Source: Leadbetterella sp.
Lineage (GTDB): Bacteria; Bacteroidota; Bacteroidia; Cytophagales; Spirosomataceae
Length of the DNA stretch: 51,130 bases
Direction: 5' to 3'
Assembly (NCBI GenBank): GCA_021740125.1
Contig: JAIPAJ010000003.1
Coordinates: 1 to 51,130, forward strand
The translations under genes and the position numbers were made by a program. Below are positions 1 through 51,130 of this stretch, one piece after another (position 1 is the first letter of the stretch; each line of letters begins with the position of its first letter). The notes beneath the pieces are model-generated. The model was given only the letters and a program-made list of their open reading frames with translations. It did not search any database and was not told the origin of the DNA.

Positions 1-239
1 AGGGCGGCTTTAACGGCATATACCCCACACTTTCTAGGGTTTATCCAACAGAAATCCGGTCTACAGGAGTGGGATTTGCTGTAGGCATTGGACGTTTTGG
101 AGCCATTCTTGGGCCATCGCTTTTTGGATTACTTTCAGATCAAAAACTCGGTATAGGGTTACTGTTCACGGTATTTTCTATCCCACTTATCGTAATGGGT
201 GTCAGCGTTTATAGCCTTAAATCCAAACGTTTAGAATAA
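1..239 (+). CDS. MFS transporter, C-terminal end (partial)
   Basis: The frame beginning at base 3 is open from the window edge to a TAA at 237-239 and gives 78 residues. It contains the segment YPTEIRSTGVGFAVGIGRFG followed by a hydrophobic helix and a short basic tail (SLKSKRLE). The YPTEIRSTG pattern is typical of the second half of major facilitator transporters, notably the aromatic-acid/sugar-acid H+ symporter branch. The dehydrogenase gene starts 7 bases downstream, so the two are probably one operon for uptake and oxidation of the same small polar substrate. The substrate cannot be named because the N-terminal two thirds lie outside the window. Confidence 0.85.
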   Translation, partial: GGFNGIYPTLSRVYPTEIRSTGVGFAVGIGRFGAILGPSLFGLLSDQKLGIGLLFTVFSIPLIVMGVSVYSLKSKRLE

Positions 240-246
240 ATTTTTT

Positions 247-1263
247 ATGAAAGCTGCATTTTTGAAAAACCCTTTAGAAATAGATTTTCAAGAAATCGAA
301 ATACCCGAGCCAGGTTTTGGAGAAGTTAGAATAAAACTTCAAAAAGTGGGTATCTGTGGCTCAGATGTTCACCTATTTTTGGGGCATCGGATATTGGAAA
401 AACCTACCATCATTGGCCATGAAGGCTTTGGTATTATTGATAAAATTGGTGCTGATGTAGAAAACCGAAAAATGGGAGAAAGGGTAGCTGTTGAACCTAA
501 TATTCCTTGCCAAAAGTGTAAATTTTGTCAACAGGGCAGAGGAAATATTTGTGTGAATAAACGAGTAAAAGGACTTAATGAAAGTGGTTGCTTTGCCGAT
601 TATGTAGTACTTCCAGAAGCATTTGCCTGGAAAATCCCTAATGAAATAAGCGATAAAGATGCAGTGGTATTGGAACCAACCGCAGTGGCAGTACATGCAT
701 TATTTAACACTAATACCAAACCTGGAGATACGATAGCCATTATTGGCCTCGGAGCTATTGGTTTATTAATTAACCATTTGGCCTTAGCCTTAGGATATAA
801 AGTACTAGTTTGCGAGCCACAACAAGAAAAGTTAAATTTGGCCATAAAAGAAGGAGCAATAGGTATAAAACCGGAAGGGAATGCTGATAATCAAGTAGCT
901 CAACTTTCAGAAGCCTGGGAAAAACACGAAATAGCAGCTGTGTTTGAATGTGCAGGGGTATCACAAACCGCATCGTTGGCAACGGCGGCGGCTCCGAGAG
1001 GTTCTGAAATTATATTGGTGGGACTTTCGGGAGGACTTTCGACATTTACTCCACTTAAAATCGCCCGAGAAGGCATTCATATCGTACCATCCATCATTTA
1101 TGATCATCCTGCCGATTTTAGAAGGGCGATTCAGCTAATCAAATCTGGAATTATCTCTCCAAGTAAAATCATTTCAAGAACATTGCCTTTTGATGATTTG
1201 CAATCGGCATTGGAATTGGCTGCGAAAGGCGATGAAAGCAAAATCATAATTGAATTTAACTGA
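247..1263 (+). CDS. Zinc-dependent medium-chain alcohol/polyol dehydrogenase
   Basis: This 338-residue protein is a full-length member of the MDR zinc alcohol dehydrogenase family, which oxidises sugar alcohols, sugar acids or threonine with NAD(P). Catalytic zinc ligands are visible as Cys37 (GICGSD) and His58-Glu59 (GHEG). The structural zinc site is Cys88, Cys91, Cys94 and Cys102, and a Rossmann glycine motif GLGAIG lies near residue 166. The architecture matches the idonate/sorbitol/galactitol-phosphate dehydrogenase group, but substrate cannot be read from the sequence. The gene follows the MFS transporter by 7 bases, which suggests a sugar-acid or polyol catabolic operon. The family call is firm and the exact activity is open. 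Confidence 0.9.
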   Translation: MKAAFLKNPLEIDFQEIEIPEPGFGEVRIKLQKVGICGSDVHLFLGHRILEKPTIIGHEGFGIIDKIGADVENRKMGERVAVEPNIPCQKCKFCQQGRGNICVNKRVKGLNESGCFADYVVLPEAFAWKIPNEISDKDAVVLEPTAVAVHALFNTNTKPGDTIAIIGLGAIGLLINHLALALGYKVLVCEPQQEKLNLAIKEGAIGIKPEGNADNQVAQLSEAWEKHEIAAVFECAGVSQTASLATAAAPRGSEIILVGLSGGLSTFTPLKIAREGIHIVPSIIYDHPADFRRAIQLIKSGIISPSKIISRTLPFDDLQSALELAAKGDESKIIIEFN

Positions 1264-1320
1264 ACAAAAACTTCTTTTTTTAAATTATTCTCAAAAGTTC
1301 GGAAGACAAAAAGAGTAAAT

Positions 1321-2385
1321 ATGACTCAAAAAATATTAAAAAAAGAAACGCCAGAAAGCAAGAAATCTAAACTCCAACAAAAATATGAGAGCTTACTGAA
1401 GGACATTGAAAAACGAAAAAAGCAGCACAAAAACCTAACTGAAGGCTTGCGTGTGGCTATTCCGCGTGTCATATCTGAACTTCAGCCTTTGGCAAAAAAT
1501 GAAAGCGAATGGCATATAAAGAAATTACATCGTTTAGATGAAATTGTGGACGAAATAGTAATCTCAAAAACAAAAAAAGAAATATTTGTCACCTATATTT
1601 TAGATGAAATTTGTTTGTTTTTAACCTCCTCGCATCCTGATAATGAAGAATTAAAATATCTATATCAAAAATACGCCAAAGAAGCATTTAACTTTAACAA
1701 CACTCCAAAACAGTTCGATTTCGAAGAGAAAAAACAACCAACTTCAGAAGAAATAGTAGATAAAAAGGAGGATCATGCTTCATTTGAAACAAATGGAAAA
1801 AATTCTGATGCGAAATTTAACAAAAAAGAAAAGCAACCAAACAAAAAGCAAAAGAAAGAATTAGACGCACAAAAAATTCTTGCACTTGATGCCAAAGCCA
1901 TCTATTTTAGGCTTATAAAAAAATATCATCCTGACCGCCAGCAGGACCTCGAAAAACAAAAAGAGTACACTGAAATTTCAAAATTGGTCACCAAGGCGTA
2001 CAAAGAAAATGATTTTATGGCCTTATTGAGACTTCAGGTAGAATATATCGAAGAAAACGAAAATGATGCACACGCTCTAGCCGATGATATGATTGAGCGA
2101 TATAACAAAATATTACTTGGCCAACTAACCGAACTCAACTTAACGGTTCTTCAAGCCAAAAGAAACGCTCACGGTTTGTTTGAAGACTTTTTCGATGAAA
2201 ATTATACTTTTTCAGAAAAGCTATTCGAAAAAAAGAAATGGGAAATTGAAATTAGTATCTCCAAAATCAAACAAAATATTGAAGAATCTCATTTACAAAA
2301 AAAGGGCTGGTTTAAACAATGGCTCAGGGAGTTACAGGAACTTAATGACAAGAAAGCTTTAGATATATTTTATAATAGATTTTGA
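1321..2385 (+). CDS. Charged coiled-coil protein with J-domain-like segment
   Basis: This 354-residue protein is soluble and very rich in Lys and Glu. Residues about 1-60 and 130-180 look like coiled coil or low-complexity linker. Around residues 183-235 there is a J-domain-like segment: a helix ending in KKYHPDRQ, so the HPD signature is present, followed by a helix containing EISKLVTKAYKENDF. J domains stimulate DnaK-type Hsp70 ATPases through HPD. The remainder matches nothing I recognise, and there is no zinc finger or DnaJ C-terminal domain. It is 57 bases after the dehydrogenase gene and probably separately expressed. The HPD helix pair is convincing; the cellular role is unknown. Confidence 0.7.
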   Translation: MTQKILKKETPESKKSKLQQKYESLLKDIEKRKKQHKNLTEGLRVAIPRVISELQPLAKNESEWHIKKLHRLDEIVDEIVISKTKKEIFVTYILDEICLFLTSSHPDNEELKYLYQKYAKEAFNFNNTPKQFDFEEKKQPTSEEIVDKKEDHASFETNGKNSDAKFNKKEKQPNKKQKKELDAQKILALDAKAIYFRLIKKYHPDRQQDLEKQKEYTEISKLVTKAYKENDFMALLRLQVEYIEENENDAHALADDMIERYNKILLGQLTELNLTVLQAKRNAHGLFEDFFDENYTFSEKLFEKKKWEIEISISKIKQNIEESHLQKKGWFKQWLRELQELNDKKALDIFYNRF

Positions 2386-2561
2386 TAATCTAGCTCAAGA
2401 AATTTAATCAAATAGAGATTGATATTTCGAAACTTTAGCGTCAACACTGAGTTGTACTTCTTGAGCACTATTTATATCCTTTGATAACAGAATATTTTAA
2501 CAGTTTTTGTCGTTTTCTTAAAAGCATTTAGGTTATTTTTGACCAATACAATAAAAACCAC

Positions 2562-2577
2562 CCGATAACTATCGGGA
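2562..2577. repeat. Short palindrome in the 2386-2636 intergenic gap
   Basis: CCCGAT-AACT-ATCGGG forms a perfect 6-bp stem 60 bases before the T9SS cargo gene. Palindromes of this CCCGATnnnnATCGGG type recur in Bacteroidota intergenic DNA as far as I recall. No U-tract follows on either strand, so I do not call it a terminator. The rest of the 251-base gap is AT-rich and shows no gene. Confidence 0.4.
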
Positions 2578-2636
2578 TTCCGTTAACCTTTGGGACATAA
2601 ACAGCGTATTTGTAAGCACATAAGCGAAGCTTTACT

Positions 2637-5495
2637 ATGAGAAAAACCTTTCACTTTCTTTTTATATTGATATTGGCCTGTCCATTTTGGAGTTATGCCA
2701 CCCACTTGCGTGCCGGCGAAATTACAGCCAAACGGGTATCTGAAACCCAACTTACCTACAAAGTGACGTTGACCACATTCACGGATCAGGTAAATGGTAG
2801 AGCGGCTAACGACGGGCAGGAAACCGTGAGTTTCTATTTTGGTTTTTCTACGAATAAAGTGGAGTCGTATAATGTAACCCGAAAAAAGAAATTTCTGATC
2901 AGTCCGACTACCATGTGTAACGTTTATGACACCACATTTACGTTTCCGGCACCAGGCAGATACACCATAAGTTGCGGAATAGTTAACCGAAATGAACGAA
3001 CCATAAACCTTCCTCAACCTTCCGAAAACATCAGTTTTTTTGTTCAAACTACCATCGTTATCAGTTCGAGTTTCGGTTTAAATAGCACACCCGTTTTGCT
3101 CAATATTCCTTTAGATTCCGCTGCAATAGGCAAAAGATTCATTCATAATCCTGGTGCTTTTGATATTGATGGAGACAGCCTTTCATATAAATTAACAACA
3201 CCTCAACGAGACAAAGGCGTAGACACTGGGATAGGAGAGTTTATTGCGGGATACCTCGACCCTAGCACAGTTGGGCCATCCCCTGTACTCAATCAAGCAG
3301 GTACGGGTCCTGCAACTTTTAGAATAGACCCACGAACGGGTGACCTCATTTGGGATGCTCCGAGAGAAATAGGGCAGTATAACGTTGCATTTATTATAGA
3401 AGAATGGCGAAAAGCTCCAGATGGAACTTATATAAAAATCGGGGAAATAGTCCGAGATATGCAGATAATTGTGGCAGAATCAGACAATAATAGTCCTGAA
3501 CTCATTCTTCCGCCAGATATCTGTATAGAAGCAGGTAAAAAGCTAGAGTTTGAAGTAAAAGCAACAGACAAAGACGACCAACCGCTTAAAATAACCTCCA
3601 CTGGAGGAGTTTATAATCTCGATGCCAATGGACTGTTTTTCAAATACGTAGAACCTGAAGCAGCGAAATTTAAAGCCGCGGTTACGAAAAAACAAGCCAA
3701 TGGAACTTTCACGTGGAACACCAACTGTCTGCATGTGCGTGAGCAAGCTTATGACGTACTTTTTAAAGTGGAAGATAATCCCGGACGATTTGATATTCAA
3801 CTGGTTGATATTAAAACCATTAAAATAAGTGTACTCCCACCTAGGCCCCTAGGACTTACGGCATTTGAAACTGATGCTGGCATAAAGCTCACATGGCAGG
3901 CACAAAAAGTTTGTAAGACAGCAGGCAAAATATTGGTTTACAGAAAAAGCGGTTGTAGTGGACTAAATCCAGGTGAATGTGCTTCAGGTATTCCGAATGA
4001 TTGGGGATATTCTCTCGTAGGAGAAGTGAATGTAGCAGACAGCTCTTACCTCGACACCAAAGCTGACAAAGGATCAATCTACAGCTATAGATTGGTGACC
4101 GAGCTAGCCGTGAATCAATTCTTAAACATGCAAAGTGCTCCTTCAACAGAGTTTTGTATTGGATCCGAAATAAAACAAGGCATGAATGTCATGACGAAGG
4201 TATCAGTCACTAAAACCGACCTTACGACTGGCGAAATATTGGTAAACTGGACAAAGCCTTTGGACCTGAAAATAGAGGAAAACAAAGGCCCATATGCGTA
4301 CAAACTTTACAGAGCAATAGGAATTGGTGGTGAAAACTACACCCTAGTACATACCCAAAACACGCTATTAAACACAGCAGCAGACACTATTTTTACAGAC
4401 AAAAACCTCAATACCAAAGAGTTGGTTTACAGATACAAAGTGGAGTTTTATACAGAAACGAGCAAATTGTTCAGTAGTTCTGCAGTGGCTTCAAGTGTGA
4501 AGCTGGGTGTGTTGCCAGACGACAAGTCCTTGAAACTCTCTTGGGAAGCCAACGTGCCTTGGTCAAACGAAAACCGCACTCATTTTATCTACAGAGAAGA
4601 TAAACTCAATTTGGGCAAGTTTAATCTGGTAAAAAAGGTTAATGTAACTTTAGCCAATACTTTTAGTTTTACCGATAAAGGGCTAGATGAGGAAAAAGCG
4701 GATGGAGACATCTCGTATGACATCCAAAATGGAGAAACACACTGTTATTTTGTGGTTACCTATGGTGCTTATGCCGAGCTTCCACAGTATGGTGTTCTAG
4801 AGAACTACTCTCAAATAGCTTGTGGAAGTCCATCTGATAAGTCGCCACCTTGTCCACCTGCTATTGTAAATACACCAGGAGGAAGCGGCTCAGGTTGTGT
4901 GGGGCTTACTGCAAAAGATTTTTGTGATGACAATGTATTTGTAAATAAGATAAATTGGAACACCCCAACTACAAACGGCACAGCTGCATGCAGGCAAGAT
5001 ATTGCGTCTTACAGTATATTTTTCGCTAGATATGAAGACGAAAAACCAACTTTAATTGCTGTACAAGATGCCTCCTCTGGTACTACGTTTTCGCATAGAA
5101 GAAATTCAAAAGACGGCTTTGCTGGATGCTATTATATTTCTGCCAAAAATTCGATAGGAATTGAAAGTGAAATTAGCAACAAAATATGCTTTGACAACTG
5201 CGAAGACTTGAGTTTCCCGAATGTGTTTTCACCCAACAATGATGGCAAAAACGACACTTTCTCTCCTTTGAATTGTCCTGCTTTCATCAATAATATAAAT
5301 TTCGACCTTTATTCTTCTCAAGGATTAAAAGTGGCTACAAGCAATGGTGAAAGGCTCGAATGGGATGGTAAAGACCTAAAAGGCAAAGACTTGCCTGCTG
5401 GTGTCTATTATTATTATATCTCGGTGAATTTTGAAAAGCTAGACAGGGCGGGAATTACCAAGACTTTCAAGGGTTATTTGACATTGATTAAGTAA
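2637..5495 (+). CDS. T9SS type B sorting-domain cell-surface protein
   Basis: This 952-residue secreted protein starts with a signal peptide (MRKTFHFLFILILACPFWSYA) followed by the HLRAGEI stretch common at the mature N-terminus of such proteins. The middle, roughly residues 130-800, consists of beta-sandwich-like segments: a cadherin/Ig-like part near 150-400 (DIDGDSLSY, ATDKDDQPL), then fibronectin-III-like blocks. The last ~85 residues are a classic gliding-motility-associated C-terminal domain (FPNVFSPNNDGKND, then WDGKDLKGKDLPAGVYYYYI), the type B sorting signal that sends cargo through the type IX secretion system. It is probably a surface adhesin or structural protein. An AT-only inverted repeat (AAAATGAA/TTCATTTT) overlaps and follows the stop codon at 5495-5512 and may end the transcript. 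Confidence 0.9.
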   Translation: MRKTFHFLFILILACPFWSYATHLRAGEITAKRVSETQLTYKVTLTTFTDQVNGRAANDGQETVSFYFGFSTNKVESYNVTRKKKFLISPTTMCNVYDTTFTFPAPGRYTISCGIVNRNERTINLPQPSENISFFVQTTIVISSSFGLNSTPVLLNIPLDSAAIGKRFIHNPGAFDIDGDSLSYKLTTPQRDKGVDTGIGEFIAGYLDPSTVGPSPVLNQAGTGPATFRIDPRTGDLIWDAPREIGQYNVAFIIEEWRKAPDGTYIKIGEIVRDMQIIVAESDNNSPELILPPDICIEAGKKLEFEVKATDKDDQPLKITSTGGVYNLDANGLFFKYVEPEAAKFKAAVTKKQANGTFTWNTNCLHVREQAYDVLFKVEDNPGRFDIQLVDIKTIKISVLPPRPLGLTAFETDAGIKLTWQAQKVCKTAGKILVYRKSGCSGLNPGECASGIPNDWGYSLVGEVNVADSSYLDTKADKGSIYSYRLVTELAVNQFLNMQSAPSTEFCIGSEIKQGMNVMTKVSVTKTDLTTGEILVNWTKPLDLKIEENKGPYAYKLYRAIGIGGENYTLVHTQNTLLNTAADTIFTDKNLNTKELVYRYKVEFYTETSKLFSSSAVASSVKLGVLPDDKSLKLSWEANVPWSNENRTHFIYREDKLNLGKFNLVKKVNVTLANTFSFTDKGLDEEKADGDISYDIQNGETHCYFVVTYGAYAELPQYGVLENYSQIACGSPSDKSPPCPPAIVNTPGGSGSGCVGLTAKDFCDDNVFVNKINWNTPTTNGTAACRQDIASYSIFFARYEDEKPTLIAVQDASSGTTFSHRRNSKDGFAGCYYISAKNSIGIESEISNKICFDNCEDLSFPNVFSPNNDGKNDTFSPLNCPAFINNINFDLYSSQGLKVATSNGERLEWDGKDLKGKDLPAGVYYYYISVNFEKLDRAGITKTFKGYLTLIK

Positions 5496-5646
5496 AAATG
5501 AAACTTCATTTTAAAACTAGACTGTGAAACTTTAACATTAAGTAAATTAAGAGGTTAAGAACATTGGGACTAAAAACAACCCTTCATGTCCCTTCATATT
5601 CTTCACCCCTTCATGTTAAAAAAATCAAAAACACTATAAAACAAAA

Positions 5647-5666
5647 AAGGGAGCAAAAGCTCCCTT
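5647..5666 (-). terminator. Intrinsic terminator of greA
   Basis: Read on the minus strand, AAGGGAGC-TTTT-GCTCCCTT forms an 8-bp stem followed by a run of T. It begins 22 bases after the greA stop codon. This is a textbook Rho-independent terminator. Confidence 0.85.
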
Positions 5667-5688
5667 AAATGTTCTTATAAACAATCGA

Positions 5689-6159
5689 TTACATCGAAAT
5701 CTCTACTACTTCAACCTCCACCATACCAGCAGGGGCTTGAATTTGTGCTTTGTCGCCTACTTTCTTACCTAAAAGACCCTTTGCAAAAGGTGAGTTGATC
5801 GAGATTTTGCCTTGTTTCAGGTCAGCCTCTTCCTCCGCCACCAAAATGTAGGTCATTATTGCACCGTTTTTGGCGTTTTTGATTTTCACTTTGTTCATCA
5901 AAGAAACTGAAGAAATGTCTATCGTAGACTCATCCAAAATTCTTGCGTTCGAAAATAATATTTCTAACTTCGAAATCTCTCCTTCCATCAAGCCTTGAGC
6001 ATCTTTGGCGGCATCATATTCGGCATTTTCAGATAAGTCTCCTTTGTCTTTGGCTTCAGCTATGGCTTTTGATATTTCTCTTCGTCCACGTGTTTTGAGG
6101 TCGTTGAGTTTGTTTTTCAAATTATCATATCCTTCCTGTGTATAATATTGAAATGACAT
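5689..6159 (-). CDS. greA: Transcription elongation factor GreA
   Basis: At 156 residues this is the normal length for GreA. The N-terminal ~75 residues form the antiparallel coiled coil that enters the RNA polymerase secondary channel. The tip carries the acidic pair in DLSENAEYDAAKDAQ (residues about 41-55), which rescues backtracked complexes by stimulating RNA cleavage. The C-terminal FKBP-like domain contains NSPFAKGLLGKKVGD. The gene is monocistronic, with its own terminator. Its leader carries two terminator-like hairpins behind a consensus promoter, which suggests attenuation (see the separate entries). Confidence 0.95.
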   Translation of the reverse strand: MSFQYYTQEGYDNLKNKLNDLKTRGRREISKAIAEAKDKGDLSENAEYDAAKDAQGLMEGEISKLEILFSNARILDESTIDISSVSLMNKVKIKNAKNGAIMTYILVAEEEADLKQGKISINSPFAKGLLGKKVGDKAQIQAPAGMVEVEVVEISM

Positions 6160-6188
6160 GTTTTTTAAGTTTTAATGTTAATACTACT

Positions 6189-6219
6189 AAAAAAAAGAAC
6201 CCGCCCTCTCAGGCTGGGT
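6189..6219 (-). terminator. greA: Second terminator-like hairpin in the greA leader
   Basis: On the minus strand ACCC(A)GCC pairs with GGCGGGT around the loop TGAGAG, with one bulged base (6199-6219). TTC and eight consecutive T (6196-6189) follow. The hairpin ends about 30 bases before the greA start codon, so it lies inside the untranslated leader. A hairpin plus U-tract in this position would be expected to release a short RNA or reduce greA expression. Confidence 0.65.
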
Positions 6220-6221
6220 AG

Positions 6222-6252
6222 AAAAAAAAAGAACGGCGAAAATCGACCGTTC
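6222..6252 (-). terminator. greA: First terminator-like hairpin in the greA leader
   Basis: On the minus strand GAACGG (6252-6247) pairs with CCGTTC (6236-6231). An inner CGA/TCG pairing and one bulged base extend the stem to about 9 bp, followed by nine T (6230-6222). It lies about 80 bases downstream of the consensus promoter at 6337-6366. No other minus-strand gene lies upstream, so the only transcript it can act on is that of greA. Confidence 0.65.
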
Positions 6253-6336
6253 CTGATATTAAATAAAATCAGAAACTTGGCTAAGTTTTGCTAGAAAATG
6301 TAAATTCCGTTTTTTGCATTCTTTTCATATAAGCAA

Positions 6337-6366
6337 CAAAGATAACACTTTTTTTTGGTGTGTCAA
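6337..6366 (-). promoter_or_regulatory. greA: Consensus Bacteroidota promoter of greA
   Basis: On the minus strand TTG (6366-6364) is followed after 19 bases by TATCTTTG (6344-6337), an exact match to the Bacteroidota -7 consensus TAnnTTTG at a normal distance. Transcription would start near 6331 and leave a leader of about 170 bases before greA. A 15-codon reading frame (6328-6281, minus) begins at the predicted transcript start. It could be a leader peptide but may be chance. The rest of the 6160-6625 gap is AT-rich, with nothing else recognised. Confidence 0.6.
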
Positions 6367-6625
6367 GCTAATTTTTTGGGGTGGATATTGGTCCGTTTAT
6401 AATTTCATCATTTAGCGAAAAATGGACTAAAACTATTTATTTCATAATTTGACGTGAATTAAGCTCCGGCAAATACCGATTCAATTCATAGAAATAAGCA
6501 TGGATTGTTTTAAAAATCAAATTACAATTATAGTATCTAAACCAAATCTAGACTTTTGAGGTTATCAAATTGTTATGAAATTATAACCACGACTATATTG
6601 TCGCATTACGGATTTTAAAACTTCC

Positions 6626-7414
6626 ATGTCGAAACTCGCTCCTGAGGACAAATTTATTGATTTTTCGGATTATGGTCGGCCTATTGCTAGAGGAATAGCA
6701 ACCTTCTTAAAAAACACCAAGATCACGCCTATTCATATTACATTGGCATTTGGGGTGTCTGGTTTGTTGGCCATTTACCTTATTTTTGCAGAATATTATT
6801 GGGCTGCTGCATTTTTTCTTATTCTAAAATCGATACTCGACGCTGCTGACGGCGAACTTTCTCGCCAAAAAAATACGCCTTCGTATGTGGGTAGATATTT
6901 GGATAGCATTTTTGACATAATCCTTAATTTTCTTCTCTTGTTCTCAATTGGCCATCTGTCCAACACGCCCATTTGGCAGACTTTCGTGGCTTTTAACTGT
7001 GTACAATTGCAAGGTACTTTGTACAATTATTACTATGTCATTCTAAGGAATATCACTATAGGTGGTGACAACACCAGCAAGGTTTTTGAGCAAAAGGCAC
7101 CAATAGCTTTTGCTGGTGAAAATCAGAAAACCGTGAACGTCATGTTTAAGATATTCAATGTTTTATATGGCTTTTTTGATAGATTCGTCCAAGCACTTGA
7201 AGCCACCGCTCACCGCTCCAAAAACTACCCCAGCTGGTTTATGAGCTTGGTTTCAGTTTATGGTTTGGGATTTCAGTTGCTCATAGTTGCTTTATTTTTG
7301 TCTTTGGACAAAATGACTTTTATCGTTCCCTTTTTTATCGGTTATACGTTATTATTGCCAATCATGATTATGGTACGTAAGTCTTTGAATGAATATTCAA
7401 AAAAATCCAGCTGA
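6626..7414 (+). CDS. CDP-alcohol phosphatidyltransferase family membrane protein
   Basis: This 262-residue integral membrane protein has about six hydrophobic segments. It carries the family signature D-x2-D-G-x2-(A/S)-R-x8-G-x3-D-x3-D: Asp72, Asp75-Gly76, Ser79-Arg80, Gly89, Asp93 and Asp97. Ser replaces the usual Ala, which is tolerated in the family. These enzymes move a phosphoalcohol group from a CDP-alcohol to a second alcohol in phospholipid synthesis and need a divalent metal bound by the Asp residues. Whether the product is phosphatidylglycerophosphate, a phosphatidylserine or an inositol-type lipid cannot be told. It is transcribed divergently from greA. Confidence 0.88.
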   Translation: MSKLAPEDKFIDFSDYGRPIARGIATFLKNTKITPIHITLAFGVSGLLAIYLIFAEYYWAAAFFLILKSILDAADGELSRQKNTPSYVGRYLDSIFDIILNFLLLFSIGHLSNTPIWQTFVAFNCVQLQGTLYNYYYVILRNITIGGDNTSKVFEQKAPIAFAGENQKTVNVMFKIFNVLYGFFDRFVQALEATAHRSKNYPSWFMSLVSVYGLGFQLLIVALFLSLDKMTFIVPFFIGYTLLLPIMIMVRKSLNEYSKKSS

Positions 7415-7561
7415 TTGGAGTTTTGGTAGGCTAATTTTTAAATAGTTTAGTGAAAATAGTATAAATATTTTTAAATTGCAGTCGTTGTAAACCATAGACC
7501 AAAAACTGCCTAAATTATAGCAGTAATTTGGTTTCGTTTTTTCAATTAAACAATTAAGAAA

Positions 7562-7669
7562 ATGGCAAAAGCACAAGACGCTAAAAAAGCTGTAAAAAAA
7601 GAACCTACCAAAACAGCAAAAGAAAAAAAGCAGGAAAAACAAGAAAAGAAAAACAGAAAAGACTATTGA
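7562..7669 (+). CDS. Small lysine-rich protein (35 aa)
   Basis: A short frame ATG...TGA encodes 35 residues, of which about 15 are Lys (it begins MAKAQDAKKAVKKEPTKTAK and ends in KNRKDY). A strong terminator starts immediately after the stop codon, which supports a real, independently terminated small gene. The composition suggests binding to RNA, DNA or the ribosome, but no family is recognised. It lies 37 bases upstream of mnmH and would end transcription before that gene. Confidence 0.55.
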   Translation: MAKAQDAKKAVKKEPTKTAKEKKQEKQEKKNRKDY

Positions 7670-7696
7670 AAAACACCCTTTTGTGGTGTTTTTTTT
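7670..7696 (+). terminator. Intrinsic terminator after the small basic gene
   Basis: AAAACACC (7670-7677) pairs with GGTGTTTT (7685-7692) around a 7-base loop, and the run of T continues to 7696. It follows the 35-residue ORF directly, and its end lies 11 bases before the mnmH start codon. Confidence 0.75.
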
Positions 7697-7706
7697 ATTA
7701 AAAAAT

Positions 7707-8747
7707 ATGGCAATCAAGAAAATTGAAATCGGGGAATTTGTTGCAATATTTAAGGAAAACTTGGTTTTAGATGTAAGAAGCCCCGTTGAATATGCTCATG
7801 CCCACATACCTACCGCTTATAGTTTACCCCTGTTTACCAACGACGAACGAAAAGTTGTGGGTACGGCATATAAGCAAGAAAGCAAAGAAAAAGCTATAAA
7901 AATAGGATTAGAATACTTCGGCCCAAAAATGAGAGCCCTGGTAGAAGAGGTAGAAGAGTTGGTGAGAACCAAAAACACAAAAATACTGGTGCATTGTTGG
8001 CGTGGCGGTATGCGAAGTGGTGGTGTAGCCTGGTTATTAGATCTATATGGATTCGAAGTATATCAGTTGATTGGTGGCTATAAAGCATATCGCAATTGGG
8101 TTCTGAGCCAATTTGAAAGGCCTTATGATATTACCATTTTGAGCGGAAATACGGGAAGTGGAAAAACGCCTTTGCTTCATGAATTAGAAAAGTCAGGAAT
8201 GCAAATGGTTGATTTAGAGGCCATTGCCAATCATAAAGGTTCAGCTTTAGGTGGCATCAATCAACCTCCACAACCTAGCCAAGAGATGTTTGAGAATCTG
8301 CTTGCACAAGAATTCTCCCTTAAAAATTTAGCGGAAAACATTCTTCTCGAAGACGAAAGTCAACGAATCGGTAATGTAAATATTCCAAATATTTTATGGC
8401 AAAAAATGAAAGAAAGCGATCTGATTTATCTCCAAATTCCGTTTGACGAACGCCTTAAATATTTGGTAGAAGAATACGGAAAACTTCCATTTGGCGAACT
8501 GAAAAGTGCAATTTTAAGAATACAAAAAAGACTTGGCGGACTCGAAACCAGGAATGCCCTACAACATTTAGAGAGTCAAAATCTGAATGACTGTTTTGGT
8601 ATTTTACTGCGATATTACGATAAATGGTATGAAAAAGGCCTTCATGCCAAAGAAATTGGAGAGGTTATTAAAATAGAAGGAGAAAGCGTGAACGTTGAAT
8701 CAAACGCAAAAAAAATTATAGAACGACAATGGAAGAAATTAAACTAA
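7707..8747 (+). CDS. mnmH: tRNA 2-selenouridine synthase (SelU/MnmH)
   Basis: MnmH replaces sulfur by selenium in 2-thiouridine at the tRNA wobble position, using selenophosphate and a geranylated intermediate. The N-terminal rhodanese domain (residues ~1-130) carries the active cysteine at position 97 in [11 protein letters not shown], the same position as in Escherichia coli SelU. A P-loop domain follows (GNTGSGKT, residues ~152-159). I chose ATG 7707 ([11 protein letters not shown], 346 aa); an upstream GTG at 7683 lies inside the preceding terminator. The gene overlaps selD by 19 bases, which fits because SelD supplies its selenium donor. Confidence 0.93.
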
Positions 8748-9781
8748 CGCAATATTCGCACGGTGCTGGTTGTGGCTGCAAAATATCACCTCAAGTATTA
8801 GACGTGATTTTGAAAGGAAACATAGCCATGCCTAACAACGAAAATCTCATCGTTGGTAATCACAGCAAAGACGACGCCGCAGTACTGAATCTCGGAAATG
8901 GCTCCGCCCTCATTTCTACCACGGATTTCTTTATGCCCATCGTTGACGACCCCTATAACTTTGGTCGAATAGCCTCCTGCAATGCCATCAGCGACGTGTA
9001 CGCCATGGGCGGTAAACCCGTTTTGGCCATTGCCATTCTGGGTTGGCCTATCAATAAACTTTCTGCTGAAGTGGCTCAAAAAGTAATAGACGGCAGCCGA
9101 AGCATCTGCCTCGAAGCGGGAATTTCTCTTGCAGGTGGACACAGTATTGACTCACCAGAACCCATTTTTGGTTTGGCCGTAAACGGAATAGTACCGTTAG
9201 AAAATATCAAACAAAACAACCAAGCAAAAGCGGGCGATATGTTGTTTTTGACCAAACCGCTTGGCGTGGGGATTTTGACAACGGCAGAGAAAAAGGCCAT
9301 CTTAAAACCAGAACATAAAGACCTGGCAACTAATCAAATGATGCGATTGAATAAAGTTGGTGAAGAGTTAGGAAAATTGGCTTGTGTTTCGGCCATGACA
9401 GACGTAACTGGATTTGGTTTACTCGGGCATTTAACCGAAATGGCTGAAGGCTCGGGTTTGAGTGCTATTATTGATTTTGAAAAAATACCCGTAATTACAC
9501 CTGAAATATATGATTATATAGCCCAAGGCTCAGTGCCTGGCGGAACCAACAGAAATATGAATAGTTATGGACACCAAATTGCCACATTAACGGAACAACA
9601 AAGAGCAATCTTGGCTGACCCACAGACCAGCGGTGGTTTGTTGATTGCTGTGGCTAAAGACCAAGCATTGGAAGTAATTAAAGTTTTGACTGAAAATGGA
9701 TTAAATGATTTCTGTGAACCGATTGGATATTTGACTGAAACATCGGAATTTGTGGTGAATATTGGTGGCACAATTTTTTAA
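8729..9781 (+). CDS. selD: Selenide, water dikinase (selenophosphate synthetase)
   Basis: SelD makes selenophosphate from selenide and ATP. The 350-residue protein has the N-terminal active loop [10 protein letters not shown]; Cys15 and Lys18 correspond to the essential Cys17 and Lys20 of the Escherichia coli enzyme. The active residue is cysteine, not selenocysteine. The ATP-binding core follows ([30 protein letters not shown] near residue 292). The start overlaps the end of mnmH by 19 bases, implying translational coupling. With mnmH next door, the selenophosphate is most simply used for tRNA selenouridine; no selA, selB or selC is present in this window. Confidence 0.95.
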
Positions 9782-9824
9782 ATTGTGTTATCTTTAAAGG
9801 CAATTTGGTAAATTGCTCCACTGT

Positions 9825-10715
9825 ATGAACAGAAAAACTTTCCTTCAAACCAGCCTTGGTTTTTTGATTGGCTCACAGGCTTTTTCAAAACCTAAAAACA
9901 AACGAAAGCTTTGTTTTAATACTTTGGCTTGCCCCGATTGGAGCTTGAAAGAAGTATTTGTAAATGCCCAGAAATATGGTTACAAAGCTGTTGAAATCAG
10001 AGGGATTAAGGGAGATGTTGATATTCTTAATAGTCCAGAATTTGCCCTAAGAAAAATCTCTGATATTAGAAAAATGTCTGAGGATTTTGGTGTTAAAATT
10101 CTGAACCTCAATTCTTCGGTGGTTTTGCACGAATATGAATCTGAAAAACGAAACAAAAATCTAGATACAGCCAAAAAATACATTGACTTGGCACAAGAGT
10201 TAGGGTGTCCTTTTATAAGAGTTTTTCCTGATAAATTCCCGAAAGAGAAATCCAAGGAATTTGCCTTAGATACTATTAAGTCTAATTACGAAACACTCAT
10301 CGATTATTGCAAAGGTTCAAAAGTAAAAGTGCTACTCGATGCCCACGGCGATTTGGTTTGGTCAGAAGACCTTCTAAAAATGGTGCAAGGCTTTGATAAA
10401 AAGCACATTGGACTTATATGGGATTTTTTTAATATGCATTTGATAACCAAAGAAAGTCCACAAAAAATGTATGAAACCCTTAAAAATTACATAGAAATCG
10501 TACAGATAAAAGACGGTTTTTTTAAACCCAATAATACCTACGAATATACCCTCACGGGCAAAGGTGAAGTCCCTATTGCAGAAATCCTTAGCATAATTGA
10601 AAGCGAAAAGTATAAAGGCTTCATTAGTTTCGAATGGGAAAAACGTTGGCATCCTGAGCTACCTAATCCTGAAATTGCTTTGCCGCACTTCGTGAATTAT
10701 ATAAAGAGCATTTAA
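9825..10715 (+). CDS. Sugar phosphate isomerase/epimerase-like protein, exported
   Basis: This 296-residue xylose-isomerase-like TIM-barrel protein has an N-terminal export signal (MNRKTFLQTSLGFLIG). The RK pair resembles the imperfect Tat signals common on this family in Bacteroidota. The barrel begins with LCFNTLACPDWSLKEVFVNA and includes metal-site-type acidic and histidine residues (LLDAHGDLVWS, GLIWDFFNMH, FEWEKRWHPELP). Such enzymes isomerise or epimerise sugars or inositol derivatives; substrate is unknown. I chose ATG 9825 rather than the upstream TTG 9813 because the signal peptide begins there. A decayed, partly near-identical copy lies at 16144-16852. The amidase gene follows 12 bases later. 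Confidence 0.85.
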   Translation: MNRKTFLQTSLGFLIGSQAFSKPKNKRKLCFNTLACPDWSLKEVFVNAQKYGYKAVEIRGIKGDVDILNSPEFALRKISDIRKMSEDFGVKILNLNSSVVLHEYESEKRNKNLDTAKKYIDLAQELGCPFIRVFPDKFPKEKSKEFALDTIKSNYETLIDYCKGSKVKVLLDAHGDLVWSEDLLKMVQGFDKKHIGLIWDFFNMHLITKESPQKMYETLKNYIEIVQIKDGFFKPNNTYEYTLTGKGEVPIAEILSIIESEKYKGFISFEWEKRWHPELPNPEIALPHFVNYIKSI

Positions 10716-10727
10716 AATATTTATCCT

Positions 10728-11567
10728 ATGAATTTTTTCAAAAATCTACAAACCAAAACATTAATATTACTTTGCTTTGCCTACCTTTTATATGCTTGTA
10801 CTCCAAACGCTTTCAAAGAAACCAATAGATCGTATAAAAAAAAAGCAAAAAAATATAGTAAAATAATAGCCAAAAGTGACTTGAAAGATACCGTTGGCTT
10901 GCTTGCTCCTGAAAAATGGGTTGGCACTACTAACTTCAACCTTCGCAAACCAAACATTGTAATCATCCACCATACGGCACAAAACAGCTGCGACCAAACA
11001 CTAAAAACTTTCACTACTCCAAAAACTAACGTAAGTGCTCATTATGTAATTTGCAAAGATGGCACCGTACATCATATGCTTAATGATTACCTCAGAGCAT
11101 GGCACGCGGGAATAGGAAAGTGGGGGAACATTACTGACGTTAATTCTTCGAGTATAGGCATCGAGCTAGACAACAATGGTTTTGAACCCTTTTCTGAAAA
11201 CCAAATTGTTTCTCTAGAAAAACTGCTGGTTCATCTCAAAAAAACATACAACATTCCACAAGCTAATTTCATCGGGCATGCAGACATAGCACCTACTCGA
11301 AAAAACGACCCTAATGTAAATTTTAATTGGAAAAACTTAGCTGAAAAAGGTTTCGGAATTTGGTATGGCGATACCAGCAATATAGAAGTTCCTCGAGATT
11401 TCAAACCTTATTTGGCTCTTAAAATGATAGGTTACGACACCAAAGATTCTACTGCTGCAATATTAACTTTTAAGAGAAAATTTTTAAGAAAAGAAAATCA
11501 AATAGACCTATTTATGGATGATCTAAAAGTTTTGTATAAAGTTTGGATTGAAGCCCTAGAACAGTGA
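10728..11567 (+). CDS. N-acetylmuramoyl-L-alanine amidase (Amidase_2), lipoprotein
   Basis: This 279-residue protein has a lipoprotein signal with lipobox Leu-Tyr-Ala-Cys24 and a lysine-rich linker (residues 33-50). The Amidase_2/PGRP fold spans about residues 65-215. Zinc ligands are visible in IVIIHHTAQ (His82) and in GHADIAPTRKNDP (His184, with Asp195 in the usual ligand-side position). These enzymes cut the bond between muramic acid and L-alanine in peptidoglycan. Lipid anchoring would place it in the periplasm or outer membrane, for wall turnover or recycling. The last ~60 residues form a helical tail typical of the AmpD-like branch. It probably shares a transcript with the isomerase-like gene. 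Confidence 0.9.
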   Translation: MNFFKNLQTKTLILLCFAYLLYACTPNAFKETNRSYKKKAKKYSKIIAKSDLKDTVGLLAPEKWVGTTNFNLRKPNIVIIHHTAQNSCDQTLKTFTTPKTNVSAHYVICKDGTVHHMLNDYLRAWHAGIGKWGNITDVNSSSIGIELDNNGFEPFSENQIVSLEKLLVHLKKTYNIPQANFIGHADIAPTRKNDPNVNFNWKNLAEKGFGIWYGDTSNIEVPRDFKPYLALKMIGYDTKDSTAAILTFKRKFLRKENQIDLFMDDLKVLYKVWIEALEQ

Positions 11568-12111
11568 TACCGACTTATTATTCTGCCAAATTATTTCTTA
11601 AAAAATTCAGATTTTTCATGAATGGAAATTTCAATTTTACCTTAACTGAAAACTTTGTATAATAAATGAAGAATTATGAATTCTTGAAGATCTAAATCAA
11701 AACATAAATTTTTGTAGACTTTAGGTACATTTTGTCTAAACACACCAATCAGAAGTTTATAGTAAAGTTATATAGGCACCATGTGGCACAATTTATTCGT
11801 CAACCACTATCCACGCTTAACCTTTAGTTTTAACCCCAGATGGTATTCTTGACAAAATGTATTATTAAGACAAAATTACTGTTTTGCACTTGGTTTTTTC
11901 AATCAAAAAAAAGTCAGTAATTTTATTTATAATAGTAATTTCACTATTTAAAAATCAGAGTCTCTTTTTTCCGCTTAATAAAATCTTCAAAAATGATTTG
12001 TAACTTAGGTTATAATACTACCAATTTTGAAAACCTTAAGAATTGATTATTAGAGCACAATGCTTTAATAAAAGCAAAAAATAATTCAGTTTTTTATCTT
12101 TAAATTATGTC
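11568..12111. other. 544-base noncoding gap with a long hairpin
   Basis: No gene is visible on either strand. The gap is very AT-rich. Its one clear structure is an inverted repeat at 11872-11924: AAAATTACTG pairs with CAGTAATTTT, and a nested ACTT..TTTTTT/AAAAAA..AAGT pairing fills most of the loop. It could be a terminator, an mRNA leader element or a small RNA. A TATCTTTA box at 12095-12102 resembles a -7 element and lies 9 bases before the histidine kinase start. Confidence 0.5.
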
Positions 12112-13974
12112 ATGAAATTTTGCAAACAATATATTTTTATTTTTTTGATGTTTACAATGGTTTGTAATGCAAAATCAACATCTGATTCATTAGCTTTACT
12201 TTTAAACCAAAGGCCGGTTACCAAGGAATATATTCGGAATGTTGAAAAATATGTTTGGCATTTGATAAATCCATTGGATAATGAAAAAAAAGCCGATTCT
12301 TTAATCAGGAAAACCGAACTTATTGCCTTAAAAATAAAAGATTATGAAGGGTATGGTCGATTACATTGGTACAGAGCAATTTTAGAATTAAGAAATAGTA
12401 ATCCAAAAAAATCACTTCAGTGTTTGCATGAAGTAGAAAAATTAATTTCCCAGCATAACCTTTCAGTGAATTTGCTTCAAAAGGTATATGCAAGTATTGG
12501 AAATTGCCATTTTCACGAGGGTCAATTTGATAAAGCACTGAGTTATTTTTTAAAAGCAAGAGACTTAATTGAAAAGCACCATTTGAAGGAATATATTACA
12601 CAGGCATATATAGGAATGACTAGTGTTTATTTAACTACAGATGTTACAGAAGCTTTAGCTTTAAATAAGAAAATCCAAGAGGTTACTTATAAAGATACAG
12701 ACCTAAGCATGCGTTTTTTGGGTGAATTACAATTGAGTACAAATTATATCTTTGCAAAAGACTTAAATAAAGGTCTAGCTCATCTTAAAAAATCTGAATA
12801 TTTCGCATCTAAATATAATAGAAAGTCAATTATTATTAATTGTTGGTCAGAATATGTCCATATTTATATCCTTCAAAACAAAATGGAAATGGCCTTAATA
12901 TATTTAAAAAAGGCCGAACTTTTAGCTGAAAAGCTCAATATCAATGCTCGTAAATCACAAGTGTATGCAGCGTTTGGGTTTTACCATTATAAACTCAAGA
13001 ATTATTTGGAAGCTGAAAAGTATTTTCAAAAAAAACTTGATATTGATAAAATAGACAAATTTGAGTTTGGAATGTTTGAAGACTATGAAATTTTGAGTGA
13101 GCTGAGTGTTATAAAAAAGGACTATAAAAATGCATTTGAATATAAAAACAAAGCACACGTCATTGAAGACTCCTTGTTTTCTAAAAAATTGAATAATAAA
13201 ATTAATAATTTAGAAAAAGAGAAATTACAATCAAATTATGAAGTGTTGGCATTGAAAAATAAGAATGCTGTATTTCAAAGAAATTCCCTATTAATTGGCG
13301 GAATTTTAATTTCAATACTATCCATTACAATCATTTTGCTAATAACTAATAAAAATAAATACAAGCGATTAGAAGCTCAACAAAACTTGAGAAATCAAAT
13401 TGCCGCCGATCTACATGACGATATTGGAAGTACGCTAAGTAGTATATCATTTTTATCTGAAATGGTGGCTTTACAGCAAAAAAATGAATCTAATAATAAA
13501 AAAGTACTGGAACAAGTAAGTGTTGATTCTAGAGAAGTGATTGATAAAATGGATGATATTATATGGACCATTAATCCCAAAAATGACAGTATAAATAATT
13601 TAGAAACTCGATTGAAGTCTTTCGGAATCCCCCTATTTGAATCCAAAAGTATTAATTTCAAATTTGATTTTTCAAAAGACATTGAAGACCACAAAATAGA
13701 GATGGCTAAGCGTAAAGATATTTATTTGATTCTTAAAGAAGCCATCAATAATCTGGTAAAATATAGTGATTGTAAAAATGTGTTGGTGAGTGGACAAAAA
13801 CTTAAAAACAGGTTAATATTTAAAGTGGAAGATGACGGTCTAGGTTTTGATACGAAAAAGGAGTATCTAAGAAATGGACTGAAAAATATGACAAAGCGAT
13901 CTGAAAAAATCGGTGCTGAATTACAAATTTCAAGTCAAATAGGAATCGGAACCCAAATTATATTATCGGTTTAG
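12112..13974 (+). CDS. TPR-containing sensor histidine kinase
   Basis: This 620-residue protein has a signal peptide (MKFCKQYIFIFLMFTMVCNA) and a periplasmic domain of TPR-like helical repeats (about 60-350, e.g. KALSYFLKARDLIEKH and EAEKYFQKKLDIDKI). One transmembrane helix spans about 393-412. The cytoplasmic kinase has a HisKA_3 dimerisation box with His435 in LHDDIGSTLSS and an HATPase_c domain (KEAINNLVKYSD, DDGLGFD, GIGTQIILSV). It autophosphorylates and passes phosphate to a LuxR-type regulator, here the gene 75 bases downstream. The signal is unknown; the TPRs suggest that it senses a protein or peptide. Confidence 0.92.
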   Translation: MKFCKQYIFIFLMFTMVCNAKSTSDSLALLLNQRPVTKEYIRNVEKYVWHLINPLDNEKKADSLIRKTELIALKIKDYEGYGRLHWYRAILELRNSNPKKSLQCLHEVEKLISQHNLSVNLLQKVYASIGNCHFHEGQFDKALSYFLKARDLIEKHHLKEYITQAYIGMTSVYLTTDVTEALALNKKIQEVTYKDTDLSMRFLGELQLSTNYIFAKDLNKGLAHLKKSEYFASKYNRKSIIINCWSEYVHIYILQNKMEMALIYLKKAELLAEKLNINARKSQVYAAFGFYHYKLKNYLEAEKYFQKKLDIDKIDKFEFGMFEDYEILSELSVIKKDYKNAFEYKNKAHVIEDSLFSKKLNNKINNLEKEKLQSNYEVLALKNKNAVFQRNSLLIGGILISILSITIILLITNKNKYKRLEAQQNLRNQIAADLHDDIGSTLSSISFLSEMVALQQKNESNNKKVLEQVSVDSREVIDKMDDIIWTINPKNDSINNLETRLKSFGIPLFESKSINFKFDFSKDIEDHKIEMAKRKDIYLILKEAINNLVKYSDCKNVLVSGQKLKNRLIFKVEDDGLGFDTKKEYLRNGLKNMTKRSEKIGAELQISSQIGIGTQIILSV

Positions 13975-13980
13975 AAAACC

Positions 13981-14033
13981 CTAAAACCATATATTTATTC
14001 GATTTCAAATTTCATTTATTTTAACTCATTTTG
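13981..14033 (+). promoter_or_regulatory. Promoter of the response regulator gene with repeated upstream motif
   Basis: A 24-base motif (13981-14004) containing CCATATATTTATTCGATT is followed after exactly 21 bases by a -7-like TCATTTTG (14026-14033). The same arrangement recurs at 14683-14736 before the next gene. This is a candidate binding site for the LuxR-type regulator encoded immediately downstream, implying autoregulation. Confidence 0.55.
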
Positions 14034-14049
14034 TGTAAAAAAGAATTCT

Positions 14050-14682
14050 GTGATAAAAGTAGCATTATATGAGGACAATGATTCACTTAGAGAAAGTTTA
14101 TCTAATGTTTTGCATAATTCAGAAGAATTTGTGCTCACTGGTGCCTTTGAGGATGCCAATCAGATATTGAAAAATTGTGCAATAAATGCTCCAGATGTCA
14201 TTCTGATGGATGTGGATATGCCAGGGATAAGTGGAATAGAGGCATCGGCTTTGGTTACAAAAGCATTTCCAAAAACCAATATTTTAATTCTAACCGTATT
14301 TGAAGACCAAGAAAAGCTATTTAATGCTCTTCAATCTGGAGCCTCAGGATATTTGCTTAAAAAATCTAAAATCATCGAAATCATTGAAGCTATTCATGAT
14401 ATCTACAATGGAGGTTCACCCATGACACCCGCTATTGCTCGCAAAGTGTTGGATTTTTTCACAAGACCACAGAACCAACCCAATCCCGAAGAAAAGCTTT
14501 CAGAAAGAGAATTGGATATTCTAAAATGCTTAGTGGCTGGAGACAGTTACAAAATGATTGCATCAAATTGTTTTATTAGTATGGGTACAGTCAGGAGCCA
14601 CATCAATAATATCTACAAAAAACTTCATGTAAACTCCAAATCTGAGGCGGTAGTGAAAGCTTTAAAGGAACGATTGGTTTAG
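14050..14682 (+). CDS. LuxR/NarL-type response regulator
   Basis: This 210-residue regulator begins with a GTG codon. The receiver domain (1-120) has the acidic pair in LYEDND, phosphoacceptor Asp54 in VILMDVDMPG, and the conserved Lys in LLKKSK. The C-terminal LuxR HTH (about 145-210: LSERELDILKCLVAGDSYK, then SMGTVRSHINNIYKKLHV) binds DNA. It is the natural partner of the TPR kinase just upstream. A repeated motif lies upstream of this gene and of the secreted-protein gene that follows, so it likely controls itself and that target. Confidence 0.93.
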   Translation: MIKVALYEDNDSLRESLSNVLHNSEEFVLTGAFEDANQILKNCAINAPDVILMDVDMPGISGIEASALVTKAFPKTNILILTVFEDQEKLFNALQSGASGYLLKKSKIIEIIEAIHDIYNGGSPMTPAIARKVLDFFTRPQNQPNPEEKLSERELDILKCLVAGDSYKMIASNCFISMGTVRSHINNIYKKLHVNSKSEAVVKALKERLV

Positions 14683-14736
14683 CTAAAAACCATATGTTTA
14701 TTCGATTGACGAGTGTAGTTTGAATTTAGAACTTTG
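14683..14736 (+). promoter_or_regulatory. Second copy of the regulator-linked promoter motif
   Basis: A 25-base motif (14683-14707) containing CCATATGTTTATTCGATT is followed after 21 bases by GAACTTTG (14729-14736), a -7-like box. Motif and spacing match the copy at 13981-14033. It drives the secreted protein gene at 14766. Confidence 0.55.
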
Positions 14737-14765
14737 CATCATAACTAATAAAACTCGTTATCTCC

Positions 14766-16010
14766 ATGAAAAAAATTTACATTTTTAAATGTTTGATTTT
14801 TGTTCAAACTTTTGGTTTGGCACAGAATTCTATTGAAAGTAATCCTTCAGGTAACAATGCTTTAATTAAAGTTGTTGGAGTAGGCACTGGTTCAGTACAT
14901 TCTAGAAAAAATGCCATATATGCCACAACTGGTACAGCATTAATAAATTCAGATCTGGCGGCGGTGACAGGATATGCTTCAAACTCTGGTACTTTAAATA
15001 TTGGATTGTTTGGATTTGCAGATGGTCCAAATTCACAAAACAATTATGGTATTTATGGAACCTCAAGAGTTTTAAATGGGGGTGGAGTTGGCGTAATGGG
15101 TACCAGTTCATTATCTGGAATAGGTGGAGATAATGCTACTGGGGGGAGTTTTACGGCTTTTGCTCCTATAGGCGTAAATGGTAATGCCAATGCAGTAGGT
15201 GTTAAAGCTTATCTTACAGGCGATGGTGAAATATCGAATAGAACAGGTTTTGAAACTCATGTTTCGGGTCCAGCTACATCAGGCTCTTATGGTATAATTG
15301 CATCTGCAAATAATTCAGGTTCAAGTGTCACCTATGGTGGATATTTTTCTGCTTCCGGAACTGGAAATGGATCGAAATATGGTATTTATTCAACCGCAAC
15401 TGGGTCAGGTGCCAACATTGCAGCCTATTTAAATGGGAAAGTAGGAATTGGTACAGGTACTGTTTCTGTAAATGAAATTCTTGAAATTAATGGAAGATTA
15501 AGGTTACGAAAAGATACATTCACTTCTGGTCTTTGGCTAAACAATGCGGTTAATGGTACTGCAATAACCGATGGAGCATTTATAGGATTAAGCAATGATG
15601 TGGCGGGTTCTGAAAAAGTTGGATTTTGGCTCAATGGAAATTATCGTTGGGAAGTGGATAGAGCTGGAAACGCTATACTTGATGGTGGATTAAATATAGG
15701 AGGACGTCTCGTTTCTCCTGGAGGATTAAGTGTTGGAGGAGGCGAGACAATTGTAAAAATCATGAAAAAAGTAGCTAGTTATGATTTAACTTCATTGAAC
15801 CCAGGAATTTCAATAAGTGCCATAATAGCTGTAAATGGAGTTTTGATTGGAGATAATATTATTTTTAACACCAGTCAAAGTATAGGCTTTTTAGGTATTA
15901 AAAATTGTAATGTTAATTTAGATGGATTTATTACAATCGTTTTTGAAAACTCAGGTGGCTCCACTATTGATTTACCGTTAATGGATTATATTTTTACGAT
16001 TTATAGATAA
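14766..16010 (+). CDS. Secreted Gly/Ser/Asn-rich repeat protein, tail-fibre-like
   Basis: This 414-residue protein has a signal peptide (MKKIYIFKCLIFVQTFGLAQ). The long body (about 30-230) has low-complexity beta-strand repeats with recurrent YGIY, GVGVMGT and YGGYFSASGTG patterns, like phage tail-fibre or trimeric adhesin stalks. A segment with KVGIGTGTVSVNEILEINGRL is typical of Bacteroidota beta-helix stalk proteins. The last ~85 residues resemble the C-terminus of the protein at 17899-18945 (TIDLPLMDYIFTIYR against TISLPMTSFNFTVFTF). It is probably a surface or extracellular fibre under control of the preceding two-component system. Function is not known. Confidence 0.7.
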   Translation: MKKIYIFKCLIFVQTFGLAQNSIESNPSGNNALIKVVGVGTGSVHSRKNAIYATTGTALINSDLAAVTGYASNSGTLNIGLFGFADGPNSQNNYGIYGTSRVLNGGGVGVMGTSSLSGIGGDNATGGSFTAFAPIGVNGNANAVGVKAYLTGDGEISNRTGFETHVSGPATSGSYGIIASANNSGSSVTYGGYFSASGTGNGSKYGIYSTATGSGANIAAYLNGKVGIGTGTVSVNEILEINGRLRLRKDTFTSGLWLNNAVNGTAITDGAFIGLSNDVAGSEKVGFWLNGNYRWEVDRAGNAILDGGLNIGGRLVSPGGLSVGGGETIVKIMKKVASYDLTSLNPGISISAIIAVNGVLIGDNIIFNTSQSIGFLGIKNCNVNLDGFITIVFENSGGSTIDLPLMDYIFTIYR

Positions 16011-16143
16011 ATTTTCATTAATACAACGTCACCAAAAATAACAGGTTCCTACCGTAAAATAGACAAGTTCAAATTTATTTTTTTATTGCAGCCAATTACG
16101 TATTTTAGATTTTAATTAACCATTTTATTATAAACAAATTAAA

Positions 16144-16852
16144 TGTTGTTAATCTTGATATATTGAGCTGTCCTGAATTTTCTTGAAAGAAAATCGCCAA
16201 TATCAGAAAAATGGATAAGGACTTTGAAAAAAAACTAAATCTAAATTCTTCAGTGGTTTTGCATGAATATTAGTCGAAGAAAAGAGGAAAAAACCTAGAA
16301 ACCGCAAGGAGCTACATAGACTTAGCTCATGAATTGGAATGTCCTTTTGTAAGCGTCTTCTCCGATAAATTCCTGAATGAGAAATCCAAGGAATTTGCCT
16401 TAGATACTATAAAGTCTAATTACGAAACACTCATCGATTATTGCAAAGGTTCAAAAGTAAAAGTGCTACTCGATGCCCACGATGATTGGGTTTGGTCAGA
16501 AGACCTCCTAAAAATTATGCAAGGCTTTGATAAAAAGCACACTGGACATATCTGGGATTTTTTTAATATGCATTTGATAACCAAAGAAAGTCCACAAAAA
16601 ATGTATGAAACTCTCAAAAATTACATTGAAATCGTACAGATAAAAGACGGTTTTTTTAAACCCAATAATACCTACGAATATACCCTCACGGGCAAAGGTG
16701 AAGTCCCTATTGCAGAAATCCTTAGCATAATTGAAATCGAAAAGTATAAAGGCTTCAACAGTTTCGAATGGGAAAAACGCTGGCATCCTGAACTACCCAA
16801 TCCTGAGGAGGCTTTGCCAAAATTTGTAGAATTCTTTAAAAATGGTTTTTGA
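16144..16852 (+). pseudogene. Decayed 5'-truncated duplicate of the 9825-10715 isomerase gene
   Basis: In a single frame, codons from about 16144 to the stop at 16850-16852 align with the intact gene from its GDVDILNSPEFAL region to the C-terminus. The copy lacks the first ~65 codons and has in-frame stops TGA at 16184-16186 and TAG at 16271-16273. The open part from 16334 would give 172 residues but starts mid-barrel. Divergence is uneven. Before about 16380 the copies differ at many positions; after it they are almost identical for several hundred bases (SKEFALDTIKSNYETL onward). That suggests gene conversion or a second, later copying event. Confidence 0.85.
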
Positions 16853-16909
16853 AATAATTTTTAATTCCTAATTTTAAAGGTATTTCAGTACCCTAAAACA
16901 CTATCAATC

Positions 16910-17338
16910 ATGGATTTAAACATCAATTATTTGGCAATTACCATTGCTGTCGTAGCCCATTTTGTGCTTGGTTTTCTTTGGTACACGCCACTTTTCGGGA
17001 AAGCTTGGGCCAAAGAACTCAAGATGGACACTACCCAAACGCCTGACCCAAAAGTCATGACAAAAGGCATGGTCTTTAATCTCATCGGAAACTTCTTTAT
17101 GGCTTATGTTTTGGCTCATAATAACGCTGCTTGGAGTTTTGTGCCGGGGATGGATCAAATGGGAAAAATTGGGACTATCATCAATTCTGCCATTTTTACT
17201 TGGTTGGGTTTTTATGTTCCCTACCATCTTGGAGCCATCGTGTGGGAAAGCCGCTCTTGGAAACTGTTCTTTATCAACACCGGCTATGCTTTGGCATCTT
17301 TACTGTTGGTTTCAGGAATTCTGACTTTCATGGGCTAA
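16910..17338 (+). CDS. DUF1761 domain membrane protein
   Basis: This 142-residue protein has four hydrophobic segments and the DUF1761 pattern: an N-terminal helix ending in FLWYTPLFGKAWAKEL, a central NLIGNFFMAYVLAH helix, WLGFYVPYHLGAIVWE, and a final helix LFFINTGYALASLLLVSGIL. The molecular function of this family is not established. It is a single-gene unit between the isomerase pseudogene and a hairpin. Confidence 0.85.
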   Translation: MDLNINYLAITIAVVAHFVLGFLWYTPLFGKAWAKELKMDTTQTPDPKVMTKGMVFNLIGNFFMAYVLAHNNAAWSFVPGMDQMGKIGTIINSAIFTWLGFYVPYHLGAIVWESRSWKLFFINTGYALASLLLVSGILTFMG

Positions 17339-17357
17339 ACTATATTTGATAATAAAA

Positions 17358-17408
17358 TTGCCACAGATTCGCTATCGTTAAAACTATTAACTTGTGAATC
17401 TGTGGCAA
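17358..17408. repeat. Perfect 13-bp inverted repeat between convergent genes
   Basis: TTGCCACAGATTC (17358-17370) is exactly complementary to GAATCTGTGGCAA (17396-17408). The 25-base spacer contains a small nested GTTAA/TTAAC pairing. It lies between the DUF1761 gene and the convergent lipoprotein gene, so it may serve as a terminator. Neither strand has a clean long U-tract, although the minus strand reads TTTTATT after the stem. Confidence 0.5.
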
Positions 17409-17464
17409 AAAAAATGACCCCATTAACATCAACGGAGCCATTTAACCCTAACCATTATAATTTC

Positions 17465-17845
17465 CTATTTACACACTTCCAAGTCCATTATTACACCAAA
17501 TGCAGTCCAGTTCATCTTCAGGCTAGCATCCGAAAATGTCTCAATCTCATACTCCCAACCAGTTTTTGATTTTTTGTTATTATCTAACACACTACTGATC
17601 ACAATTTTCTTTTTATTGGCCGACAAAGCCCACTTGCCTGTGTCATTAAATCGCCCACCTTTAGAGCCTTGTTCCCAAGTACCATCGGCTTTAAAATATT
17701 GCGAAGAAATAGTACCTGTTCCTGCTTTTGCACACCACCATTTATTGGTTATTTGGGATGTGGGGTCAGGGCTTGTGTCTTCATTTGTGCAAGAGTTTAA
17801 AAGTGCCGAGCAAACCAGAAGAATTAGAATAAAATTTGTTCTCAT
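17465..17845 (-). CDS. Small lipoprotein, lipocalin-like
   Basis: This 126-residue protein has a lipoprotein signal (MRTNFILILLVCSALLNSC, Cys19). The mature part (ITNKWWCAKAG, FKADGTWEQGS, GKWALSANKKKIVI) has the alternating strand pattern of the short lipocalin-like family common in Bacteroidota. No ligand or function can be assigned. It lies 53 bases upstream of the secreted protein gene at 17899-18945 on the same strand order reversed: the latter gene is transcribed first, so they may be co-transcribed. Confidence 0.75.
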   Translation of the reverse strand: MRTNFILILLVCSALLNSCTNEDTSPDPTSQITNKWWCAKAGTGTISSQYFKADGTWEQGSKGGRFNDTGKWALSANKKKIVISSVLDNNKKSKTGWEYEIETFSDASLKMNWTAFGVIMDLEVCK

Positions 17846-17898
17846 TTAATTGAATTTTTAATTATTTTTCTCGAATTAATAAATTGATAATCAGACAT

Positions 17899-18945
17899 TT
17901 AAAATGTAAATACCGTAAAGTTAAAAGAGGTCATAGGAAGGCTAATCGTAGATGTTGAAGTGTTGGTAAACCTTACTTCGATCCAATCATCACTGGAAAC
18001 CATGGCTGAAGCTATGCTCAGGCCTAATGGTAGGGCAACATTTGGTGAGACCATCACAGTGTTTCTTGCCTTTATTATATTGGTTAAATTAAACAACACG
18101 GTTTGGGTTGCTCCACTAGGGAGATTCGAAAAAGTGGTTACTCTATCATAGTTTGTAATAGCAGTTATTTTATTACCTGTTGTTCCAATTTTTGCGGTAC
18201 CATTTACTTCAAGTGAATGGCTAACGTTGGCAGTACTTGCTATACCGATGGAAACAGAATTTGGCGTTATTCGTGTTTCAGCATTGCTGTTGACTGACTT
18301 TATATCTTTCTCTATAAAAACAAAAGATCCGGAATTATAGGCATCCTTGTTTTCAAAAACAGTGTTACCCGCCATGTTGAAGCCTACCTTTTGAACGGTA
18401 CTATTATATGGATATTTTTGAATAGAAAACTCAGTATCAGAGATATACCCTTGGGTTCTCAGTTTCAGTCCGACGGTATTCAAATAACTACTGGACTCCA
18501 TGTAATAGCTAACATTTTCGTCGAAAACGCTACTCGTGTCTCTCAAGTACACTCCTGTGTTAGAAACTACCGAGCGGTTGGTACTAAAACCTTCTTCAAA
18601 CCTATACAAGCCATTTCCGATGGACCCTGCTTGGTTAATGTTTATCAAAAACTCAGAGTTAACTTTTTTATTATTTAAAATAGCCTTACCCGAATTATCA
18701 ATACCAAACCAAAGGCCATTGTTCACATTTGTACCAGTGGCTCCGTTGGTAAATTGGATTTCTGAATTGACATTACCTGCCCGATTAATTTGAAGCTCGG
18801 CGTTGGGCTCATTCACATTGATTCCAACCTTATTTGCCGTTGAATTCAATGCGTTACTATTGGCATTGTTTGGTAAAATCGTGAAGCTCTGTGCATTTAC
18901 TATGCTTTGCAGGGCCATTAACGAGATAAAAAGTTTAGTTTTCAT
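17899..18945 (-). CDS. Secreted stalk-like protein with shared C-terminal domain
   Basis: This 348-residue protein has a signal peptide (MKTKLFISLMALQSIVNAQ) and then NKVGINVNEPNAELQINRAG, the pattern seen at the start of Bacteroidota beta-helix/tail-fibre-like stalk proteins. The middle is Asn/Ser-rich with short beta repeats. The C-terminal ~70 residues resemble the end of the protein at 14766-16010. It is probably exported to the surface. No enzymatic motif is visible. Confidence 0.65.
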   Translation of the reverse strand: MKTKLFISLMALQSIVNAQSFTILPNNANSNALNSTANKVGINVNEPNAELQINRAGNVNSEIQFTNGATGTNVNNGLWFGIDNSGKAILNNKKVNSEFLININQAGSIGNGLYRFEEGFSTNRSVVSNTGVYLRDTSSVFDENVSYYMESSSYLNTVGLKLRTQGYISDTEFSIQKYPYNSTVQKVGFNMAGNTVFENKDAYNSGSFVFIEKDIKSVNSNAETRITPNSVSIGIASTANVSHSLEVNGTAKIGTTGNKITAITNYDRVTTFSNLPSGATQTVLFNLTNIIKARNTVMVSPNVALPLGLSIASAMVSSDDWIEVRFTNTSTSTISLPMTSFNFTVFTF

Positions 18946-18964
18946 GAATATAAAGTTTAATTAT

Positions 18965-19396
18965 CTAAACAATGTGCATGTCGAAGTCCACTGCACTTCT
19001 GACAAGTTTTTCGATAATTTCTCCAGAAACTGACAAAGCCTCAGCACCTTCTTGATCCGCTTCAATTCCGAAGGTTTTCATTAAATCTAACCAACCTATT
19101 GGATCGTGAATATTAAGCCATTTGTTTTGAAGATTACTGGGATTAGAAAAAGTATGAACTGCGTTGGGCGGTATATTTACAAATTCATTTTGCTTTAATA
19201 ACTTCTTTTCGCCAGCAAGTACAAATTCCATTTCACCTTCTAAAACCATAAAAAACTCCGTAAGACCAGCATGATAATGCGGCGGTGGCCCAGAAACACC
19301 CGCTGGTGTCTCTCCGATAACCATATCATAATTTTGAGTGGTCAAAACAGGCGTAATAAGATGACCAATTAACCAATATTTTTTTGACATTTCCAT
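18965..19396 (-). CDS. Cupin domain protein
   Basis: A small single-domain cupin. Motif 1 is visible as GPPPHYHAGLTEFFMVLEGEM, giving two metal-binding His and one Glu; motif 2 is NIPPNAVHTF. Such proteins bind a metal and either act on or sense small molecules; the substrate is unknown. I place the start at ATG 19396 (MEMSKKYW, 143 aa) rather than the GTG at 19429, which falls inside the palindromic operator. It is divergent from the TetR-type regulator and shares its operator, so it is the likely main target of that repressor. Confidence 0.85.
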   Translation of the reverse strand: MEMSKKYWLIGHLITPVLTTQNYDMVIGETPAGVSGPPPHYHAGLTEFFMVLEGEMEFVLAGEKKLLKQNEFVNIPPNAVHTFSNPSNLQNKWLNIHDPIGWLDLMKTFGIEADQEGAEALSVSGEIIEKLVRSAVDFDMHIV

Positions 19397-19404
19397 ATGT
19401 TTTG

Positions 19405-19436
19405 TATATTTGTGAGAAAATTTTCTCACAAATATA
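19405..19436. promoter_or_regulatory. Perfect 32-bp palindromic operator with two -7 boxes
   Basis: TATATTTGTGAGAAAA (19405-19420) is followed directly by its exact reverse complement (19421-19436). Each outer end, TATATTTG, is a perfect Bacteroidota -7 box: 19405-19412 faces the tetR gene (TTG at 19384-19386, 18-base spacer) and 19429-19436 faces the cupin gene (TTTG on the minus strand at 19461-19458, 21-base spacer). A repressor bound here would block both promoters. Confidence 0.75.
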
Positions 19437-19466
19437 AACTAGAGAAAAAATAAATTCCAAATATTT

Positions 19467-20099
19467 ATGAGAAAAATTTCTCACAAGAGCAAAAACCAAC
19501 TGTCATTAAGTGTCGGTAGAGTAGATCAAAAGAAAAGAACACGCCAGCTTCTAATAGATGCCGCCAATCAACTCTTGAGTGAAGGCAGCGTATTTAATAT
19601 TGACGACGTGGCTCAAAGAGCACAAATATCAACAGCCACAGCCTACCGGTATTTCTCTAACCCTGAGGCCCTCAAACAAGAAGCCATATTGGCGATAAAC
19701 ACTAAAGACCCAGAGGAGATTTTCGCAAACTTCAAAAGTGCCAGCCTATCTGATCGACTGTCAGAAGCCATTGATTATCATCTAAATATGACCCAGACTA
19801 ACGAGGACAAGTTTCGAATATTCTTGAGCACCTCTCTTCAAGAATCTATAAAATCACCTAAAACCAAACTCCGCGGGGCCAGACGAATTCCGATCATCAA
19901 AAAAGCTCTTGAGCCATTCCAGAATGAGATTTCGGTAGACCAATATGAACACCTCATAAATACTCTTTCAGTACTCATAGGATTGGAATCTTATTTGGTT
20001 CTTAAAGACATTTGTGGACTCAACCCTGAACAAATACGAGAAAACACACATTGGGCAATTCGTAATCTAATACAATCTGTGCTGAACAATAAAGGTTAA
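19467..20099 (+). CDS. TetR/AcrR-family transcriptional regulator
   Basis: This 210-residue repressor has an N-terminal helix-turn-helix at about residues 22-70 (TRQLLIDAANQLLSEG, FNIDDVAQRAQIST, TATAYRYFSNPEALKQEA), the standard TetR pattern. The all-helical C-terminal domain is the ligand and dimer part; its ligand is unknown. The ATG at 19467 lies directly at a second, imperfect operator copy (19468-19483). The gene is divergent from a cupin gene. It probably represses itself and the cupin gene. Confidence 0.9.
   Translation: MRKISHKSKNQLSLSVGRVDQKKRTRQLLIDAANQLLSEGSVFNIDDVAQRAQISTATAYRYFSNPEALKQEAILAINTKDPEEIFANFKSASLSDRLSEAIDYHLNMTQTNEDKFRIFLSTSLQESIKSPKTKLRGARRIPIIKKALEPFQNEISVDQYEHLINTLSVLIGLESYLVLKDICGLNPEQIRENTHWAIRNLIQSVLNNKG
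19468..19483. promoter_or_regulatory. Second, imperfect operator copy over the tetR start codon
   Basis: TGAGAAAAATTTCTCA repeats the core TGAGAAAATTTTCTCA of the palindrome at 19405-19436 with one mismatch in the symmetry. It overlaps the first codons of the TetR-family gene. Two sites about 55 bases apart fit autorepression. Confidence 0.6.
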
Positions 20100-20146
20100 T
20101 TACCCCTTTCCAGTAAAAACTTTTTGTTCTTAAATGTATCAAATAT

Positions 20147-20770
20147 TTAATCCCCAAATAGACGAGCAGTAGGTCCTACCACCCAACGAATGACCTTTTG
20201 CGGAAATAATGGCACATCTGCCACCCAAGTGTCAAATTTGAGTCCTAAATTAGCCAACTTCAAAAGCACTTTGGGTGATTTAGTACCGTGCTGATCCATG
20301 ACCGGGAAGAGCTGGCTTAAACCATAAGCAAAATGCGATGGCATGGTAGGATGAATATCTGAACTATCGTTTAAGATAACAATTTGGTCAGTTTCATTAA
20401 ACGGTTTATGAGGTGTTCCCTTCGGTATCAAAATACTTTCGCCAGACTTAAGTATACGTTTTTGGCCATTGATGAGTAAACTCATCGTTCCCTTCTCTAC
20501 AGCAAAAAACTCATCGAACTCCTGATGAATATGTTCGGGAGGCCCTGCTGCATAAGGCTCAAGCGACACTTTCAGATAAACTTTTTTCTCGTCAAGCTTT
20601 TTTATGCTTAATTGCATTCCCTCTTCTTTACTAACAAACTGTTGGTGTTTCTCAAAATATGCTGAGTAATCAATCGGTTTTGGTGGGAAAACATGGTTAA
20701 ACAAAATACCTCCACCAACCAAATAAAGAATGAGAAAGCCGAGAATGTAAATTATTGTTTTTTGAATCAT
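20147..20770 (-). CDS. Membrane-anchored cupin domain protein
   Basis: This 207-residue protein has an uncleaved N-terminal hydrophobic anchor (residues 5-25) and an external cupin domain: GPPEHIHQEFDEFFAVEKGTM (motif 1, two His and an acidic residue) and LIPKGTPHKPF (motif 2). The C-terminal ~60 residues are an extension ending in a Val/Trp/Pro-rich segment. It is convergent with the TetR gene, with a 47-base gap. Function is unknown; it may bind a small hydrophobic ligand outside the membrane. Confidence 0.8.
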   Translation of the reverse strand: MIQKTIIYILGFLILYLVGGGILFNHVFPPKPIDYSAYFEKHQQFVSKEEGMQLSIKKLDEKKVYLKVSLEPYAAGPPEHIHQEFDEFFAVEKGTMSLLINGQKRILKSGESILIPKGTPHKPFNETDQIVILNDSSDIHPTMPSHFAYGLSQLFPVMDQHGTKSPKVLLKLANLGLKFDTWVADVPLFPQKVIRWVVGPTARLFGD

Positions 20771-20842
20771 GGCTATAAAATTGTAATGATTATGTTACAA
20801 AGCTACGGACTACAAAAACTCAAAAATTGTATAAAATGAAAC

Positions 20843-21688
20843 TCACAAATAAATAACCCGAGAAGTGATGGGCAGCGAAAGTTTTTTGAATTCTTTGGGT
20901 GTAAAACCCGTCATTTTTTTGATTTGATGTATGAAATGGGCTTGGTCAAAATAGTTTAATTCAAGTGCCAAAGCTGTGAAATTCTCAAATTTTGAGTCAC
21001 CTTGGAGCATTTGAATAGCCTGAGCTACCTTAAAAATATTTTGGAGACTTTTGATACTTACGCCGGCATGAGACCGCAAGATTTTGTTGACATACTGGTG
21101 CGAGTAGCCGGTTTTGTCAATTATTGCATTGATGTTAAGTTTGTTTCGGAGTTTTATTAAGTTTATAAAATCCTGTGGTAAGGTTAGGCTGTCAAATTTT
21201 GAAATAATATTTGTCAATAATTTTTCAAGGATCAAAATCTTTGTTTCGCAAGATTCCTCTTCCCCCAAATCGTGATAGATGCTTTCGAAAAGATTTTTGT
21301 TTATCAAATCAGCATCAATGGCTTGATTTTTAAACTCTTCAATCGGAATTTTAATGAAAGGATAGGCTCCTCCAGATTTGAAAATTACTCCGACTTGCTG
21401 GTGAATTTCCTCTTCTGAGTCATATTTCATAGAAATAAAATTGGTAAAAACCCCAGTAAAGACACAACGCTTAATGGGCAAATGTAACTTCCCACTAACG
21501 CTGGCGACAGGTTTTCCAAAATTAAAAAGCAACAGACAAGAGCCATCGGGAATTACTCGCTCCTCTTTGAAGTTAGGTTTTCCATTGCTAGCCCAAATGA
21601 GGTCAATATAAGGCGTAAGTTTGGCATTAGGTTTCTTGATAAAGAAATCCATCCCTTCATTTACTTTAATATTGATAGGTGCATTCAT
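20843..21688 (-). CDS. AraC-family transcriptional regulator
   Basis: This 281-residue protein has an N-terminal sensing domain (residues 1-160) of the type that opens with KLTPYIDLIWASNG and VIPDGSCLLLFNFGKP, and a C-terminal AraC HTH (about 185-275). The HTH shows INAIIDKTGYSHQYVNKILR and then FENFTALALELNYFDQAHFI with MTGFTPKEFKKL, the conserved second helix-turn-helix. It lies upstream of the membrane-anchored cupin gene on the same strand (72-base gap), so that gene is a candidate target. Confidence 0.88.
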   Translation of the reverse strand: MNAPINIKVNEGMDFFIKKPNAKLTPYIDLIWASNGKPNFKEERVIPDGSCLLLFNFGKPVASVSGKLHLPIKRCVFTGVFTNFISMKYDSEEEIHQQVGVIFKSGGAYPFIKIPIEEFKNQAIDADLINKNLFESIYHDLGEEESCETKILILEKLLTNIISKFDSLTLPQDFINLIKLRNKLNINAIIDKTGYSHQYVNKILRSHAGVSIKSLQNIFKVAQAIQMLQGDSKFENFTALALELNYFDQAHFIHQIKKMTGFTPKEFKKLSLPITSRVIYL

Positions 21689-21760
21689 TCAGAAAAGGAT
21701 TGAATTTCTGCAAGTTAAAAGATTTTTTGAATATGAAAATTGTAAAAAATGAAACTTGTC

Positions 21761-22025
21761 TTATGAATTCTTTGTAAACTCTACCACCGTGCCTTTTGAA
21801 CTTGACGAAACACTCAACTCCCCTCCGATTTCCTCTACCCTTGCCTTCATATTACACAAACCTTAAGAATTTCCAGTATTGCCTTTACAAAGGTCAAAAC
21901 CAAGTCTGTTGTGAGAAGTCTTCAAGATATAACAGCCATTTTTGGAGTTTCCTTCAATTTTCACAAAACTGGTTTGTGCATATTTTAAATATTGTTGAGC
22001 GATTCTTGCAAGAACCGCAGTCCAC
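21761..22025 (-). pseudogene. Remnant of a histidine kinase ATPase domain
   Basis: On the minus strand the end of an HATPase_c domain is readable: FLQESLNNI, then after a frameshift near 21988 LKYAQTSFVKIEGNSKNG and LGFDLCKGNTGNS, an in-frame TAA (21865-21863), GLCNMKARVEEIGGELSVS, and a natural-looking stop at 21763-21761. It aligns with the C-terminus of the intact kinase at 12112-13974. No N-terminal part is present. The remaining stretches of the 21689-22287 gap show nothing else recognisable. Confidence 0.75.
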
Positions 22026-22287
22026 TAGTATAAGGCTTCTTTATAATTACTTTGGAGAAATAAATAGTAATTAAACTTTACAAAATAGTTCAGTTCTCCT
22101 TTTGTCCAAGGCAATTGCTTTTATAACTTTAATGCCTTTCTACCAAAGAATTTGAATCTCTTTACCTCTTTATTTAAATATCTTGGGCAATTTCTATAAA
22201 AGTGTTCACTTTGTTGGTATCAAGTTTCATGGTATTTGCAATAAACATCAAGCTCTTTATTTTGAACAATTAAAACGTTAGAACAAC

Positions 22288-22500
22288 TCAAAATTTGGTA
22301 GTTTCTTTGCCGTCCATTTCGGTCATTTCTATGTCCATCAGGAGCATGTCGGAGTGGTGATTGTTGAGCTTGTCTAAGGCATCATGACCACCATTGGCTT
22401 TAAACAACACCTGCACTTCGTCAAAAATCGAGAGATTCTGAGTAATATTTCGCAGCAAAGTTGGGTTATCATGAAAGAGGCCAATGGTAATCATGGGCAT
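22288..22500 (-). pseudogene. Truncated response-regulator receiver domain
   Basis: Seventy residues match the first two thirds of a receiver domain: MPMITIGLFHDNPTLLRN with an altered acidic pair, then phosphoacceptor-type Asp56 in MLLMDIEMTEMDG. The frame stops there. The rest of the receiver and any HTH domain are missing. Together with the kinase remnant at 21761-22025 it marks a lost two-component system. Confidence 0.7.
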
Positions 22501-22588
22501 TTGTTTTTTACAAATGTATCATATAGCAATAATTCCAATCAATAAGGCAAATGGCGTAATAGGAAATTTGTAAATTCAATTTGCAAAT

Positions 22589-23965
22589 TTAATCTATTTT
22601 CGAAAAATACACAGATGGACTACTTGTACTAAATCCTTGACCAACAAAATAGACCGATACGGTCATTACCATACTTTTATTGCCAGAGGCGTCCCATGCT
22701 ACATCAATAAAATTAGTAAGGCTTCTTTCACTAGATGTAATTGCTGTAATATACCCATCATAATAAAAAAGGCCAGAGCTTGCGAAAGTATCTTTAGAGG
22801 CATTTTGAGAAAGCCCCTTTGTGAGCCATTTCCCATTTTTGTAAAAAAATCCAAAAGCCTCATTACTTTCTGATAAACCTCCTGCTTGAATCATGACCGC
22901 CATCTCGCCATTTGGTCCTTGGTCTGCCTGAAAACTTTGGATTTTGACCCCTGTCTTTTGAATTGAAGCCAAAACATTAGTTTTTCTAGTTGAAACATCG
23001 TAATCCCAGATTTGCTCGCTTTCTAAAGTAGAAGCAGGGGGCCTAAAAATGATGTGGTCGTTTCCTTTTTCATCATAAAGGAGTTCAGCTGGATTATTAA
23101 ATGTGTTTCCTTCTTTATACAATGGATATTGATATGCGATTTCAGCCTTTGTTCCATTGTATAGAAAAAGAGTTTTGACACCAGACTCGGCAACAAATTC
23201 ACCAATAAAATGTAGTTTATTTTGCTTATCATAATATCCGCTAAGATTTTGAAATCCCAAATTGGGAGGTGCCCCACCTGGATATTTGGGTTTGCCCGGA
23301 GTAGAATAGTCTTTAAAATTTCCAAAACTGCCCCCATTTAATGTGGCTTCTGTGATTAAATCGGCATAGTACCAATAAGTATTCCAGCGGTTTTTTAAGG
23401 TTTCGTCACTGACTTGTGACCACACCACGTGTACCTTGCCAGCATTATCAAGTGTGGCAAACCACGAAACCTGCATGAGTTCATTGCTTGCCAGCATAAT
23501 GGGTTTGCCAAAAGTGTTTCCGTTTAAAACAGCATAAAAAAGTGTGCCCATATTATAGCCTCCAGTACCTTCTAGCGTAGTTTCAGCTATTGGATATTGA
23601 GCCTTATCACTGCTTCCAAAGCGTTTCCAAATGGCGTAAATGGTACCGCTTCCATCTTGAATCAATTTCGGAATAGCAGAACCATTTCCTGTACCGTCAT
23701 TGCTAACAGTTACTGGTTTAGACCAAGATTTGCCTTTATTGCTTGATGAGCTATAATACACAAAAACTGGTTTGCCATAATCGAGGTTTTCTAGAAAAAC
23801 CGCATGGTAGGTTCCGTCTTTAGCAATGAGTAAATCACAGTAGCCTGCTTTTTCAAATTGGGAGAGCTTTATCTCTTCTACACCAGATGCTTTAATGGCG
23901 TCTGGCAAAAGTTTGCAGCTAGATAAAGTAATAATAATACATATGAAAGCAATGAATTTTCCCAT
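22589..23965 (-). CDS. Lipoprotein with sialidase-like (BNR) propeller
   Basis: This 458-residue protein has a lipoprotein signal (lipobox Leu-Ser-Ser-Cys17). The mature part has propeller-like repeats, with one Asp-box-like motif SSNKGKSWSKP near residue 82 and recurring patterns such as GTIYAIWKRFG, GKVHVVWSQVS and NKLHFIGEF. Propellers of this type bind or cleave surface sugars; I see no complete sialidase Arg triad, so a binding or structural role is as likely. It is the last gene of the minus-strand lipoprotein run that starts at 26640, 37 bases after the YD-like gene. The 17-bp element upstream of 26640 probably controls it. Confidence 0.7.
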   Translation of the reverse strand: MGKFIAFICIIITLSSCKLLPDAIKASGVEEIKLSQFEKAGYCDLLIAKDGTYHAVFLENLDYGKPVFVYYSSSSNKGKSWSKPVTVSNDGTGNGSAIPKLIQDGSGTIYAIWKRFGSSDKAQYPIAETTLEGTGGYNMGTLFYAVLNGNTFGKPIMLASNELMQVSWFATLDNAGKVHVVWSQVSDETLKNRWNTYWYYADLITEATLNGGSFGNFKDYSTPGKPKYPGGAPPNLGFQNLSGYYDKQNKLHFIGEFVAESGVKTLFLYNGTKAEIAYQYPLYKEGNTFNNPAELLYDEKGNDHIIFRPPASTLESEQIWDYDVSTRKTNVLASIQKTGVKIQSFQADQGPNGEMAVMIQAGGLSESNEAFGFFYKNGKWLTKGLSQNASKDTFASSGLFYYDGYITAITSSERSLTNFIDVAWDASGNKSMVMTVSVYFVGQGFSTSSPSVYFSKID

Positions 23966-24002
23966 TGGTTTAATTATTTGGTAGTAAACTGATTGAGGAC
24001 TT

Positions 24003-24809
24003 TTATTTATAAGATCTTGGCTGAGAGATATTGTAATTTCGGCAGTCGTAAACTATGTCTTTGTAGATTATATCTAACACACCGTCCCATTTTTCAGTTA
24101 CTTTAGTAGGATAACCCTCAGCATTAAATTCCCTTTCCCATTCTTGAGTGGTAACCACTTTACCCGTGTTGTCAGTTACTACTTTTTTTGTAGGTAAATT
24201 TGCATTGATTTTACCATAAAAATTAGTAAAACCCTGAACGTGGTAATACCTTAAATTTATCAATTCTTTTTTAGATAGATCATAAGTAATAGTCACTTTA
24301 TCGCCTTTTACTTTCTCAATATAAGATTCTAAATTTTTGGCAGAATTATATGTACAAATTTCATCGAATACTAAATCTGACGTTCCAACCGTAATGCCTT
24401 TATACTCCAGTGGATAGTCCTCAGAGTTGTAGGTTATGTATTCCACGTATATTTCATCATAATAAAAATTGGTAAAATCATGTGTCCATTCTGTGGCATA
24501 GCCTTTTGAGTTTAGTTTTATTTTATCAACTCGCTCAGAAACTTCACCATCTGTCCATTGGTATGTTAATGTCAATTCAGAAAAGTTGCCATTATAATTG
24601 AATGATAGGCGACCGTTATAGGTTGAATCATCAGAATAGGAAACATCAATATAATCGACCAGATTGTTTGCTCTATATTTTACGATCATGGTTTCATCAT
24701 AATTCCATGCTGGATAGGAAGAAGTAATAGCTTTAAACTTTCCACAACCCTTGTCGACTGCAGCAACTTTTGCATTTTTTTGAGAAAAATTACCCTTATT
24801 AAAATCCAT
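24003..24809 (-). CDS. YD-like repeat protein, probably the 3' part of a frameshifted lipoprotein gene
   Basis: This 268-residue frame has no signal peptide. Its strands (LVDYIDVSYSDD, GRLSFNYNGNFSELTLTYQW, INLRYYHVQGF) follow the pattern of the intact lipoprotein at 29698-30528 (LLKFEYNAAGNLLKTI). Its ATG at 24809 overlaps by 11 bases the end of a 70-codon frame that carries a lipoprotein signal and no folded domain. The frames differ by one base, so a single-base indel near 24810-24860 would join them into a normal lipoprotein. True overlapping genes are the alternative. It belongs to the minus-strand lipoprotein operon. Confidence 0.6.
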   Translation of the reverse strand: MDFNKGNFSQKNAKVAAVDKGCGKFKAITSSYPAWNYDETMIVKYRANNLVDYIDVSYSDDSTYNGRLSFNYNGNFSELTLTYQWTDGEVSERVDKIKLNSKGYATEWTHDFTNFYYDEIYVEYITYNSEDYPLEYKGITVGTSDLVFDEICTYNSAKNLESYIEKVKGDKVTITYDLSKKELINLRYYHVQGFTNFYGKINANLPTKKVVTDNTGKVVTTQEWEREFNAEGYPTKVTEKWDGVLDIIYKDIVYDCRNYNISQPRSYK

Positions 24810-25011
24810 AATTGGAGTTTCTTTTCTTAGGTTTCCTTTTCTCTTCTTCCAATTTTATTCTAAAAAAACTAGCTTCGCTTGTATGTTTTGTTGGCAAAAT
24901 TGAGTTTTCAATTAATTGTTTATTATCTACTTGAATATCCGTTTTTTGACACGCAATAATTGTCAAGAAAAGTGAAAAAGATAAGCATATTAATTTTAAT
25001 ATATTTTTCAT
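24799..25011 (-). CDS. Lipoprotein signal plus linker (70 aa), probable 5' part of the split gene
   Basis: The frame has a clear lipoprotein signal (MKNILKLICLSFSLFLTIIAC) and then CQKTDIQVDN, followed by a Lys/Glu-rich tail ending in KRNSNYGF. No domain is present. It starts 6 bases after the collagen-like gene upstream and ends within the start of the 268-residue frame. It reads best as the export signal of that protein separated by a one-base frameshift. Confidence 0.55.
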   Translation of the reverse strand: MKNILKLICLSFSLFLTIIACQKTDIQVDNKQLIENSILPTKHTSEASFFRIKLEEEKRKPKKRNSNYGF

Positions 25012-25017
25012 GGTTAA

Positions 25018-25569
25018 TTAGTCATTTAAGTTTAGGTATTTTTTAACTGAGTCGTAATTTTGCCAATCAACCTTTTCTGCGATTCTAGCACCAGCTGGCA
25101 GTATTACTAATCTGAATTTATTATCGTTAGTCAACTTAGAGCTTCCTAAAATTGGGCTAAACAAATAATTCAGATTAAATCGTTGGATATTGGATGAATT
25201 AAAAAACTCTCCTAAAAACCGTGAGCCGTTGGCCTGTGAATAAGGTAATGGATATACAAAATTGCTCCCTGAAGGTTGCATATAAAAATATACATTTCCT
25301 TTGTTTACAATTTCTGAAGTTAAGGAAGGCAATGTATATTGAACCGAAAATGCATTCGTTCCTCTCTCAACCCAGTCGGTTGCCTTTACCTCAATCCAAG
25401 CTGAAATAATCATTCCTTTTGAATTTGAGACACCTACTTCCCCTTTGTCACCTACTGCTCCTTTTGCTCCTTTTTCTCCAACTGGTCCTATATCTCCAAT
25501 CTCTCCTTTTTGACAAGCCAAAACCAAAATAATGCCAGCCAAGATGAATAAAAATTTAATGTTTTTCAT
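25018..25569 (-). CDS. Collagen-like lipoprotein
   Basis: This 183-residue lipoprotein has its lipobox at Leu-Ala-Cys19, giving CQKGEIGD. A short collagen-like run of Gly-x-y triplets (about residues 22-48: GEIGDIGPVGEKGAKGAVG and on) is followed by a ~135-residue beta-rich domain that ends VDWQNYDSVKKYLNLND. That ending is nearly the same as in the protein at 26089-26640, so the two are paralogues. Collagen-like stalks in bacterial surface proteins can form trimers. It is third in the minus-strand lipoprotein operon. Confidence 0.8.
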   Translation of the reverse strand: MKNIKFLFILAGIILVLACQKGEIGDIGPVGEKGAKGAVGDKGEVGVSNSKGMIISAWIEVKATDWVERGTNAFSVQYTLPSLTSEIVNKGNVYFYMQPSGSNFVYPLPYSQANGSRFLGEFFNSSNIQRFNLNYLFSPILGSSKLTNDNKFRLVILPAGARIAEKVDWQNYDSVKKYLNLND

Positions 25570-25600
25570 ATTGTTTTCATTTTAATATTTTGAAAAAAGT

Positions 25601-26083
25601 CTAATTTAGAATCCATCGAAAATTCCAATCAGCACCCGGTTTTTGAGCAATAAGTGAGTTTCCTGACCGATAAATATCAATTCTAATTCTTCCTTCCCCT
25701 TTTTCAAGGTAAGAAGCGTACAAAATTCTATTTGAGTTTCTGTCAAAAGGCAATGGTATTTGTTGGTTGGCATTAAATATCCACCAAACATTGACAATGC
25801 CTTTGTCTAAAATGTTTTTGTTGATGGCACTTACAGGAACAATGGCATAGTATGAATCATCTTCTGTATATACAGAATTAGTTTTCCAGTCTGAAACTTT
25901 GATGGTAAATGTACCCGTTTGGGTTTTTGGAAATTCACCACTTGCTCCAGATTCTCCTTTGTCGCCTTTTGGACCTTGTTGCCCCACAGCACCTTTTGGT
26001 CCAATAGCACCTTTATCTCCTGTACAGTTAATAAATAGAGTTCCTATTGTGCTTAAAATCAATAAAATAAATGTTTTTTTCAT
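25601..26083 (-). CDS. Collagen-like lipoprotein
   Basis: This 160-residue lipoprotein has a signal ending at Cys20 (LFINC) and then TGDKGAIGPKGAVGQQGPKG and further Gly-x-y triplets to about residue 49. A C-terminal domain of ~110 residues contains ILDKGIVNVWWIFNANQQ and IPLPFDRNSNRILYAS. It is related to but shorter than its two neighbours and lacks their VKKxLNLND ending. It is second in the operon, 5 bases after the first gene. Its role is unknown. Confidence 0.78.
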   Translation of the reverse strand: MKKTFILLILSTIGTLFINCTGDKGAIGPKGAVGQQGPKGDKGESGASGEFPKTQTGTFTIKVSDWKTNSVYTEDDSYYAIVPVSAINKNILDKGIVNVWWIFNANQQIPLPFDRNSNRILYASYLEKGEGRIRIDIYRSGNSLIAQKPGADWNFRWILN

Positions 26084-26088
26084 GGCTA

Positions 26089-26640
26089 TTAATCGTTTAG
26101 ATTTAATACTTTTTTCACTTCATCATAGTCTGCCCAATTTACCTGAGCCATTCGTCCTGCTTTGGCGGGAGGAACGATTATGTATCTGACTTTGATGTTC
26201 CAATCTTCAAGGTTAGGGTTAATAAACTCTGCTTTTTTGAAGTTTAGTTCATAGTCTAATGAGCCTAAACTAGCTTTGTAAGTAAACAGATAAGTATTGG
26301 TTTCGTCGGCTAATGATATCACCGCTGAACTCTCGTCTTCTGGAAGAGGGCGATAATAAGCAAGGATAAGACCCTGATCTAGAATGTTTTGAGTCAAAAT
26401 TGCTTCAGATTGTGTGTAAACAGCTTTCGTTCCCGTGAGTTTCCATTGGATGGATTTGATTTCTTTCCACTCTGAAATGAATCCACTAAATGCTCCTTTG
26501 TCACCCGTTGGGCCTTTGTCTCCCTTTTCACCTGTTGCTCCTGCAGCACCTTGTGGCCCGAGATCACCTATTGGTGCTTCACATCCCATAATACTTAAAA
26601 AAGTGAACAGAATGAAGACGTTTAATAATTTTGTTTTCAT
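26089..26640 (-). CDS. Collagen-like lipoprotein, first gene of the lipoprotein operon
   Basis: This 183-residue lipoprotein has its lipobox at Met-Gly-Cys20 and then CEAPIGDLGPQGAAGATG and further Gly-x-y triplets to about residue 50. The C-terminal domain ends VNWADYDEVKKVLNLND, matching the paralogue at 25018-25569. As the first gene behind the 17-bp element and GAnnTTTG box at 26665-26737, it leads a run of six minus-strand lipoprotein frames to 22589 with gaps of 5, 31, 6, -11 and 37 bases. Confidence 0.8.
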   Translation of the reverse strand: MKTKLLNVFILFTFLSIMGCEAPIGDLGPQGAAGATGEKGDKGPTGDKGAFSGFISEWKEIKSIQWKLTGTKAVYTQSEAILTQNILDQGLILAYYRPLPEDESSAVISLADETNTYLFTYKASLGSLDYELNFKKAEFINPNLEDWNIKVRYIIVPPAKAGRMAQVNWADYDEVKKVLNLND

Positions 26641-26664
26641 GAGTTAATTGATTGATTTACAATA

Positions 26665-26767
26665 CAAAACTCTATAAAATTCTAAAGAAGAAAATCATCC
26701 AAAAAAGGTATTTTTTTATCTACCACAAAAGGTGTAGTTTTTTTGTGATGAGAAAAGGGTATTTTTG
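26665..26767. promoter_or_regulatory. Divergent promoter with 17-bp element, copy 1
   Basis: The element TACCACAAAAGGTGTAG lies at 26721-26737 (CTACACCTTTTGTGGTA on the minus strand). Toward the minus-strand lipoprotein operon, GAGTTTTG (26672-26665) follows after exactly 48 bases, with GGATGATT at offset 21-28. Toward the plus-strand histidine kinase gene, TATTTTTG (26760-26767), an exact TAnnTTTG box, follows after 22 bases. The element is a candidate activator site for both directions. Confidence 0.7.
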
Positions 26768-26788
26768 GGAATGTATTATTCTTTTGTG

Positions 26789-28639
26789 ATGAGAAAAACA
26801 CTTCTACTTTTTCTTTTGATTTCCATTGTTTCTAAAGCTCAACTTAAAAAAAGTGAAGTGTACTTTTATATTGATACTACATCAAGAAAGGAACTAAAAC
26901 ATATAACAGGCAACCAACAATTTAAAAAAGCAAGAAACAACATTCCTAGTGTAGGTATAAATCGTTTTCCTGTTTGGACTAAGATGACTGTTAAAAATAC
27001 CTCTAAAGATCCACAAAATCTTTATGCACAAATTTTGATTCCAATCATGGATTCAGTACAATATTTTGTAGTAAAAAATAATACTCTGCTCTCCAAATCT
27101 GATAAAATGGGTTGGTGGGCTGTTTTAAAAAACAAAAATTCGCCCAATCCAAATAACTCTTACATTTTTAGCATAAAAGGATTGGAAACGATTGAAATCT
27201 ATGCAAAAATCTTAAAGACTCATGGCACGGTAAGAATACCTCTTCAAGTCGAAATAGAAAAAGATCACTTCAAAGAAATGACCAAAAAAAGTGAGTTTTG
27301 GGGATGGTTTCTTGGGATGGGCTTTGTGGTCATATTCTTGAATTTATTTCTTTATTCTTTGGTAAAAGAAAAGGTCTATTTATTCTATTCACTCTATGTG
27401 TTTTGTCAGATTTTCAATCTCGATAGCAGCGAGGGCGTACATTCAAGCTTATATATGAACGGTCTGTTAAGTATTTCGGGTAGAAGTGTATATTATTTTT
27501 CAATGACCTTATTGATTATTTCAAGTATTTTATTCGTTAAATCTTATCTTAAAATAAAAGAACTACAACCGAAAATATTCTCTAAAGTATTCTCTTTTTT
27601 GATTTCTGTAGGTTGTATCTATGTCCTACTATTGGCTACCCCTGAATCAATAATGGATTTAATTACTACCCAAAAGGTGTTTATTTGGGTTTTCTTTGCT
27701 TGGTTTTTTGTATCTTTCATTTTCGGATTTTTTGTGATTTTTTACGCTATTATTAAAAATTTAGAACGAAAAACTGCCTTTTTGTATTTAATAGCGGGGG
27801 TACCCCTTTTTTTGGTCGGAATTTCACAAATGTTAGGAAACATCACAGTATTGCCTGTTGAATCGTCAGCACAAAGAAGTTATATTTTAATACCCGCAAT
27901 AATTTTTGAGATACTTGTGCTATGCTGGTGGTTGGCAATTAGATTTAAAATGTATTCTGATGATCGTAAAAATCTTTTACTTGAACGAAATAAACATCAA
28001 CAAATAGTCCTAGAGACCGGGACTAAATTTCAAAATCAAGAGAGAAATAGAATGGCAAAAGAACTGCATGATGGAGTCGGAATAGATATTTCTATAATTA
28101 AAATGAAATTAGAGGCTATAAATTTAGATTTAATAAAAAAAGGCCAAACCACTGAAACACATGAAATTGAAGATACCATAAAAAGCATTGATAATGTCGT
28201 CACCGAAATCAGAAATTTTTCACATAATCTTGTCCCTCCTGATTTAGAAAACAATGGTTTAGTGCATGTTTTACAAAATTTAATTCATAACCTGCAAAAA
28301 GTGATCCGAGCAGTTGAAATAAATTTTACTACCAACATAAAAACCAAAATACCAATTGAAATTTCACACAATATGTTTTTTATCGCAAAAGAGCTTATGA
28401 ATAATGCCATCAATCATGCAAGTTCATCAATAATAGACATTGAGTTAATGGAGTATCCATCGCGATTCGAACTGTGCGTCTCAGATAATGGCAAACAATA
28501 TGATTTCAATTCAGCAATAAAAAAAGGGGGATTTGGTCTAAGAAGTATTCAGTCCAGAGTCGAACTATTAAATGGGACTTTTGAAGTAATCGCAAAAAAG
28601 CCTATGGGTAGTTTTCATCAAATTATTATTCCAAAATAG
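26789..28639 (+). CDS. 7TMR-DISM sensor histidine kinase
   Basis: I place the start at ATG 26789 (MRKTLLLFLLISIVSKAQ, a signal peptide; 616 aa). An extracellular 7TMR-DISMED2-type beta domain spans about 25-170 (WTKMTVKNTSKDPQNLYAQI), followed by seven transmembrane helices (about 175-395). A HisKA_3 box has His427 in KELHDGVGIDISIIKMKLEA, and the HATPase_c domain includes KELMNNAINHA, VSDNG and GGFGLRSIQSRV. The dimerisation segment is nearly identical to that of the kinase at 33543-35408. It should sense an extracellular ligand and phosphorylate a LuxR-type regulator, probably the one at 28846-29481. Confidence 0.92.
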   Translation: MRKTLLLFLLISIVSKAQLKKSEVYFYIDTTSRKELKHITGNQQFKKARNNIPSVGINRFPVWTKMTVKNTSKDPQNLYAQILIPIMDSVQYFVVKNNTLLSKSDKMGWWAVLKNKNSPNPNNSYIFSIKGLETIEIYAKILKTHGTVRIPLQVEIEKDHFKEMTKKSEFWGWFLGMGFVVIFLNLFLYSLVKEKVYLFYSLYVFCQIFNLDSSEGVHSSLYMNGLLSISGRSVYYFSMTLLIISSILFVKSYLKIKELQPKIFSKVFSFLISVGCIYVLLLATPESIMDLITTQKVFIWVFFAWFFVSFIFGFFVIFYAIIKNLERKTAFLYLIAGVPLFLVGISQMLGNITVLPVESSAQRSYILIPAIIFEILVLCWWLAIRFKMYSDDRKNLLLERNKHQQIVLETGTKFQNQERNRMAKELHDGVGIDISIIKMKLEAINLDLIKKGQTTETHEIEDTIKSIDNVVTEIRNFSHNLVPPDLENNGLVHVLQNLIHNLQKVIRAVEINFTTNIKTKIPIEISHNMFFIAKELMNNAINHASSSIIDIELMEYPSRFELCVSDNGKQYDFNSAIKKGGFGLRSIQSRVELLNGTFEVIAKKPMGSFHQIIIPK

Positions 28640-28845
28640 CGGTTTTTTTACATTTCCAGTATGCGTTTCCATTTTGTAATTCTACTCGCCTAAAAACGAA
28701 ATTTTACAATTATTTATTCAAACAAAAGTAATTTTTAAGAAGCATTTTAAATTTATTATATTAAGGAATTTTTCATGAAAATGGTAAAATAGAATTTCAG
28801 CCTTAATTTTTGCAAAACATTAAACGCTACTTTTATGATTATTTT

Positions 28846-29481
28846 TCAAAATAATATCTCAGGATAATCTCCACAATATTTAACCAGCATTGCAGTGTTT
28901 TTGAGGTTAAGTTTTGACAAAACATTCTTTCGGTGTGTACTCACAGTAAGCGGGCTAAGAAACAATTTTTCGGCAATTGCGTCATTCGTTAATCCATCAA
29001 TAATTAATTTAATGACTTCTTTTTCACGCTTAGTAAGGTCGGGCACATAAGCCTGATTGGGTTTTCTCCCTGCCACACCCAATGCCAAGATTGTAGTGAT
29101 TTCGGGACTCATATAAATCTGACCATTCATGACCGTTTCAATAGCATTTTGCAATTCCGAAATTCCGAGATTTTTCACTACATAGCCATCCATTCCACTC
29201 CTTAGAGCTTTTTTTATGGTGTTATAATCATTCAGCATTGTTACAGCCACGATTTTAATGTTCGGAAAGTCTCTTTTGATAATTTCAGTTGCCTCTATCC
29301 CACCCATTTGCGGCATCTCTAAATCCATCAGAATCAAGTCTATTTTTTGATTTTGACAAAGCTCTATTACTTCCTTGCCATTTTTTGCATCGCCGACGAT
29401 GTGCACGTCTTCAATTCTCGAAACGAGCATACTTAGCCCTTCAATAAATAAAGTATGGTCGTCGGCGATGAGGAGATTCAT
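28846..29481 (-). CDS. LuxR/NarL-type response regulator
   Basis: This 211-residue regulator has acidic residues in LIADDHTLF, phosphoacceptor Asp53 in LILMDLEMPQMGG, and Lys near residue 103 in YVVKNLG. The HTH at about 147-205 reads LTKREKEVIKLIIDGLTND and LSPLTVSTHRKNVLSKL. It is convergent with the first 7TMR-DISM kinase and is the only complete regulator gene between 22.6 and 41 kb. I infer that it serves both 7TMR-DISM kinases and recognises the 17-bp element. The 206-base gap 28640-28845 shows no gene. Confidence 0.92.
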   Translation of the reverse strand: MNLLIADDHTLFIEGLSMLVSRIEDVHIVGDAKNGKEVIELCQNQKIDLILMDLEMPQMGGIEATEIIKRDFPNIKIVAVTMLNDYNTIKKALRSGMDGYVVKNLGISELQNAIETVMNGQIYMSPEITTILALGVAGRKPNQAYVPDLTKREKEVIKLIIDGLTNDAIAEKLFLSPLTVSTHRKNVLSKLNLKNTAMLVKYCGDYPEILF

Positions 29482-29532
29482 ATTATTTAATTAATGAATA
29501 TTTATAATACTAAAATTATACAAAACCCTGAC

Positions 29533-29682
29533 TTATCTTTTTCTAATTTCTGGTTTTGGAGGAAGCGTTTTTCCGCTGGCTACTCTTGCGTTCTTTTGGT
29601 TCCTATATTTTGGATGCGGTATAGCCATAGCCATTAAACCGAAAACCATTATGCAAATTACTAAACTTAGAATCTTTTTCAT
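29533..29682 (-). CDS. Small exported or membrane peptide (49 aa)
   Basis: The frame ATG...TAA encodes 49 residues: a signal-like stretch MKKILSLVICIMVFGLMAMA and then a short basic tail ending in KPEIRKR. It lies 15 bases after the YD-like lipoprotein gene and 51 bases before the response regulator gene, on their strand. The length and signal make it a plausible real small gene; no family is recognised. It could be a small exported factor linked to the signalling locus. Confidence 0.55.
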   Translation of the reverse strand: MKKILSLVICIMVFGLMAMAIPHPKYRNQKNARVASGKTLPPKPEIRKR

Positions 29683-29697
29683 GTTATTGATATTTTT

Positions 29698-30528
29698 TTA
29701 GTTACAGTTTGAGTAAGAGTATGTATTTGTGTACGTTTCTTTTTCCACAGCGTCTTTTATCACACTTTCCATCGTAAAATTGTTAGTGTTAAATTTTCTT
29801 GTAGTTGTAAAATCATAATATACACGTGTTTTATCTGTAAAGTCCGACCAATCTTCGTTATACTGAGTAAATGCTTTACCGGCAGTTGGTAAATAATTTT
29901 TAGGGACAAAATTAAATGGTACTGAATAAATGATGTCATTAGTAAAATAAGCAGGGTCAAAAGGATGTCCTTTTATCATAATTGCATGCGATTTCTTGCT
30001 TGGTTCTGTTTCATAACTATTCACTATAAATTGGTCTATGATTTTTCCACCCAAAGTGGCTTCGCTTTTCGAGAATACACCGTTAGGTCCATTGTATTCA
30101 AAAGTTGCCACCACACCATCACTTTTTTGAACAAATTTTGTGATTCGCTTTTGGGCATCCATCGTTACGTCAAACTGCTCATAAATTTCTTTTTTTTCAT
30201 CGGTAAAAATTACCTTTGTTAGCAATCCAGCGGCATCATATATATATTCGTCGATAAACCCTTCATCGTTTATGGTTTTTAATAAATTCCCAGCTGCATT
30301 ATATTCAAATTTCAGTAGTACTTCAACGATTTTATCCTCCGATTTAAAGGCTATAATTAAAGACTCAAGACGTTTATTAGCATCGAATTTATATACTTCA
30401 TAGCCACCATCATCATAGGATATTTTTTGAATGAGACAGTTTGTTTCCACCGGTTCTGCATCAGCATCTGGTTTTTGACAAGAGAGAGATAATGAAAGCA
30501 TTATCAAGACAAATAGTGTTTTTTTCAT
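29698..30528 (-). CDS. YD-repeat-like lipoprotein
   Basis: This 276-residue lipoprotein has its lipobox at Leu-Ser-Cys17, giving CQKPDADAEP. The mature part contains repeated Tyr-Asp-type strands (ISYDDGGYEVYKFDANKRLE, FEYNAAGNLLKTI, YIYDAAGLLTKVIF), typical of the wall-associated RHS/YD superfamily in its short Bacteroidota lipoprotein form. Function is unknown. It lies behind copy 2 of the 17-bp element and leads a likely transcript that includes the small peptide and the response regulator gene. Confidence 0.75.
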   Translation of the reverse strand: MKKTLFVLIMLSLSLSCQKPDADAEPVETNCLIQKISYDDGGYEVYKFDANKRLESLIIAFKSEDKIVEVLLKFEYNAAGNLLKTINDEGFIDEYIYDAAGLLTKVIFTDEKKEIYEQFDVTMDAQKRITKFVQKSDGVVATFEYNGPNGVFSKSEATLGGKIIDQFIVNSYETEPSKKSHAIMIKGHPFDPAYFTNDIIYSVPFNFVPKNYLPTAGKAFTQYNEDWSDFTDKTRVYYDFTTTRKFNTNNFTMESVIKDAVEKETYTNTYSYSNCN

Positions 30529-30556
30529 GGCTATAATCTTTTTTTGATTTATAATA

Positions 30557-30629
30557 CAAAGTTCTATATTTTGATAAAGTCCGGAATCAACCTAAAAGTG
30601 TATATTTATAAATACCACAAAAGGTGTAG
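30557..30629 (-). promoter_or_regulatory. Promoter with 17-bp element, copy 2
   Basis: On the minus strand CTACACCTTTTGTGGTA (30629-30613) is followed after exactly 48 bases by GAACTTTG (30564-30557), with GGTTGATT at offset 21-28. It drives the YD-like lipoprotein gene at 30528, and perhaps the response regulator gene beyond. No plus-strand gene faces it. Confidence 0.7.
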
Positions 30630-30690
30630 TGTATGGAAGAACTGAGATTTTTGGAATAAAATTTCGATTCGCATTGTTTAAGGCTTTAGG

Positions 30691-31626
30691 CTACTTTACT
30701 GTATTGAAGTAACGTATCCCAGTTTTTTCTAAGACGGTTTCTGCATTCAATATTTTCGAAAAATCAGGTACAACGGAGTAGAAAATAGCATCGCTAAAAT
30801 GAATTTCTTTAGAATTTAAAGATTCAAAGTTGAGCTTTTGCCAAAACTGGCACCCAGAAAGAAGTATTCTTTCCGCCGAAACATTGTCAATCTCAAAGTC
30901 ATCTCCGAATTTACTTCCTTCAAAAAAGACTCCCTTTTTGAAACGGCTAAAATTAAAACTCATTGGAGAAAACGTTTTTTGAAGTGAAAAGTCGATATTT
31001 TCTCGAAATTCCGCTTCACGAAATATCGCTTCTCCTTCCCACTTACAGGATTGAAAATATCCAATTTCGTTAAAAATCGATTTATTGAAATAGGTATTTT
31101 TTCTAAAAACTGCATTTTGAAAAAAAACTTTCCGTCCGAAAATGACTTTCGAAAAATTAGCATCATGTCCGATCACTGCGTTTTCTAAGTGTAGTTCACC
31201 ATGAAGTTTACTTTCTGCGAATACCAAAGAAGTGCCCACAATGACCCCATTGAGCAATATATCACCATAAAAAGTGCAATTATGAAAGCCCAAATTTGTT
31301 TCAAAATTCGATAGGATAACCATATTTTTGCCTTCGTCGTATCCTTTTATTTTACCTTTGAACTCACAATTCTGAAAATATATGGGACTATAAATTTTTA
31401 CTCTACACAGCAAATTTGATTCTTCATAAGCAGGAAGCTTTGTAAAATCAAGGTCTCCTTCGATACTTACATTTTGAAAAGAAACGGGCTTGTTCTTTCG
31501 TATTAATTTTATAATACTTTCTGCTTTTACCACAGGAAGCTTTTGAGCTATAACAGTGCTTTTACTCAAAAATAAAACTATAAATATTCCACAAAAAACC
31601 TTGGTGCTATTTTGGATTAATGTCAT
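30691..31626 (-). CDS. Exported pentapeptide-like repeat protein
   Basis: I place the start at ATG 31626 (MTLIQNSTKVFCGIFIVLFL, a signal peptide; 311 aa), overlapping the end of the peptidase gene by 20 bases; an in-frame ATG at 31659 would lack a good signal. The body consists of degenerate ~20-residue beta-helix rungs with alternating Phe/Asn at the centre (VSFQNVSIEGDLDF, FHNCTFYGDILLNG, FFQNAVFRKNTYFN, AIFREAEFRENIDF), close to pentapeptide-repeat proteins. The coupling to the C1 peptidase suggests a joint surface function, but none can be named. Confidence 0.7.
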   Translation of the reverse strand: MTLIQNSTKVFCGIFIVLFLSKSTVIAQKLPVVKAESIIKLIRKNKPVSFQNVSIEGDLDFTKLPAYEESNLLCRVKIYSPIYFQNCEFKGKIKGYDEGKNMVILSNFETNLGFHNCTFYGDILLNGVIVGTSLVFAESKLHGELHLENAVIGHDANFSKVIFGRKVFFQNAVFRKNTYFNKSIFNEIGYFQSCKWEGEAIFREAEFRENIDFSLQKTFSPMSFNFSRFKKGVFFEGSKFGDDFEIDNVSAERILLSGCQFWQKLNFESLNSKEIHFSDAIFYSVVPDFSKILNAETVLEKTGIRYFNTVK

Positions 31627-33292
31627 TGCTTGGGTCCATTTTTGCCTTGTTAAATGCATCTACTTTCTTTTGAAAATCACCATTTAGTTTATGGCTTTTG
31701 ATCATATCAAAAATTTCGTCTGTGGAGTAGGCGTTGGGGTTGATCTCGTTAGTAGCTGTGCGAAATTTTAATTTTTGCTCGCTATGTTTATTATATTTTG
31801 TGTTATTTTTAAAAGAAAAATCAGATCCGTTGGTGCTCAAACGAGCCCCTTGACCATTTTTAAATAAAATCGGGTTTTCTGTAGTATAAAAAAAGTTATC
31901 GTCTTCGTCATACTCTTTAAAAATGTCGCTGCCGTCAGCAATTAATATCAAATAGTAGTTGCCGTTTAAGGTTGTTGGCAAAGTATATTCAACTTGGATA
32001 TTCTCTGTGCCAAAAAGCATGTTTGCAAAATCACCGTTGGGGGGAATCGTTACATTCAAATCGCATGATTTTTCGCTGCAAACAAATTTATTTTCGGCCA
32101 CATTCTGATTTGTAAAATTATAATTGAAAATTATACCATAGTCATTGGCATTGTAGGCATTATAGTATATGTAGAATGCATTCCATGGCTTGTTAACACG
32201 AGCTGGTTGTGTACCATCATTATAAATATTAAATAACAATTTTCTTGAGGCTGGATTTTTGGTTGTTGAAAATGTAGAAATGTCTTCATCAACCCATGAA
32301 ACTAACTCTACGCCAGTAAGTTGTGAATTATTTACAGGGGGAGGGTTGCTAACTTCTGTACTTTTTATGGCAGCATCGCTCATGGTCAGTAAAACACCAT
32401 TGCCATTAGAATCTCTTTGTAAAAATGTATTAATAAAAAAGTTATAATCAACCCAAATAAAACCATTATTCCCCCAGTTGCTTCCCCAAGAATTTACTAC
32501 CTTAAATGCTCCGTTTACACCTTTTTTGTCGTCGTATCCAACAATGGCCATGCCATGATAGGCATGTTGACCAACCGAATTAAAAGTAGTATGCGAGGAA
32601 TAAACATTGGCCGAATTCCAAGACATAAAATTATCAGAAAGTCGAAAGCCAGCGATTACTGGAATTCTATTGGCTATTTGTTGTTTTATGGAAAACACGT
32701 CGTCATCAATAATTCTATAGTTTTTAATTTTATGCTTTCCTGCTTCGGTTGTCCATGAGGATTGTATAGAAGACGACAAACAAGACCCTAGATTGGAATA
32801 GGGAACTGTAGCCATGGTGGCTGCTCCTCTCAACTGTAGCATTTCCATGTTTATCAAATATGAACTTCCATCACAATCGGCCCCTTTAGAGTTGCCTTCG
32901 GGTAATGAGGTAAACAAATCTTTGGCACTTATTTGATTGCTTGACTTAGACAAATCTGATGCTTTGTACCCGAAAGAGAGGGCTTCAGTGGCAGTCTTTA
33001 CATAATAGCCTGCTGCCCAAGAAATACAAGTTCCATAACTTCCCTGACTTGCCACAGGCGGAAGTAGCTCAGACAAATCAAAAGAAGTCGGTAAATTTGT
33101 ATTTGAAGCAAAGCCAAACTTTACATTGTTGGGTACCTTTCCAAGGTTTTCGTTTCCTAACCATCCAAATCCAAAAGCTGGTTTGTCGTCATCAGCCTGA
33201 TCCGTCGGCGAAATAGTTTCGGCTAACTTACAAGAAGACATGAAAATCATGTTCACCATAAAAATGGCAATTAAAATCGACAGTTTTTTCAT
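31607..33292 (-). CDS. Papain-like (C1) cysteine peptidase, lipoprotein
   Basis: This 561-residue lipoprotein has its lipobox at Ser-Ser-Cys21. The C1 peptidase domain (about 68-285) has the oxyanion Gln83 and nucleophile Cys89 in QGSYGTCISWA, His246 in YHGMAIVGYDD, and Asn267 in NSWGSNWG; all four papain-type residues are present. The C-terminal ~270 residues include a beta-rich CARDB-like part (LVSWVDEDISTFSTTKNPAS, YYLILIADGSDIFKEYDEDD). It should cleave proteins at the outer membrane or outside. It lies behind copy 3 of the 17-bp element and is coupled to the pentapeptide-like gene. Confidence 0.88.
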   Translation of the reverse strand: MKKLSILIAIFMVNMIFMSSCKLAETISPTDQADDDKPAFGFGWLGNENLGKVPNNVKFGFASNTNLPTSFDLSELLPPVASQGSYGTCISWAAGYYVKTATEALSFGYKASDLSKSSNQISAKDLFTSLPEGNSKGADCDGSSYLINMEMLQLRGAATMATVPYSNLGSCLSSSIQSSWTTEAGKHKIKNYRIIDDDVFSIKQQIANRIPVIAGFRLSDNFMSWNSANVYSSHTTFNSVGQHAYHGMAIVGYDDKKGVNGAFKVVNSWGSNWGNNGFIWVDYNFFINTFLQRDSNGNGVLLTMSDAAIKSTEVSNPPPVNNSQLTGVELVSWVDEDISTFSTTKNPASRKLLFNIYNDGTQPARVNKPWNAFYIYYNAYNANDYGIIFNYNFTNQNVAENKFVCSEKSCDLNVTIPPNGDFANMLFGTENIQVEYTLPTTLNGNYYLILIADGSDIFKEYDEDDNFFYTTENPILFKNGQGARLSTNGSDFSFKNNTKYNKHSEQKLKFRTATNEINPNAYSTDEIFDMIKSHKLNGDFQKKVDAFNKAKMDPSNDINPK

Positions 33293-33355
33293 TAGATTAA
33301 TATTTATAAAGGGCTATTTTTAAACGTTTTACGAACATTGTTTTAATTTCATTTG

Positions 33356-33457
33356 CAAAACTCTTAAAAATTAAAACCCTATAAATCAACCAAAACCAGT
33401 ATTTTAAAAAATACCACAAAAGGTGTAGATAAGTAGAGCATTGAATGTGTAAATTTG
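33356..33457. promoter_or_regulatory. Divergent promoter with 17-bp element, copy 3
   Basis: TACCACAAAAGGTGTAG lies at 33412-33428. Toward the minus-strand peptidase gene, GAGTTTTG (33363-33356) follows after exactly 48 bases, with GGTTGATT at offset 21-28. Toward the plus-strand histidine kinase gene, TAAATTTG (33450-33457), an exact TAnnTTTG box, follows after 21 bases. The layout repeats that at 26665-26767. Confidence 0.7.
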
Positions 33458-33542
33458 GTTTTTAGTGATAGATAATCTAAGAAAGGTAAGTTTTCTATCT
33501 ATTTCAATAATTATATCTATTACTGATACTAGCCATTTAATA

Positions 33543-35408
33543 ATGAAATCTTTCACTTCAATAGTAGTATTACTTTTTTTTACTTTACAGCCCCTTTTTG
33601 CTCAAAAAAGTCAAAACAATTCTGTTCTCTTTTTAAAAGATTCGAATTCCAATTTTAACATTGATAGCCTTGAATCGAAAAGTAAAGCGTTTTTAGTTTT
33701 TGAAAATAAGCGACTTAGCTATGGACATGAAAATAAACCCCATTGGCTCAAAATCTCAATAAGCAATAATGACACGATATCTCAAAAGAAATTGCTAGAA
33801 GTAGATTATGCTTTTTTAGAAGAGGTAAATCTTTTTATTGTTAAAAATGGTAAGGTAATCTTCAAATCTGATACGATTGGTTGGAAATATCCCTATCGAA
33901 ATCGCGTTTTTAAGCATTATAACCCGGTCTTTCCCATTACAATTGATGCCAAAAGCTCACAAACGGTTTATCTTCGAATTTTCCGTAGATACATTTCTTT
34001 AATACCTCCTATTAAAGTTTGGGACGAAGGCGATTTTTACCAAAACGAGATAACTCGTAAATTTATCTGGGGTGGTTTTGGAGGAATTTTGCTTTTAGCT
34101 TCTTCTTTTGGAATGATCCTTTTTCTTAGTTTGGGCAAGAGGCTTTATCTATTATATGCTCTTTATGTGACAATGGCACTATTGTATTCTTTAATAGACA
34201 GAGGGTTTTTTTTCGAATACTACAATGATGGTTTTTTGGGCTTCTATAAAAAAAACTTTCGTCAACTTTTAATGAATTTAAATATTCTGTTTACGCTACT
34301 TTATGTTAGAGCGTATGTATTTCCGAATTATAAACTTACTTTTTGGCTTCTTCAGATTTATAGATTTTGCATTCTTCTATGTTTTTTAGCCATATCCCTT
34401 TTATGGTTTGAAAAGTATTCAAGTGATCACCATATTATTATTTCTGATAAAGCCGCTCTTCTTTATCCTTTTGCATTTATCACCCCGGCTTTGTTTAGTT
34501 TTTATTTAGTTTTTTATAGTTATTTTAAAAAAATTGATGTGGTAGCTAGCAAATTCTATATGATTGGTGCATTACCATTGGTGCTTTTTACGGTTTTAAC
34601 AAATTTAAGGCATTACAATTTAATCCCAAATTATTGGTTTCTCGAAATTGAAGGTGCCATGCTGGCCTATATATTTGACGTTTTAATATTGGCTCTTGGA
34701 TTGGGCTATCGTTATAAAATCCTACGGGTCGAAAAGGAAAAATTGGTAGAAGAAAAAAAACAAAATCAACTTCTGGTTTATGAAAAAGGGCTAGAACTGC
34801 AAAATCAAGAGCGTAGCAGACTGGCCAAAGAGCTGCACGACGGTTTGGGAATCGACATCTCGATTATAAAAATGAAACTGGAAGCCCTGAGTATGGACTT
34901 TGAAAAAAAAGGAATCAAAGTCAAGGAGTTTTATGAAACTATTGCAAACCTCGACAACGTGGCAAGCAATGTCCGGAGTTTTTCACTTAATATTATGCCT
35001 CCAGATTTGAAAAAAAACGGCATTGCGATTGTCTTAGAAAACTTAGTTTATAGTCTACAAAAACTAAACGCCAACATTGAGATAAATTTTACAACCAATG
35101 TCACTGATAAACTCGATGATAAACTATCACAGAACTTATATTTTATAGCTAAAGAATTAATAAATAACGCCTTAAGGCATTCTAATGCTTCCATAATTGA
35201 TGTGGAACTGATGAAAGAAAACAACCAAACCGAGCTAAAAGTCTCCGACAACGGTATAGGTTATGATTTTGATATGGCTCTAAAAAAAGATGGTCTGGGT
35301 TTAGAAAGTATTAATTCAAGAGTAGCTTTAATGAATGCTCAAATAGAAATAACCAAAAAACCATTAAATGGCATTTCGCATAAAATAATACACCTTGACA
35401 AATTCTAA
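33543..35408 (+). CDS. 7TMR-DISM sensor histidine kinase (paralogue)
   Basis: I place the start at ATG 33543 (MKSFTSIVVLLFFTLQPLFAQ, a signal peptide; 621 aa); an upstream frame from 33465 adds 26 residues without clear sense. It has an extracellular DISMED2-type domain (about 25-180), seven membrane helices, a HisKA_3 box with His432 in KELHDGLGIDISIIKMKLEA, and HATPase_c (KELINNALRHS, VSDNGIGYDF, DGLGLESINSRV). It is paralogous to the kinase at 26789-28639, nearly identical around the phosphorylated His and divergent in the sensor. No regulator gene follows, so it probably shares the regulator at 28846-29481. Confidence 0.92.
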   Translation: MKSFTSIVVLLFFTLQPLFAQKSQNNSVLFLKDSNSNFNIDSLESKSKAFLVFENKRLSYGHENKPHWLKISISNNDTISQKKLLEVDYAFLEEVNLFIVKNGKVIFKSDTIGWKYPYRNRVFKHYNPVFPITIDAKSSQTVYLRIFRRYISLIPPIKVWDEGDFYQNEITRKFIWGGFGGILLLASSFGMILFLSLGKRLYLLYALYVTMALLYSLIDRGFFFEYYNDGFLGFYKKNFRQLLMNLNILFTLLYVRAYVFPNYKLTFWLLQIYRFCILLCFLAISLLWFEKYSSDHHIIISDKAALLYPFAFITPALFSFYLVFYSYFKKIDVVASKFYMIGALPLVLFTVLTNLRHYNLIPNYWFLEIEGAMLAYIFDVLILALGLGYRYKILRVEKEKLVEEKKQNQLLVYEKGLELQNQERSRLAKELHDGLGIDISIIKMKLEALSMDFEKKGIKVKEFYETIANLDNVASNVRSFSLNIMPPDLKKNGIAIVLENLVYSLQKLNANIEINFTTNVTDKLDDKLSQNLYFIAKELINNALRHSNASIIDVELMKENNQTELKVSDNGIGYDFDMALKKDGLGLESINSRVALMNAQIEITKKPLNGISHKIIHLDKF

Positions 35409-35596
35409 AAGGAGTGAATTCCTTTCTTGTATTTTTTCACTACACTTTAAGTCGAACAATCAATGGAAGATTCATTAACAAATTTGATGATCTTAAATTT
35501 TCTCATTAACAAACTTTTATACTCTCGGAAACTTTCATAGCCAACACATCTATTCAAATTATACTGCATTCATTAACATTTTGACTCTGTACTTTT

Positions 35597-35604
35597 TATC
35601 TTTG
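35597..35604 (+). promoter_or_regulatory. -7 box upstream of the second C1 peptidase gene
   Basis: TATCTTTG matches TAnnTTTG exactly and lies 52 bases before the start codon at 35657. The best TTG upstream (35581-35583) is only 13 bases away, so the -33 part is uncertain. The remainder of the 35409-35656 gap shows no gene, and the 17-bp element is absent here. Confidence 0.4.
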
Positions 35605-35656
35605 TAAAAATTGCTCTTTGAGGCTATTTCCAAAAGCAATTTAACCCCATTTAACC

Positions 35657-37489
35657 ATGAAAAAAAACGTCTTCTTCCTGATTCTGTATGTCTTTTTATC
35701 TAATATAACTAAAGCCCAAATCTACGTTTTAGAAACTCAAGGACAGGTTTCTGTTAATGGAAAAACACTAAAAAAAGGAGATGAAGTTTTAGAAAAATCG
35801 TTACTAATTTTTGGAAAAGATAGTAAATTAAACCTCCTAACCCAAGGCGGATATATAAGCATTAATAGTAATATCCCTAATATAAACACCACAGAATTAG
35901 GCATTTTGATAAAAAACCAAGAGCTTTCAAAAAGTACATCTACCCGCTCTTTTTCGGAATCAGAAAATATACCATTAGAAAAGGAGCTAAGCAACATAAT
36001 GGATATTTTGGCAGGAAATGGCCAGTCATTTGAACAAAATTATGGCAATTACATAGAACCCTATCTGAAAAGCCGATTCGATGAAAATGCCGTAAAAAAA
36101 GCCTTTGATTTTTTACAAAACCAATTCGACAAAAGCCCCCCCACACTCACTGGTTTGATGAGCGACGAAGCTCAATATCAATCCATCCCACAAGTTTCAA
36201 GACTTGTTAACAGGTCTTACACAAGTCTGCCAGAGCGGTTTTCGTTGAAAGAATATTGCCCGAAACCCGGTTTACAACAATACAGCGACTGCGTAGGATG
36301 GTCTACCACTTACGCCGCCCGTACAATACTTTACGCCATCAGGAACAACATACAAAACAGACAAACCATTACCGCTGAGACCTTTGCACCATCGTTTACT
36401 TACAGTCAAATAAAATCAAGCCAAACCGAAGCTGCGTGTAAACAAGGCTCTTACATTCAAGATGCCGTCAAACTTATCAAAGATTTAGGATCCATCAAAA
36501 ACGTTGACTTTGAGTACAGCTGCTCCCCTATTATCGAAAATCAAGACGTAAGAATTGCATCTAAATTCAGAATCAAAAACTATAAACGTCTTTCGGGAGA
36601 TTACAATTCAGACCGCAGCCAAATGATGGAAAACATCAAAAAAAGTCTATCAGAAAAACGCCCCGTGGTGATTGCCATGGAAGTTTATGATTCGTTTCAA
36701 AGACCAAGTGCTTCGGCCACCAAAGGACTTTGGGAAGGCAAAAAGGGCAAAATGGTTAGCCGACACGCCATTACGGTGATTGGCTACGACGACACAAAAT
36801 ATGGAGGAGCATTTGAAATCATCAATAGTTGGGGTACGTTTTGGGGAAACGAGGGCTTTATGTGGCTTAAATACAAAGACTTTGCAACAGTAACCTACGA
36901 AGCCTATGAAATGGCTGATTATGAAGCCTCTACACCAAACAATACCAAGGCCGATTTGGCAGGAAGTTTTGAGGTAATATTAAACAATGGCAATAGTATG
37001 CCGGTGAGATTAAATAATTCTACAACCGAAACCGTAAACTACACCGCCTCCAAATCTTATAGCTCTGGTACGCAGTTTCGTTTGAGCTTTACCAACAACC
37101 AACCCGCTTATGTGTACTTAATCAGTTATGGTACCAACACCCAAAAAGTGAGTAATATCTTCCCTTTTGATGGCTATAGTGCTTATCTAGATTATTCCAA
37201 AAACGAAATAATGATACCCAATGAAGATTATTGGGTACAAATGGACAATCACATCGGTACGGATTATCTTTGTATATTGTATTCGAAAGAAGAATTAGAC
37301 ATCAAGGCTATAGCCAAACAAATGCAAAGGCAGTCGGGAAGTTTTGATGCCAAACTAAAGGCCGCCCTCCAAAACAAAATGGTAGAAAACAGAAGCATAA
37401 ACCTAGCCAAAGACAAGATAAGCTTTGATGCCAAACTCAACGGCAAAATGGTGATTCCGATTACGCTAGAAATAAAACATGTGAATTAA
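35657..37489 (+). CDS. Secreted papain-like (C1) peptidase with DUF4384-like C-terminus
   Basis: This 610-residue protein has a signal peptide (MKKNVFFLILYVFLSNITKAQ). An N-terminal FecR-like part (QIYVLETQGQVSVNGKTLKK) is followed by the C1 domain at about 188-410: Gln and Cys212 in QQYSDCVGWSTTYA, His370 in SRHAITVIGYDD, Asn390 in INSWGTFWG. The C-terminal region at about 445-555 (FRLSFTNNQPAYVYLISYG, IPNEDYWVQMDNHIG) looks like DUF4384. The TPR-caspase gene starts 14 bases downstream, so two cysteine peptidases of different clans form one operon. Substrates are unknown. Confidence 0.88.
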   Translation: MKKNVFFLILYVFLSNITKAQIYVLETQGQVSVNGKTLKKGDEVLEKSLLIFGKDSKLNLLTQGGYISINSNIPNINTTELGILIKNQELSKSTSTRSFSESENIPLEKELSNIMDILAGNGQSFEQNYGNYIEPYLKSRFDENAVKKAFDFLQNQFDKSPPTLTGLMSDEAQYQSIPQVSRLVNRSYTSLPERFSLKEYCPKPGLQQYSDCVGWSTTYAARTILYAIRNNIQNRQTITAETFAPSFTYSQIKSSQTEAACKQGSYIQDAVKLIKDLGSIKNVDFEYSCSPIIENQDVRIASKFRIKNYKRLSGDYNSDRSQMMENIKKSLSEKRPVVIAMEVYDSFQRPSASATKGLWEGKKGKMVSRHAITVIGYDDTKYGGAFEIINSWGTFWGNEGFMWLKYKDFATVTYEAYEMADYEASTPNNTKADLAGSFEVILNNGNSMPVRLNNSTTETVNYTASKSYSSGTQFRLSFTNNQPAYVYLISYGTNTQKVSNIFPFDGYSAYLDYSKNEIMIPNEDYWVQMDNHIGTDYLCILYSKEELDIKAIAKQMQRQSGSFDAKLKAALQNKMVENRSINLAKDKISFDAKLNGKMVIPITLEIKHVN

Positions 37490-37503
37490 AAACCATCAAT
37501 TCA

Positions 37504-37746
37504 ATGAAAACCAAACTATATATATTTATAATAATTGTACTGCCATTGCTTAGTTTTGGACAAAACTCTTACCAAAAAGGCGTTGAATATTACAAAAAAG
37601 CAGACTACAAAAATGCCCAGATAGCATTCGATGATGCCCTAGACGAAGACATTGAACCGGCATATAATACCCTAACTTACAGAGGATTGTGTAAATATAC
37701 CAAAAACAATACAACGAAGCTTACGAAGACTATAACCTTGCTGTAA
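37504..37746 (+). CDS. 5' part of a frameshifted TPR-caspase gene
   Basis: The frame encodes 80 residues: a signal peptide (MKTKLYIFIIIVLPLLSFGQ) and the first TPR (SYQKGVEYYKKADYKNAQIA). It then breaks down after CKYTKN. If the A5 run at 37702-37706 had six A, the frame would continue into the 37785-39428 frame as KKQYNEAYEDYNLAVK, an expected TPR sequence. So this is the N-terminus of the caspase-like protein, separated by a one-base deletion that may be a sequencing error, a mutation or slippage. Confidence 0.75.
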   Translation: MKTKLYIFIIIVLPLLSFGQNSYQKGVEYYKKADYKNAQIAFDDALDEDIEPAYNTLTYRGLCKYTKNNTTKLTKTITLL

Positions 37747-37784
37747 AAGACCTCAACAAACTCGGATACACCAAAATCGGAGAA

Positions 37785-39428
37785 ATGCCCGCCAATATTT
37801 TGAAAGCGTATGGTTTGACGCTTTATGACAGGGCTTTAGCCCAACACAAACGTGGCCAATACAACGAAGCTATAAAAGATTTCAACTTTGCTTTGATGTA
37901 TAAATACAGCCCCGGAGACTGCTACTATCAAATTGCCAATGCCTATTACGCACTTTCTGATTTTGGTAAAGCCGCTGAGAATTATACGCTCAGTATGCCC
38001 TATAAACCAACAGATTACAGTTTGTACTACTGGCGTGGAAATGCGTATTTGAGCGATGGAAAATGGAAACAAAGCGTTGCAGACTTCGACTATTATATCA
38101 AACAAAAGCCTAATGATCCTTACGGATACCATTACCGTGGTTTTTCTAAAATCATGTTGGACAACATCGATGGGGCAATAGAAGACACCCAAAAATCTAT
38201 CGACCTCAACATGAAAGACATCTATTTGGCTTTCAGAAACTTAGGTATGATATACATCAAATTGGAAGATTGTGAAAAAGCCAGAGAGAATTTTGAATAT
38301 GCCATTAAATTAAATTCAAATGATAATTTCAGCAAAAACAAACTCGAAACCTTAAGTGCGGATTGCGGCGAAACTGAAGAAGAGAAAGTGGTCATAAAAA
38401 ATACCCCTAAATATTCAAAACCGACCATCAGCTGGGTATATCCTACACAAGAAAGTATTGAAACTTCAGAAAATGTAGTAACCATAAAAGCCTGTGTTAA
38501 TAGTTCGGAAAAACCAACCATGAGTTTGTTTGCCGACGGCGTGGAGTTGACTTCAAGAGATTTCGTTATAGTACCCTCCAAACAACCCGACTGCCCATAT
38601 AGATTTGAAAAACAGGTAACTATATCATCTAACGCCAACCTTATCAACCTGAGATTTGTGGCTAAAAACTCTGGAGGAAGTGTGGAGTCAAGTAGAAAAA
38701 TATACAAAATAAAATCGCAAAATCCCGAGGCTGAAGAGCGGAGAATAGCCCTTTTAATAGGCAACGCAGCCTATAAATACAAGCCACTCAACAATACGCT
38801 GAACGACGTTGACGACATGGCCAAAAAACTTGAAGGTTTGGGTTTTAAGGTGATAAAACACAAAAACCTAAAAGCAGAAGAAATGAGTATGGCCTTCATA
38901 AAATTCGGTAGAGAGTTGGCCAATTACGATGTAGGCATGTTTTTCTATGCTGGCCACGGTTTGCAAAACGGAAGCGGCACCAATTTTCTGGTTCCCATAG
39001 ATGCCGAAGCAATAAAAAGCGACCAAGATTTCAATAAATATTGTGTAGAAGTGGACGAGCTTTTTGGACAAATGAAAAAAGCCAACTCAAAAGTAAACAT
39101 CATCATTTTGGATGCTTGTCGAGATAATCCGCTGGATGCTAGAAACACCACACGTGGCTCTGGCACAAGAGGTTTGTCTGCCCCCACGCAAAACCCGCAA
39201 GGCTCATTTATATTTTACGCTGCATCTGCAAACCAAACGGCCTTAGAGGGCGAAGGAAGCCGAAACGGTATTTTCACGGGAGAATTGCTGAAGTTTATTG
39301 ACAAACCCAACCTCAAGCTAGAGGAAGTAGTAAAAGAAACCTCAAAAGCTGTAAAACTCAAAACCAATGACCAGCAAAAACCCGCTTGGTACTCCGAGTT
39401 TGATGGAGATTTTTATTTTAGGCATTGA
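37785..39428 (+). CDS. TPR protein with caspase (C14) domain, 3' part of the frameshifted gene
   Basis: The frame is open from about 37695 and its first ATG is at 37785; 547 residues from there. Several TPRs (about 1-185) are followed by an Ig-like segment (205-310: TISWVYPTQESIETSENVVT) and a C14 caspase domain (about 318-547). The catalytic His391 is in FFYAGHGLQ and Cys445 in IILDACRDNP, both intact. Metacaspase-like proteins cleave after basic or acidic residues; the target is not known. The export signal is in the 5' fragment at 37504-37746, so an intact product would be secreted. The downstream genes are on the other strand. Confidence 0.85.
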   Translation: MPANILKAYGLTLYDRALAQHKRGQYNEAIKDFNFALMYKYSPGDCYYQIANAYYALSDFGKAAENYTLSMPYKPTDYSLYYWRGNAYLSDGKWKQSVADFDYYIKQKPNDPYGYHYRGFSKIMLDNIDGAIEDTQKSIDLNMKDIYLAFRNLGMIYIKLEDCEKARENFEYAIKLNSNDNFSKNKLETLSADCGETEEEKVVIKNTPKYSKPTISWVYPTQESIETSENVVTIKACVNSSEKPTMSLFADGVELTSRDFVIVPSKQPDCPYRFEKQVTISSNANLINLRFVAKNSGGSVESSRKIYKIKSQNPEAEERRIALLIGNAAYKYKPLNNTLNDVDDMAKKLEGLGFKVIKHKNLKAEEMSMAFIKFGRELANYDVGMFFYAGHGLQNGSGTNFLVPIDAEAIKSDQDFNKYCVEVDELFGQMKKANSKVNIIILDACRDNPLDARNTTRGSGTRGLSAPTQNPQGSFIFYAASANQTALEGEGSRNGIFTGELLKFIDKPNLKLEEVVKETSKAVKLKTNDQQKPAWYSEFDGDFYFRH

Positions 39429-39561
39429 TATTATTTTGCAAAATAGCAAGTCATAGAAACTGCAAAGGATATTCCTTTTTACAAATAGAATTGCTATTGG
39501 CTTTTTCACAATTGCCTTAATTTGTAAATTTTATAGGTGGTTTTAAATCAAAAAAATTGAC

Positions 39562-40566
39562 TCAATTTTGCCTAATCACCTTCATCGCTTCTTCAAGAAT
39601 TGTATCTTTGCCTTTATCCATATCCGCTTGCGACATGTCTATTTTGATGTCTGGATCTATTCCATTTTCGATATTAAAGCCATTTCTATCTAATGTCTTG
39701 GAACCCGAAACGCGTAAAATCCAACCATTACTTAACTCAGTGGCTGTAGGTATGCCTCCTCCTCCGCCAGTTTTTCCACCAATCAATTTTACGTTTTTTA
39801 ATCCTTTCATGAAAGCTGCAAACATATTAGTAGCACTATAACAACCTCTGTTGGTTAGTATTACAAGAGGTTTTTCGAGATAGGTTTCTTCGTCTTTAGC
39901 AGGATATATTTCAGACTTTTCTTCCTTAAAATCATTTTTACCTGGTCCGTTTTTATGAAATTCAGTTCCCAATAACGTCGTATCGCTAATAAATCTGCTT
40001 GCCAACTTATCTATATTTATGACGGCACCTCCCCCATTATTTCGTACATCCAATATCAAGCCTTTTTTTGTTTTTGCCCTTTCTAAAATATAATCGAGGG
40101 CTTCGTCCGAAATGCTATCTATGAATGAGTCGTACCTAAAATATGCCACATCGCCGAAATCAAAATATGAGAACGGAGACACAATCTGAGTGCGGCCTTT
40201 GAAATAGTTTCTGTTCAATAAATCACCCGAATAATTTTCAGGATAATCCAAAAAAACTTCTGGGTTTCTTGATACGTTAAACTTTGAGATAAGGTTAGTA
40301 TGTTCGTCTTTTAGTTCGTATAACATATCATAACAAACCTGAAAAAGCTCCTCTTCGGACATATTGTTATTTACCTTGCCTACATACTTTTTGTACATCA
40401 AGTCCCAATCCACATTTTTATATTCAAAAAAAGCATACTTCTCATTGACGAAAGTCCAAACTTGATCAAAGATTGATTTCGGGGTATTTTCGGGTTGAAT
40501 CTTCATAAAGAGACTTTCACAAGACAACAAAAAAACGGCAAATATTAAAACGATGTACTTTTTCAT
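39562..40566 (-). CDS. S41-family peptidase, lipoprotein
   Basis: This 334-residue lipoprotein has its lipobox at Leu-Ser-Cys16. The N-terminal helical part contains YELKDEHTNL, the usual pre-domain motif of S41 peptidases. The core contains GLILDVRNNGGGA and then Ser244 in NRGCYSATNMFA, the expected nucleophile, and a C-terminal GIDPDIKIDM. No PDZ domain is evident, as in the tricorn/IRBP-like branch. It would act in the periplasm or at the surface. The outer-membrane-like gene lies 2 bases upstream on the same strand. Confidence 0.88.
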   Translation of the reverse strand: MKKYIVLIFAVFLLSCESLFMKIQPENTPKSIFDQVWTFVNEKYAFFEYKNVDWDLMYKKYVGKVNNNMSEEELFQVCYDMLYELKDEHTNLISKFNVSRNPEVFLDYPENYSGDLLNRNYFKGRTQIVSPFSYFDFGDVAYFRYDSFIDSISDEALDYILERAKTKKGLILDVRNNGGGAVINIDKLASRFISDTTLLGTEFHKNGPGKNDFKEEKSEIYPAKDEETYLEKPLVILTNRGCYSATNMFAAFMKGLKNVKLIGGKTGGGGGIPTATELSNGWILRVSGSKTLDRNGFNIENGIDPDIKIDMSQADMDKGKDTILEEAMKVIRQN

Positions 40567-40568
40567 AT

Positions 40569-41375
40569 TTACTTGATTTTATGAAGATTAGCTATAAAAT
40601 AAATGGTATGGGTGCCGTTGATAACACTTGGGTATTTACTCGGGGTAAGAGCTTGTAAATTCCAACCGTAGCCCAGCATTGGACTTATACTTGTAATACG
40701 CTTTTTGTTCGGAAATTTCAACAAAAGTCTGCTGTTGATGGCATTGTAAGAGTTTGGAAGAAAGCCGTCAAACTTGTTGTTGGTAAAATTAGAGGTAAAG
40801 GTTGGCGTCCAGAATCCTACGCTTGCCATTGATGCTGAAAGACTATAATCGATGGCATAATTTCTCCTAAATAACCTAAATCCTCTCATATACTTCATTT
40901 TCGGATTTAGACTCAAAAATACTTCTGAGGCGATAGAATTGTTGTCGTATTCGGGCCCAAACCTAGCCGAAAGATTAAAAGAGACCTGAGCTCCTATTGC
41001 AAAGTTTTTACTCACTTTTCTCAAATAATGCCTTGCCAAAGACATATTTCCAGAGTATGAATTAGCTGATCCATTCACTGATTTATAAAATGGCAAAGCA
41101 CTCAAAGACCTTTCAACTCCCATTTCATATTTAGTTCTATCCACCACTTTACTTCCAAAAAAGGCCAGTCCAAAACCCCTAAATTGGTTTTGAGAAAAAC
41201 TCTGCTGTTGTAAGTTTTGCTGAGCCAACCCCAATGCATGATACTTATAAATACTTTCAGAATTCCATTCTTTCTGTCGCCAATTATCAATCTCTTTTTT
41301 AATGTCTTTTAAAAAATGTTGCGAATAGCAATTGGTAGCAAAAAAAAGTAAGAATAACAGCTTCTTCAATTTCAA
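40569..41375 (-). CDS. Secreted protein, possible outer-membrane beta-barrel
   Basis: This 268-residue protein has a signal peptide (MKLKKLLFLLFFATNCYSQ). The mature part has alternating strands rich in Ser, Asn and aromatics (FAIGAQVSFNLSARFG, YAIDYSLSASMASVGFW, ITSISPMLGYGWNLQ), compatible with a small outer-membrane barrel. No family is recognised. It is the first gene of a two-gene unit with the S41 peptidase (2-base gap), divergent from ThuA. Confidence 0.6.
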   Translation of the reverse strand: MKLKKLLFLLFFATNCYSQHFLKDIKKEIDNWRQKEWNSESIYKYHALGLAQQNLQQQSFSQNQFRGFGLAFFGSKVVDRTKYEMGVERSLSALPFYKSVNGSANSYSGNMSLARHYLRKVSKNFAIGAQVSFNLSARFGPEYDNNSIASEVFLSLNPKMKYMRGFRLFRRNYAIDYSLSASMASVGFWTPTFTSNFTNNKFDGFLPNSYNAINSRLLLKFPNKKRITSISPMLGYGWNLQALTPSKYPSVINGTHTIYFIANLHKIK

Positions 41376-41541
41376 TTATTTTTTGTAAAAATAGCCTTGA
41401 TTTTGATTCCTGGAAATTCTAACGCTTATTTTTAAGTATTATTTATACAGAAATTCAATGCTCTCTGTTTTTGATTGAAAAACTCAAATCGATTTAAATA
41501 TTTGTTTTATATCTTTATACCAAATTCAACCCCTTGTTTCA

Positions 41542-42516
41542 ATGAAAATCAAATACCTATTTTTATTTGCTCTTACGCTTTTTATGCTAATTTCTAACTC
41601 TGCGGAATCCAAGAAAAAACCTATAAAAACGCTCATTGTAGATGGTCAGAATAACCATACACACTGGCCAAAGGTTACCTACATGATGAAGAAATATTTG
41701 GAAGAAACGGGTCTTTTCAAGGTCGATGTGCAACGCAGTGCCTACACTTGGGGAGAAGCCGAAGGCCAAATCAATGATTTTGTGATAGCAGGTATGCCCA
41801 AAACTGAAGCCGAAAAAAAGCCAAAAGCTGACCCAAATTTTTCGCCAGATTTTAAAAAATATGACTTGGTAATTGTCAACTTTGGTTGGAATGCCGCCGG
41901 TTGGCCAGAAAACACCAATCAAGCCTTCGAGAATTTTGTAAAAAAAGGTGGTGGTGTAGTTATCATCCATGCCGCCGACAACTCGTTTCCGAATTGGCCA
42001 GCTTATAACCAAATGATTGGCATTGGTGGCTGGGGCGACCGCACTGAAAAAGACGGCCCATATGTATATTTTGATGATGCCGGCAAGTTGGTCAGAGATA
42101 ATTCGCCAGGAAAAGCTGGCTCACACGGTCCACAGCACGAATACACCATTGAAGTCAGAGACACCGAGCACCCGATAACCAAAGGAATGCCCATGAAATG
42201 GCTCCACGCCAAAGACGAATTGTATGACCGCCTACGTGGCCCTGCCGAAAACATGAAGGTTTTGGCCACAGCATATTCTTCAAAAGAAAACCGAGGAACA
42301 GCACGCCACGAACCCATGCTCATGACCATTGACTATGGAAAAGGTCGGATTTTCCATACACCCATGGGCCACATAGATTATTCAGTAGAGTGCGTAGGAT
42401 TTATCACTACCCTATTACGTGGCTCACAATGGGCAGCTACTGGCAAGGTGACTATTCCTATTCCAACTGATTTTCCGACTTTAGATAAGACCAGTTCGAG
42501 GGCGTTTGTGAAATAG
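41542..42516 (+). CDS. ThuA domain protein, exported
   Basis: This 324-residue protein has a signal peptide (MKIKYLFLFALTLFMLISNSA) and a ThuA/class-I-glutamine-amidotransferase-like fold: IKTLIVDGQNNHTHWP, YDLVIVNFGWNAAGWP, VVIIHAADNSFPNW, and GRIFHTPMGHI. Proteins of this family accompany carbohydrate-use genes in Bacteroidota and Planctomycetes; the exact reaction is not established. The context of DUF6807, PVC dehydrogenase and GH2 genes to the right agrees with a role in sugar metabolism. Confidence 0.88.
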   Translation: MKIKYLFLFALTLFMLISNSAESKKKPIKTLIVDGQNNHTHWPKVTYMMKKYLEETGLFKVDVQRSAYTWGEAEGQINDFVIAGMPKTEAEKKPKADPNFSPDFKKYDLVIVNFGWNAAGWPENTNQAFENFVKKGGGVVIIHAADNSFPNWPAYNQMIGIGGWGDRTEKDGPYVYFDDAGKLVRDNSPGKAGSHGPQHEYTIEVRDTEHPITKGMPMKWLHAKDELYDRLRGPAENMKVLATAYSSKENRGTARHEPMLMTIDYGKGRIFHTPMGHIDYSVECVGFITTLLRGSQWAATGKVTIPIPTDFPTLDKTSSRAFVK

Positions 42517-42568
42517 GCTAAAAACAAATTAATGATTTATATCCAAAATAATTGATCTAGAACCTAAA

Positions 42569-42931
42569 ATGAAAAACCTAAAACTCGTTCTAACATTTCT
42601 CTTCGGTGCGTTTATGGTTTTGGGAGGAGTAAATCACTTTCTAAAACCAGAGATGTACTTTCCTTTTTTTCCTGATTTCTTGCCGAAGGAAATTATAAAC
42701 TATTTTAATGGAATTGTCGAAATTGCTTTGGGAATTGGAACTTTCATTCCTTCTTTTAGAAAAATGGCAACTTTGGGCATTTTAATATTGATGTTGTTCT
42801 TTCTACCTTTGCACATCTTGGACGTTTTCAAAGAAAGCCCAGCCATAGGTAGTCATCAAGCTAGCTTAATTCGCCTCCCGATACAATTTCTATTTATTGC
42901 TTGGGCTTGGTATATCAGCAGAACTAAATAG
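42569..42931 (+). CDS. DoxX-like membrane protein
   Basis: This 120-residue protein has four hydrophobic helices. The first contains LGGVNHFLKPEMYFPFFPDFLP, the GxxHFxxP pattern of DoxX-like/DUF417 small membrane proteins; the second starts at NGIVEIALGIG. Family members take part in quinol or thiol redox functions, but no specific activity can be assigned. It follows ThuA by 52 bases. Confidence 0.75.
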   Translation: MKNLKLVLTFLFGAFMVLGGVNHFLKPEMYFPFFPDFLPKEIINYFNGIVEIALGIGTFIPSFRKMATLGILILMLFFLPLHILDVFKESPAIGSHQASLIRLPIQFLFIAWAWYISRTK

Positions 42932-42948
42932 AAATTAAAACGAATTTT

Positions 42949-43398
42949 ATGAAAAGACTGGCTTTCTTGCTTATTCTTCAAGTTTTTTCTTTCCAAACTT
43001 TTGCACAAAATCGTGAAAAAGACAAGGCTGAAATATTGGCAGTTCTTACAGACTTTTTTGAGACTTTCACGCATCCCGACATGAAGTATTTTGACAGAAA
43101 TTGTAGTTCTGATTTTCAGCTATTAGAGGTAGGTGAGGTATGGGAACGCAAGGAAATACAAGCTTATGTGGACAGGGTTACGGCCAAACCCTTGACGTTT
43201 GAACGCAACAATCAGTTTGATTTTATTAAAGTTAAATTTTACAAAAACATCGCTTGGGTAAGCTACTACAACACCGCCACTATTAGATCTTTACAAGACA
43301 ATTCTATAAAGAAAAGAGAATGGCTAGAAAGCATAATACTAGAAAAAGTAAAAGGCCGATGGGTTTTGCAGCAAATGTACAGCTCTGTTAAAAAATAA
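42949..43398 (+). CDS. NTF2-like (SnoaL/DUF4440-type) secreted protein
   Basis: This 149-residue protein has a signal peptide (MKRLAFLLILQVFSFQTFAQ) and a single NTF2-like cone fold: KAEILAVLTDFFETFTHPD, DFQLLEVGEVWERKEI, IAWVSYYNTATI, and KGRWVLQQMYSS. Such domains bind small ligands or act as simple enzymes; no active residue can be named. It is 17 bases after the DoxX-like gene and probably in the same transcript. Confidence 0.75.
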   Translation: MKRLAFLLILQVFSFQTFAQNREKDKAEILAVLTDFFETFTHPDMKYFDRNCSSDFQLLEVGEVWERKEIQAYVDRVTAKPLTFERNNQFDFIKVKFYKNIAWVSYYNTATIRSLQDNSIKKREWLESIILEKVKGRWVLQQMYSSVKK

Positions 43399-43415
43399 AT
43401 GGTGTTAGCGGTTTG

Positions 43416-43453
43416 CCATAAATGCACAAATCCAATAATTCGTGCATTTATGG
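43416..43453. terminator. Hairpin between convergent genes
   Basis: CCATAAATGCAC (43416-43427) and GTGCATTTATGG (43442-43453) form a perfect 12-bp stem with a 14-base loop, 17 bases after the NTF2-like gene and 16 bases beyond the end of the convergent dehydrogenase gene. It probably ends transcription from both sides, though the U-tracts are weak. Confidence 0.6.
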
Positions 43454-43469
43454 GTTTAAAAAAACCTCA

Positions 43470-46400
43470 CTACTTCTTCATAGTTTTCAGATACTTCATC
43501 AAGTCCAAAATCTCTGGCTCTTCCATATTATCAAATAACCCAACAGGCATTAGTGAGGTTGGCATAACTTCTCTCGACTGAATATCAGACTTGTTGATAA
43601 ATACCTTGTCTTGGCCCACAATCCGCATGGTCAATTGTCTATCATTCTCTGAAATTACGTTGCCAGAATAGGTTCGCCCATCACGAGTAATAACCACCAC
43701 CAATTTGTAATCATCCTGAATTTCTCCGCTCGGATTCAGTACATTGAATAGAATGTAATCCGTATTCGAACGGTTGGAACCTGTTAGTTCTGGTCCGATA
43801 TTTCCACCCTTTCCATACATTTTATGACAGCTTCCACACACAGTTTGAAAGACTTTCTCTCCCTTTATTGGATTTGCTGTTACCAAAGCTTTATCATTTA
43901 TCATCCTTTGGTATTTGGCATACGATTTTTCCAAAGAAGGCTCTTGCTCTATCGGCCCCCAAACTTCTATAAATCCACTTCCTACCACTCTCAAGAGTTG
44001 TCTGGCTGCATAAGGCGGCACATCACGCTTGGATATTTTTTGAGATTTGATAGCCTGGGTAAGTTCCCAACCATATTTAGATCTCGACGAAAGCGTTTGA
44101 ATGGCTTGTTGTTTCTCTGTAGCAGTGAATTCGCTATAATTGACCACCAATAATTTTCCAAACTCGGGCCTATCGTATTCTGAAATAGCCCTAATCGTTT
44201 CTAATCTAAGTTTAGGGTCGATCAAAAGGTTTGGAATTTCAACTACCAATTCTTCTCTTTTTCTTAAAGAAAGAGACTGTATAGCCTGTTGCCTTTGGAG
44301 AATTGGAGCGTTTTTATTTTTCAATGTAGCCATCTGTTGTTCAGATGCTTGCGTATCACCAAATCGTTGAGAAATCTGGTTGGCCAAAGTCGATGATTCT
44401 CCTTTCGTGGTTTTCAATTTTGTCGAAAGTGCAGCCCAATTTTTAGGAGCTTTTAAGTCAAATCTTCCCTCCAATCCATCTCTCATTCCTTTTAAAATCT
44501 CCACTTGGTTTGTCGCATTTTTTGCCAACGAACTTACAATAGCTTCTGGGTTATTGGCATCTACCAATCTTCTCGAAATATAATTTGATATAAGCGGAAT
44601 CTTTGTTTGATGTGCCAAGGCCATAGCCCGAGCAGGGTTTTCCTTTACTAAACTTTCCAGACCAAACCAAATCATTTTAGGCAAATTATGGTCTTCAGAA
44701 TCCTCTCCATGTAGTGCCAATCCTTCAGATATTTGCCATGCTGTAAGGTTATCAACTCTTTGGATAGCAGAAGCCAAATACAATCTAACTACAGCAGAAG
44801 GATCCTCTTTCGCCATTTTCACAAATTTTTCTTTGGCATTTTGCTCAGCATTTTTGTCTTCGCAAAGCATCTGGATAGCCCATGCTCTTACATTTTCGTC
44901 TTTGTCTGAAAGAGATTTATACAGCTCCTCTTTACTCAAATTATTGGTAATAAACATTCCCCAAAAAGCACGCAAACGATAATCTGAATTGCTATTTGTT
45001 TCAAAAATAGTCTTTAATTCTGTTAAAGCTGAAGCATCTAAATTACCTTTAATAGCTCTATTTTGTAAAATCAACCGAGCTCTTCTGGAATGCCAATCGC
45101 TCGTGTTGGTTTGTAGTGCCACCAATTGTTTGTCTGTCAATTTATTCAAATCCTCATATCTACCTTCCCAATTGATGGCCTTGTTTTCTTTGGGCATTAT
45201 TCTGAAAACCCTGCCCGTTTCGCCGTTTACCACTTCTTGGCCGCAAATGTCGGCATCGTGCCAATCTAGCACATAAAGACCGCCGTCTGGCCCAACTTCC
45301 ATGCTAAAACCTACCCACTGAGCATTGTTAGCCATGAGCAGTTCATCGCCATGTTTGGCCACAAAGCCGGAGCCTTTTTTCTCTAAAATATCAGACAAAA
45401 CCGCATGCTCATGGATATTGGCCATAAATATTCTACCTTGATGCTCTGCCGGAAAAGCATCTGATTGATACACCCTGGCACCGCCATGGGCCGAGCGATG
45501 ACTGTGGTCGGCAATGGTTCTGATGTCGCTATACGTATAAGGATTGAAATGTTGCCCACCCTGACGGTGATAAATACCTCCTGGTATAATGTGCCACATG
45601 TGGGGTATCACGCATGCACTAATAAACAACTGACCTTTAGCGTCATAATCTATTCCCCAAGGATTGCTGAAGCCGTGTGAAACCACCTCAAACTTGTCTT
45701 TAATTGGGTGATATCTCCACACACCACCGTTAATGTCCACACCTTCGCCCTGCAAAATATCTTCAGGAAATGGGTCTTTGTGTCGGTAAAGTCGGCCCTT
45801 ACCAACTGGTTTTCTAACCTTCGATGGTGTAGCAAATCCTTGGCAGCCATAAAGCCAGCCATCCGGACCCCAATGCAAACTGTTGAGCGTTTCATGTCGA
45901 TCCCGAATTCCCCAGCCGGTTAACCTCACTTCTATGTCGTCCATATCGGCTTGGTCGTCTTGGTTTTTATCTGGTACAAAAAGTAAGTTGGGCGGTGCTC
46001 CCAAATACAATCCATCAAAACCTACCGCCATAGCCGCAGGAAAAGCAATGCCTTCCAAAAACACTTTTTTAGAGTCCGCCACACCGTCGTGGTTGGTGTC
46101 TTCCAAAATCAGAATTCTGCTGTTACCAGCATTCGAAAATCCTTTTCCCCTAGACTCATAATCTCGGTTTTCGGCTATCCAAAGACGGCCTTTGTCGTCC
46201 CAACAAAAGGCCATCGGTTGAGTTATCATGGGCTCTGATGCCCACGTATTTACTTTGAAACCATCTTTCAGGGTCATGTTGGCCACGGCTTCCTCTGGCG
46301 ACAAAAACTTTGCGTCTCTTCCTTCTTTTTGGGCTATTCCCCAAAGTGCCCAAGTCATATTCTGGCCACTGTACTCACCCCACATGTTGTTGATTTCGAC

Positions 46401-47279
46401 ATCATTAAGCTGACCTGTATATACTATCAGCTGATGCTTAATTACTTCCACTTCTCCTTTTTTAATATGCCAATCTCCTGTTCTAGCACGTGCAGGCCCG
46501 ATACCAAGCTGACCATCAACCCGCCAGTATTGCGGAAATCCTTTGTTTTCAGGGTGGTCAAACACCGCCACATGAACTCTATCTTTTCTGCCTTCTATAG
46601 TCATGCCGGCATCTACCCACATGGCACGCTTCCCTTCAGCTTTTTCATTTTTCTGTCTTGCAGCATTTATTACTTCTCCGTCTATTCCTTCTCTCCAAAG
46701 CATCCTTACAAACAAGCCTCCGTAGTCATATTTACTTATTGTCACGTCAGTTTGGGCATCTCCCTCCCAGTCAACATTTAGCACGTATTTGCCGTCTTTT
46801 TCTTGCATGGTCCAGGTTTGGGTTTCTCTCAAAACAGCATTTCCTTTTTCATCTAAAAGGTCATAAACGGTTTGCCACTTCACCTCCGCACCCTTTACTT
46901 TGATGATTTTGGCAGAAACTTTTTTCCAATAATCTCCCTCGGGATGGTGAAAATAATCACGACCATTCACGCGAGTGTAGCCCCAATAAATTCCCGTTTG
47001 ATGTTTGTGATGCCCTGGGCTGTATTCGGTTATCACACCTTTTCCGTCAGGAGCCATTATGGGGTGTATAAATGGTCGAAAGTCTTTTTTGGCCACTTGA
47101 GTGAGTATTGGTGTAGTTCCCGAAAACCGAAAAACAGAAATGGTTTGAGCTTTGTCGTCTTGGACAATCCTAAGTTGACTTATTTTAGGAGGAGAAAAAG
47201 ATTCAGGTTTATCGTTTTGGATAAAAAATAACAAAAAGCTAAAAATAGCCAAGTGAATGGCCAGCAAGAAGTTCTTCAT
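43470..47279 (-). CDS. DUF6807 / PVC-type dehydrogenase / HEAT / cytochrome c fusion
   Basis: This 1269-residue exported protein has a signal-like hydrophobic start (MKNFLLAIHLAIFSFLLFF). Residues ~30-320 match DUF6807 (PmoA-like: HHKHQTGIYWGYTRVNGRDY). Residues ~330-710 are the propeller of PVC-type membrane-bound dehydrogenases (FCWDDKGRLWIAENRDYESR, GPDGGLYVLDWHDAD). HEAT-type helical repeats follow (~730-1100). A c-type cytochrome near the C-terminus has heme ligands Cys1148, Cys1151 and His1152 in VCGSCHKMYG, with a GPELTG loop. It probably oxidises a sugar or polyol in the periplasm and passes electrons to heme. The gene is convergent with the NTF2-like gene. Confidence 0.85.
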   Translation of the reverse strand: MKNFLLAIHLAIFSFLLFFIQNDKPESFSPPKISQLRIVQDDKAQTISVFRFSGTTPILTQVAKKDFRPFIHPIMAPDGKGVITEYSPGHHKHQTGIYWGYTRVNGRDYFHHPEGDYWKKVSAKIIKVKGAEVKWQTVYDLLDEKGNAVLRETQTWTMQEKDGKYVLNVDWEGDAQTDVTISKYDYGGLFVRMLWREGIDGEVINAARQKNEKAEGKRAMWVDAGMTIEGRKDRVHVAVFDHPENKGFPQYWRVDGQLGIGPARARTGDWHIKKGEVEVIKHQLIVYTGQLNDVEINNMWGEYSGQNMTWALWGIAQKEGRDAKFLSPEEAVANMTLKDGFKVNTWASEPMITQPMAFCWDDKGRLWIAENRDYESRGKGFSNAGNSRILILEDTNHDGVADSKKVFLEGIAFPAAMAVGFDGLYLGAPPNLLFVPDKNQDDQADMDDIEVRLTGWGIRDRHETLNSLHWGPDGWLYGCQGFATPSKVRKPVGKGRLYRHKDPFPEDILQGEGVDINGGVWRYHPIKDKFEVVSHGFSNPWGIDYDAKGQLFISACVIPHMWHIIPGGIYHRQGGQHFNPYTYSDIRTIADHSHRSAHGGARVYQSDAFPAEHQGRIFMANIHEHAVLSDILEKKGSGFVAKHGDELLMANNAQWVGFSMEVGPDGGLYVLDWHDADICGQEVVNGETGRVFRIMPKENKAINWEGRYEDLNKLTDKQLVALQTNTSDWHSRRARLILQNRAIKGNLDASALTELKTIFETNSNSDYRLRAFWGMFITNNLSKEELYKSLSDKDENVRAWAIQMLCEDKNAEQNAKEKFVKMAKEDPSAVVRLYLASAIQRVDNLTAWQISEGLALHGEDSEDHNLPKMIWFGLESLVKENPARAMALAHQTKIPLISNYISRRLVDANNPEAIVSSLAKNATNQVEILKGMRDGLEGRFDLKAPKNWAALSTKLKTTKGESSTLANQISQRFGDTQASEQQMATLKNKNAPILQRQQAIQSLSLRKREELVVEIPNLLIDPKLRLETIRAISEYDRPEFGKLLVVNYSEFTATEKQQAIQTLSSRSKYGWELTQAIKSQKISKRDVPPYAARQLLRVVGSGFIEVWGPIEQEPSLEKSYAKYQRMINDKALVTANPIKGEKVFQTVCGSCHKMYGKGGNIGPELTGSNRSNTDYILFNVLNPSGEIQDDYKLVVVITRDGRTYSGNVISENDRQLTMRIVGQDKVFINKSDIQSREVMPTSLMPVGLFDNMEEPEILDLMKYLKTMKK

Positions 47280-47365
47280 AAAAGGTAAAGGTTGAAATTG
47301 ACCTAAATTTAGAAAATTTTGGGTAAAATAAAGAGTTTTGGTGGAATCATTCTTTTTTAGAAGAC

Positions 47366-47395
47366 AAAAAAGTGCATCCGAAATATCAGATGCAC
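47366..47395 (-). terminator. Intrinsic terminator of the dienelactone hydrolase gene
   Basis: On the minus strand GTGCATC (47395-47389) pairs with GATGCAC (47378-47372), followed by a run of T (47371-47366). It lies 35 bases after the hydrolase stop codon. This separates that gene from the large dehydrogenase gene downstream on the same strand. Confidence 0.8.
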
Positions 47396-47430
47396 CTATT
47401 CAGAAATATAAGTATTTCGTTCTTAAAATC

Positions 47431-48291
47431 TTATTTCAACTCCTCCTTAAAAAACGCAATAGTCCTGTCCCAAGCCAATTTAGCCACTTCGGCATTGTAG
47501 CGAGCGGGCGAAGAATCGTTGTTGAAGGCGTGTTGAGCTCCTTCGTAAATGTATAGTTTGTAATCAATTTTGTTTTCTTTCAAAGCGGCTTCATAAGCTG
47601 GTATACCCTCGTTTACTCGCTCGTCCATACCCGCGTATTGGAGCATAAGTTTGGCTTTGATTTTAGGAACGTCCACCGCAGCCGCTTGTCGGCCATAATA
47701 AGGCACTGCAGCATTGAGCAAAGGATCGCTTACAGCCATGGCATTGGCGATGGCTCCTCCCCAACAGAAACCTACACAACCAGTTTTTTTATTGCTATTT
47801 TTCAATGCTCTCAAGTAATCGAGGCCACTTTTTATATTTTCTATATTTTGAGCAGGGTCCAGTTTCGGAAACATGGCTCTACCTTCGTCTTCATTGGCTG
47901 GAGTACCACCAAAAGGCGAAAGTGCATCTATACCCAAGGCAATAAATCCCGCTTTTGCTATTCTTCTTGTAACATCCTTGATATGAGGAGTTAACCCTCT
48001 GTTTTCATGTACTACCAATACCGCCCCTAGTTTACCTTTTACTTTTTTGGGCATTACCAAATACCCCTTCATGGTACAATTTTTCGAGGCATAACTGATG
48101 TCTTCCATCGTTAGGTCTTCATCTTCTTCTGAAACTTGATTGGCCAAGGCATATTTACCCTCGAGCATCGGTAGAATGGCCATTGCAGCAGCTGTGCCAC
48201 CAGCAAGTTTGGTTAGTTTTGCTAAAAAATCCTCTCTTTTCAGAGGTTTGTGGGTGTATTCGTCAAAAAGGTTGATAATTCTTTGATCCAT
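47431..48291 (-). CDS. Dienelactone hydrolase family protein
   Basis: This 286-residue alpha/beta hydrolase has the family triad Cys176 in GFCWGGA, Asp223 in GMDERV and His254 in GAQHAFNN, with LVVHENRGLTPHI as the oxyanion-side motif. The N-terminal ~55 residues contain a Tat-like region (FLAKLTKLAGGTAAAMAILP), seen in YghX-type dienelactone hydrolases. The substrate is uncertain; family members hydrolyse dienelactone or other esters. It is divergent from the GH2 gene and has its own terminator. Confidence 0.9.
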   Translation of the reverse strand: MDQRIINLFDEYTHKPLKREDFLAKLTKLAGGTAAAMAILPMLEGKYALANQVSEEDEDLTMEDISYASKNCTMKGYLVMPKKVKGKLGAVLVVHENRGLTPHIKDVTRRIAKAGFIALGIDALSPFGGTPANEDEGRAMFPKLDPAQNIENIKSGLDYLRALKNSNKKTGCVGFCWGGAIANAMAVSDPLLNAAVPYYGRQAAAVDVPKIKAKLMLQYAGMDERVNEGIPAYEAALKENKIDYKLYIYEGAQHAFNNDSSPARYNAEVAKLAWDRTIAFFKEELK

Positions 48292-48454
48292 TTTTTATTT
48301 TGGTTTGATAGAACAATTTAAAAATAATTCTGGCAATTATTTTCCCAAATCGACAAAATGGCTAAAATAATCGCTAGATTGGAATTTTCAACTACTGTAG
48401 ACTTTCTGATTTCGGTTTTTAAACCTAAATTGAAAACAAATTCAACCTTAAAAA

Positions 48455-51130
48455 ATGAAAAAAACTTTTTTAGTTACCTTATACTTAATCTTTTCAATGG
48501 GTCTAAAAGCCCAAACCATCCCCTTACCCGAGCATCCAAGGCCTGATTTTGAGCGAGTAGATTGGGTCAATCTAAACGGAAAATGGGAATTCGAATTTGA
48601 TAGCCTGAGCAAAGGCGAGGCCCAAAATTGGCAAAAAGGAACAGCTAAATTTTCAAAGAACATTAATGTCCCTTTTCCATGGGGTGCACCACTTTCAGGG
48701 GTAAAAGATGAGGCGGATATTGCTTGGTATCAGAAAAGCATCACAATCCCAGAGTCATTCAAAAACAAAAAATGTTTCGTGACCATCGGAGCATCTGACT
48801 GGGAAACAACCCTTTGGTTGGATGGCAATCTTTTGGGAAAACATCAAGGAGGCTACACGCCGTTTTCTTTCGATATTACGTCTTTTGTAAAATATGGCTC
48901 AGCCCAGAAATTGGTCATAAAAGTAGACGACAAACGCCGTGAATTTACACTTTATGGCAAGCAAGGCTACGGAAACGCAAGAGGTATTTGGCAAACGATT
49001 TATCTTGAAGCAAGGGGAAATAGCTTTCTAGATTATGTACATTTTACCCCCGATATTGACCAAAATAAAGCAAAAGTATCAGGCGAAATCGTTGGCGGAG
49101 ATACCAAAGACAACATATTGAAGATCAAAGTGAAAGACCGTTCCGATCCATTAACTTTTACAATTCCTAAAGGTCAAAAAATGTTTGAGTTTACTTTTGA
49201 GGTTCCTAACGCCAAGCTTTGGACTTTGGAAAATCCTCATCTTTACGATACAGAGGTTTCTTGGGGAGATGATGTGGTGAAAACCTACTTTGCCATGCGT
49301 AAAATATCCGTCACCAAACTGCCTGGCACCGATATTCCTTATGTGGCTTTGAACAATAAACCCATTTATCTCCAACTAACACTTGACCAATCGTACCATC
49401 CCGAAGGTTTCTACACTTTCCCGACGGATGAATTTATGAAAAACGAGATTCAACTTTGCAAAAATATTGGACTTAACGGCCTACGTACACACATTAAAGT
49501 GGACGTGCCTCGTAAGCTTTATTGGGCTGACAAACTGGGTCTTTTGGTGATGGCCGATTTACCCAATTTCTGGGGAGAGCCTGATGCACAAGCACAAAAA
49601 GAATCAGAGTTTACACTTCGACAAATGATCAGGCGTGACTACAATCACCCAGCAATATTTTCTTGGATTGTTTTCAACGAAACTTGGGGACTTAGAACCA
49701 AAGTGAAAAACGAAACTACCGGAAAAGTGGAAAGTCAATATTTGCCAAAAACCCAAAACTGGGTGGCCTCGATGTATTATTTGGCCAAATCGCTGGACCA
49801 AACACGCTTAGCCGAAGACAATTCTATCTGTTGCGGTGCTGGCCATACAGAGACCGATATCAACTCATGGCATGAATATCTACCTGGCTACGAGTGGGAA
49901 GCCCACATGCAAAAAATTGACAAAGGCACCTATCCGGGAAGCAGTTTTCATTTCGAAAAAGGTTTTACGCAAGGCAACCAACCTATGATAAACTCGGAGT
50001 GCGGCAATGTGTGGGGCTATGATGGCAGTACAGGCGATGTGGATTGGAGCTACGACTACCACCGTATGATGAACACCTTCAGAGTTCACCCAAAAATGTC
50101 AGGCTGGCTATATACCGAACACCACGATGTGATAAACGAATGGAATGGATACTGGCGTTTTGACAGAACCATGAAATATACTGGCCTTGGCGATATGGCA
50201 AATGGCATGACCGACAAAGATTTTCATTCTTTGGTATATTTATCTAATGGTCAAGATATTACGCATACGGTAAAAGCAAACGAAGAGGTGTCGGTGCCGA
50301 TTTTTGTATCGGTAATGGAAGACATAAAAATGGTGGACAACGTATTTTTGGTAGAATATACACTTGAAGGAGTTAATCAAATCGGAAATACGGTAAAAGT
50401 GGGTGAAGGCAAACTCAATTTACCTTTTGAACCTTGGATGCAGAAGGCTTTTGATCCTCTAAAAATCAAAATGCCCGAAACCAACGGGGTTTACACGCTC
50501 ACATTTACACTCAAAGACAGCAAAGGCGGTACGATTTATCACAAAAACTTTGTGTCTTTTATCGTTACAGACGGTAAACTTCCAGCAGGCGTTTCTATAA
50601 TTGAGAAATCGGCAAATGCTTATTCAGATGCCAAATGGTCTTTGAAAAAATGGGAAATTATGGGTGGTAAAAAAGTAAACGGTGCCGGTAATGGTAGCTT
50701 TACTTACACCTTCGAAGGCAAATCTGTAAAGGCAAAGTCGGGTTACTTGTTGATGGAATTGGGTGCGAAAGAGTTGTTTTTCAAAGACCGTGCAGGGTCA
50801 GAAATTAAAAACACTGACTACATGTTGGGAGCCAAAGCCGAGCCAAGTCAGAATCAGAATTCGTATCCAATGACAGATGAGAAGAAATTTCCTTCAAATC
50901 TGAAGGTTTTTGTAGATGGTGCTTTTGTAAAGACGGTAACTTTAGAAGACGACCCAGCTGACCATAGAGGAATATTGAGCTGGCATAATCAGTTACAAAA
51001 CAGGAAGTTGTCGGAAGCAGGCAGCTATGGTTACATGGTAAAAATACCTTTGACCAATAGCCAAATAAAATCTCTAGAAAAAACAGGAAAACTAAGCGTG
51101 AAACTGAGTGTGGACAACGGTGGAGGCTTG
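48455..51130 (+). CDS. Glycoside hydrolase family 2 protein (partial at window end)
   Basis: The frame is open from ATG 48455 to the window edge (892 codons, no stop). A signal peptide (MKKTFLVTLYLIFSMGLKAQ) precedes the GH2 sugar-binding jelly roll (about 35-190: WVNLNGKWEFEFD, WYQKSITIPESF, GASDWETTLWLDGNLLGKHQ). An Ig-like domain and the TIM barrel follow (~300-590). The acid/base is Glu409 in FSWIVFNETWG and the probable nucleophile is Glu515 in INSECGNVWG. It is an exported beta-glycosidase (galactosidase, glucuronidase or mannosidase type; not separable). The C-terminal end lies outside the window. Confidence 0.9.
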   Translation, partial: MKKTFLVTLYLIFSMGLKAQTIPLPEHPRPDFERVDWVNLNGKWEFEFDSLSKGEAQNWQKGTAKFSKNINVPFPWGAPLSGVKDEADIAWYQKSITIPESFKNKKCFVTIGASDWETTLWLDGNLLGKHQGGYTPFSFDITSFVKYGSAQKLVIKVDDKRREFTLYGKQGYGNARGIWQTIYLEARGNSFLDYVHFTPDIDQNKAKVSGEIVGGDTKDNILKIKVKDRSDPLTFTIPKGQKMFEFTFEVPNAKLWTLENPHLYDTEVSWGDDVVKTYFAMRKISVTKLPGTDIPYVALNNKPIYLQLTLDQSYHPEGFYTFPTDEFMKNEIQLCKNIGLNGLRTHIKVDVPRKLYWADKLGLLVMADLPNFWGEPDAQAQKESEFTLRQMIRRDYNHPAIFSWIVFNETWGLRTKVKNETTGKVESQYLPKTQNWVASMYYLAKSLDQTRLAEDNSICCGAGHTETDINSWHEYLPGYEWEAHMQKIDKGTYPGSSFHFEKGFTQGNQPMINSECGNVWGYDGSTGDVDWSYDYHRMMNTFRVHPKMSGWLYTEHHDVINEWNGYWRFDRTMKYTGLGDMANGMTDKDFHSLVYLSNGQDITHTVKANEEVSVPIFVSVMEDIKMVDNVFLVEYTLEGVNQIGNTVKVGEGKLNLPFEPWMQKAFDPLKIKMPETNGVYTLTFTLKDSKGGTIYHKNFVSFIVTDGKLPAGVSIIEKSANAYSDAKWSLKKWEIMGGKKVNGAGNGSFTYTFEGKSVKAKSGYLLMELGAKELFFKDRAGSEIKNTDYMLGAKAEPSQNQNSYPMTDEKKFPSNLKVFVDGAFVKTVTLEDDPADHRGILSWHNQLQNRKLSEAGSYGYMVKIPLTNSQIKSLEKTGKLSVKLSVDNGGGL

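Follow-up and report, generated by a model that had tools for sequence, protein, structure and literature searches.

The window, a 51,130-nt stretch of DNA, carries a locus in which minus-strand lipoprotein genes, the gene of a NarL-family response regulator and two plus-strand sensor kinase genes are arranged around three copies of a short upstream element (Table 1). The collagen-like lipoprotein behind element 1 has no Pfam match, and same-strand genes follow it closely down to position 22589, the run ending with a 458-aa lipoprotein. The latter has no Pfam, PDB-sequence or NCBIfam match; by eye it looks like a candidate BNR/Asp-box propeller, and its orthologue has the element directly upstream in genomes G005, G001 and G006. 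Both kinases are 7TMR-DISM histidine kinases with H, N and G motifs present, the HATPase_c match of kinase 1 lying just under the cut-off (24.3 vs 26.4 bits). Their preferred starts are the ATGs given in the table, the longest ORFs running from 26765 and 33465. Over the phosphoacceptor region, the two kinases match each other at 61%, vs 22-36% for seven other kinases.

The regulator combines a NarL/FixJ-type receiver (PF00072, 8.5e-27) with a LuxR/GerE helix-turn-helix domain (PF00196, 1.2e-18). Its best match among solved structures is VraR (5hev, 2.4e-36), a member of the VraR/LiaR-type cell-envelope response regulators, and NarL (1a04) is matched at 7.1e-34. By the NCBIfam NarL equivalog, it is not an orthologue of NarL (142.2 bits vs a cut-off of 250). 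The VraR/LiaR-type regulators differ from the system described here in kinase type and targets.

Table 1. Genes and putative regulatory sites of the locus (window coordinates)
Feature	Position	Strand	Basis or remark
458-aa lipoprotein, end of element-1 gene run	22589..23965	-	
Collagen-like lipoprotein, first gene after element 1	26089..26640	-	Weak collagen-like NCBIfam matches, far under cut-off
-7-like box GAGTTTTG, element 1	26665..26672	-	
Probable degenerate proximal site TACCTTTTTTGGATGA, element 1	26695..26710	-	26 bp from distal site
Distal strong site, element 1	26721..26736	-	16-bp imperfect inverted repeat TACACCTTTTGTGGTA; also kinase-1-side site
-7 box TATTTTTG, putative kinase 1 promoter	26760..26767	+	23 nt from 16-mer
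Kinase 1	26789..28639	+	Pfam: 7TMR-DISMED2, 7TMR-DISM_7TM, HisKA_3, weak HATPase match
NarL-family response regulator (receiver + LuxR/GerE HTH), proposed binder	28846..29481	-	Pfam PF00072, PF00196
49-aa ORF with signal-peptide-like start, between YD lipoprotein and regulator	29533..29682	-	In 4/6 genomes
YD/RHS-repeat lipoprotein, first gene after element 2	29698..30528	-	PF05593, TIGR01643, signal pattern
-7-like box GAACTTTG, element 2	30557..30564	-	
Probable degenerate proximal site TACACTTTTAGGTTGA, element 2	30587..30602	-	
Distal strong site, element 2	30613..30628	-	
Pentapeptide-repeat protein, overlapping and downstream of peptidase gene	30691..31659	-	PF13576
Papain-family (C1) lipoprotein peptidase, first gene after element 3	31607..33292	-	PF00112, signal pattern
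-7-like box GAGTTTTG, element 3	33356..33363	-	
Probable degenerate proximal site TACTGGTTTTGGTTGA, element 3	33386..33401	-	
Distal strong site, element 3	33412..33427	-	Also kinase-2-side site
-7 box TAAATTTG, putative kinase 2 promoter	33450..33457	+	22 nt from 16-mer
Kinase 2	33543..35408	+	Pfam: 7TMR-DISMED2, 7TMR-DISM_7TM, HisKA_3, HATPase

The original prediction, that a 17-bp sequence recurs upstream of minus-strand exported-protein genes at a constant distance from GAnnTTTG, describes the window accurately. CTACACCTTTTGTGGTA occurs in exactly three minus-strand copies (26737-26721, 30629-30613 and 33428-33412), each separated from its box by 48 bases, TAC and GGWTGATT keeping the same offsets in the three spacers and the kinase-side boxes being 22 bases away from copy 1 and 21 from copy 3. 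The window holds no fourth copy even with up to three mismatches, a level at which its dinucleotide shuffles yield a mean of 0.12 matches. Across the genome assembly (3.74 Mb, 77% complete), matches with no or one mismatch were these three copies only, while two mismatches gave three further matches vs four for the pattern read backwards, and up to three mismatches gave 26 for either. Dispersal of the motif over the genome was rejected on this search together with the profile search below, which place all full elements at the regulator locus.

Comparison across the genus Lacihabitans supported a shared cis element. With five variants of the 16-mer, 15 elements were gathered from six genomes, namely the window's own and the regulator loci of five others, and these align without gaps over about 72 bp, well past the 16-mer itself. 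An element profile, with which the best 150 first-look candidates per genome were scored in ten genomes, returned 59.6-72.2 bits on its own members vs 21.8 for the next match; among these candidates there was no sixteenth element, and all 15 sit at one locus per genome instead of being scattered. The 17-mer is found with no or one mismatch at the regulator locus in all five other genomes with a regulator orthologue, whereas genomes lacking one (G002, G003, G007, G008) contain only 2-mismatch matches; a single 1-mismatch copy away from the locus in G006 (C11) comes without the remainder of the element.

Such copies might stem from duplication of promoter DNA, or from a mobile repeat, with a spacing that is inherited and not functional, and some targets are indeed paralogous (the collagen-like lipoproteins, and the YD lipoproteins in G005), the T tracts being simple sequence besides. 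This origin appears very unlikely, because within a genome the copies agree at 18-49% of positions over the 39 bp upstream of the element and at 18-61% past the box, vs 67-100% for the distal site and proximal block, a low flank identity that rules out recent duplication of the flanks as the source of the spacing. Furthermore, the genes downstream of the elements come from unrelated families, the conservation reaches orthologous loci with regulator identity down to 81%, and no full copy lies elsewhere among the best 150 candidates of each of the ten genomes. The genus-wide comparison also supports the lipoproteins as probable targets of the element. The constant part across the genus consists of regulator, element and lipoproteins, and the kinases vary; the idea that the regulon includes its own sensor kinases thus holds for the window and fails for the module as a whole, in which they differ between genomes.

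At its core the element has an imperfect inverted repeat of 16 bp, TACACC-TTTT-GKGGTA, fitting the 7-2-7 geometry of E. coli NarL sites; TAC-N10-GTA is present in 15/15 elements, which were themselves collected by that 16-mer, and the 6-bp arms are perfect in the G001 copy TACACCTTTTGGTGTA. The C at 26737, adjoining the 16-mer of element 1, is also invariant. NarL is described as recognising heptamers in inverted orientation, 2 bp apart, such as TACCCCTAAAGGGGTA (PMC4549865), with the heptamer consensus TACYYMT (PMC4886647), to which the half sites TACACCT, TACCACA and TACCCCA conform by eye at 6/7, 5/7 and 6/7 positions, respectively. The element had been thought to be of no described kind, which is not borne out, its geometry being that of E. 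coli NarL sites: both have two inverted TAC... heptamers set 2 bp apart, for a total of 16 bp, and the regulator comes from the same receiver plus LuxR-HTH family. Unlike the E. coli system, the half sites diverge from TACYYMT, the kinases carry 7TMR-DISM sensors instead of being NarX/NarQ, the targets are probably surface lipoproteins, the putative -7 boxes are of the Bacteroidota type, and a strong distal site is rigidly paired with a probable weak proximal one at a distance of 26 bp.

The offsets of the spacer landmarks are constant as described, yet GGWTGATT plus TAC are probably not separate motifs but a degenerate second copy of the site, 26 bp downstream of the strong one and near -42.5. 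In a scan of the 15 elements with a matrix derived from 7 distinct sites at other loci, offset 26 ranked second after offset 0 on average, and column permutation of the matrix equalled it in 0/5000 cases at this offset (P 0.0018 at any offset), the 15 rows being mutually related. The mean score of -0.3, vs 19.6 at offset 0, marks the proximal site as weak, and offset 24 outscores offset 26 in 3/15 elements (G006 11306, G004, G009).

In Flavobacterium psychrophilum, TAnnTTTG, the -7 box of Bacteroidota primary-sigma promoters, is reportedly positioned at -12 to -5. If the same placement applies here, the strong site would be centred near -42.5 (or -43.5) at the kinase promoters, while at the lipoprotein promoters -42.5 would fall to the degenerate copy, the strong copy lying at -68.5, 26 bp upstream of it. 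The proposed use of the element in two directions gained support, since an exact TAnnTTTG stands at the right distance (22/23 nt) in 6/6 kinase-facing elements and in 0/9 others. On the lipoprotein side, TTTG is kept at a constant offset in 14/15 elements (TTTA in G009), and all 15 boxes are off-consensus, the first base being G in 14 and C in one instead of T. The predicted position near -42.5 falls in the promoter zone of the napF and yeaR NarL sites, given as -40/-49 and -38/-47 in the available part of PMC4549865. The same source has NarL both activating and repressing, and no more than 22-23 nt separate the end of the kinase-side site from the -7 box, so that the regulator might repress through these very sites, a dimer at -42.5 blocking polymerase and the tandem sites silencing the lipoproteins until a signal arrives. 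We regard repression as unlikely; a strong site as far upstream as -68.5 suits activation, and off-consensus -7 boxes in 15/15 are expected of activator-dependent promoters.

Several observations point to the regulator at 28846-29481 as the best candidate, and a likely, binder of the sites, as the original prediction proposed. Orthologues with 81-98% identity occur in 5/9 other genus genomes, and in 6/6 genomes the regulator gene stands on the same strand after an element-led lipoprotein gene, with the 49-aa ORF between them in four. Since each genus genome holds 20-66 matches to this regulator, a paralogue encoded elsewhere could bind the sites, leaving the 28846 regulator a mere neighbour, and very similar sites do lie near other LuxR-type regulators. 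Such a binder seems quite unlikely, as the full element occurs only in the six regulator-bearing genomes and only at the regulator locus (best 150 candidates per genome), a restriction that extends to G004 and G009, which share little beyond element, collagen-like lipoprotein, regulator and kinase.

Taken together, the element probably serves as operator in a small two-component regulon confined to this locus, under a NarL-family activator that acts from tandem sites with positive feedback. Briefly, the 7TMR-DISM/HisKA_3 kinases encoded beside the regulator would respond to a signal by phosphorylating it, and the phosphorylated dimer would bind the 16-bp inverted repeat through two 7-bp half sites with a 2-bp gap. 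The strong/weak arrangement suggests that the activator would occupy the strong site first and the weak site next, and would then recruit RNA polymerase, the off-consensus GAnnTTTG serving as the presumed -7 box of the lipoprotein promoters behind the tandem sites. Surface lipoproteins and kinases would thereby be raised, as would the regulator itself by read-through from element 2; the regulator may also have its own promoter in G004 and G009, because TATTTTTG lies within the gap before its gene. A far more speculative, and very unlikely, extension is a self-reinforcing peptide circuit in which the C1 peptidase cuts the conserved 49-aa exported peptide and the 7TMR-DISM kinases sense the product; the regulator would then increase its own level along with those of peptide, peptidase and sensors, and species would have exchanged one sensor for another.

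Among the closest known systems are the Bacteroidetes nitrate-sensing kinases and regulators narHK/narRR (PMC8199190), likewise NarL-related two-component systems recognised in Cytophagales and Flavobacteriales, whose kinases are, unlike those of the window, of the nitrate-sensor type. The available part of that text gives no operator, and the words "heptamer" and "DNA binding" do not appear in it. A search of open-licence literature for 7TMR-DISM, LuxR and response regulator in Bacteroidetes had no match, and the open-licence papers listed for 7TMR-DISM or Lacihabitans, the latter by title mostly community surveys, include none describing this system. In the open-licence papers searched, four exact 16-mers were absent, and of two heptamer consensus strings only TACYYMT was found.

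The kind of switch is already known from E. coli; judged from sequence, what is new is a putative local lipoprotein/sensor network in one genus, in which a short DNA switch at a fixed distance before surface-lipoprotein genes and facing sensor genes is probably read by a signalling protein encoded next to it. For one NarL-type system, sequence alone thereby yields the likely operator, together with a probable promoter geometry and regulon membership, the sensors being part of the regulon and varying by species while regulator and operator stay. If correct, a 16-bp TAC...GTA repeat ending 22-23 nt before TAnnTTTG would allow the operators of other kinase-regulator pairs in the genus to be read directly, a carry-over suggested by two related loci. 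These loci, in G007 and G009, accompany a related regulator (41-43% identity) and hold two such repeats, both with an outward-facing TAnnTTTG at 22/23 nt. Unlike the window, they have a large kinase sharing only the HisKA_3-type motif (by sequence), an unrelated partner gene and no 26-bp tandem element.

Within the ten genus genomes, the pattern CAAANNTAN{22,23}TACMMMWWWWKKKGTA occurs at 11 places, with none in the reversed control. As a phylum-wide rule it was rejected, its 8 places in 7/394 genomes, two of them in the window's genome, being hardly above the 5 control matches, and it should therefore not be stretched past the genus; of the six loci outside the window's genome, one (L197) has a regulator-like match in its 1.5-kb flanks. 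A search of 200 family genomes with gaps of 10-40 gave 38 places in 31 genomes, vs 19 control matches, and 16 of the 38 have gaps of 22/23, 11 of these inside the genus. Outside it, such gaps account for 5/25 places (binomial P 0.02), or 5/18 with near-identical rows collapsed by hand (P 0.005). The G024 place, inside a gene, is probably due to chance, whereas a LuxR-type regulator gene lies within ~3 kb of the places in G135, G201 and G056, and a LuxR-HTH-like match ~0.7 kb from that in G074. The collagen-like lipoprotein tail family, considered as a general partner of such kinases, proved not to be one: it has matches in 86/150 family genomes at E 1e-4, and among 26 loci examined outside the genus, a match resembling a kinase or regulator lay within 1.5 kb in three, and one had a site. 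The loci of G007, G009, G135 and G201 are like the window in that TACMMMWWWWKKKGTA repeats lie 22-23 nt from TAnnTTTG in the interval separating a kinase gene from a divergently oriented gene whose product starts like an exported protein; in G135, this product is itself a collagen-like lipoprotein, a relative of the one in G004.

Comparison of sequences across the genus leads us to judge the ~72-bp element to be a genuine NarL-type operator, conserved and confined to one locus, with its binding predicted; the earlier interpretation was mostly right. A motif count in the window confirmed that the 17-mer occurs exactly three times where it had been placed, and re-measurement showed that the claimed spacings around it are correct. 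No fourth copy was found in the window when up to three mismatches were allowed (0.12 matches expected). A mismatch search of the whole genome (3.74 Mb, 77% complete) gave the three window copies as the only matches with zero or one mismatch, and matches with two or three were equal in frequency to those of a backwards-read control pattern. One off-locus 17-mer with one mismatch was detected in the 'Bacteroidetes bacterium' MAG LEAD1 (G006), where the rest of the element is absent.

An orthologue of the NarL-family regulator is encoded in six of the ten genus genomes, the window's included, the other five being 81-98% identical (98% for Lacihabitans sp. CS3-21, G005). Fifteen elements, gathered with five variants of the inverted-repeat core (16-mer), surround these regulator genes: three in the window, five in G005, three in Lacihabitans sp. 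LS3-19 (G001), two in G006, and one each in G004 and the Leadbetterella sp. MAG G009. Their ungapped alignment extends past the 16-mer, with the majority pattern C, TACACCTTTTGKGGTA, 6 free positions, AAWATAC, 3 free, TTTWGGWTGATT, 20 free, and GAnnTTTG; CA replaces GA in one element, TTTA replaces TTTG in one, and the G005 element at 8612 bears a weaker repeat, TACACCTTTTATAGTA. Since the upstream flanks of copies within one genome are just 18-49% identical and the last spacer carries low information in most columns, spacing has been kept while much else drifts. A profile of the 15 elements, which they fit by construction, yielded no further match above 21.8 bits among the best 150 first-look candidates scored in each of ten genomes; in this search the full element, for which random positions across the genome would have counted against the proposal, was restricted to the regulator locus.

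An imperfect inverted repeat makes up the core; in one G001 copy, TACACCTTTTGGTGTA, its 6-bp arms are perfect. This geometry is common to the E. coli NarL sites, presented in PMC4549865 as inverted heptamers with a 2-bp gap (TACCCCTAAAGGGGTA is an engineered example) and in PMC4886647 with the heptamer consensus TACYYMT. The kind of element was thus already known, whereas the earlier note knew of no described system with it; the network is new as far as the literature searched shows. At two loci with a related regulator (41-43% identity; G007 and G009), the interval from a kinase gene to a divergent gene with an exported-protein start contains two such repeats, and a TAnnTTTG facing outward lies at 22 or 23 nt from each of them; the window block TAC-N3-TTTTGGTTGA likewise lies 22 nt from GAnnTTTG. 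When a matrix of seven distinct sites from other loci was scanned on the 15 elements, whose rows are related to each other, offset 0 came first and offset 26 second by mean rank. The offset-26 value was reached in 0 of 5000 column permutations at that offset (any offset, P 0.0018), with a mean score of only -0.3 vs 19.6 at offset 0, and offset 24 outscored it in three of the 15. Because of this second rank and the 22-nt distance, the spacer landmarks TAC and GGWTGATT are best taken together as a second, degenerate site; their constant offsets stand, and they are probably not separate motifs. By the yardstick of Flavobacterium psychrophilum, for which PMC9723704 positions TAnnTTTG at -12 to -5, the proximal site would have its centre at -42.5 and the distal one its centre at -68.5, and a TTG at -33 may overlap the former. 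What a specialist would value here is the pair itself, a strong distal and a weak proximal site held at rigid spacing, in which the strong one would serve again, at a predicted -42.5, for the gene on the other side.

Six elements face a divergent kinase gene, and on that side each has a TAnnTTTG at 22 or 23 nt from its 16-mer; the other nine show no such box within 90 nt. This supports the predicted two-direction arrangement. The six fall into two groups of orthologues (four genomes for kinase 2, two for kinase 1) and hence count as two independent cases. The pattern CAAANNTAN{22,23}TACMMMWWWWKKKGTA occurs at 11 places in eight of the ten genus genomes (reversed control, 0). Nine are at a window-type locus or two related loci, and two (G002, G003) precede a small gene adjoining a LuxR-type regulator, the small gene having a LytTR domain by Pfam in G002 and by eye in G003. 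Three loci, from three genomes and two genera, have palindromes TACCCCAAATGGGGTA / TACCCCATTTGGGGTA ahead of a small gene of LytTR type (by Pfam in L189 and L194), and a LuxR-type regulator is encoded no more than ~3 kb away; this is perhaps another conserved regulatory cascade.

All 15 first downstream genes start with a lipoprotein-like signal; a simple pattern matches 14, and once its over-called start is shifted the fifteenth also shows such a signal, in which the SFAC box is weaker. They encode collagen-like, YD/RHS-repeat and C1 peptidase proteins and a 458-aa protein for which a family search found no match. The regulator, the likely binder, has both receiver and HTH intact, and its recognition-helix stretch SPLTVSTHRKNVLSKLNLKNTAMLVKYC is invariant in six of six orthologues. 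In all six genomes the regulator gene comes after a lipoprotein gene that is itself led by an element and lies on the same strand. A 49-aa ORF intervenes in four, where the gap before the regulator gene is free of both TAnnTTTG and GAnnTTTG on the regulator's strand; the gap in G004 and G009 contains TATTTTTG, and a minus-strand terminator scan of the lipoprotein-regulator gap in the window found none. The 49-aa ORF, following the YD lipoprotein in the window, has a signal-peptide-like start, MKKILSLVICIMVFGLMAMAIPHPKYRNQKNARVASGKTLPPKPEIRKR, and counterparts of equal length in G005, G001 and G006; third codon positions hold 13 of the 21 base differences from G001.

The kinases beside the elements are two 7TMR-DISM kinases in the window and in G005; G006 has only kinase 2, G001 has a kinase of another type in addition to kinase 2, and G004 and G009 have just that other-type kinase, with further kinase-regulator pairs a few kb beyond the locus. 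The predicted regulon includes its own sensor kinases in the window, and the kinases vary among the six genomes. Over the phosphoacceptor region, kinases 1 and 2 show 61% identity to each other, 38-48% to the locus kinases of the other type and 22-36% to seven further kinases, values that would fit one partner common to the locus kinases. Adjoining kinase 2 are a C1-type peptidase with DUF4384 and then a TPR and caspase-like protein (NCBIfam caspase_w_EACC1, 65.3 bits, under the cut-off of 140); homologues in G001 lie ~12 kb from kinase 2.

Outside the genus, gaps of 22/23 made up five of 25 family-wide matches, one probably by chance. With the genus counted in, all gaps together gave 38 family-wide matches vs 19 in the control, and the phylum-wide promoter rule 8 vs 5. 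Beyond the genus the rule appears weakly supported at most. There, too, the collagen-lipoprotein/kinase pairing turns up only now and then, at 3 of 26 loci, and a site accompanies it at one of these. In G135, of another genus in the family, a collagen-like lipoprotein, related to its G004 counterpart, and a 7TMR-DISM kinase with a LuxR regulator flank a site, TACCACAAAAGGGGTA, that is 23 nt away from TATCTTTG.

Coordinates of the features discussed
Feature	Sequence	Position	Strand
17-mer, element 1	window	26737-26721	-
17-mer, element 2	window	30629-30613	-
17-mer, element 3	window	33428-33412	-
Kinase 1	window	26789-28639	+
Kinase 2	window	33543-35408	+
Regulator	window	28846-29481	-
49-aa ORF	window	29533-29682	-
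Peptidase and caspase-like genes	window	35657-39428	+
70-aa ORF	window	22288-22500	-
ORF with lipoprotein-like signal	window	24799-25011	-
Overlapping ORF (pair spans 24003-25011)	window	24003-24809	-
Palindrome	L189	4186-4201	
Palindrome	L190	3940-3955	
Palindrome	L194	3917-3932	
G135 locus	L192	2852-6589	

Elsewhere in the window, the 70-aa ORF, of which 69 aa align at 84% identity with a segment of a longer (234-aa) response-regulator ORF in G001, is apparently a truncated gene, and the two ORFs with an 11-base overlap are either two genes or a single gene split by a frameshift.
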